Of a stretch of DNA of 33,155 bases, positions 1-33,155 are shown piece after piece. This DNA comes from Caldifarciminota bacterium (GTDB lineage: Bacteria; Hydrothermota; Tepidihabitantia; SM23-42), in NCBI GenBank assembly GCA_014859085.1, contig JACUUY010000013.1, forward strand, positions 1-33,155, written 5' to 3'. Both the position numbers and the translations under genes were made by a program. Numbering within the stretch: the first letter of the stretch is position 1; every line of letters starts with the position of its first letter. The notes beneath the pieces are model-generated. The model was not told the origin of the DNA, searched no databases, and worked only from the letters and a program-made list of their open reading frames with translations.

Positions 1-1
1 T

Positions 2-151
2 TTTGTGGAATATGCTCTTGGAGGAATGAGTAATAAAGTCTTTGTTAGAAAATATAAACTTTATCTGCCAGGTAAAAAAGAGTTAGAACAAGAAATAAAA
101 AGAGAGAAGGCATATCTAAGATTACTAGATAATAGAAACAGGGGGAAATAG
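2..151 (+). CDS. C-terminal fragment of DUF1016/YhcG-like PDDEXK nuclease
   Basis: This open frame enters from the left edge and stops at 149-151, giving 49 residues. It reads FVEYALGGMSNKVFVRKYKL, then YLPGKKELEQEI and a charged helix. The 'EYAL..M..........Y.LYLP....L' pattern matches my memory of the end of DUF1016 (YhcG_C) proteins, which carry a PDDEXK nuclease fold and often sit inside type I restriction-modification operons. The catalytic region lies outside the window, so activity cannot be judged. The stop codon is followed immediately by an ATG (152), so the next reading frame was probably translationally coupled. The context (hsdR and a YgjP-like metalloprotease downstream) fits a restriction-modification or defence operon. 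The family call rests on a short tail and is moderate. Confidence 0.55.
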   Translation, partial: FVEYALGGMSNKVFVRKYKLYLPGKKELEQEIKREKAYLRLLDNRNRGK

Positions 152-229
152 ATGGTTAGATTCTCTGAAAAATCGCTTGTCGAAGATTATAATCCAAGGA
201 GTCATAGGGTCTATTGGGTCGAAGGGTAG
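152..229 (+). pseudogene. 25-codon remnant resembling the start of hsdR
   Basis: An ATG directly abuts the previous stop and opens 25 codons beginning MVRFSEKSLVEDY. The intact hsdR 600 bp downstream begins MSDKFSEKTLIEDY. The shared FSEK(S/T)L(V/I)EDY block is the usual N-terminal motif of type I restriction subunits. After this block the frame runs into low-complexity GGGTC-type tracts and stops. The two copies differ at nearly every synonymous position, so this is not a fresh target duplication. I infer that it is the 5' end of an older hsdR allele, cut off when the four-helix-bundle segment and/or the present hsdR arrived. Its spacing (TAGATG) shows where hsdR originally joined the operon. 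Confidence 0.5.
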
Positions 230-246
230 GAAGGGTCAATGGGGTC
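198..246 (+). repeat. Left degenerate GGGTC tract flanking the four-helix-bundle gene
   Basis: This short low-complexity stretch contains repeated variants of GGGTC, including GGGTCTATTGGGTC at 207-220 and GGGTCAATGGGGTC at 233-246. The first matches 12 of 14 bases, in inverse orientation, with GACTCAATAAACCC at 727-740 on the far side of the four-helix-bundle gene. The tracts look like the arms of a discrete insertion. They have no CRISPR regularity. Confidence 0.5.
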
Positions 247-312
247 TAGCGGGACATTGCGTCAGAGAGTCAAGGAGTCAAAAGACATTGAAATAAATGA
301 AAGGAGAAAAAA

Positions 313-687
313 ATGGCGAAAATAAACAGATTTGAAGATATTGAAGCATGGAAAAAGGCAAGAGAATTAACAAAAGAAATATATAAAATAACTTCCTCTG
401 GCTCATTTTCAAAGGATTACGGTTTAGAAGACCAAATCAGACGAGCATCAGTTTCAGTCGTGTCAAATATTGCTGAAGGTTTTGCAAGAAAAACCGACAA
501 AGAATTCGCAAGATTTCTAACCCAGTCGCATGGCTCCGCTGCAGAAATTCAATCTATACTCTATGTAGCACTCGATCAGAATTATATTACTCAGGAACAG
601 TTCGGTAATTCTTACTCATTCGCTGAGAAGACATCAAAGATGATAATGAACTTCACATTATATCTTACAAAAGATTTAGCAAAGTGA
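313..687 (+). CDS. Four-helix-bundle (S23/IVP family) protein
   Basis: This 124-residue protein contains the diagnostic pattern of the 23S rRNA intervening-sequence/four-helix-bundle family. It has an N-terminal FEDIEAWKKARELTKEIY helix, LEDQIRRASVSVVSNIAEGF at about residues 38-57, then RFLTQSHGSAAEIQS, and ends in a long helix. The start is supported by GGAG six to eight bases upstream of ATG 313. Family members pentamerise (Avd, the diversity-generating retroelement accessory protein, is a relative) and occur inside rRNA intervening sequences or as orphan genes. The cellular role of orphan copies is unknown to me. Here the gene sits between a nuclease tail and hsdR, flanked by inverted GGGTC/GACCC tracts, which suggests insertion into an existing restriction-modification operon. 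No catalytic residues are evident. Confidence 0.85.
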   Translation: MAKINRFEDIEAWKKARELTKEIYKITSSGSFSKDYGLEDQIRRASVSVVSNIAEGFARKTDKEFARFLTQSHGSAAEIQSILYVALDQNYITQEQFGNSYSFAEKTSKMIMNFTLYLTKDLAK

Positions 688-745
688 ACCGACTCTTTAG
701 ACTCAACCGACCCCATAGGCTCTATAGACTCAATAAACCCGTAGG
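688..745 (+). repeat. Right degenerate GACTC/GACCC tract flanking the four-helix-bundle gene
   Basis: Immediately after the four-helix-bundle stop codon there are repeated GACTC and GACCCC elements (GACTC at 691, 700 and 727; GACCCC at 709). They are inverse-complementary in style to the left tract at 198-246. GACTCAATAAACCC (727-740) is the best mate. The tract ends about ten bases before the hsdR start codon. Confidence 0.5.
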
Positions 746-751
746 ACTACG

Positions 752-3700
752 ATGAGCGACAAGTTCTCGGAAAAGACTTTGATTGAGGATTATGTCGTTG
801 AGCAATTAGTCAAGCTCGGTTGGCAATGTATCCTGGCTGAGCAATTGGAGCGGGAGAGTTATGAAGAGCCGTTGTTAGTATCCGCGCTTGTCAGATGTAT
901 TCAGAAGATAAACACGGATTCTGACATCGGTGATGATGAAATCAGCAAGGTATTGAACGGGTTGAAACTGGTCACGACCGGGCAAGAAGGGGCGAAGAAG
1001 ATAATGAATTTCTTCAAGTTTGGCGTGCCTGTGAAGTTTGAGAAAGAACGGGTGATTAAGTACGTGCAGTTGTTTGATTATGGTGCACCCTCACCCCTTC
1101 GACTTCACTCAGGACAGGCTTTTCCCTCTCCCATCAAGGGAGAAGGAAACAATGGCAATAATGAATTCGTTGTTTCTCGTCAGGTGACGTATTCCGGGCG
1201 TGAGAAGATACGTACTGATATAATGCTTTATGTGAACGGCATACCACTGGTGAACATAGAATGCAAGGATCCAACAAAAGCCGGCGTTTCGTGGTATGAT
1301 GCTTTTACTCAAATCAAAGATTACGAGAATATTGTTCCAGAATTGTATAAGTATGTACAGATCGGCGTTGCAGTAGAGAGTAAGGCGCGGTATTTTCCAA
1401 TTGTACCCTGGCAGGATAAGGATACAATTAGAACACATCAATGGCGTGAAGAACATGATCAAGAAAATATCGATGAAATAGACGATCAAATAGCGATGCT
1501 GAGTCCTGAACGCCTTCTCGATATTGTGAAGAATTTTCTGTTTGCACGTGTGGAAATGGGGAATGCGACCAAGGTTATCACGCGGTACATGCAGTACAGG
1601 GCAGCGAACAGAATTGTGAAGCGCGTTCTTGATAAGATTGATGGTCAGGAGGAGAAGGATAAAGGACTCATCTGGCACTGGCAGGGCAGCGGCAAAACTC
1701 TGACTATGATATTCGCTGCGCATAAATTGTATTATGATGTGCGTCTTGAAAATCCAAGCATATTCTTCGTCGTTGACAGAATTGAGCTCGAAGAACAATT
1801 GTACACCGAATTCTATGCCCTGGATATTATGCGGCCGGAGATAGTTCAGTCGGTGGTGGATTTGCAGGATGTATTGAGCTATGATGAAAATCGTGGTAAG
1901 CGCGGTATTTTCATCACCTTGATTCATAAATTTCGACACGACGAGCTGGAGCGTGTGCAGAGTCATCTTGAACACATTTCCACAGGTCGGCCTACCATCA
2001 TGACCCGCAAGAATGTCATTGCATTTGTCGATGAGGGGCATCGTTCGCAGTACGGTATGCTTGCCGCCCAGATGAAGGCAATTTTGAAGAACGCATTCTT
2101 TTTTGCTCTGACCGGTACGCCAATCTCCAAACCCAAACACGGACGGGATACCTACCTTGAATTCGCGTATCCGCCTGATGAACGTTATCTTGACCGCTAT
2201 TTTATCGTTGATTCAATACTGGACGGGTTCACGGTCAAAATCGTGTACCAGCCGCGTTTGGAAAAAGACGTTCATCTAAGAAAAGAAATGCTGGAGGCGT
2301 TTTTAGACGTTGAACTCGATGAAATACCTGAGTATGCACGCTCTGAAGTTGAGGCGAAACTCAAACAAAGGCTTAATCCAATTAACGTATTTCTGGAGAA
2401 CAAGGAGCGGATAGAGAGGATCGCTGCTGATATTGCCCAACATTTTAGGGAGAACGTAAAAGGTGATTTCAAGGCATTGATCGTCGCTGCGAGCAGAAAG
2501 GCATGTGTATATTACAAGAACGCCCTTGAAAAACATATCCCTCGCAACTACTTCGATGTTGTCATGACGTCTGAACGCGACGATGAAGATGTTATTTACG
2601 GCTACGTGCGGGAAGCGCGTGAACGCTATGACGGTAAAGATTATAAGAGCACGCTCAAGAATATTATTGAAAAATACAAGGAAAATGATTACCCGAAAAT
2701 ATTGATTGTGACCGACATGTTGTTAACCGGCTTTGATGCCCCGAGATTGCAGGTTATGTATTTGGACAAACCGTTGAAAGAACATCGGTTGTTGCAGGCG
2801 ATTGCGCGTACTAACAGGCCGTACAAAGGCATCAAGGAAGCTGGTATTATTATTGACTACGTCGGCATTCTTAAGGAATTCAAACGCGCATTTGAGCTGT
2901 ACAGCAAAGAAGACATGATTGACAATGCCCTATATGACTTTGACAGCATACGGACTGAATTCGACCTGCTTATGTCAGAAATTGCAGAAATCTTTGACGG
3001 ACTCGCACAGAGCTATGAACGTGAAACACTGCTAAAGGCAGTTGAAATACTTACGACCGATGTGTCAAGAGAAGATGAATTTATCGAAAAATATCGCAGA
3101 TTACGGAAAGTCTTTGAATTGTTAGGTGCTGATCCTTGTAAATTAGAATATTTTGAATTATATAAATGGATTTCTGCTGTCTATACGTATTATATGAAAA
3201 TGGTTATGCGTGGAACCAGTATCGACGCGTACGTACATAAATACTATGATAAAACACTAAAATATATATATAAATCAACCGAAATAGAAAAGATAGAGCA
3301 AGAATTACCACAGGTCACGTTCGATGCGCAATCTTTGAAGACGCTTGAAGATAAGGTTAAGAGCACAGAAGAAAAAGCCGCAAATATCCTGTTTACATTA
3401 CAGCGATTCGTGCTCGTGGACAAGCAAACAAATCCGGTTTATGAATCGCTGGTCGATCGTGTTCAGAGGCTGGTCGAATTATGGCGCGCGAAAACCAAAG
3501 ATTACGAACGCATATACAAAGAAGGCGTTGACATTTTTTCAGATATAGAAACGTTAAAGTCACGGCAGCACAAACTTGGGCTGACAGATCTTGAATATGC
3601 CATATTCCTAGCTGTAGAGGGAGAGGTACCGATTGGTGATGAATTTGCGGAAAAAATCAAAGCGTTAGCTGTGCGTCTAGATATAACGATGTTTCCGGGA

Positions 3701-3850
3701 TGGGCCATGCAGGCAACGGCACAAAAGGCTGTTGAACAAGAGGTTCGTAAATTTGTGCGTCAGCTCAAGGCTGAATTCAAATTGGATATGAAAAAAATGG
3801 ATGATTTGTACAATAGGCTGATCACCAAAGTAGCAGACTATGGCTCGTAA
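752..3850 (+). CDS. hsdR: Type I restriction endonuclease subunit R
   Basis: This 1032-residue protein is the usual length for HsdR, the ATP-dependent translocase and nuclease subunit of type I restriction complexes. The N-terminal nuclease domain shows RTDIMLYVNG followed by NIECKDP (D156, E170, K172), the D...ExK triad. The SF2 helicase motor follows, with Walker A QGSGKT at 311-316, a DEGH box at 427-430, TGTP at 454-457, and motifs V/VI around 655-690 (LLTGFDAPRLQ...QAIARTNR). The C-terminal part is helical and is expected to contact HsdM. Residues 112-132 are a proline/glycine-rich segment encoded by an intergenic-type repeat inserted in frame before the nuclease core. Upstream Shine-Dalgarno pairing is weak (AGGACT). 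The gene overlaps the metalloprotease start by 11 nt. The cognate hsdM and hsdS are not in the window. Confidence 0.95.
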   Translation: MSDKFSEKTLIEDYVVEQLVKLGWQCILAEQLERESYEEPLLVSALVRCIQKINTDSDIGDDEISKVLNGLKLVTTGQEGAKKIMNFFKFGVPVKFEKERVIKYVQLFDYGAPSPLRLHSGQAFPSPIKGEGNNGNNEFVVSRQVTYSGREKIRTDIMLYVNGIPLVNIECKDPTKAGVSWYDAFTQIKDYENIVPELYKYVQIGVAVESKARYFPIVPWQDKDTIRTHQWREEHDQENIDEIDDQIAMLSPERLLDIVKNFLFARVEMGNATKVITRYMQYRAANRIVKRVLDKIDGQEEKDKGLIWHWQGSGKTLTMIFAAHKLYYDVRLENPSIFFVVDRIELEEQLYTEFYALDIMRPEIVQSVVDLQDVLSYDENRGKRGIFITLIHKFRHDELERVQSHLEHISTGRPTIMTRKNVIAFVDEGHRSQYGMLAAQMKAILKNAFFFALTGTPISKPKHGRDTYLEFAYPPDERYLDRYFIVDSILDGFTVKIVYQPRLEKDVHLRKEMLEAFLDVELDEIPEYARSEVEAKLKQRLNPINVFLENKERIERIAADIAQHFRENVKGDFKALIVAASRKACVYYKNALEKHIPRNYFDVVMTSERDDEDVIYGYVREARERYDGKDYKSTLKNIIEKYKENDYPKILIVTDMLLTGFDAPRLQVMYLDKPLKEHRLLQAIARTNRPYKGIKEAGIIIDYVGILKEFKRAFELYSKEDMIDNALYDFDSIRTEFDLLMSEIAEIFDGLAQSYERETLLKAVEILTTDVSREDEFIEKYRRLRKVFELLGADPCKLEYFELYKWISAVYTYYMKMVMRGTSIDAYVHKYYDKTLKYIYKSTEIEKIEQELPQVTFDAQSLKTLEDKVKSTEEKAANILFTLQRFVLVDKQTNPVYESLVDRVQRLVELWRAKTKDYERIYKEGVDIFSDIETLKSRQHKLGLTDLEYAIFLAVEGEVPIGDEFAEKIKALAVRLDITMFPGWAMQATAQKAVEQEVRKFVRQLKAEFKLDMKKMDDLYNRLITKVADYGS
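1085..1148 (+). repeat. In-frame intergenic-type repeat inside hsdR
   Basis: The DNA reads CCCTCACCCCTTCGACTTCA, then CTCAGGACAGGC, then CCCTCTCCC...GGGAGAAGG. It resembles the CCTTCGACTxxGCTCAGGACAGG and CCCTCTCCC/GGGAGAAGG repeats that I recall as dispersed intergenic elements in many uncultured bacterial genomes. Here it is translated as APSPLRLHSGQAFPSPIKGEG, with no frameshift and no stop, between the first HsdR helices and the nuclease core. It contains a small inverted repeat (CCCTCTCCC near 1124 with GGGAGAAGG near 1138). The identification is from memory and from the atypical local composition. Confidence 0.6.
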
Positions 3851-4403
3851 ATCAAAGAAAACAGAGAACAGAGAACAAGATTTCCTTAAGTTCGTCACCA
3901 AATACCGTGATATTAGATTTCCCCGGCTTGAATTTAAAACTGGTGAGCTTGAAGCTATTTTGCCTAATGGCTACAATGATCCAGGGAGGTTTATACAAAA
4001 ACATAGAGAATGGATACAGGGAAAACAGAAATTCATTATAGACTGTCTCAAGGCTGCAAAGAAACTGGCTGCCGTCAGACGTTCGCGTGACGAGTTTGTG
4101 ACATTGGTAGGGTCAATAATAACTCATTTCACACAGGAGTTAAGTGTGAAAGTCAATAGCATATATTATAGGAAAATGCGCACCAAATGGGCGAGTTTCA
4201 GTGCAAGAGGAAATGTGACAATCAATACATTGATGCGAAACCTGCCCAACAAACAGATTGAATACATAATCTATCACGAACTTACTCATGTGACGGAAAG
4301 GCACCACAATGATAGATTTTGGAAGCTAGTGTCAAGAAGATTTGCGGACTACGAGCGAATCGAAGCTTCACTATTTTCGTATTGGTTTTTGCTAAACAAG
4401 TAG
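3840..4403 (+). CDS. YgjP-like (SprT/DUF45-type) zinc metallopeptidase
   Basis: This is a 187-residue protein. The C-terminal half has the YgjP-like metallopeptidase signature. TKWASFSARGNVTIN is followed by YHELTHVTERHHNDRFW, giving HExxH zinc ligands H146 and H150 with catalytic E147, and a third ligand H156 six residues after H150. The N-terminal 100 residues are basic and strand-rich, as in the family. The gene starts 11 nt inside the end of hsdR, so it is translated from the same message. Metallopeptidases of this type are frequently encoded next to hsdR. Their role in restriction (for example controlled HsdR turnover) is an inference, not shown here. No signal peptide is visible, so it should be cytoplasmic. 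Confidence 0.88.
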   Translation: MARKSKKTENREQDFLKFVTKYRDIRFPRLEFKTGELEAILPNGYNDPGRFIQKHREWIQGKQKFIIDCLKAAKKLAAVRRSRDEFVTLVGSIITHFTQELSVKVNSIYYRKMRTKWASFSARGNVTINTLMRNLPNKQIEYIIYHELTHVTERHHNDRFWKLVSRRFADYERIEASLFSYWFLLNK

Positions 4404-4458
4404 ATGTTCTTGTTTCCCAGTGTCCGATAACGTATCTCGAATACACTTTCAGGATATC

Positions 4459-4486
4459 TTGATTTCTTGGTGCTTCTTGCTACAAT
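4459..4486 (+). promoter_or_regulatory. Sigma70-like promoter of tsaD, predicted leaderless
   Basis: TTGATT (4459-4464) and TACAAT (4481-4486) are separated by 16 bp. The -10 box ends only 5 nt before the tsaD ATG (4492), so the transcription start should fall at or within 1-2 nt of the start codon. No Shine-Dalgarno sequence could fit. This is one of four cases in the window with the same geometry. Confidence 0.65.
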
Positions 4487-4491
4487 AGACT

Positions 4492-5490
4492 ATGACAACT
4501 TTAGGCATCGAGACTTCATGCGATGAGACGGCGATCGGCATCATTGAAGATGACCGAGTATTGGCCAACATAGTGTCATCACAGATTGCCCACACGAAAT
4601 TCGGTGGCGTCGTGCCCGAGATCGCGGCCCGTAACCACATAAGGGTCATTGTGCCGTTGATGCGCAGCGCGCTCGAGGTCGCGGGTGTGGAGCTTGACGC
4701 CATCGGACTGATAAGCGTGACGCGCGGACCCGGTCTGATCGGCGCGCTCCTCGTCGGGGTTTCATTCGCTAAATCGCTGGCCATATCGCTCGGCAGACCA
4801 TTCATCGGCGTCAACCATCTCGAAGGGCACATCTATGGACTACACCTTGGGGACGAGCCGCCGAAGCATCCGTATCTTGTGCTCCTCGTCTCGGGCGGTC
4901 ACACCGATTTCGTCCTGGTCAGGGAACCTTTCGCATACCAGACCCTGGGTCGAACTCTCGATGACGCCTGTGGCGAGGCGTTTGACAAGGTTGCCAAGCT
5001 CATGGGTCTGCCGTACCCGGGCGGACCGTACATCGAACAGCGGGCCGCGCAGGGTCGGATCGGCCGTCTTCAATTCCCGATACCCCGTCCGGACGGTTTG
5101 AGTTTCAGCTATGCCGGGTTGAAGACGGCGGTGCTTTACTACACGAGGGATCATCCGGACTACACCATCGAAGATGTCGCGGCCAATTTTCAGGAGGCCG
5201 CGCTCGAGCACCTGGTGCAGGTCGCAGAGCGCGCGCTTGAGGCGACCGGCGTCAAGTGCCTCGGTCTGGCCGGCGGCGTGAGCGTGAACCGGCGGCTGCG
5301 CGAAAAATTCACCGCGCTCGCCGCCAGAACCGGCGTCCGGCTTCACGTTTCTCCACCCGAGTTCTGCACCGACAACGCGGCGATGATCGCCCGGGCCGGC
5401 GCCGCGCGCTTTGCGCGCTTCGGTCCGTCCGACCTGTCCATCGACGTCGTGGCCCGGGAGAAACTCGACGAACTCCAACGCTCTAACTAG
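4492..5490 (+). CDS. tsaD: tRNA N6-threonylcarbamoyladenosine transferase TsaD
   Basis: This 332-residue protein matches the normal bacterial TsaD length (about 335). TsaD transfers the threonylcarbamoyl group to A37 of ANN-decoding tRNAs together with TsaB and TsaE. Visible motifs in order are GIETSCDET (5-13), the metal site H109-x3-H113 in VNHLEGH, SGGHTD (134-139), DDACGEAFDKVAKLMGLPYPGG (157-177), GGVSVN (261-266) and CTDNAAMIA (292-300), with D294 as the last metal ligand. All key residues are present. The start at 4492 is fixed by the ETSCDET N-terminus and the promoter placed immediately before it, implying translation of a leaderless message. The gene stands alone, convergent with guaA. 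Neither tsaB nor tsaE is adjacent. Confidence 0.96.
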   Translation: MTTLGIETSCDETAIGIIEDDRVLANIVSSQIAHTKFGGVVPEIAARNHIRVIVPLMRSALEVAGVELDAIGLISVTRGPGLIGALLVGVSFAKSLAISLGRPFIGVNHLEGHIYGLHLGDEPPKHPYLVLLVSGGHTDFVLVREPFAYQTLGRTLDDACGEAFDKVAKLMGLPYPGGPYIEQRAAQGRIGRLQFPIPRPDGLSFSYAGLKTAVLYYTRDHPDYTIEDVAANFQEAALEHLVQVAERALEATGVKCLGLAGGVSVNRRLREKFTALAARTGVRLHVSPPEFCTDNAAMIARAGAARFARFGPSDLSIDVVAREKLDELQRSN

Positions 5491-5544
5491 TGCAAACCAT
5501 CGCGCCAATGAGATTAATGCGCGGTTAGCTCTGTTACGTATATG

Positions 5545-5601
5545 TTTTGAAATTGGGATTTTGAATTTGTTTAGGATTTGGTGCTTAGAATTTAGGATTT
5601 T
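5545..5601 (+). repeat. AT-rich intergenic repeat of the TTTAGGATTT type
   Basis: Between the convergent tsaD and guaA genes lies TTTTGAAATTGGGATTTTG, then TTTAGGATTTGGTGCTTAG and AATTTAGGATTTT. The phrase is internally repetitive (GGATTT three times). It resembles a dispersed low-complexity repeat that I recall from intergenic regions of uncultured bacterial genomes, where its translation reads like FEIGILNLFRI. Its base composition contrasts sharply with tsaD. No coding potential is claimed. Confidence 0.5.
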
Positions 5602-5674
5602 CGTTCCACCTCACCGGCATCGTACATGCGTATCAGTCAGCGTTAGCGCAGTAGCTACGCGTGATGCGATTGGG

Positions 5675-6610
5675 TTATATGTATTCGATCGTGCTCGGTG
5701 GCTTGGGCGTGATGTCGTAGAGCACCTTGGTCACGTCCGGTATCTGCGCCGTGATCTTCGTTTCGATCCTTTCCAGTACAGGATACGGCACGCGCGTCGG
5801 TGAAGCGGTCATGGCGTTCTTTGACTGCACGCTCCGGACCACGATGATGTTGCCGAAGGCGCGCTCGCCCTTCCTTATGCCGGTCGCCCGGTCCCTCAAG
5901 AGCACGCAGAAAGTCTGGAAGGCCTTCACGTTCTTCATCTCGCGCTCGACGATCGCGGTCGCCTTACGCAACAGTCTGACCTTTTCCGGCGTAACTTCGC
6001 CGATGATCCTGGTGGCGAGTCCTGGTCCGGGGAAGGGCATGCGCTGGCAGATCGACGACGGCAATCCCAATGCTTTGCCCACTTTGCGCACATCGGGTTT
6101 GAAGAGCATAACCAGGGGTTCGACGACATTCAAACCGTATCTGGATGGGTTGATGCCGATTTGAGAAAGGACATTGTGTTGCGATTTTATCTTACCCTTA
6201 GTTTCGATGACATCGGCGGCGATCGTCCCCTGGATCATGAACCGCGCCCGGTACTTGCGCACGGCGTTGCCCAGGGTTATGTAGAATTTATCCCGGAATG
6301 CCTTGCGCATTTCTTCGGGATCTTCCTTGCCCTTGAGCGCCCGGAAGAAATCACTAGCCGCGCGGACCGTCACGGTCCGGATCCCGCGCTTGCGCAGGAT
6401 TGACGTGACCGCCTGGGGTTCGCCTTCGCGCATGAGTCCGTCATCGATGAAGACCGCAATGAGATTGCGGCTCAGGGCGCGGTGGGCCAGAAAGGCGCAG
6501 ACAATCGAGTCGACCCCGCCGCTCGTCGCGCAGATCGCAATGTCGTTGCCTACTTGCTCACGGATCTCCTCGATCTTTCTATCGACAAAAACAGCCGCAT
6601 TGAATGCCAT
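5675..6610 (-). CDS. guaAB: GMP synthase, ATP pyrophosphatase subunit (stand-alone GuaA C-terminal part)
   Basis: This 311-residue protein corresponds to the ATP-PPase plus dimerisation domains of GMP synthase, which adenylate XMP and aminate it to GMP. The PP-loop SGGVDS is at residues 30-35. FIDDGLMR (54-61), QGTIAADVIE (127-136) and PFPGPGLATRIIGEV (192-206) follow. The C-terminus PKPPSTIEYI matches the GuaA end. The N-terminal glutamine amidotransferase domain is absent, as in archaeal two-subunit enzymes, so the glutaminase partner must be encoded elsewhere or ammonia is used. I chose ATG 6610, not the upstream ATG at 6640, because AGGAGG lies 4 nt before it and the -10 box lies at 6630-6635, inside the longer frame. 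The gene appears monocistronic. Confidence 0.93.
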   Translation of the reverse strand: MAFNAAVFVDRKIEEIREQVGNDIAICATSGGVDSIVCAFLAHRALSRNLIAVFIDDGLMREGEPQAVTSILRKRGIRTVTVRAASDFFRALKGKEDPEEMRKAFRDKFYITLGNAVRKYRARFMIQGTIAADVIETKGKIKSQHNVLSQIGINPSRYGLNVVEPLVMLFKPDVRKVGKALGLPSSICQRMPFPGPGLATRIIGEVTPEKVRLLRKATAIVEREMKNVKAFQTFCVLLRDRATGIRKGERAFGNIIVVRSVQSKNAMTASPTRVPYPVLERIETKITAQIPDVTKVLYDITPKPPSTIEYI

Positions 6611-6629
6611 CAAGCCTCCTATTTTGTTC

Positions 6630-6657
6630 ATATTACACAAACGGCATGGCTTGTCAA
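6630..6657 (-). promoter_or_regulatory. Sigma70-like promoter of the guaA ATP-PPase gene
   Basis: On the minus strand, consensus TTGACA (6652-6657) and TAATAT (6630-6635) are separated by 16 bp. Transcription should begin near 6623, leaving a leader of about 13 nt with AGGAGG before ATG 6610. The promoter excludes the ATG at 6640 as the start codon. Confidence 0.65.
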
Positions 6658-7067
6658 CGATGCACTATACATGATGCAGGATGCATGATACATGATACAC
6701 GATACTAGATAGCATAGAGCATAGCGCAGAGGCCGGGACAGGCATATCATCTGTAACATTCTAACCCGCACACTGGCATAAATACTTTCACCTTTTTGCC
6801 TCGCACATTTCGCGAGGGATTAAAATATTACATGTGTGGAGTTTACTCTCGGCGCAGACAGTCCGGTCCCTTGCGCGCAGTTCCGGATCGCTGGATCAAT
6901 CCCCTGTTTGAGAGCTTCTGGCGCGTAATATACAAACATACCTCAACAAAGCGCCAAATCGCGGCCTTTTCTGGGAGAACTCAAGTTTATGCGTGTATCC
7001 TATATATTAACTGAGATGTCCCACGTGCACTGAGACAGAGCAATCTTGCGGTTCTTAGCGCTCTAGA
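6641..7067. other. Non-coding gap between guaA and the repeat-protein gene
   Basis: This 427-bp gap holds the guaA -35 box, a tandem-like ATGATAC tract (6667-6727) and a 6-bp hairpin at 6799-6817 without a following U-tract. A 72-codon open frame (6796-7014) has arginine- and aromatic-rich composition, no Shine-Dalgarno sequence and no recognisable family, so I do not call it a gene. I saw no tRNA, riboswitch or convincing terminator. Confidence 0.5.
6667..6727 (+). repeat. ATGATAC-type low-complexity repeat
   Basis: The stretch is made of degenerate copies of a 7-10 base unit related to ATGATAC and ATGATGC (ATGATGCAGGATGCATGATA, then CATGATACACGATACTAGAT). It lies just upstream of the guaA promoter. 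It is non-coding and of unknown function. Confidence 0.55.
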
Positions 7068-10000
7068 TCATTTCGTTTTCAAAATCTTTATTGTTTGAAT
7101 GAATTTTTCTTCTTTGTCAGTTAGTGCTTCAAGTTTCAAGAAGTAAATTCCACAAGGTAAATTGCTCTCATAGTCAAATGAGCGATAGCCAGCTTCAATG
7201 TTGCCGTCCAAGATTTTGTCAACGATTCGCCCGCATACATCGTATGTCACTAATGATATTCTCGAATTGTACGGCACGGCGAGTTTAATTACGCCCTTTG
7301 CAGAAAATGGATTCGGAGCAAAGGACTGTGCAAATTCGCCAGGTAATTGTTCGATTGAAAATTCCTCAATGCCAAGCATGGTAATTGCAAATGAATCGCT
7401 GTAATAGACGATTGAAGAGTTCGCACTATTCGTCAGCCTGATTCGGGCATCCTGAGATTGGATTCCGGTGGGAATTGTCCATTCATAATTACGCAGATTA
7501 GTTTGGTTGGCAACAATCTGGTTCCAGGAACCACCGCCGTCTAATGAGTAAGAGAGGTTGACTTGCTGTATTACACCAAGTTGATTCCATGTGATATAGT
7601 ACTTTCTTGTTACGTACCACAGGTTACCCAAGGCAGGGGACGTAATCTCTAATACTGGGGGGGCGATTGTAAACGTGTCACTATTCGCAAAAACCAAAGG
7701 CTGCGCACTGTTGGCAATTCTAATTCGAGCCGTGTCAGAAATGATTTCGGGCATATTCCATTCGTAATAGCCATTATTGGCAACACTCGTGGCAATTGTT
7801 ATCCAGGTCTGGCCGCCATTAAGCGAATAAGAGAGAGTGGCGTTGCTGAAAGTGCCCTTTGTACGCCAGGTAAGATAGTATTTCCGGCCGGAAAGCAAAG
7901 TATCTCCGGAGATCGGCGAAGTGATTGTAATCTGCTGAGCTAGAATCGAGAACATCTCGCTAACGTCAAAAGCGTTCGGATTGGTCGCATTAATCAATTT
8001 CACGAAACAGCTTTCAGCATTTGCCGTGGGAACCGTCCATTCGTAATTACCATTATTGGTGATATTGCTTGCAATATTATTCCAGGTTGCACCATCATTG
8101 GTCGAGTACTGAATGTTCACTTGTGAAATAGTGCCGGTCCAATTCCAGGTAATGTAGTATTTCCTTCCCGAGATGAGATCGTTGCCCGCTTTTGGTGATG
8201 TGATCGTAACTGTCTGAAGGGGAATACGGAACCGCTCGCTTATATCATACACATTAAGGTTGCTGTAATTAAGAATTTTTACAAAGCAGCTATCCGAAGG
8301 TGTATTAGGAATCGTCCACTCGTAATTACCCGAATTTGTAACATTCTCCGCAATGGTATTCCAGACATTGCCATTGTCGTACGAATATTCAAGTTTTGCC
8401 GAAGGGAATGCGCCGGTATATCGCCAGCTGACATAATATTTCCTGCCAACGATCCATTCGCTATTCAAGGTTGGTGAAGTAATTTCAATTATTTGAGGAA
8501 TGATAGTGAATGTATCGCTTCTTCCAACCGCATTCAAATTCGCCGAATTTATCACGCGCACAACTGCCAGATTGGTTGGTGCATTTGGCACAGTCCATTC
8601 GTAAGACTGACTATTTGTTACCCCGGATGCCGATTGTGTCCAGATTAAGCCCCCATCGGTAGAGTATTCAATATTCACCGTAGAAAAGACGCCGGTATAA
8701 TCCCATGTGACATAGTATTTTCGGCCTACGAAAAAACTGTCACTAATAATTGGATAACTCACGAAAATTTCCTGAGGTTTGATTGTGAAGGTATCGCTGA
8801 TTGCTATGACATTTGAATTCTCGTAATTTCGTATGCGCACAAGGCTCTGGATTGATGGTGTATTGGGAATCGTCCATTCATATTCACCATCGTTAGCAGT
8901 AGGTGATACAACACTAACCCACGTAGCACCGCCGTCATATGAGTAGTCAATGACTGCATTGGGGAAATTACCGCTATACTGCCATAGGATGAAGTATTTT
9001 CTGCCAATAATCCATTCTTTGACTGAAGTTGGCGAAACAATTCTTATCTGTTGAATCGCAATAGAGAATGGTTCACTTATTTGGGCGGCCGAACCGTTGA
9101 TATCTGCGACTTGTATATAGCAATTATCCAGCAGGTAATTGGGGACGATCCAGGCATGATACCTCTGACTATTTGCCACTGTGGCAATATTGATCCATGG
9201 TCCAGCCGGACCACTTATTGAGTACGACAAATTCACCTGATTCGGTGACGCAAAAGTCTGGCTGTGCCAGGTAACATAACATGTATCCCCAACTGCAAAT
9301 GTATCGTTGATAATCGGAGCCAGGACATGAATTGGTTGAGTTAAAGAAGATGTATCAGTAATGAAAAAAACGTCGCTGTAATCAAATGTTCCAGTGTTGA
9401 GACTGCTTATTACCGCAACCCGGGCATTTGAAGACGTTATTGTATCACAGGTCCAGAGATAACAGCCAGTATTGGGCGTCGACGCGGTAACGATGTTCCA
9501 CGCACCACCACCATCGGTCGAGTATCGGATCTGTGCAGTCGGGAAATTGCCGAGCCATTTCCAATATATTGGATGCCTATGTTTGATGAAAAATGTATCG
9601 GCAGAAGCCGGACGCGTTACTGTTATCACATCGCTACTAATATTACAGGCTGCATCGCTTATGTCATAACAGTCGATATCCGCTGTGTTTATTACTTTTA
9701 TCCAAAAACCGTTGTAGACGCCGCTGGGTACGGTCCAGGCATAACTGCCATCGTTGGGGGTACTTGGAATAATTTGCTGCCAATTTGCACTATCGATTGA
9801 ATACTGAAGCTGAACACTGGCGAAATTGCCATTCCAGTCCCAAATAATTTCAAATTTGCTCCCCTCAATGAGCTGTTCGCCGCCATTTGGATAAGCAACT
9901 CTGATCATAGGTCTCACTATTTCAAAAACCTCGCTTAGTGCAAAGCAGTTTGGGTCATCGTTACTGGTAATCTTTATCCCGCAGGAATCAGAAATGTAAT

Positions 10001-11375
10001 AGGGAACTGTGAAATAATGACTGCCGTCGTTGGCTGTGTTTGATGTGATTGTCCACCAGTTGACACCACCGGCAATCTTATACCAGAGCTCCAGTTTGAT
10101 ATTGCTAACCGTTCCTTTCCAGTTCCAGTGAACCGGGTATGTCTCTCCAGCAACCAGTGCTTTGCCGCCATCCGGATCAAGAATAGTAAATGAAGGTGAT
10201 TGCACGGTGAAATTTGCGTCGCTGACGTCCCAGCAATTGGCATCAGCAACATTTGTAATTCTAATCCGGCACTGGGTTGTTGAAATATTAGGTATAGTCC
10301 AGATATAGTCGCCGTCATTAGCGGTTGATGCAATAATCTGGTTCCAGGTGCCCCCGCCATCTGAGGAATACTCTATTTTTACATTGCTGATCGTTCCAAT
10401 CCATTCCCAGTGAACGGGGCAAAAATCACCTACGACATAGGTTTCTCCGCCATCCGGTGATATGAGATGAAGACCGGTAGTAAGAATCGTAAAATTGTCA
10501 TCACTTACATCGAAACAAGTTGCATTTGACGCATCCGATACACTTACCTGGCAGCTAGTTGAGGGTGTATTCGGAACAGTCCAATTGTAACTGCCATCAT
10601 TTTGCGTCGATGTGACTACTGTAAGCCAGGTCCCACCATTATCAGTTGAGTATTCAATCCTTGCACTAGCAAAACTCCCCGACCAATCCCAGTAGATTGG
10701 GTAAACCTGACCGGTTGTATATGTTTCGCTACCATTTGGCTGCAGGACAGTAATTGTATTAGCAGCAATTGTAAAATGATTGTCCGAGATATCAAAGCTT
10801 GCAGGATCACTTAGATTCGTAATTTTAACCTGGCAGCTGGTGGATGGCGCATTAGGTGTATGCCAGCAGTGTTCACCGTCGTTTGTCGTGCTAGCAATGA
10901 TTTGAGTCCATGAGCTGCCGCCATCAGTTGAATATTCAATTCGCACATTGGCAAATTGTCCAGTCCAATCCCAGTGAATGGGATAATATTCTCCTATCTG
11001 CAAAACTTCTCCACCATCAGGATTTCTGATATCTATGGTCGGTCGCTTAATTGAAAACCCAGCATCATTTAGGTCGTAGATTGCGGAATTTGAGACATCG
11101 GATATTTTGACAAAGCAATTTGTTGATACGCTACTAGGAATCGTCCACAGATAATCACCGTCGTTCTGTGTAGATGACACAATCAGATTCCAATTGGTTC
11201 CTCCATCAGTAGTGTATTCAAGTTTTACCGAAGATATGCTGCCAGACCAGTTCCAATGAATGGGGTGTTTGTTACCTACTATCCACTGCTCACCGCCGTC
11301 AGGCATCGTGATTGTAAGACTTTGGGCATTTATCAACATACAAAAACAACCCATACAAAACAAGACCTTATTCAT
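7068..11375 (-). CDS. Secreted surface protein with 14 tandem ~93-residue beta-sandwich-like repeats and a sorting tail
   Basis: This is a 1435-residue protein. Residues 1-17 (MNKVLFCMGCFCMLINA) look like a signal peptide, and GGGGGG just before the ATG can serve as ribosome binding site. From about residue 19 to 1330 I count 14 tandem units of ~93 residues with the skeleton P(D/N)GGE...G..YPI.W.W.G....V.IEYS.DGG..W..I...T.NDG.Y.WT.P.........I. The core S-x-D-x-G-x-x-W resembles an Asp-box hairpin. Overall the unit resembles bacterial Kre9/KNH-like (Ser-Thr-rich GPI-anchor N-terminal) domains, but that assignment is from memory. Units 1-7 carry the W-x-W form and 9-14 a GRKYY.(T/S)W form. The last 100 residues (APNPFS...YDVCGRIVDKIL...GIYFLKL) match type IX/FlgD-like sorting domains. 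It is probably a cell-surface adhesin or S-layer-like protein. The gene is AT-richer than its neighbours. Confidence 0.85.
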   Translation of the reverse strand: MNKVLFCMGCFCMLINAQSLTITMPDGGEQWIVGNKHPIHWNWSGSISSVKLEYTTDGGTNWNLIVSSTQNDGDYLWTIPSSVSTNCFVKISDVSNSAIYDLNDAGFSIKRPTIDIRNPDGGEVLQIGEYYPIHWDWTGQFANVRIEYSTDGGSSWTQIIASTTNDGEHCWHTPNAPSTSCQVKITNLSDPASFDISDNHFTIAANTITVLQPNGSETYTTGQVYPIYWDWSGSFASARIEYSTDNGGTWLTVVTSTQNDGSYNWTVPNTPSTSCQVSVSDASNATCFDVSDDNFTILTTGLHLISPDGGETYVVGDFCPVHWEWIGTISNVKIEYSSDGGGTWNQIIASTANDGDYIWTIPNISTTQCRIRITNVADANCWDVSDANFTVQSPSFTILDPDGGKALVAGETYPVHWNWKGTVSNIKLELWYKIAGGVNWWTITSNTANDGSHYFTVPYYISDSCGIKITSNDDPNCFALSEVFEIVRPMIRVAYPNGGEQLIEGSKFEIIWDWNGNFASVQLQYSIDSANWQQIIPSTPNDGSYAWTVPSGVYNGFWIKVINTADIDCYDISDAACNISSDVITVTRPASADTFFIKHRHPIYWKWLGNFPTAQIRYSTDGGGAWNIVTASTPNTGCYLWTCDTITSSNARVAVISSLNTGTFDYSDVFFITDTSSLTQPIHVLAPIINDTFAVGDTCYVTWHSQTFASPNQVNLSYSISGPAGPWINIATVANSQRYHAWIVPNYLLDNCYIQVADINGSAAQISEPFSIAIQQIRIVSPTSVKEWIIGRKYFILWQYSGNFPNAVIDYSYDGGATWVSVVSPTANDGEYEWTIPNTPSIQSLVRIRNYENSNVIAISDTFTIKPQEIFVSYPIISDSFFVGRKYYVTWDYTGVFSTVNIEYSTDGGLIWTQSASGVTNSQSYEWTVPNAPTNLAVVRVINSANLNAVGRSDTFTIIPQIIEITSPTLNSEWIVGRKYYVSWRYTGAFPSAKLEYSYDNGNVWNTIAENVTNSGNYEWTIPNTPSDSCFVKILNYSNLNVYDISERFRIPLQTVTITSPKAGNDLISGRKYYITWNWTGTISQVNIQYSTNDGATWNNIASNITNNGNYEWTVPTANAESCFVKLINATNPNAFDVSEMFSILAQQITITSPISGDTLLSGRKYYLTWRTKGTFSNATLSYSLNGGQTWITIATSVANNGYYEWNMPEIISDTARIRIANSAQPLVFANSDTFTIAPPVLEITSPALGNLWYVTRKYYITWNQLGVIQQVNLSYSLDGGGSWNQIVANQTNLRNYEWTIPTGIQSQDARIRLTNSANSSIVYYSDSFAITMLGIEEFSIEQLPGEFAQSFAPNPFSAKGVIKLAVPYNSRISLVTYDVCGRIVDKILDGNIEAGYRSFDYESNLPCGIYFLKLEALTDKEEKFIQTIKILKTK
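7388..11321 (-). repeat. Array of 14 diverged ~280-bp coding repeats
   Basis: These are the coding units of the surface protein, each about 279 bp, arranged head to tail without spacers. They are diverged at DNA level (no long identical runs were noticed), so they are old duplications. Units 9-14 share the GRKYY sub-motif and probably expanded together. Units 1-6 share NGG or DGG at the start. Units 7 and 8 are the most degenerate and divide the two families. Confidence 0.75.
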
Positions 11376-11657
11376 ACACCCCCCTTATTCTCATTATTCA
11401 TCTTATACCACCTGCACTAAGCACTTCTATTTTGGGCAAACCGCCATTTAGTTAATTCTACATATCTCAGATATATTGTCAATGACCCTTTGCACGCGTG
11501 TCATCTAACGGTCACATCTCATACGTGTGCTTTGGGGTCAAATCTCTACATTCTACATCGACCCCCTTATCCTGGCTTCAAGATCATCATATCGGTTCAC
11601 GGGTTCAATAAGCGCGTGCAACGCGTTGGCTATATTGGATACAGAATGGTACGATTT
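11376..11657. other. Non-coding gap between surface-protein gene and sorting-tail pseudogene
   Basis: This 282-bp gap contains the surface-protein promoter (11455-11482, minus strand) and a stretch at 11531-11558 (TTTGGGGTCAAATCTCTACA, then TTCTACAT). That stretch resembles REP-like repeats which I recall near Y1 (TnpA_REP) transposase genes. No such transposase is present here. The open frames in this gap are overlapping and lack ribosome binding sites, so none is called. Confidence 0.45.
11455..11482 (-). promoter_or_regulatory. Sigma70-like promoter of the 14-repeat surface protein gene
   Basis: Consensus TTGACA (11477-11482) and TAGAAT (11455-11460) lie on the minus strand with a 16-bp spacer. 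Transcription would start near 11448 and give a leader of about 70 nt ending in a G-rich ribosome binding site before ATG 11375. Confidence 0.6.
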
Positions 11658-11925
11658 TCACCTCAATTTCACAATCTTCTCAGTTATGCTCCCGCCCGGT
11701 GCTTTTACTCTTATGAAATAAACTCCTGGCGCAACGGCTTTGCCCTGCTCATCATCACCATGCCACATTAACGTGTTGTCTCTGTTCATGAATCCTTTAT
11801 GAAGGATCTTTGTCAACCTCCCTGCAACGTCATAGATCTTGACCTCTACCTCTTTTTCAGTTGGATTCTCAAACTTTATGCTTAGAGACTGCACAAACGG
11901 ATTAGTGTTCTGCTTCAGATGAATC
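11658..11925 (-). pseudogene. Decapitated secreted protein: only the T9SS/FlgD-like C-terminal tail remains
   Basis: On the minus strand the residues from about 11925 to the stop at 11658 read LKQNTNPFVQSLSIKFENPT, then EKEVEVKIYDVAGRLTKIL, WHGDDEQGKAVAPGVYFIRV and a final KIVKLR. This is a complete sorting-tail domain (N-x-NPF..., VxIYDVAGR, G(V/I)YFxRV), like the tail of the neighbouring surface protein. Upstream of 11925 the frame continues only as antisense of the transposase orfA, so the body of the gene has been removed or displaced by the IS. I infer a former surface-protein gene truncated by insertion. The open frame extending to 12086 is a chance fusion. Confidence 0.72.
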
Positions 11926-11970
11926 TTGACAAACGGGCATAGGAGAATAAGGTGGGAGAAAGGAGTCAAA

Positions 11971-12294
11971 ATGGATGAGAAGCGGCGGCGATTCAGCCCG
12001 GAGAAGAAGGTTGCGATCCTGCGTGAGCATTTGAAGAACAAGATGCCGATCTCAGAACTCTGCGAGAAGTACGGTATGCATCCCAATGTGTTTTACCGTT
12101 GGGAGAAGGAACTATTTGAAGGCGGGATCGGTGTTTTTTCCGGTTTTTTTAGGAAGCGCAACAGCAAGGAACGAGCGGTGGAGCAGCGGTTGAAGACGAA
12201 GGTGCAGCAGCTACAGGAGGTTATTTCCTGGTTGACCGAGGAGAACATTGCGTTAAAAAAAGCCCTGGGGAGATTTGAGCGGTATGTGGGTTAA
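11971..12294 (+). CDS. IS3-family transposase OrfA (helix-turn-helix protein)
   Basis: This 107-residue basic protein begins MDEKRRRFSPEKKVAILREH and continues with ISELCEKYGMHPNVFYRWEKEL. That is the Tnp_1/HTH_8 helix-turn-helix found in IS3-type OrfA, which binds the element ends. A leucine-zipper-like helix follows (VEQRLKTKVQQLQEVISWL, then TEENIALKKAL), as expected for multimerisation. I chose ATG 11971 because AAAGGAG lies 5-6 nt before it. The longer frame to 11926 has no ribosome binding site. OrfA overlaps the orfB start at 12284, as in programmed-frameshift IS elements, but orfB is truncated, so OrfA is a stranded accessory protein. Relics like this often persist beside surface-protein genes. 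Confidence 0.82.
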   Translation: MDEKRRRFSPEKKVAILREHLKNKMPISELCEKYGMHPNVFYRWEKELFEGGIGVFSGFFRKRNSKERAVEQRLKTKVQQLQEVISWLTEENIALKKALGRFERYVG

Positions 12295-12355
12295 GCCAGC
12301 GGTGCGTGACGAGGTTGTGCTGGATAACCTTTGGGATATTTCTTGCGTCTTTTGA
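12284..12355 (+). pseudogene. 5' fragment of IS3-type orfB
   Basis: The frame opens at ATG 12284 as MWVKPAVRDEVV, which matches the beginning of OrfB proteins of this IS group as I remember them. After VV it changes to unrelated LDNLWDISCVF and stops at 12353-12355. The DDE integrase core is missing. The junction near 12319 is therefore a deletion or recombination endpoint. Confidence 0.55.
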
Positions 12356-12569
12356 CCTTTAGTATAAGCTTCGGAATTGTTAAGAATTTGCGCTGAACCC
12401 CCATGGATTCATGGCCGCGCTGAGCATGAACCGTTCCGGGCAAGCCAGGGTGATCACGCAAAAGTCAACACCGTTCTGCCGAAAAACAGATAGTGGAAAA
12501 AATGTAATTGAATATCGGCAGATACTGCAGTAAAACGCAACAAAAGGCAGCAGGTTGGGAAGGGGTGGG
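12356..12569. other. Non-coding gap between IS remnant and parA promoter
   Basis: This stretch lies between the truncated orfB and the parA promoter. It may include residual IS sequence, but no terminal repeat is identifiable. No open frame, tRNA or clear palindromic parS site was seen. Confidence 0.4.
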
Positions 12570-12597
12570 TTGACTTCGGAGGTTTTTTCGCTACAAT
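12570..12597 (+). promoter_or_regulatory. Sigma70-like promoter of the parAB operon
   Basis: TTGACT (12570-12575) and TACAAT (12592-12597) are 16 bp apart. The predicted transcription start (about 12604-12605) coincides with the first ATG at 12605, the start of an 8-codon ORF that overlaps parA. Both the -10 hexamer and the 16-bp spacing match the tsaD promoter. Confidence 0.65.
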
Positions 12598-12604
12598 AGG
12601 CAAA

Positions 12605-12631
12605 ATGAAGCGGGCAAAGCGGACAAAATGA
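12605..12631 (+). CDS. Candidate 8-codon leader peptide overlapping parA
   Basis: ATG 12605 opens MKRAKRTK and stops at TGA 12629-12631, which overlaps the parA ATG (12628) in an ATGA junction. The predicted transcription start falls on or next to this ATG, so ribosomes could load on the leaderless 5' end, translate the mini-ORF and re-initiate at parA, which has no Shine-Dalgarno sequence. The dodecamer AAAATGAAGCGG occurs at both starts (12602-12613 and 12625-12636), so the leader may have arisen by duplication of the parA start region. This is purely a sequence prediction. An alternative is that the duplication is incidental and parA initiates by itself. Confidence 0.4.
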   Translation: MKRAKRTK

Positions 12632-13386
12632 AGCGGATCGCGATCTGCAATCAGAAAGGTGGCGTCGGCAAAACGGCCACGGCGGTTAACATCACGGCCG
12701 GGCTCTCCCTGGCCGAGAAGAACGTCCTGCTTATCGACGTCGACCCGCAGGCGAACTCCACAAGCGGCCTGGGCATTGACTACAAGACCCTGAAGCGGTC
12801 GGTCTACGACTGTCTCTTCGAACCGACCCTGGTCCGGCAGGTGGTCATCAAGACGAAGTGGCCCAGGATCTCGATCCTACCCTCGACCACGGACCTGGCC
12901 GGCGCCGAGATCGAGCTTGTGAGCGAAAGCGAGCGCGAGGCAATGCTCGACAGGGTGTTGTCGCTGATCGCGCATGAGTACGATTTCGGGATTATCGATT
13001 GCCCGCCTTCGCTCGGGCTGCTGACCGTGAATGCGCTGGTGGCCAGCGACAGCGTGATCGTTCCGATCCAGTGCGAGTATTACGCGCTAGAGGGTCTGGA
13101 GAAACTGCTCAAGACCTTGAAGGCGATCAAGAACGACCTGAACAAGAATCTCATTATCGAGGGCATACTTTTGACCATGTACGACGCGCGCCTCAATCTG
13201 GCCAAGGACGTCGTCGAGGACATCCAACAGCACTTTCCCGACATCGTCTTCAAGACCGTGATTCCGCGTTCGGTACGGGTCGCCGAATCGCCCTCGCACG
13301 GAGCATCAGCCATCCATTACAATATTATGTCTTCCGGCGCTCAGGCATATCTCAATCTGACCAGGGAGATCCTCAACCGTGCGTAA
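12628..13386 (+). CDS. parA: ParA/Soj-type chromosome partitioning ATPase
   Basis: This 252-residue protein is a short, chromosomal (type Ib-like) ParA with no N-terminal DNA-binding extension. The deviant Walker A motif KGGVGKT is at 10-16, with the signature lysine K10 and P-loop lysine K15. The A' motif LLIDVDPQANSTSGLG spans about 35-50, and the Walker B region reads FGIIDCPPSLGLLTVNAL. ParA dimers bind the nucleoid in the ATP state and move ParB-parS complexes. parB follows with an 8-nt overlap, so the pair is translationally coupled. The start at 12628 is supported by the family N-terminus MKRIAICNQKGGVGKT. No consensus parS was found nearby. Confidence 0.95.
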   Translation: MKRIAICNQKGGVGKTATAVNITAGLSLAEKNVLLIDVDPQANSTSGLGIDYKTLKRSVYDCLFEPTLVRQVVIKTKWPRISILPSTTDLAGAEIELVSESEREAMLDRVLSLIAHEYDFGIIDCPPSLGLLTVNALVASDSVIVPIQCEYYALEGLEKLLKTLKAIKNDLNKNLIIEGILLTMYDARLNLAKDVVEDIQQHFPDIVFKTVIPRSVRVAESPSHGASAIHYNIMSSGAQAYLNLTREILNRA

Positions 13387-14230
13387 ACGGGCATTAGGCA
13401 GGGGTCTTGACGCGCTGATCCCGACCCGGGAGAAAGAGATCTTCCAGGAAGGCTACCGCATGATCTCAATCAGTGCGATCAAAAGGAATCCGTACCAGCC
13501 GAGGGCCCAGATCGACGAGTCGGAATTGAGCGATCTCGTGGCATCGATCAAGGATAAGGGCGTGATCGAACCAGTTGTCGTGAAGCGCAGCGGTGACGGT
13601 TTCGTGCTTGCGGCCGGCGAGCGGCGCTTGAGCGCGGCACGGGTTGCCGGGTTGCAGGAGATCCCGGCGATCATCAGGGACCTGAGTGACCAGGATCTCC
13701 TGGAGACCGCCCTCATCGAAAACCTGCAGCGCAAGGATTTGAATCCGATCGAGGAAGCGCTGGCTTATGAGCAGTTGAGCAAGAAGTTCGATCTGACGCA
13801 TGACCGCATTGCCGTGCTTGTGGGCAAGGACCGTTCCACAATAACCAACGCGCTGCGATTGCTGACGCTGCCCAGGAAGATCGTCGATTATCTTCGAAGG
13901 GGGAGACTCAATGCCGGCCACGCGCGCGCCCTGCTTGCGCTCAATGATGAGATGCAGATGATCCAGATCGCCGAGCGCGTCGTCAAGGAGGACCTGTCCG
14001 TGCGCCAGACCGAAGCACTCGTCAAGCGGCAGGGGAGGAAGCCGCGCCTCACGTTGGCCAAGAGCAAAGAGCCGAATATCGTAATGCTGGAGGAAGAACT
14101 CTCCAAACTCCTCCGGGCCAGGGTTACGATCGACTGGAAGAAGAACAAGGGGTCGATCGTCATTCATTGTGTCAGTGTCGATGACTTCAACCGCATATAC
14201 GAATACCTGAAAAAATCGCATCGGTCTTGA
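13379..14230 (+). CDS. parB: ParB/Spo0J chromosome partitioning protein
   Basis: This 283-residue protein starts at a GTG inside the end of parA (8-nt overlap). The N-terminus RKRALGRGLDALIP is the typical ParA-stimulating peptide of chromosomal ParB. The CTP-binding/ParB fold contains NPYQPR (37-42), AAGERRLSAAR (78-88, with the GERR box at 80-83) and ENLQRKDLNPIEEA (114-127). A central helix-turn-helix (about 130-170, DLTHDRIAVLVGKDRSTITN) recognises parS, and the basic C-terminal segment mediates dimerisation. All conserved boxes are intact. ParB loads as a CTP-dependent clamp at parS near the replication origin and is moved by ParA. The stop codon overlaps the -35 box of the next transcription unit. 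Confidence 0.95.
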   Translation: MRKRALGRGLDALIPTREKEIFQEGYRMISISAIKRNPYQPRAQIDESELSDLVASIKDKGVIEPVVVKRSGDGFVLAAGERRLSAARVAGLQEIPAIIRDLSDQDLLETALIENLQRKDLNPIEEALAYEQLSKKFDLTHDRIAVLVGKDRSTITNALRLLTLPRKIVDYLRRGRLNAGHARALLALNDEMQMIQIAERVVKEDLSVRQTEALVKRQGRKPRLTLAKSKEPNIVMLEEELSKLLRARVTIDWKKNKGSIVIHCVSVDDFNRIYEYLKKSHRS

Positions 14231-14255
14231 CTTACTGACAATTCTCAGTTATAAT
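14227..14255 (+). promoter_or_regulatory. Sigma70-like promoter of the Roadblock/AAA+ operon, near-leaderless
   Basis: TTGACT (14227-14232, overlapping the parB stop) and perfect TATAAT (14250-14255) are 17 bp apart. Eight bases separate the -10 box from ATG 14264, so the transcript should have a leader of 0-2 nt. The Roadblock-AAA+-PATAN genes can therefore be expressed independently of parAB. Confidence 0.7.
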
Positions 14256-14263
14256 TATTAGAT

Positions 14264-14671
14264 ATGGAGATACCTGAAGTAATAGTAATCTCGAAAAGCA
14301 AATACGACAAACTCGGTCAGCTGCTCGAGGAATTCTGCAGTCAGGCCAATACGATATGGGCTCTATTTTCCACACTTGCCGGTCAGCTCGTTGTCCAGCG
14401 CGGTTTCGTCGATTCATTTGATGTCCTGACGATCAACGCGGTTGCCTGCAGCATTTTCAATTCGACGATGGAACTGGCGAACATCGTAGGTGACCGGAAA
14501 TTCTCGAGTTTCCTGCAGGAAGGCGCCGGGGCGAGCATGTACTACAGGTCAATAAATGACGACTACTTGCTGGTAACGCTCTTTGATGACCGGACACTGC
14601 CCGGCCTGGTCAAGGTTGCTTCCGATGATTTCTGCCTCGAAGCAGCAAGAATACTCGAAGCCGAAAGATGA
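14264..14671 (+). CDS. Roadblock/LC7-like protein
   Basis: This 135-residue protein has the alternating helix and strand pattern of Roadblock/LC7 proteins. It has an N-terminal amphipathic helix (YDKLGQLLEEFCSQAN), a strand pair (TIWALFSTLAGQLVVQRGFVD), a helix (VLTINAVACSIFNSTMELANIVG), then LQEGAGASMYYRSINDDYLLVTLFDD, the usual 'inhibit-response' beta hairpin, and a C-terminal helix. Members such as MglB act as partners or GAPs of Ras-like GTPases, or as scaffolds. No GTPase gene is adjacent here, so its partner may be the neighbouring AAA+ protein. The gene starts directly at its own promoter and its stop overlaps the AAA+ start by 4 nt (ATGA), implying stoichiometric co-translation. The fold assignment is from pattern, with good but not full certainty. 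Confidence 0.72.
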   Translation: MEIPEVIVISKSKYDKLGQLLEEFCSQANTIWALFSTLAGQLVVQRGFVDSFDVLTINAVACSIFNSTMELANIVGDRKFSSFLQEGAGASMYYRSINDDYLLVTLFDDRTLPGLVKVASDDFCLEAARILEAER

Positions 14672-16479
14672 AGCCAGAATATACATTCGAGAATTTCTTT
14701 GTTCATGAGGGCAACAAGGTAGCCTATACCGCCGCGAAGAAGGTCGCGGAATCGCCCGGCGAGGTCTTCAACCCGCTCTATATACACGGGGCGGTGGATT
14801 TGGGCAAGACGCATCTGCTTTCGGCGCTCAGCGATGCGCTGAAGAAAAAATGCACGGTCGATTTCATGTCCGCCGCCGAATTCGAAAACGCGTTGATGGA
14901 TCGCCAGAAATTCGATGTACCGTTGATCGTAGACGATATCCACAAGATGAGCGATATCCACAAGAAGCGGCTCAAGAGTATCGTGGAGCGCGCACTGCAG
15001 GATAACATTCAATTATGCTTCTCTTCTGAAGTTCCGCCGCGCGCGGTGAATGGGTTCAGCTCCAAACTGTGTTCGCTGATCGAGAGCGGGATGGTTTGTG
15101 AACTGACCGCGCCCGATAAGGGGGTTCGTGTTCACATGGTCCGGAAGAAAGCGGATGATGCGGGCATTATTCTTGCCGACGATACGATCGAAGAACTGGC
15201 ACGGATCGCAACCGGTTCTTTCGGCACGATCGACAGTATGATCAGGCGTCTCGTTTCTTATTCTTCACTGGGTAACCTGGCGATCGACGCGAATAGCATA
15301 CGGCTGATCCTTAAAGATTTCTTCCCCGGGGCACAGCCCCTGGTCGTTTCTTCGCTGTTGGAGCAGACAAGAAGCCAAGACATCTGGTCCCTGGCCGATG
15401 TTGATGAACCAGGAGTCAATCAGGAATATGAGAAGAGGCTTGGGATCTGGGAAATGAAGGGTTATGATGTTTCGTATCTAAAGGCAAGCTATCCGGGCGA
15501 CGCGCTCAAGTTGCGAAGGGCGTACCACGATTATGTTGACCGGGTAAGGGATCTCGTTGAGTTACAGCAGGTTTATTCCAAGGTCGATCGCGAGCGATCG
15601 CCGGCCCAAGCACTGCAGATCGAATCGATGTTGTTCAATCCCTTCAAAGTCAACGAGATCAGACGTCTGCTCGCGGCATTTGGTGAGGACGCGCGCACGG
15701 TGAAGGGGTTCCGCAAGTTCAATGAATTCATAGTCGGATTCTGTAACAAGTTGGTCTGGGATGCCTACCATGACAATATTCTGGAAAATCCCGGCGTTCA
15801 AAATCCGTTCATAGTCTTCGGCCGCAAGGGAACCGGCAAGTCGCACTTCCTCGAGGCCGCGTGCGATGATCTGACGTCCCGGAACAAGGCGGTGCTACTG
15901 TACGATCTGGCGCTTACCGCGGATATTGATCCTGTCACCGCTGCCGACCGCCACGACATCTTGGTCCTCGATAATTTTGATGCGACCTTCAATGCTTCAG
16001 AGAGCGTGATCAGTGACGTCGGCGGACTCGTCGATGCGTTCAGAAAGAAGAACCGGCAGGTCCTGATCGCATCGAACCCCGTGATCGAGGATACTCCGGT
16101 GCCGGCCGCATTGAGGAGCATTCTCGAGGCGGGCGTGGCTTCGGTGCTGGAAAGGCCTTCCGCCGATGTCGTCGCTCAATACATCAAGCGCCACATCGGT
16201 TCGGACTTGCCGCCGGGCATTGAACCGGTTTTCCCCGAGTTCGAATCTTTCTATGAGATCGACTACTACATACAGGGTCTGGGCGAGGACGGGCAGGCGG
16301 TTATACCGCTGGGCCTTCCTGGTGAGGAGCCGCATATCCAACCCGCTGCCGCCAGCCGCCCGGTGCCGGCCGTTGGCCATGAAGCAGAAGCGGCTGCCGC
16401 CGGTGTCCCGCGTGAGATCTGCGCCGAGAGCCTGGTGCTGACCGAAGTCACGGAAGAATTGATCGATGAGAAGTTTTGA
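14668..16479 (+). CDS. Tandem DnaA-type AAA+ protein (two AAA+ modules, no DNA-binding domain IV)
   Basis: This 603-residue protein opens YTFENFFVHEGNKVAYTAAK, like the DnaA/Hda AAA+ start. Module 1 has Walker A GAVDLGKT (41-48; the middle glycine of the usual GxxGxGKT is Asp) and Walker B LIVDD (86-90). At the DnaA arginine-finger position it reads LCSLIESG (usually xxSRFxxG), and at the sensor-2 position FGTIDS (usually VRELEG), so both arginines are missing. A helical linker (about 255-370, with GIWEMKGYDVSYLKASYPGD) joins module 2, which has an intact Walker A GRKGTGKS (385-392), Walker B ILVLDN (431-436) and a sensor-1-like IASNP. Its finger position reads LRSILEAG. The tail (540-603) is Pro/Ala/Glu-rich and probably disordered. 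No DnaA helix-turn-helix domain IV is seen. I infer a regulator or scaffold rather than an initiator, acting with the Roadblock protein upstream. Confidence 0.8.
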   Translation: MKPEYTFENFFVHEGNKVAYTAAKKVAESPGEVFNPLYIHGAVDLGKTHLLSALSDALKKKCTVDFMSAAEFENALMDRQKFDVPLIVDDIHKMSDIHKKRLKSIVERALQDNIQLCFSSEVPPRAVNGFSSKLCSLIESGMVCELTAPDKGVRVHMVRKKADDAGIILADDTIEELARIATGSFGTIDSMIRRLVSYSSLGNLAIDANSIRLILKDFFPGAQPLVVSSLLEQTRSQDIWSLADVDEPGVNQEYEKRLGIWEMKGYDVSYLKASYPGDALKLRRAYHDYVDRVRDLVELQQVYSKVDRERSPAQALQIESMLFNPFKVNEIRRLLAAFGEDARTVKGFRKFNEFIVGFCNKLVWDAYHDNILENPGVQNPFIVFGRKGTGKSHFLEAACDDLTSRNKAVLLYDLALTADIDPVTAADRHDILVLDNFDATFNASESVISDVGGLVDAFRKKNRQVLIASNPVIEDTPVPAALRSILEAGVASVLERPSADVVAQYIKRHIGSDLPPGIEPVFPEFESFYEIDYYIQGLGEDGQAVIPLGLPGEEPHIQPAAASRPVPAVGHEAEAAAAGVPREICAESLVLTEVTEELIDEKF

Positions 16480-16516
16480 ATCCCGCGGCGTCCGGGACAA
16501 CCAGGGGAGGTAGCGC

Positions 16517-18106
16517 TTGGCGATAAAGGGCTCGCTCGCCGAGGCCTCGCTGCCTGAAGTGATCCGGCTTCTGTCCTATTCGCTCAGGTCTGGATGCCTT
16601 TCGGTAACCGACGGCGCAAATCTCGGTAGCATTTTTCTCAAAGAAGGCAAGATCATCTATGCCACGATCCGTAAGCGCAAGCTGCGCATCGGTACTTCCC
16701 TGCTGAAGAAACAACTCTTTGGAGAAGAAATGCTCGACCGGGCCTTACACATGCAAAAGGAGAAGAAGGGCAAACGGATCGGCGAGATATTGGTGGAGAT
16801 GGGAGTGATATCGCGTCCGGTTCTCGAGCGGGAGTTGAAAGAACAGATCGAAGAAGCATTATATGAAATGCTCACCTGGGAAAAAGGCCATTTTAATTTC
16901 GAGGTCGGCTTCTTGCCTTCATCTTCGGAGCAAACCACGGTGTTATCATCTGAGGATTTACTGCTCGGCGGCGCGCGTCTCATGCATGACTGGCAGAAGA
17001 TAGAGCAGAAACTGCCCGGTTTTGACACGGTGCTGTCCGTACGCGAGAACATGAAGGATTTCAATCTGGCCGAATCGGAACAGAAGGTTCTGTCGTTTGT
17101 CAACGGCGCGAACAGCGTCGATCAGATAGTCAAGGGAAGCGGGCTCACTTACCATGATGCGTGCCGGGTCGTATACGTGCTGCTGGCGGCCGGCGTGGTC
17201 GAGAAAGCAGAGAAGCCCGCCAGTAAAAAACCCGGCGCCGTTGACGTGGATGCGTACAAAAGCACCGCGCTTGCTTTCTACCAGGGTGCGCAGTATGATG
17301 ATGCCGAACGGGAATTCAAGAAGATCGCGGAGATCCAGCCCGATCATACCGAAGCCCTGTTCTATCTCGGGTTGATCGAGATCGCGCGCCATAATGACGA
17401 GGCTGCGCGGCAGTATCTTGAAGGAGCGCTGGCAAGGGAGAACCAGATATCGATATTGATCGATCTGGGGTTCATCTGCAGCCGGATGGGACGGTTCGAG
17501 GAGGCAATCGGTTTCCTGTATCGGGCCCGCGCCCAGAAGCCGGATAGCATCAAGACGCTTCTGAATCTGGGTATTGCGAACTACCGGCGCGGCGAACTGG
17601 CTGAAGCCGCGCGGGATTTTGAGCGCTGTCTTGACCTGTCCGAGTCGCTCATCACACCCGTTCTGTACTTATCCGCGATCCACATCCGGAACAATGAAAT
17701 GGACAAGGCGACCGGACTGTTTACCAGGGCAACCGAGCGGTTCCCCAGGTTTGCCGCTTTCAAGAACAACCTTGCGCTGCTCCATGAAATGGCCGGCCGA
17801 GACGAGGATGCGGAGAATCTATACCGCCAGGTCCTGGCCACACAACCGGACGATACTGCGGTGCTCAAGAATCTTGCCGGTTTGTACTACCGGCTCGGCA
17901 TCTACGGCGGTGCGCGCCAGTACTATGAGCAGATCCCGGAAAAGGATCGCGATCTACAGGTTGCCGTGAATCTGGGCCGCCTATGTCTGCTCCAGGGTGA
18001 CCAGAACCGGGCCCGCGCCAATTGGGAACGCGCACTCGCGTTGAATCCCGGTGATCAGAGGCTCGCGCGCGACATCGAGATCATGGGTGATCTCCTGCCG
18101 GGCTGA
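16517..18106 (+). CDS. PATAN (DUF4388) domain protein with TPR repeats
   Basis: This 529-residue protein begins at a TTG preceded by GGGGAGG. Residues 1-165 match DUF4388/PATAN: IKGSLAEASLPEVIRLLSYS, then GCLSVTDGANLGSIFLKEGK and IYA, then the helical GxxLVxxGxI-type segment (RIGEILVEMGVISRPVLERE) and MLTWEKGHFNFE. Residues ~170-235 form a small winged-helix-like region. From ~236 to 529 there are about eight tetratricopeptide repeats (for example ALAFYQGAQYDDAEREFKKI and GRFEEAIGFLYRARAQKPDS). PATAN domains are found in two-component and GTPase (MglA/Roadblock) signalling proteins and mediate protein interactions. TPRs are scaffolds. No signal peptide or membrane segment is present, so it is cytoplasmic. 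It follows the AAA+ gene by 37 nt and is likely co-transcribed. Confidence 0.82.
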   Translation: MAIKGSLAEASLPEVIRLLSYSLRSGCLSVTDGANLGSIFLKEGKIIYATIRKRKLRIGTSLLKKQLFGEEMLDRALHMQKEKKGKRIGEILVEMGVISRPVLERELKEQIEEALYEMLTWEKGHFNFEVGFLPSSSEQTTVLSSEDLLLGGARLMHDWQKIEQKLPGFDTVLSVRENMKDFNLAESEQKVLSFVNGANSVDQIVKGSGLTYHDACRVVYVLLAAGVVEKAEKPASKKPGAVDVDAYKSTALAFYQGAQYDDAEREFKKIAEIQPDHTEALFYLGLIEIARHNDEAARQYLEGALARENQISILIDLGFICSRMGRFEEAIGFLYRARAQKPDSIKTLLNLGIANYRRGELAEAARDFERCLDLSESLITPVLYLSAIHIRNNEMDKATGLFTRATERFPRFAAFKNNLALLHEMAGRDEDAENLYRQVLATQPDDTAVLKNLAGLYYRLGIYGGARQYYEQIPEKDRDLQVAVNLGRLCLLQGDQNRARANWERALALNPGDQRLARDIEIMGDLLPG

Positions 18107-18127
18107 TACCGCGCATCTCAATATTCG

Positions 18128-18940
18128 ATGGAGGCGTTATCTAAAAAAGATCTAACAAGTGCGCTCGATTTTGCGGCGCGCCTGGCAGAGCGCGTAGGCC
18201 GTACGATAGCCCGGAAGTCCGGCAACCGCATACACGTTACCTACAAAAGCGAGATCGATCTCGTGACCCAGTTCGATGAACAAGCCCAGCGCATGATCGT
18301 TGATCATCTGAGCAGGGAGTACCCGGATCACGGCATGTTATGCGAAGAGAATGTCAATACCGGCGCCGATCGGCCCGCGCGCTGGATCGTGGATCCGCTC
18401 GATGGTACGACCAATTTCGCCCACGGCCTGCCGATCTGGGCGATCTCGATCGCCCTCGAGATGAACGGCGAGGTAGTCCTTGGTGTCGTACACGATCCAA
18501 GCCGCGGCGAGACTTTTTCCGCGGCGAAGGGCAGAGGTGCCCGCCTCAACGGCCGCCGGATCCACGTTTCAAGCACGAGAGAACTCGAGCGCAGTCTGCT
18601 TGTGACCGGGTTTCCTTATGACATCCGCCACAGCAGGAATAACAATCTGTTCCAGTTCGGCCTATTTGCCGTGCGTGCGCGCGCCGTGAGACGGCTGGGT
18701 TCGGCCGCACTGGACTTGTGCTACACGGCCTGCGGCCGCTTTGATGGTTACTGGGAATTGAAGTTGTCGCCCTGGGACCAGGCGGCCGGCTCGCTGATCC
18801 TGCGTGAAGCAGGGGGTAGGATCACCGACTTTGCCGGCAGGAAATTCAGCATCTACGGAGATCAGGTCCTGGCGACCAACGGATTGATACATCGCCAGAT
18901 GATGCGCGTGCTACAGTCCTCGCGTCATGACACGGGCTGA
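18128..18940 (+). CDS. Inositol monophosphatase family protein (SuhB-like)
   Basis: This 270-residue protein has the full inositol monophosphatase signature: E73/E74 in LCEEN, VDPLDGTTNF (88-97, metal ligands D89 and D92) and WDQAAGSLILREAGG (216-230, D217). These Li+-sensitive, Mg2+-dependent phosphatases hydrolyse myo-inositol-1-phosphate and sometimes fructose-1,6-bisphosphate or NADP. The inositol-1-phosphate synthase encoded at 22361 supplies the matching substrate, so a two-step glucose-6-phosphate to inositol route is plausible. It lies 21 nt after the PATAN-TPR gene and probably shares its transcript, though no functional link is evident. There is no clear Shine-Dalgarno sequence. The 3' end is convergent with the outer-membrane protein gene, with a 7-bp gap. 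Confidence 0.9.
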   Translation: MEALSKKDLTSALDFAARLAERVGRTIARKSGNRIHVTYKSEIDLVTQFDEQAQRMIVDHLSREYPDHGMLCEENVNTGADRPARWIVDPLDGTTNFAHGLPIWAISIALEMNGEVVLGVVHDPSRGETFSAAKGRGARLNGRRIHVSSTRELERSLLVTGFPYDIRHSRNNNLFQFGLFAVRARAVRRLGSAALDLCYTACGRFDGYWELKLSPWDQAAGSLILREAGGRITDFAGRKFSIYGDQVLATNGLIHRQMMRVLQSSRHDTG

Positions 18941-18947
18941 AGCCGGG

Positions 18948-20213
18948 TCAGAACTTCATTTCGAGTTCGGCGCCAGCGGAGTATTGCCTTCCACTCAGGA
19001 AGTAACCGTCGTATATCTCGGACCGCGCGTCCATGATATTGTCAATCGCCGCATAGAACTTCATGAGCCATAACCGGATGCCGGCGGTTGCGGAAACCAG
19101 GCAATAACCGGGCAATTCCTTGAGGATACCGCTTCTTGCGGGAATGTACCGCATGCGGCCGGCCAGTTCGATGATGCTGACCTGGACCGCCATAGTGTCG
19201 GCAACCGAGTGTCCGGGTATGAAGGCGAGCGCGCTGTTGCATGCATTATACGATAGAGACAGGCTATTGTCGAAATGAAAGCCGGCAATGAAGAACCGAT
19301 TATGCGCCGACAGGGCTATACTTAGCTCATTCACTTCACGCGTTCCGGATACGAAATAAAAGCTGTCGATATCCAGCCGGCAGATCCATTCCTTGTACGA
19401 GCCGGCAAGCCGCAGTTTCTGCCCGCCGAGGTCGAAAGCCGCCATCAAGTCGGCGGCCATGCTCAGGGTCTCGGCCACCACTCCGGACGTGTACTTCAGG
19501 GGAAGGCCAGGGTCGAAGAATTCGTCCATCATATTGTGCTTGATCCCGGTGCGAACGCTCGTTGAGATGTCCACCCGCGGTTCGGCATAAGTGATAGCAA
19601 TGGAAGGAGAAAAGGGGTCGGTCCTTATCAGGGAACCGACCTTCAGGTGAAAATCACCAATGTTGATCCGGAGCGAGGCCGAAGGAACGAGATCCTCGTT
19701 CACATACATGCCGGCCAGCGTCAGTTGCGGGATATATCTGAGCCGGTCAAAAGCGAGCATGACCTCGCCGGTTCCTTCATGAAAGATCTCACCGTCCATC
19801 TGCCACCGGTCCCAGTCAAGCGAACCGACCGCCATGACCGAGGGCGTGAACAGTGTCAGCTCGAACCCTGGCTTGACTTGAAGGTACTCGTCCGCGCGCC
19901 TGAGCAGCCGGCACCCTAACCGGGGTTCGATCCAGAGGCCGGGTAGGAATAGTGAATAGGAGAAAGCGCCGCGGCCGAGGTCGGTGTTCTGCCACTCATT
20001 CTTTCTCGTGAACGAGCCGTGCAGGGCGAAGTCGCCAACATCGAGGTCGGCTTCGATACCGGAGAACTGACCGGTATGTCCTTCAATCCGCAACCCGCTC
20101 GGCAATTGCCGGATCCATAACTCCGGTTCGGGAAGTCCGCTTGTCGACAAGTCGGGCAGCGGCGGTAACGAGTCATAGCCGGCCAGCACCAGGAGCATCA
20201 AGAGCATCGTCAT
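18948..20213 (-). CDS. Outer-membrane beta-barrel protein (TonB-receptor-like C-terminus)
   Basis: This 421-residue protein starts with a short hydrophobic signal segment (MTMLLMLLVLAGYDS). The rest is dense in alternating hydrophobic/polar strands such as GIEADLDVGDFALHGSFTRK, ASLRINIGDFHLKVGSLIR and KLRLAGSYKEWICRLDI. The C-terminus reads AAIDNIMDARSEIYDGYFLS, then GRQYSAGAELEMKF. This matches the last strands of TonB-dependent receptors (N(L/I)xDxRYE.Y.....GR.......F), including the terminal phenylalanine recognised by the BAM complex. No plug domain or TonB box is visible and the length is short, so it may be a reduced barrel or porin. It lies 38 nt downstream of mtnA and is probably the last gene of the folD-mtnA operon. 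Ligand unknown. It supports a diderm envelope. Confidence 0.7.
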   Translation of the reverse strand: MTMLLMLLVLAGYDSLPPLPDLSTSGLPEPELWIRQLPSGLRIEGHTGQFSGIEADLDVGDFALHGSFTRKNEWQNTDLGRGAFSYSLFLPGLWIEPRLGCRLLRRADEYLQVKPGFELTLFTPSVMAVGSLDWDRWQMDGEIFHEGTGEVMLAFDRLRYIPQLTLAGMYVNEDLVPSASLRINIGDFHLKVGSLIRTDPFSPSIAITYAEPRVDISTSVRTGIKHNMMDEFFDPGLPLKYTSGVVAETLSMAADLMAAFDLGGQKLRLAGSYKEWICRLDIDSFYFVSGTREVNELSIALSAHNRFFIAGFHFDNSLSLSYNACNSALAFIPGHSVADTMAVQVSIIELAGRMRYIPARSGILKELPGYCLVSATAGIRLWLMKFYAAIDNIMDARSEIYDGYFLSGRQYSAGAELEMKF

Positions 20214-20251
20214 GTGTCCGATCGTGGCCGGTCGTACCGCATCTCACTATC

Positions 20252-21259
20252 CTACACTGAATCTATATCCTGAATGGTTTTCTCATACGGGGGTTCCAGA
20301 ACACACCGCTCGTTGATGATGCCGGTTATCAGCCCGGCCGGCGTGATATCGAACGCAGGATTGTGTATCTCTGCTTCGTCGGCCACGATAGGCCGGTCCG
20401 TGAACACCCTGACTTCATCCGGGTCCCTTTCCTCGATCGGTATCTGTGTCCCTGAGGCCAGGGTTAGATCGAACGTCGAGAGCGGCGCCGCGACATAGAA
20501 GGGCACGCCATGGTACCGGGCGATTATCGCCAGGCCCCTGGTGCCGATCTTGTTTGCGACATCGCCGTTCCGCGCAATGCGGTCCGCGCCCACGATAACG
20601 ATGTCCATCCGGTCCATAAAAGCAGCAGCCATGCCGTCACAGATCGTGAACGTCCTGACACCGTTCCGCGTGAGTTCCCACGAAGTCAGGCGCGCACCCT
20701 GCAACAGCGGTCTCGTTTCACATGAATACACGGTGAGGTCCTTGGCCTGTTGCTTCGCCGTGTAGATTATGCCGAGCGCCGTGCCGATGCCCGTCGTGGC
20801 AAGGGCGCCGGCATTACAGTGAACCATGATCCGGCAGTTGTCTTTTATCAAACCGGAGCCAATCGCGCCGATTCGCGTGCAGGCTTCCTTATCCTCGGTC
20901 TCGATCGCCCGCGCTTCGGCCAGAAGTTCTTCACACGGTTCCGGCGCGTGCCTCAGCCGGTTTCGCATGCGGCCGAGCGCCCATGAAAGATTGACGGCCG
21001 TGGGCCGGGCAGAGTTCAGGAGGTCGCACGCTTGGCCCGCTAAGTCGGAGCCACCGTGCCGAGCTGCGAGCGCGACTCCGTAAGCCGCAGTAACGCCGAT
21101 GAGCGGCGCGCCCCTGACCTTCATGTTCCGGATCGCGTGATAGACATCTTCGGCGGTTCTTAGGTGCAGATAGACTTCTTTGTTCGGCAGCGCTGTCTGA
21201 TCGAGGATTATTATTTCGTTCTTGTTTTGATCATATTCGATCGTTCTGAACCGCATCAT
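20252..21259 (-). CDS. mtnA: S-methyl-5-thioribose-1-phosphate isomerase
   Basis: This 335-residue protein matches MtnA of the methionine salvage pathway, which converts methylthioribose-1-phosphate to methylthioribulose-1-phosphate. It belongs to the eIF2B-like isomerase superfamily. Diagnostic segments are RGAPLIGVTAAYG (49-61), VHCNAGALATTGIGTALG (146-163, catalytic Cys148), ETRPLLQGARLTSWEL (181-196), and GADRIARNGDVANKIGT (224-240, catalytic Asp226). All are intact. The first base of its ATG is the last A of the folD stop (TAATG), so translation is coupled. No other mtn gene is in the window. The enzyme may serve partial salvage or the methylthioadenosine-isoprenoid-type shunts known elsewhere. 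The general substrate class is secure, the pathway is not. Confidence 0.93.
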   Translation of the reverse strand: MMRFRTIEYDQNKNEIIILDQTALPNKEVYLHLRTAEDVYHAIRNMKVRGAPLIGVTAAYGVALAARHGGSDLAGQACDLLNSARPTAVNLSWALGRMRNRLRHAPEPCEELLAEARAIETEDKEACTRIGAIGSGLIKDNCRIMVHCNAGALATTGIGTALGIIYTAKQQAKDLTVYSCETRPLLQGARLTSWELTRNGVRTFTICDGMAAAFMDRMDIVIVGADRIARNGDVANKIGTRGLAIIARYHGVPFYVAAPLSTFDLTLASGTQIPIEERDPDEVRVFTDRPIVADEAEIHNPAFDITPAGLITGIINERCVLEPPYEKTIQDIDSV

Positions 21260-22149
21260 TACTGGGCAATACCCCGTTGTTTCCTCGCGGCCTTGATCAC
21301 GTTGTGCAGGAGCATAGTGATGGTCATCGGACCGACTCCGCCCGGCACCGGCGATATCGCGCTCGCCCGGGCACTGACCGGTTCGAAATCAACATCACCG
21401 ATCAACCGGAATCCGCTCTTCTTAGTTGCATCCTCGATGCGATTAACGCCGACGTCGATCACCACGGCCCCTTGTTTCACCATGTCGGCGCTGACCGTAT
21501 GCGGCCGGCCGGCCGCAACGACAAGGATGTCAGCCAGGCGCGTGATCTCGCCCATGTTCTTCGTCCCGGTGTGGCACAGCGTCACGGTCGCATTGGCGTC
21601 TTTCTTCTTCTGGACGAGCAACAGGGCGAGCGGTTTACCCACGATGTTGCTCCGGCCCACGATGACGACGTGCTGTCCTGAGAGCTCAATGCCGTTGCGC
21701 ACCAGCAGCTGCTGGATCCCGTGCGGGGTGCCGGGTACGTAACCGGGCGCTCCGATCATCAAGCGGCCGATGTTCATCGGGTGGAAGCCGTCAACATCTT
21801 TTTCGGGGTCGATGGCATAGAGTACTTTTTCTTCATTGATGTGGTCGGGCACGGGTAACTGCACGAGTATGCCGTTGACCCCAGCGTCGTTATTCAGATC
21901 GCGGATCAGGACGAGCAGATCTTTCTCCGGATAGTCCGCGTCGAATTTGTGCTTGCGCACGGCGATACCGACTTCCGCGCATGCCTTTTCCTTGCCTTTC
22001 ACGTACGAAACCGAACCCGGGTCGTCGCCGATCAGGATCACGGCCAATGCCGGAACGACATTGTGCATTCGTTTCAGATCCGCCAGCTCCGTCTTCATCT
22101 CCTCGCGCATCCTCTGCGCCAGTTCGGTGCCGCTCAGTATTCTTGCCAT
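21259..22149 (-). CDS. folD: Bifunctional methylene-THF dehydrogenase / methenyl-THF cyclohydrolase
   Basis: This 296-residue protein is of standard FolD length. It interconverts 5,10-methylene-, methenyl- and 10-formyl-tetrahydrofolate, supplying formyl groups for purine synthesis. Motifs are the catalytic YVKGKEKACAEVGI segment (Y49, K53), GILVQLPVPDHI, DVDGFHPMNIG, the NADP-binding IVGRSNIVGKPLALLL and the C-terminal PVPGGVGPMTITMLL. The usual PCTP motif reads PGTP here, a Cys-to-Gly change of uncertain effect. AGGAGG four bases before ATG 22149 fixes the start. Its promoter lies at 22286-22313, giving a long (~130 nt) leader with a hairpin. It is the first gene of folD-mtnA-outer-membrane protein. 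Confidence 0.96.
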   Translation of the reverse strand: MARILSGTELAQRMREEMKTELADLKRMHNVVPALAVILIGDDPGSVSYVKGKEKACAEVGIAVRKHKFDADYPEKDLLVLIRDLNNDAGVNGILVQLPVPDHINEEKVLYAIDPEKDVDGFHPMNIGRLMIGAPGYVPGTPHGIQQLLVRNGIELSGQHVVIVGRSNIVGKPLALLLVQKKKDANATVTLCHTGTKNMGEITRLADILVVAAGRPHTVSADMVKQGAVVIDVGVNRIEDATKKSGFRLIGDVDFEPVSARASAISPVPGGVGPMTITMLLHNVIKAARKQRGIAQ

Positions 22150-22279
22150 CCGACCTCCTTCCCTCCTTCATTCGTCTCCCGGATGAGTGCCGGGACAGAT
22201 AATTTGTTCAGTCCAGCCTTGCCGTCCGAAGGATCCAGGGAAACCGTAAATGCGCTCTACGCTCTGCCGGCCCATTGCC
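22150..22279 (-). promoter_or_regulatory. Long folD leader with a hairpin before the ribosome binding site
   Basis: From the predicted transcription start near 22279 to ATG 22149 there are about 130 non-coding nucleotides. A perfect 6-bp stem with a 7-nt loop (TCCCGG/CCGGGA, 22177-22195) sits 11-13 nt upstream of the first GGAGG of the ribosome binding region. I compared it mentally with THF and ZTP riboswitch cores and found no convincing match. Confidence 0.35.
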
Positions 22280-22285
22280 TGAAAG

Positions 22286-22313
22286 ATAATAGCCAAAAGA
22301 GTCTGGTTGTCAA
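22286..22313 (-). promoter_or_regulatory. Sigma70-like promoter of folD
   Basis: On the minus strand, consensus TTGACA (22308-22313) and TATTAT (22286-22291) are separated by 16 bp. It is back to back with the inositol-phosphate synthase promoter: the two -35 boxes are only 2 bp apart. Confidence 0.65.
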
Positions 22314-22315
22314 TC

Positions 22316-22343
22316 TTGACTTTCTTTGCAAATAATGTAAAAT
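22316..22343 (+). promoter_or_regulatory. Sigma70-like promoter of the inositol-phosphate synthase operon
   Basis: TTGACT (22316-22321) and TAAAAT (22338-22343) are separated by 16 bp. Transcription would start near 22350 and give a ~11-nt leader carrying AAGGAGG directly before ATG 22361. The promoter lies inside the longer open frame (from 22307), which rules out that earlier start. Confidence 0.7.
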
Positions 22344-22360
22344 TACCGCAAGGAGGATCG

Positions 22361-23452
22361 ATGTCAAAAGTCAGAGTTGCAATCATAGGTGTCGGCAATT
22401 GTGCTTCCAGTTTGGTTCAGGGCATTCACTATTACCGGAATGCGCGGGAAGGGGATATCATCCCGGGCATCATGCATACGCGGCTGGGCGGTTACCATAT
22501 CAATGATATTGAGTTCACTTTCGGGATTGACATCGACAAGAACAAGGTCGGCAAAGACCTTGCTGAGGCGATATACACCAAACCCAACAATACCTACAAA
22601 TTCTGTGATGTGCCCAAGATGAATATCCCGGTCGTGAGGGGCATGACCCATGACGGTCTGGGTTATTACCTCTCCCAGATCATACAGAAAGCGCCCGGGC
22701 CGACCGCTGACATCATTGGCTTATTGCGCGAGACCAAGACCGATGTCGTGGTCAACTTCCTGCCGGTGGGCAGCGAGGAAGCCACAAAATGGTATGTCGA
22801 GCAGATTCTGACCGCGCGCTGTGCATTGATCAATTGCATCCCGGTTTTCATCGCCAGCGAGAAGTACTGGCAGAAACGTTTCGTCGAAAAAGGCCTGCCC
22901 GTTATGGGCGATGACATCAAGTCGCAGGTGGGTGCGACCATCCTGCACCGGGTCCTGGTCAATCTCTTCAATGATCGCGGGGTCAAACTCGAGCGCACTT
23001 CGCAGCTCAATGTCGGCGGCAATACCGACTTCTTGAACATGCTCGAGCGGTCCCGGCTTGCATCCAAGAAGGTGTCCAAGACCAGGGCGGTGACCTCTCA
23101 GCTGCAGTACGATATCGGCGATGAGAACATCTACATCGGTCCGTCTGATTACGTCGCCTGGTTGAAAGACCGGAAATGGGCGCACATGAGGCTCGAGGGC
23201 CGGACTTTCGGCGATGTGCCGTTGAACATCGAGTTGAAACTGGAGGTCTGGGATTCGCCGAATTCGGCGGGCGTCGTGATCGATGCGATAAGATGCGCCA
23301 AACTGGCACTCGACAGCAAATTGTCCGGCGCGATAGTCGAGCCATCCAGCTATTTCTTCAAATCACCGCCGGTGCAGTTCCCTGACTATGTCTGTCGCGA
23401 AAAGACCGAGAAATTCATCAAGAAATACAGCCGGGGTAAGAAGCGCAAGTAG
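22361..23452 (+). CDS. ino1: Inositol-3-phosphate synthase
   Basis: This 363-residue protein matches the shorter prokaryotic (actinobacterial/archaeal-type) myo-inositol-1-phosphate synthases. These cyclise glucose-6-phosphate to inositol-phosphate using bound NAD+. The Rossmann motif is [16 protein letters not shown] (6-21). Further family segments include [34 protein letters not shown], the substrate loop [26 protein letters not shown] and [23 protein letters not shown]. The start at 22361 is set by AAGGAGG and the promoter. The product could feed inositol lipids or inositol-based solutes. The inositol monophosphatase at 18128 could complete synthesis. It is the first gene of an operon with tmk, ctp, a small membrane ORF and purL. 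Confidence 0.94.
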
Positions 23453-23463
23453 AATCTCACTGG

Positions 23464-24105
23464 ATGCATGGCGTCAAACGCGGTGTCTTCATAAGTTTTG
23501 AAGGGGTCGAGGGTTCGGGGAAAACCACCCAGGCAAGGAAGCTGGTTGATTGGTTGGCCGCGAACCGGCTGCCGCACATTTTTGTCCGCGATCCCGGCAG
23601 TACCCCGGTCGGTGAGAAGATAAGGAATGTTCTGCTCGACAAGGAATCGCGCGGTATGCACGCCAAGTGTGAGTTGTTTTTGTTCCTCGCCGCGCGCAGT
23701 CAACTGACATATGAGAAGATACTGCCCGCGCTGAAGGTTAAGAAGATCGTCGTGACCGATCGTTTTGCCGATTCGACATTCGCTTACCAGTCGCATGCGC
23801 GTGATCTGCCGCGGCGTCTGATAGCTGTCTTCAACCGGTTCGCTTCGGCCGGTTTGAAACCCGACCTGACTTTTCTCGTCGATATCGATGCGGCAAAGCG
23901 GAAGGAGCGGGGCAAGTTCAATGACCGGATGGAGACCGAGACCGAGGTGTATCATCAGAAAGTGCGTCAGGGGTACAAAGTGATCGCAGGCAGGGCAAAG
24001 AAGCGCTTCCGCGTGATCGACGGTGAAAAACCGGTCGACGTCCTGCATGGCGAAGTCATCCGTCATGTGAAAGAGATCTTAGCGAGAAAGGGGTACAAAA
24101 TATGA
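23464..24105 (+). CDS. tmk: Thymidylate kinase
   Basis: This 213-residue protein is of normal TMP kinase length. It phosphorylates dTMP to dTDP. The P-loop FEGVEGSGKTTQ spans 12-23, the DR(F/Y) motif is VTDRFADST (97-105), RDPGSTPVGEKIR (42-54) corresponds to the usual REPGGTxxGExIR, and a basic lid region (AAKRKERGKFNDRMETE) lies near 144-160. The glycine-to-serine and Glu-to-Asp changes in the RxPG motif are mild. It starts 11 nt after the inositol-phosphate synthase and overlaps the protease gene by 4 nt (ATGA). The Shine-Dalgarno sequence is weak, so translational coupling is likely. Confidence 0.94.
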   Translation: MHGVKRGVFISFEGVEGSGKTTQARKLVDWLAANRLPHIFVRDPGSTPVGEKIRNVLLDKESRGMHAKCELFLFLAARSQLTYEKILPALKVKKIVVTDRFADSTFAYQSHARDLPRRLIAVFNRFASAGLKPDLTFLVDIDAAKRKERGKFNDRMETETEVYHQKVRQGYKVIAGRAKKRFRVIDGEKPVDVLHGEVIRHVKEILARKGYKI

Positions 24106-25784
24106 AGAAAACGTTGATAATCCTGGGGTTGTTTTTTCTTGCGTGCACGATTTTTGTCGGCGAGAGATTATGGGCGGGCCCGGATACCTATGCTATGCTG
24201 CGGACCTTCAACCGCATACTGAAGGAGTTACAGGATAATTACGTCGTAGCGGTGAGCGCCGAAAGTCTCTTGGCCGGAGCGATCGACGGTATGATTGATG
24301 TCGTCAAAGATCCGCACACCGACTTTCTCGATCGAGCTGAATACAGCGCGCTGCTGGAATCAACCAAAGGTGAATTCGGCGGGATCGGCGCGACGATCGG
24401 CCGGCGCGACGGGCAGATAACGATCATTTCGCCGCTCGAAGGCACGCCGGCATACCGCTCGGGATTGCAGCCCGGCGACGAGATCCTGTATGTCGACGGT
24501 GTGTCGACCGAAGGCAAGAGCGTGGACATGGTGGTCAAGGAGATCCGGGGCGAGCCAGGAACCAAGGTCGTGCTCACGATCCGCCGCTCCATGATCGAAG
24601 AACCATTCACCGTTGAGGTCACGCGCGCGATCATAAAGCTGGATGCGGTGCCGTATTTCGGCATGGTCGAGGAGGATATCGGCTATGTATACCTGCGCAA
24701 CTTCTCGGTTTCCGCCGATATCGAGTTGAAGAGCGCACTCGATTCATTGTTCGCCATGGGCGCGAAGAAGATAGTATTCGATCTAAGGCTCAATTCGGGG
24801 GGATTGCTCAATGAGGGCTTGATGGTCAGCGAGCTCTTCCTGCCCAAGGGCAGGGATATCGTAGCGACCAGAGGCCGGGGCGAGCGGGAGCGCGTGTTTA
24901 AGTCGCAGAAGACGTACGCCTATGTCGATTTCCCGATGGTGACACTGGTCGACGGCGGTTCTGCCTCGGCTTCCGAGATCGTTGCCGGAGCGCTGCAGGA
25001 TTGGGACCGAAGTCTGATCATCGGTACCGCGACGTTCGGCAAGGGTTCGGTGCAGAACATCGTCGCGTTCGATGACAGCACCGCCCTCAAACTGACGACA
25101 GCCCGCTGGTACACGCCATCCGGTCGAAGTATAGACAAACCATTCGACTGGGACCGCCTGGATGGCCGGGTCACTTCGGCGCAGCAGCGGATGGTGGATC
25201 AACTCCGCAGTGAACTTAAGGAATTGAAGAATACGGCGGGCACCGATGGCGAGCGGGCGATCATTTCCAAACTCGAGGATGGTCTATACGACATCGAGGA
25301 TAATATTTACCGGCCGCGCGCGGACTCGACCGGGCTCAAGGACACGAAGGAATTCACAACCCTGGGTCCGCTCAAACGCACGGTCTACGGCGATGGCGGC
25401 ATCACACCCGATGTCGTGATCAAGCCGTCGAAACTGTCGCGGCTGGAGACCGAGATACTGACCAAAGGGCTGACTTTTGATTTCGTCGTAAAATACACGG
25501 CCGAACACAAGGACCTCGGAAAGGATTTTGACGTGACCGACGCGGTCCTCAAGGAATTCACGGTCTACCTGATGCAGCACGACGTGGAATTCACCGAAGC
25601 CGAATTCACCGAGGCAAAGAAGGAATTGCGCAGCCGCCTGAGGCAGGAGTTCTATACCAATCTGTGGGGCATAAAAGAGGGCTACCGCATACGGCTCGTC
25701 GACGACCAGCTCGTGCAGGAAGCCGTGGGGATGCTAAAGGAGGTGGCTGCTCCGCAGGAACTTTTTCGTCACTCAAATGAGTGA
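24102..25784 (+). CDS. C-terminal processing protease (S41 family, PDZ-containing)
   Basis: This 560-residue protein starts with a signal peptide or signal anchor (KKTLIILGLFFLACTIFVG, residues 2-20), so it acts in the periplasm. A PDZ domain spans about 88-175 (GEFGGIGATIG...SGLQPGDEILYVDG). The S41 core has FDLRLNSGG (226-234), GGSASASEIVAGALQDW (285-301) with the catalytic serine in SASASE (S289 or S291), and TFGKGSVQ (311-318) with the catalytic lysine K314. The dyad is intact. A helical C-terminal extension (~350-560) follows, longer than in minimal CtpA. Such proteases trim or degrade envelope proteins by their C-terminus. It overlaps tmk by 4 nt and the next small ORF by 8 nt. Confidence 0.94.
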   Translation: MKKTLIILGLFFLACTIFVGERLWAGPDTYAMLRTFNRILKELQDNYVVAVSAESLLAGAIDGMIDVVKDPHTDFLDRAEYSALLESTKGEFGGIGATIGRRDGQITIISPLEGTPAYRSGLQPGDEILYVDGVSTEGKSVDMVVKEIRGEPGTKVVLTIRRSMIEEPFTVEVTRAIIKLDAVPYFGMVEEDIGYVYLRNFSVSADIELKSALDSLFAMGAKKIVFDLRLNSGGLLNEGLMVSELFLPKGRDIVATRGRGERERVFKSQKTYAYVDFPMVTLVDGGSASASEIVAGALQDWDRSLIIGTATFGKGSVQNIVAFDDSTALKLTTARWYTPSGRSIDKPFDWDRLDGRVTSAQQRMVDQLRSELKELKNTAGTDGERAIISKLEDGLYDIEDNIYRPRADSTGLKDTKEFTTLGPLKRTVYGDGGITPDVVIKPSKLSRLETEILTKGLTFDFVVKYTAEHKDLGKDFDVTDAVLKEFTVYLMQHDVEFTEAEFTEAKKELRSRLRQEFYTNLWGIKEGYRIRLVDDQLVQEAVGMLKEVAAPQELFRHSNE

Positions 25785-25917
25785 GGGTGACACTGCGCTT
25801 GAGCCGGACCGGCCCCGACATACCCCCGGGGGGTGGGAACTGCCCGTACTCATGCTGCTCACTCTGGCGCTGGTCATCGTGGTCTGGCGCATTACAAGAA
25901 ACCGCATGAGCGAGTGA
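25777..25917 (+). CDS. Small single-pass membrane protein (46 residues), unrecognised
   Basis: This short frame starts at ATG 25777, overlapping the end of the protease gene by 8 nt, and stops at 25915-25917, five nt before purL. It encodes an acidic/proline-rich head (MSEGDTALEPDRPRHTPGGW), one hydrophobic segment (VLMLLTLALVIVVW) and a short basic tail (RITRNRMSE), a plausible tail-in-cytoplasm or N-in orientation. It fills the gap between ctp and purL exactly and is in the same direction, which argues that it is translated by coupling. I recognise no family. It could be a protease accessory or an anchor. Confidence 0.55.
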   Translation: MSEGDTALEPDRPRHTPGGWELPVLMLLTLALVIVVWRITRNRMSE

Positions 25918-25922
25918 ACCGC

Positions 25923-28739
25923 ATGCCTGACCGATCGTTCCGCGTAGAGATAACGAGCAGGTCTGACCCGAGGGGTAATCTCGTGAGAGATTCGTTCCAT
26001 GCGTTCGGCCTGGCCGGTGTCGAGAGTATCACGGTAAGCGATGTGTACTACATAAGCGGGCCGATCTCGGCACAGCAGGCAGAGAAGATCGCTCGGGAAC
26101 TGCTGTGCGATCCGGTTTGCGAGAGTTTTCGGGTCAGCCCGGCCGCAGAACCGGTCCAGGGGATGGAGGTCTTGTTCAATCCGGGCGTGACCGACCCCAG
26201 GGAAGCCAGTGTCGCAAAGGCGATCGCCGACCTGTCCATCGAGGTCAAGTCGGTCAGGACGGGCAATAACTACCTCGTTGCCGGTACCTTCGATCGGCCG
26301 CAGCTCATGGAATGCGCTGCGCTCTTTCTCTATAATCCCCTTATCCAGCATATCGGTCATGGTGTTGCGGTATGTTCCGAACCGTCGGTCTATGAATTAC
26401 GATTGAGCGAGATCGATCTGTCCGGTGATCTGGCTGAACTGAGCAGAGAAATGGGCCTCTCGCTGTCCGTCGCTGAAATGGCAGCGGTCAAGGAATACTT
26501 CGATCGCGGGGGGAGGAAGCCGACCGATGTCGAACTGGAGACGATCGCCCAGACCTGGAGCGAGCACTGCCGGCACAAAACATTCCTCGGCCGGATCCTT
26601 TTCGACGACGAGCAGATCGACAACCTTCTCAAGAAGACGATCATGCGCGCAACCAGCGAGATAGCCAGTCCCCTTTGCCTGTCGGTCTTCCACGATAACT
26701 CGGGGATCATCGAGTTTGACGAAGAATACGGCGTGTGCTTCAAGGTCGAGACGCACAATCACCCGTCGGCGTTAGAGCCTTATGGCGGCGCGGCGACAGG
26801 GATCGGCGGCGTGATCCGTGATATTCTGGGCACTGGTTTGGGTGCCAAACCCATCATGAACACGGACGTATTCTGTTTCGGCCTGCCCGATTTCGATTAC
26901 CACAAACTGCCTGCCGGTATCCTCCATCCGAAGACGATCATCAAGGGCGTGATCCGGGGCGTGCGCGATTACGGCAACCGCATGGGCATTCCCACGGCGA
27001 GCGGCGCCATCTACTTCGATGATGATTTCCTCTACAACCCTCTGGTCTATTGCGGCTGCGTGGGCTTGATCAGGAAGGACCGCATTGCCAAGGGTGCACG
27101 TGAGGGCGATGCGGTATTGCTGGTCGGCGGCCGGACCGGCCGGGACGGCATCCACGGCGTGACCTTTGCTTCGGCCGAGCTCTCGGGCCAGTCAGAGAAA
27201 TCGTGTGTTCAGATCGGCAATCCGATCATGGAAAAGCGGGTCCTTGACTGTCTGCTCAAGGTCAGCGATGAGGGTATTCTGACCTCGGTCACTGACTGCG
27301 GCGGCGGCGGTCTGTCAAGCGCCGTGGGCGAGATGGGAAAGGATCTCGGTGTTGCGGTGCATCTCGAACGCGTACTGCTCAAGTATGCCGGGTTGTCGCC
27401 GCGTGAGATATGGATCTCCGAGTCACAGGAGCGGATGATCCTTGCCGTGTCCCCGGAACATCTCGAACGCGTGGTAGCGATCTTCCAACGGGAAGGGGTG
27501 GAATCGACCGTGATCGGAGAATTCACCGCCGACCGCCGGTTGGTGTTGTACTACGGAGAGACGAAAATGTGTGACCTGGACATGGGGTTCCTCCATGACG
27601 GTCTGCCCGTGCCCGTCAAGAAGGCGAAAGCAAGAGTCAAACCGGTGAGTGATGTGATGCCGCCGAAACCGGTCGACCTCAATTCGATATTGCTCAGCAT
27701 TGCCAGCGGTCTCAATGCCTGTTCCCGGGAATGGGTGATCAGGGAATACGACCATGAGGTCCAGGGCGCCAGCGCGGTCAAACCGCTGACCGGGGTATTC
27801 GCGAGCGGGCCGCAGGACGCGGTCGTCGTTCGGCCGAGGCTGGACCGCAACCGGGGCGTCGTTGTTTCCTGCGCGCTGAACCCGGGTTTCGGCCGGCTCG
27901 ATGCTTACAACATGGCGCTCTCGGTCGTCGATGAGGCATTGCGGAATCTCGTCGCCGTGGGCGGCGATATCAAAAGGGCGGCAATGCTCGATAATTTCTG
28001 TCTTTCATCACCGGAACGCGAAAAGGTTCTGGGTGATCTCGTTCTGTCGGCGAGGGGCTGCTATGACGCGGCAAAGTGCTACGGCGTGCCCTTTATTTCG
28101 GGCAAGGACAGCCTGTACAATGAGTGGTTCGATCATGACGGCAACATTTTCTTGATCCCGCCGACCCTCCTGATTTCGGCGATCGGGATCATCGAGGATG
28201 TCACGAAGTGCGTGACTATGGATATCAAGGAAATTGGCTCTGCTCTCTATCTGGTCGGCTGGACCGGGGATGAATCAGGCGGATCTGAATACTTCCGCAT
28301 GCTGGGGATTCATGGCGGCCGGGTCCCCGGTCTCGATTTCGGGAACGGACCCAGGACAATGGAACAGATGCACCGTGCGATCAGCATGGGTCTGGTATGC
28401 GCCTGCCACGATCTTTCCGAAGGCGGCCTGGGACTGGCCCTTGCCGAGATGGCATTCAGCGGTGACATCGGTGTGGCGATCGATCTCGACACAGTACCTT
28501 TTGTTGGCAAGCGGCGACGCTTCGATACGATACTCTTTGCCGAATCGAACACTCGGTTCCTGGTCGAAGTGCGTGAAGATAACGCCGATAAGTTCGCCGG
28601 ACTGTTCCAGGGCCTGCCCGTTGCCCGGATCGGCAAGACGGTCGAGGACAAATGTCTGCGCGTGTTCGCGGCCGAACGCAAGGTGGTCGACCTGCCGCTC
28701 CTTGTGCTCAGGAAGAAATGGCTGAGAAAAGTAGTATAG
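25923..28739 (+). CDS. purL: Phosphoribosylformylglycinamidine synthase, PurL with N-terminal PurS-like region
   Basis: This 938-residue protein lies between small PurL (~740) and large PurL (~1300). The first ~150 residues look like two PurS-like units (FRVEITSRSDPRGNLVRDSF... and EVLFNPGVTDPREASVAKAI...). The AIRS-type core then shows TWSEHCRHKTF starting at residue 211, ETHNHPSA at 276, GGAATGIGGVIRDILGTGLG and CGGGGLSSAVGEMG, with a second AIRS-like half containing SGKDSLYNEW and ACHDLSEGGLGLALAEMA. There is no C-terminal glutaminase domain, so a separate PurQ is needed. It converts FGAR to FGAM in purine synthesis. I chose ATG 25923, which follows the small ORF; the longer frame to 25833 overlaps that ORF and encodes no family sequence. 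It ends flush against the convergent subtilase gene. Confidence 0.95.
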   Translation: MPDRSFRVEITSRSDPRGNLVRDSFHAFGLAGVESITVSDVYYISGPISAQQAEKIARELLCDPVCESFRVSPAAEPVQGMEVLFNPGVTDPREASVAKAIADLSIEVKSVRTGNNYLVAGTFDRPQLMECAALFLYNPLIQHIGHGVAVCSEPSVYELRLSEIDLSGDLAELSREMGLSLSVAEMAAVKEYFDRGGRKPTDVELETIAQTWSEHCRHKTFLGRILFDDEQIDNLLKKTIMRATSEIASPLCLSVFHDNSGIIEFDEEYGVCFKVETHNHPSALEPYGGAATGIGGVIRDILGTGLGAKPIMNTDVFCFGLPDFDYHKLPAGILHPKTIIKGVIRGVRDYGNRMGIPTASGAIYFDDDFLYNPLVYCGCVGLIRKDRIAKGAREGDAVLLVGGRTGRDGIHGVTFASAELSGQSEKSCVQIGNPIMEKRVLDCLLKVSDEGILTSVTDCGGGGLSSAVGEMGKDLGVAVHLERVLLKYAGLSPREIWISESQERMILAVSPEHLERVVAIFQREGVESTVIGEFTADRRLVLYYGETKMCDLDMGFLHDGLPVPVKKAKARVKPVSDVMPPKPVDLNSILLSIASGLNACSREWVIREYDHEVQGASAVKPLTGVFASGPQDAVVVRPRLDRNRGVVVSCALNPGFGRLDAYNMALSVVDEALRNLVAVGGDIKRAAMLDNFCLSSPEREKVLGDLVLSARGCYDAAKCYGVPFISGKDSLYNEWFDHDGNIFLIPPTLLISAIGIIEDVTKCVTMDIKEIGSALYLVGWTGDESGGSEYFRMLGIHGGRVPGLDFGNGPRTMEQMHRAISMGLVCACHDLSEGGLGLALAEMAFSGDIGVAIDLDTVPFVGKRRRFDTILFAESNTRFLVEVREDNADKFAGLFQGLPVARIGKTVEDKCLRVFAAERKVVDLPLLVLRKKWLRKVV

Positions 28740-31406
28740 TTACTTAACCACTGCGAATTTCACGACATCATTACCCGCACCGTGTGTGATCAAGACGCAA
28801 TAATAGAGTCCGCTCGCCACGTCGTTGCCGTTCTCGTCAGTGCCGTCCCATTCGAATGTGTATTCGCGGGGCACGAGCATATCGAACCATTCCACTTTCC
28901 TGATCAACCTGCCGCTCATCGAGTATATCCTGAATTCAACCAGCGACTCGCGATGCAGTCTGAAAGGCAGGTGGATATTCCCGTGCTGGTTCAACAGGAA
29001 CGGGTTCGGATAGGGTGTCAGCCACGAGGTGCGGTCCGTGATCGGGATCGACACCGGCGAGTAGTTGACTGCGGCATAGGCATCGGGCCAGCCATATCCC
29101 ATACTGTCGGTCGGATCGTCGCTGAAACTCGCCGTGCTGAAAAGCGCCTGTTTGACCGAATCGACGGTCCAGTTCGGATGGGCTTCGAGCAGTAGGGCGC
29201 ATATGCCGGTGATCATTGCCGTGGCGCCCGAAGTGCCGAAGGAGTAGAGGTAGGAATCGGCCGAGTCGGGGTTGACCACGATCGGCGCGGCCGAGAGGCA
29301 CATGATCTCCGGTTTCATGCGGCCGTCAAAGGTCGGTCCGTAACCCGAGAACTCCCAGCGGCTGTACAGCGAATCGATGCCGCCGACCGTTATTACGCCC
29401 ATGGCATCGCCCGGTATCTCGATCCTCGGTACGGATACGTTGCCGGCGGCCGTAACAACGAGGAGTCCGCGCCTGGTCGCCTCGTACGCCGCGATCGAAG
29501 CCGGGGAGGTCTTGCCGTCGAAATCCCTGGGCCAGGAGTACCAGTTGGAATAACCCAGGGAACTCGATACGATGTCCGCGCCCACGGCCTCGCACCATTC
29601 GAGGCCGGCGACATACGTGTCTTCCTCGACCGGGAATTCGTAGAGCGTATCCGGGTTCTCGGTCTTGGCGACGATGAATTGCGCGCCGGGCGCAACGCCG
29701 ATATAGCGACCGCTGAAATACCCGCCGACCAGGCCGAGCATCTGGGTGCCGTGCCTCGGGTGGAAGTGGGCCGGGCTGGTAGGCGCGTATCCGTCCGTAC
29801 TCGAATCGCCGCGCACGCAATAGAACTTGGCGATGCCGGTGGCAGTCGGCGCCATTGCCGGCAGGTAGGCGAATTGCCGCGCGATCGTATCGGCGCCGGA
29901 AAAGCTGGTGCCATGGTCATACGAAGTGCGCCAGTAGACCCGGCCGGATGCTTCCCAGGCCACCGTGACCGAATTGGCCGATCTTGCCAGCGATATCCCG
30001 CCGATCGAGTTGATCTCATCCGAGAGATAGACCGCGTTCGTGAAGGTCGTGCCGAAATCAATGGATCGGGCGAACGCGACCCTCTGCAGCGGCACGTTTG
30101 AGGTCTCTATCCAGGCGAGAAAGATCGTGTCGCCCGAGGCGACCGCCTTCGCATCCTTGCCGGCCGCGCTGAACGTCCTGGTGAAATCCGCCGGCGGCAG
30201 GATGGACCTGACAAAATAGAGCGAATCATCCGGGAAGGTGTGGAAGAAGATGCCGAGTTGCGTGCCGGATGCGACCATCTCCGGCGCCCGGATCGATGAT
30301 GCTGACGAGACGATCACGGCATCCTGGCCAAAGCCGGCGAGCGTGCCGCGGTTGAGCAGGAGCCGGGTCGTGTCGCTGTCGCTGTCCTTGGCGTGGTAGG
30401 CGACGTAGACCGTATCATTGCTCTGGACCGCGGATGGCTGGCGCCGGCCTGAACTGGCAAGGGACATGGGCTGGACAACTATCGTGTCGGCATAGATAAC
30501 ATACTTGAGACCGTAGCGGTCGCGGTAGAATACAAACATGGTATCACGGCCGCACGCATCCACTTCATAGACCCAGTTGTTGAAGTAATTCGTTATCTTG
30601 GTCAGTGGCTGCCAGGTCGCGCCGTTGTCCACCGAATACGTGTACAGCAGGTCGCGCACTGGATAGTTATACTGGATCGTGTCCCCGGCGAGGAACAGGT
30701 TCCAGCGGGTGCTCGTATTGTGGAAGACCACGTCGCTGTACGCTCCGTACTTTTCGGTCACCACGCTGTTGTCGCAGAAAATCTGGTCGCCGCCGAGGAA
30801 GTCGTGCTCGGCGATGACGGTCACATTGCTCAAGGCAAGTGGCTTGCGCCTTAGACCGGTATCGAGAAAACCAACTTTGACATTGGAGCCGAATATGCCC
30901 ATGTCATGCACCCGCTCGATGCCGAACATTTGCAGCTGGCGATAGGTCAGTCCGTATAATGTCGTATCCTGGAGCGTGACTTCAACTTCCTGCTCCTCGG
31001 GTGCCCGGAACGGAGCGACCTTCGTGATCTTGTGGACGAAATCGAGCTGCGCGATCCGGTCGAGATCATCCCGGGCAATGATAAAACTCGCCGCGTTGAG
31101 CCATTTTGACCGGGTAATGAGCAGTCCGCCGTTGGCTTCGACTTCCCGGACGTAATCCTCATGGACCGGGATATCCGCGTAATCGGTCACACCCTGGCGC
31201 AGCAACCTCCTTCTGATCGCTTCATCGGTCAGCTGCCGCCGGGCGGCCTCGACCGCGGCATTGTAGCCTTGGACCGTTACATTCTTGTCGGTGAAATGCA
31301 CCCAGGCCCGGACAATGTTCTCCTGGTAGCATCGCGGATCGACCTTGGTCTCGAGCGGTGCCCGGTGATCATACATAACTCCCAATAGAAACAGAACAGT
31401 CAGCAT
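28740..31406 (-). CDS. Secreted subtilisin-like (S8) protease with propeller-like insertion and sorting tail
   Basis: This is an 888-residue protein; numbering is from ATG 31406, chosen because AGGAGG lies four bases before it. Residues 1-11 form a short hydrophobic signal segment, followed by an inhibitor-like prodomain to about 140. The catalytic triad is complete: Asp182 (VGFLDTG), His552 (RHGTQMLG) and Ser726 (FGTSGATA), with oxyanion Asn656 (AAGN). Between Asp182 and His552, normally about 30-60 residues apart, there is a ~340-residue insertion containing three Asp-box motifs (SVDNGATW 258-265, SIDFGTTF 448-455, SYDHGTSF 495-502), suggesting a BNR/sialidase-like beta-propeller. The tail from ~795 (PYPNPFLL...IYSMSGRLIRKVE...WDGTDENGNDVASGLYY) is a FlgD/T9SS-type sorting domain. 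The gene is 43 nt after the rhomboid gene in the same direction. Confidence 0.9.
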   Translation of the reverse strand: MLTVLFLLGVMYDHRAPLETKVDPRCYQENIVRAWVHFTDKNVTVQGYNAAVEAARRQLTDEAIRRRLLRQGVTDYADIPVHEDYVREVEANGGLLITRSKWLNAASFIIARDDLDRIAQLDFVHKITKVAPFRAPEEQEVEVTLQDTTLYGLTYRQLQMFGIERVHDMGIFGSNVKVGFLDTGLRRKPLALSNVTVIAEHDFLGGDQIFCDNSVVTEKYGAYSDVVFHNTSTRWNLFLAGDTIQYNYPVRDLLYTYSVDNGATWQPLTKITNYFNNWVYEVDACGRDTMFVFYRDRYGLKYVIYADTIVVQPMSLASSGRRQPSAVQSNDTVYVAYHAKDSDSDTTRLLLNRGTLAGFGQDAVIVSSASSIRAPEMVASGTQLGIFFHTFPDDSLYFVRSILPPADFTRTFSAAGKDAKAVASGDTIFLAWIETSNVPLQRVAFARSIDFGTTFTNAVYLSDEINSIGGISLARSANSVTVAWEASGRVYWRTSYDHGTSFSGADTIARQFAYLPAMAPTATGIAKFYCVRGDSSTDGYAPTSPAHFHPRHGTQMLGLVGGYFSGRYIGVAPGAQFIVAKTENPDTLYEFPVEEDTYVAGLEWCEAVGADIVSSSLGYSNWYSWPRDFDGKTSPASIAAYEATRRGLLVVTAAGNVSVPRIEIPGDAMGVITVGGIDSLYSRWEFSGYGPTFDGRMKPEIMCLSAAPIVVNPDSADSYLYSFGTSGATAMITGICALLLEAHPNWTVDSVKQALFSTASFSDDPTDSMGYGWPDAYAAVNYSPVSIPITDRTSWLTPYPNPFLLNQHGNIHLPFRLHRESLVEFRIYSMSGRLIRKVEWFDMLVPREYTFEWDGTDENGNDVASGLYYCVLITHGAGNDVVKFAVVK

Positions 31407-31449
31407 CAATCCTCCTTTTCTTGTTCTTGTCCTCGAGTGCTGCTATCTC

Positions 31450-32121
31450 TCAGTAAATATCGTAATCTACCGCTTTTTTCTTCTTCCTGAACGGCAGTGC
31501 CAGGAGCAGCCCGGCGATGAATCCGCCGATGTGTGCGAAATAGGCGACCCCGCCTTGTGCACCCAGCGAGGATACGCCGAACAGGAACTGGTAAAGGAAC
31601 CATATGCCGAGAAAGACGAACGATGGCAGGTATGAAACTCTCAAAAAGAAACCCAGGGGGATGAGGGCCAGGACCCTGGCCTTGGGAAATAACAGAATGT
31701 AGGCGCCCAGAACCCCGGACACGGCGCCGCTCGCGCCGATCATCGGTATCTTCGAACCGGGGTCGATGGCGCTCTGCAGCAGGCCGGCGGCGATCCCGCA
31801 AAAAAAGTAAAAGAGCACGAACTTGACGTGTCCCAACCGATCTTCAATATTGTCCGCGAAGATCCAGAGGAAGAGCATGTTGCCAATGATGTGCATGGGG
31901 CTTTCGGCATGGATGAACATGGAGGTAATGAAGGTGAGGTAACTTTCGATGCCGGTCGGATTGAATAACGCATAGGGCGTGACCCCGAACTGCCGGACAA
32001 AGTCGTTGAGCGCCGCGCCCAGCGAGATCTCATACAGGTAGACAAGAACGTTCGCGGAAACAATGGCGTAAACCACGAAGGGTCGGGTGTGCGATTTCAG
32101 ATTATCTTTCAGGGGTAGCAT
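31450..32121 (-). CDS. Rhomboid family intramembrane serine protease
   Basis: This 223-residue protein has six to seven hydrophobic segments. The rhomboid core shows the HIIGNMLFLW loop (catalytic-site Asn81 in TM2), MIGASGAVSG (nucleophile Ser131 in GxSG) and AHIGGFIAGLLLA (general base His197), so the dyad is intact. ESPMHIIGN matches the bacterial sequence before TM2. It cleaves substrates inside the membrane; targets are unknown. I chose ATG 32121 because the upstream extension overlaps ispF and has no family sequence, and AGGATC precedes this ATG. It overlaps ispF by 20 nt and precedes the subtilase gene. The neighbour pattern puts three envelope proteases (rhomboid, subtilase, and CtpA beyond purL) close together. 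Confidence 0.93.
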   Translation of the reverse strand: MLPLKDNLKSHTRPFVVYAIVSANVLVYLYEISLGAALNDFVRQFGVTPYALFNPTGIESYLTFITSMFIHAESPMHIIGNMLFLWIFADNIEDRLGHVKFVLFYFFCGIAAGLLQSAIDPGSKIPMIGASGAVSGVLGAYILLFPKARVLALIPLGFFLRVSYLPSFVFLGIWFLYQFLFGVSSLGAQGGVAYFAHIGGFIAGLLLALPFRKKKKAVDYDIY

Positions 32122-32590
32122 AGATCCTGCCGATCTCGCAGATCGCCCAGGCGGCGATTGCTTTTCCCGCGCCAATGTCGCCCAGGCCTTCATTGGTCTT
32201 GCCCTTGATCGAGATAACGCTCTCTGAAATGCCGATCGTGTTCGCGATCGCGGTCTTCATTTCCTTGACATAGGGCAGTATTTTGGGCGCCTCGGCAATG
32301 ACGACCGTATCGATGTATCCCACGATATAGCCGGCATTCTCCAGGAACTTGCCCACTGACTTGAGCAGTTTGATGCTTGAGATCCCTTCATATTTCTTAT
32401 CATTATCCGGGAAGTACTTGCCGATGTCGCCCAGGTTGGCGGCGCCCAGCATCGCGTCGCAGATCGCGTGTATCAGTACATCGCCATCTGAATGGCCGGT
32501 CAATCCCCTGGGGAATTCAATGCTGATCCCGCCCAGAAATAGTTTCCGGTTTGGCACGAGTTGATGGATATCGTAGCCGATGCCAACCAC
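32102..32590 (-). CDS. ispF: 2-C-methyl-D-erythritol 2,4-cyclodiphosphate synthase
   Basis: This 162-residue protein has the standard IspF length and motifs. VGIGYDIHQL (2-11) has zinc ligands D7 and H9. LTGHSDGDVLIHAICDAMLGAANLGDIG starts at residue 30, with H33 and H41. KTNEGLGDIGAGKAIAA forms the C-terminal CMP-binding part. It catalyses the cyclisation step of the MEP isoprenoid pathway; no other MEP gene is in the window. The start is GTG 32590, only 5 nt from a TAGAAT -10 box, so the message is predicted to be leaderless. The gene overlaps the rhomboid gene. Confidence 0.95.
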   Translation of the reverse strand: MVGIGYDIHQLVPNRKLFLGGISIEFPRGLTGHSDGDVLIHAICDAMLGAANLGDIGKYFPDNDKKYEGISSIKLLKSVGKFLENAGYIVGYIDTVVIAEAPKILPYVKEMKTAIANTIGISESVISIKGKTNEGLGDIGAGKAIAAWAICEIGRIYATPER

Positions 32591-32595
32591 GTTCT

Positions 32596-32624
32596 ATTCT
32601 ACTCATGTGCCGCTCCAAAGTCAA
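32596..32624 (-). promoter_or_regulatory. Sigma70-like promoter of ispF, predicted leaderless GTG start
   Basis: On the minus strand, TTGACT (32619-32624) and TAGAAT (32596-32601) are 17 bp apart. Only 5 nt lie between the -10 box and GTG 32590, so the transcript should begin at or beside the start codon. No Shine-Dalgarno sequence is present. Confidence 0.6.
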
Positions 32625-32690
32625 GTGCGGCGCCCGGAAGTTGTGTCTGTTTCCTACGCCCCTGCGTGACAAGATCCGCGAACGGCGCGC

Positions 32691-33155
32691 TCAGGCACAC
32701 ATTCTTCTGAGCTGATTCAATTGGTCGGGTGTGCCGAAGCTGATCAGGGTGTCGCCCGGGTTGATCACGGTGTCGGGATTCGGGTTAAAGCTCAACTTGT
32801 TCAGTTCGGCCGATTTGATCGCCGGAATGACGATCCCGATGTTCCTCGATATCCCTGAATCACGGAGCGTTTTGCCGGCGACCGCGCTCTTTGCCCGGAC
32901 CGTTACCTCGTCGAGCACCAGATTGATGTGTTCGCCGCGGATTATCGCATCGAGGAACGACATGACCGTGGGTCTCAGAGCCGCCGAGGCGAGGTGCATG
33001 CCGCCTATCTTCTCCGGCGAGAAGACGTAATCGGCGCCGGCCTTTTTGAGTTTATCGGTCGAACCGCTGTCCAGGACCCGCGAGATGATGCGCAATTTCG
33101 GATTGAGGCTGCGGGCCGTAAGGCAGATATAGAGGTTATCCGCATCATTCCCGAG
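32691..33155 (-). CDS. TrkA-N/TrkA-C domain protein, C-terminal part of a K+ channel or transporter
   Basis: The frame enters from the right edge (153-155 coding triplets; the N-terminus is outside). The first residues LGNDADNLYICLTARSLNPK, then LRIISRVLDSGSTDKLKKAG and ADYVFSPEKIGG, match the end of a TrkA-N (RCK) Rossmann domain as in voltage-gated-like potassium channels. Residues from ~75 (VLDEVTVRAKSAVAGKTLRD...NPNPDTVINPGDTLISFGTPDQLNQLRRM) form a TrkA-C (RCK_C) domain. RCK domains gate K+ flux in response to nucleotides or ions. Whether a pore-forming ion-channel domain precedes it cannot be seen. The first Met-like codon within the window (TTG 33095) is internal, not a start. Confidence 0.85.
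   Translation of the reverse strand, partial: LGNDADNLYICLTARSLNPKLRIISRVLDSGSTDKLKKAGADYVFSPEKIGGMHLASAALRPTVMSFLDAIIRGEHINLVLDEVTVRAKSAVAGKTLRDSGISRNIGIVIPAIKSAELNKLSFNPNPDTVINPGDTLISFGTPDQLNQLRRMCA

Follow-up and report, generated by a model that had tools for sequence, protein, structure and literature searches.

Roadblock, tandem AAA+ and PATAN-TPR genes beside parAB in a WOR-3 genus: probable core of an MglA/MglB-type polarity and pilus control module, brought there by chromosome rearrangement

Detailed understanding of MglA/MglB polarity systems comes mainly from Myxococcus. The Myxococcus xanthus MglA/MglB and Frz systems combine a small Ras-like GTPase and its Roadblock partner with chemosensory genes, TPR/PATAN proteins and type IV pilus (T4P) output, and the same components recur in the module described here. 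The module differs in having an AAA+ protein, a component not described for M. xanthus in the literature found, in that its candidate GTPase, MglA2, lacks an intrinsic arginine finger, and in the absence of che genes from the genus studied. In the actinobacterial conservons (CvnA-D) a Roadblock protein and an MglA-type GTPase are similarly encoded in a single operon with a further signalling protein; that protein is a histidine kinase where the module has an AAA+ protein, and the conservons lack PATAN and che genes. The cyanobacterial PATAN response regulators PixG, PixE and LsiR likewise link a chemosensory system to pilus motors, whereas the PATAN domain here is fused to TPRs and carries an MshEN-like motif, no receiver domain having been found.

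The genes lie on the plus strand of the window, i.e. the whole 33,155-nucleotide stretch analysed. The chromosomal segregation ATPase gene parA (12628-13386; AAA_31, 2e-63) overlaps by 8 nt the single-copy parB (13379-14230; GTG start; ParB_N 1.7e-29, HTH_ParB 1.5e-36 and ParB_C); among the genomes searched, those with a parB match have one each. A gene for a 135-residue, MglB-like Roadblock/LC7 protein (14264-14671) begins 33 nt past the end of parB and overlaps by 4 nt the gene for AAA2 (14668-16479), a 603-residue tandem DnaA-type AAA+ protein (TIGR00362, 7e-49; Bac_DnaA, 5.8e-33; AF2 model with Foldseek). After a gap of 37 nt comes a 529-residue PATAN (DUF4388)-TPR protein (16517-18106; TTG start; DUF4388, 1.5e-30, plus TPRs), and then an inositol-monophosphatase-family (IMPase) gene (18128-18940, plus strand; PF00459, 5.9e-72), the conserved right border of the locus within the family. 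The five-gene order, common strand, overlap and gap given in the original prediction are all borne out by the ORF coordinates, as are its domain calls by Pfam, NCBIfam and PDB matches. The extra promoter that it placed before the Roadblock gene corresponds to a good sequence match (TTGACT-17-TATAAT, 14227-14255, plus strand; 11/12 consensus); its -10 box ends 9 nt ahead of the ATG of the Roadblock gene, which would leave any transcript begun there nearly leaderless. Another promoter-like site precedes parA (TTGACT-16-TACAAT, 12570-12597, plus strand; 10/12 in the consensus scan, which by itself is no sign of function), and the scan found 7 such sites in the region against 3.4 expected by chance.

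The window Roadblock protein has zero Pfam matches, and a PF03259 search of its own genome also missed the gene, so that orthologue profiles were required. The protein matches the NCBIfam MglB model at 5.9e-9 (36 bits, under the model's 200-bit equivalog cut-off) and the PDB MglB 6h5b at 1.4e-8; a profile of 10 orthologues matches PDB MglB at 8.5e-17, and PF03259 matches 6 of the 10 orthologues, but not the window copy by itself. The predicted Roadblock/LC7 identity thus holds, with a Roadblock fold and similarity at the level of MglB.

The first domain of AAA2 (14668-15327, plus strand) resembles DnaA domain III and Hda in fold and sequence (AF2 model compared by Foldseek with B. subtilis DnaA domain III, 8bv3: TM(target) 0.82, rmsd 2.4). 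A residue table shows that it keeps a Walker A (GAVDLGKT) and a Walker B (IVDD) motif; its arginine finger and sensor-II arginine are lost in 7/7 AAA2 copies of the genus, being retained in most other copies in the two families compared (f1 and f2). Domain 1 of the genus protein probably still binds ATP, without hydrolysing it in the manner of DnaA. A family-specific helical linker (residues 250-341; 15415-15690, plus strand) bears the signatures EKIYxWEMKGF and RLIELQ, with W261, M263, K264 and G265 invariant in 23 sequences, and is followed by a degenerate DnaA-type P-loop domain 2 (15748-16197, plus strand; GRKGTGKS and ILVLDN). This second half matches as a degraded DnaA ATPase domain at 4.8e-4, under the cut-off, and both Bac_DnaA domains are complete in its relatives from another lineage (E 1e-109 to 1e-126), so the description as tandem DnaA-type is sound, with the second copy degraded here. 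Two members of the genus (G084 and G090) have an AAA2 that lacks domain 2. By contrast with DnaA and Hda, AAA2 is a tandem protein with a specific WEMKGF linker, its gene has MglA/MglB, che and PATAN genes as neighbours, and it has no DNA-binding domain, the domain IV helix-turn-helix (PF08299) not being found in it by Pfam scan; a separate DnaA-sized homologue (DnaA) is encoded elsewhere in the genome (G000:C221). Identity with Hda was rejected on score (103.6 bits, where the cut-off is 194.8) and architecture (a 603-residue tandem rather than a short single AAA+ protein).

The PATAN domain scores over the curated cut-off (DUF4388, 106 bits; cut-off 25). Its residues 57-110 (16685-16846, plus strand) contain a predicted MshEN-like motif of the c-di-GMP-binding type (NF053729, 41.5 bits; cut-off 38), which is kept in most PATAN-TPR orthologues in an alignment of 43. 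PATAN genes occur near some MglA/MglB genes (PMC4316618), and cyanobacterial PATAN domains contact PilB, according to work cited in PMC10519157. In Myxococcus an MglA-SgmX-PilB link is described, SgmX being a TPR effector of MglA (PMC11580455).

A search with a linker model located AAA2 in 55/147 WOR-3 genomes. MglA is present in 54 of these 55 versus 42/92 genomes without AAA2 (p 2e-12), and CheW in 46/55 versus 14/92 (p 9e-17), both values being uncorrected for relatedness; in 29/55 AAA2 genomes MglA is encoded on the same strand no more than 1.3 kb upstream. The order MglA-AAA2-PATAN-CheR-CheD-CheB-TPR2 recurs in many WOR-3 families, often with PilT and AccC upstream, and a second lineage (G158) has CheY-CheA-...-CheC-TPR-PATAN-AAA2. 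A contig scan with a single narrow pattern returned 22 loci, a figure that is no measure of spread beyond WOR-3. The ratio dN/dS is ~0.03 for the Roadblock gene, 0.09 for AAA2 and 0.10 for PATAN in one pair of genomes (G086 and G089), most other dS values being saturated or undefined; such low values in the one measurable pair indicate purifying selection and argue for continued function. The open-access literature searched held no description of an AAA+/DnaA-like protein in any Mgl system, and the module is conserved yet apparently undescribed.

The candidate GTPase partner, MglA2 (G000:C93), has the TVPGQ G3 motif that characterises Group 1 MglA. The arginine beside the G2 threonine, by which PMC4316618 defines that group, is absent, the motif being DQT in 19/19 MglA2 sequences read and DRT in canonical MglA and the MglA of other families. 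Since MglA2 lacks the intrinsic arginine, stimulation of GTP hydrolysis by the Roadblock protein is uncertain. Most related genera in the family have mglA2 adjoining the Roadblock gene; in the genus of the window, and in family f2, it sits elsewhere, and with mglA2 unlinked from the module in the genus, canonical MglAB might serve as partner as well. No CheA, CheW or CheB was found anywhere in the genus genomes; the pilus motors PilT and PilB are retained.

We consider, with a probability of about two in three, that what the genus retains in the Roadblock, AAA2 and PATAN-TPR genes is the core of a module for polarity and T4P control of the MglA/MglB type. Sequence and synteny show that the ancestral family locus was DHH-mglA2-roadblock-AAA2-PATAN/TPR-cheR-cheD-cheB-TPR2-IMP, from which the genus has lost the che segment together with all detectable CheA, CheW and CheB; the cheR-cheD-cheB-TPR2 position of related genera falls here at 18107-18127 (no strand assigned), where the segment is missing. 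MglA2-GTP and the Roadblock protein would form the switch. AAA2, which would have arisen by duplication of DnaA domain III, may be the hub at which the GTPase signal is received or held in an ATP-dependent way, its contact with MglA2 or the Roadblock protein being suggested solely by gene order. By analogy with cyanobacterial PATAN proteins and Myxococcus SgmX, the PATAN-TPR protein would be the output adaptor on the pilus motor PilB, perhaps sensing c-di-GMP through the MshEN-like insert; where che genes exist, upstream receptors would be adapted by CheR, CheB and CheD. The one WOR-3 isolate has pili, but motility was not observed in it (PMC12285271), so the system might instead act in surface attachment or in some other polarity function. 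More tentatively, the DnaA-derived tandem AAA+ protein might be an MglA partner of a new class, whether regulator or effector: a nucleotide-driven hub of front-rear polarity, paired with an MglA whose own arginine finger is lost. Of the function originally guessed, the polarity-type option and the Roadblock-PATAN-GTPase signalling link stand; the segregation or replication-licensing role does not, in view of the synteny, the separate DnaA and the lack of PF08299.

It may be that the genes form a general MglA-type signalling module with a non-pilus output, such as polysaccharide secretion, envelope or developmental control, cf. the conservons, in which MglA/MglB-type pairs have non-motility outputs (PMC4316618). 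The genus locus, having neither che genes nor direct PilT linkage, is consistent with this, but PilT lies upstream in many relatives, the genus retains pilus motors, and the cyanobacterial PATAN-PilB contact, as cited in PMC10519157, also points to the pilus, so that such an output is unlikely.

The parA and parB genes, of the chromosomal ParABS type, stand upstream of the polarity and T4P control module as neighbours only and lie outside it elsewhere. Linkage occurs only in this WOR-3 genus, in 7/8 genomes (the eighth is 67% complete), all seven having the order parA-parB-roadblock-AAA2-PATAN-IMP. In related genera parAB leads into dapA-dapB and a glycosyltransferase (GT), and the module has an MglA GTPase gene ahead of it and cheR-cheD-cheB behind; the gene after parB is dapA or GT in 14/14 other family or order genomes examined, with the module located elsewhere, so the link to parAB that the original prediction expected of related genomes is lacking outside the genus. 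The junction (14231-14263, no strand assigned) replaces a continuation that elsewhere in the family runs from parB to dapA-dapB-GT or straight to GT. The same GT block stands behind mglA2 in the genus, with reciprocal synteny in 7/7 genus genomes having both loci, which indicates a reciprocal exchange of ends, probably and most simply through a single inversion that broke the chromosome after parB and between mglA2 and the Roadblock gene. In the outgroup family f2, 4/4 genomes show parB-dapA-dapB, and the parB-roadblock joint is thus derived. As a single inversion predicts, parAB and the module/mglA2 are encoded on opposite strands in the outgroups G077 and G076 and in G087 and G086; G088, against that expectation, has mglA2 on the same strand as parAB, which may reflect a further inversion later on or an exchange in two steps. 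The module is beside parAB solely through an old chromosome rearrangement.

A neutral exchange might have been followed by coupling to ParAB in the genus, e.g. with ParB/parS or the origin-bearing pole as a positional cue replacing chemosensory input. The linkage has long been kept (AAA2 identity inside the genus is 49-73%), the Roadblock protein is unusually conserved there (85-95%), and the rearranged order, the lost che system and the lost arginines occur together in the same set of seven. Genera of the family share, however, the unrelated right flank IMP-OMP-MtnA-FolD, which has been retained even longer, so kept order is weak evidence, and the gap between parB and the Roadblock gene, 33 to ~340 nt long depending on the genome, may contain a separate promoter; later coupling is accordingly improbable. 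A segregation or replication-licensing apparatus, in which AAA2 would serve ParAB as a regulator of the Hda or SirA kind with the Roadblock and PATAN-TPR proteins as adaptors, is very improbable, and as an ancestral function is largely refuted. Domain 1 is DnaA/Hda-like and the gene order is kept in all seven genus genomes with the locus; yet none of the other genera examined links parAB to the module, the joint lies where a rearrangement occurred whose reciprocal product is also found, and elsewhere the module is partnered by MglA, CheR/CheB/CheD and PilT. AAA2 lacks the DnaA DNA-binding domain and, in the genus, has lost from domain 1 the arginine finger that AAA+ contacts of the DnaA type would be expected to use, and the window contains no site resembling parS when the Bacillus consensus is allowed up to 2 mismatches.

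As this case shows, a rearrangement junction can look like a functional operon, and its reciprocal product can reveal it. The association of a DnaA-derived AAA+ protein with MglA, PATAN and che genes spans an uncultured phylum and a second lineage. If the proposed role in polarity and pilus control is correct, an unsuspected ATPase would join the MglA/MglB system, and a replication initiator domain would have been reused outside replication.

In the window, ORF calls place parA, parB, the Roadblock gene, the gene for the tandem DnaA-type AAA+ protein (AAA2), the PATAN-TPR gene and then an IMPase-family (IMP) gene in one direction, confirming the five-gene order, shared direction and spacings of the original prediction. 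Pfam and NCBIfam matches of the encoded proteins are to ParA, ParB, Bac_DnaA, DUF4388 and TPR; judged by sequence comparison, the Roadblock protein is MglB-like (1.4e-8 to PDB MglB as a single sequence, 8.5e-17 as a profile). The PATAN region contains two RLGxxLV...L..AL..Q repeats, kept in most orthologues, and the window's PATAN-TPR protein scores above the NCBIfam threshold for a c-di-GMP-binding motif related to MshE, a putative binding site. Elsewhere in the window are an orphan transposase orfA-like fragment just upstream of parA (11926-12294; HTH_Tnp_1, 1.7e-13), a 1435-residue protein of many similar repeated units between the TsaD/GuaA2-like genes and parA (7068-11375, minus strand), a possible PurS-PurL fusion (25833-28739; PurL with an N-terminal PurS-like stretch at residues 36-102), and a subtilase-like protease, the C terminus of which weakly matches type IX secretion sorting tails (28740-31409).

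The proposed joining of ParAB to this module is restricted to the genus. The order parA-parB-Roadblock-AAA2-PATAN-IMP is present in 7/7 genus genomes carrying the module, flanked, wherever the contig reaches, by TsaD/GuaA2 genes upstream and OMP-MtnA-FolD downstream, with a few inserted ORFs in the window's own genome (G000), G086 and G089. By contrast, parB, single-copy wherever found, is followed by dapA in ten other genomes of the family and four of the sister family, the exception being G077, with a glycosyltransferase (GT) gene directly after parB; conservation of the five-gene order thus fails in 14/14 genomes outside the genus. The genus also has DHH-mglA2-GT-flippase (8/8 genomes), GT-flippase being the block that follows parAB elsewhere, so the two joints expected from a reciprocal exchange both occur in the genus. 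The simplest route is one inversion, with which strand positions agree in four closed genomes; G088 disagrees and requires a further, later event. What the module does should not be deduced from its position next to parAB.

Gene order, both within and outside the genus, was read from best phmmer matches of mechanical ORFs to single references, with families assigned by Pfam. The usual order is (PilT)-(AccC)-MglA or Roadblock-AAA2-PATAN/TPR-CheR-CheD-CheB-TPR2, and other genera of the family have DHH-MglA2-Roadblock-AAA2-PATAN-CheR-CheD-CheB-TPR2-IMP-OMP-MtnA-FolD. On a separate contig of the window's genome (C169:295-7240), a TPR-TPR-Roadblock-like run faces AccC and PilT, the kinds of gene bordering AAA2 in other families.

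Domain 1 of AAA2 is predicted to resemble DnaA domain III (TM(target) 0.82, rmsd 2.4 to 8bv3; mean pLDDT 74, residues 11-160 mostly >85), and the low pTM (0.39) means that relative domain placement is not fixed by the model. The tandem DnaA-type assignment holds, in that the second half, degraded in the window (4.8e-4), is a full DnaA domain in three second-lineage relatives; domain 2 is absent from the proteins of two genus members, G090 and G084 (418-426 residues, ending shortly past the linker). The most conserved part is the linker, with WEMKGF; since family scans matched it to no family, the linker model was taken to define AAA2. The genus copies, from genomes with no CheB or CheW/CheA match, keep the Walker motifs of domain 1 and have other residues in place of its arginine finger and its sensor-II arginine. 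Module genes do not look to be decaying, given dN/dS of ~0.03-0.10 in the single unsaturated pair.

The linker model found AAA2 in 55/147 WOR-3 genomes, single-copy except in G087, where the second copy (C1:276534-277652) lacks Roadblock or PATAN neighbours and its translation has an X run near domain 2, at possibly masked DNA. MglA is present in 54 of the 55 (the exception, G082, is 76% complete), just upstream of AAA2 on the same strand in 29, and CheW in 46, the remainder being seven genus genomes, G074 and G010; p values for these co-occurrences assume independent genomes, which are in fact related. AAA2 contigs were named candidate division WOR-3 or Stahlbacteria, plus one labelled Gemmatimonadetes J002, in the phylum of which both genomes examined encode AAA2, one within CheY-CheA-CheC-TPR-PATAN-AAA2 and the other with a second copy adjoining AccC and PATAN.

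No match to CheB or CheW/CheA was obtained in the genus (8/8 genomes, among them single-contig assemblies that are 93-97% complete). The genus retains pilus motors, canonical MglA (adjoined by canonical MglB in the window's genome) and a second MglA, MglA2. In MglA2 (C93:5127-5723 in that genome) glutamine replaces an arginine that a survey (PMC4316618) reports to be conserved throughout Group 1 MglA, giving DQT for DRT, as in 19/19 sequences read from families f1 and f2. As a lead from these sequences, the Roadblock protein may thus pair with a GTPase needing another source of catalysis.

The Roadblock-PATAN link is already known (PMC4316618). No description of the AAA2 component was found in the open-access literature on Mgl systems searched. 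The module is best seen as an MglA/MglB-type polarity and pilus control unit plus a DnaA-derived ATPase, rather than the segregation or replication-licensing apparatus that was among the options originally proposed.
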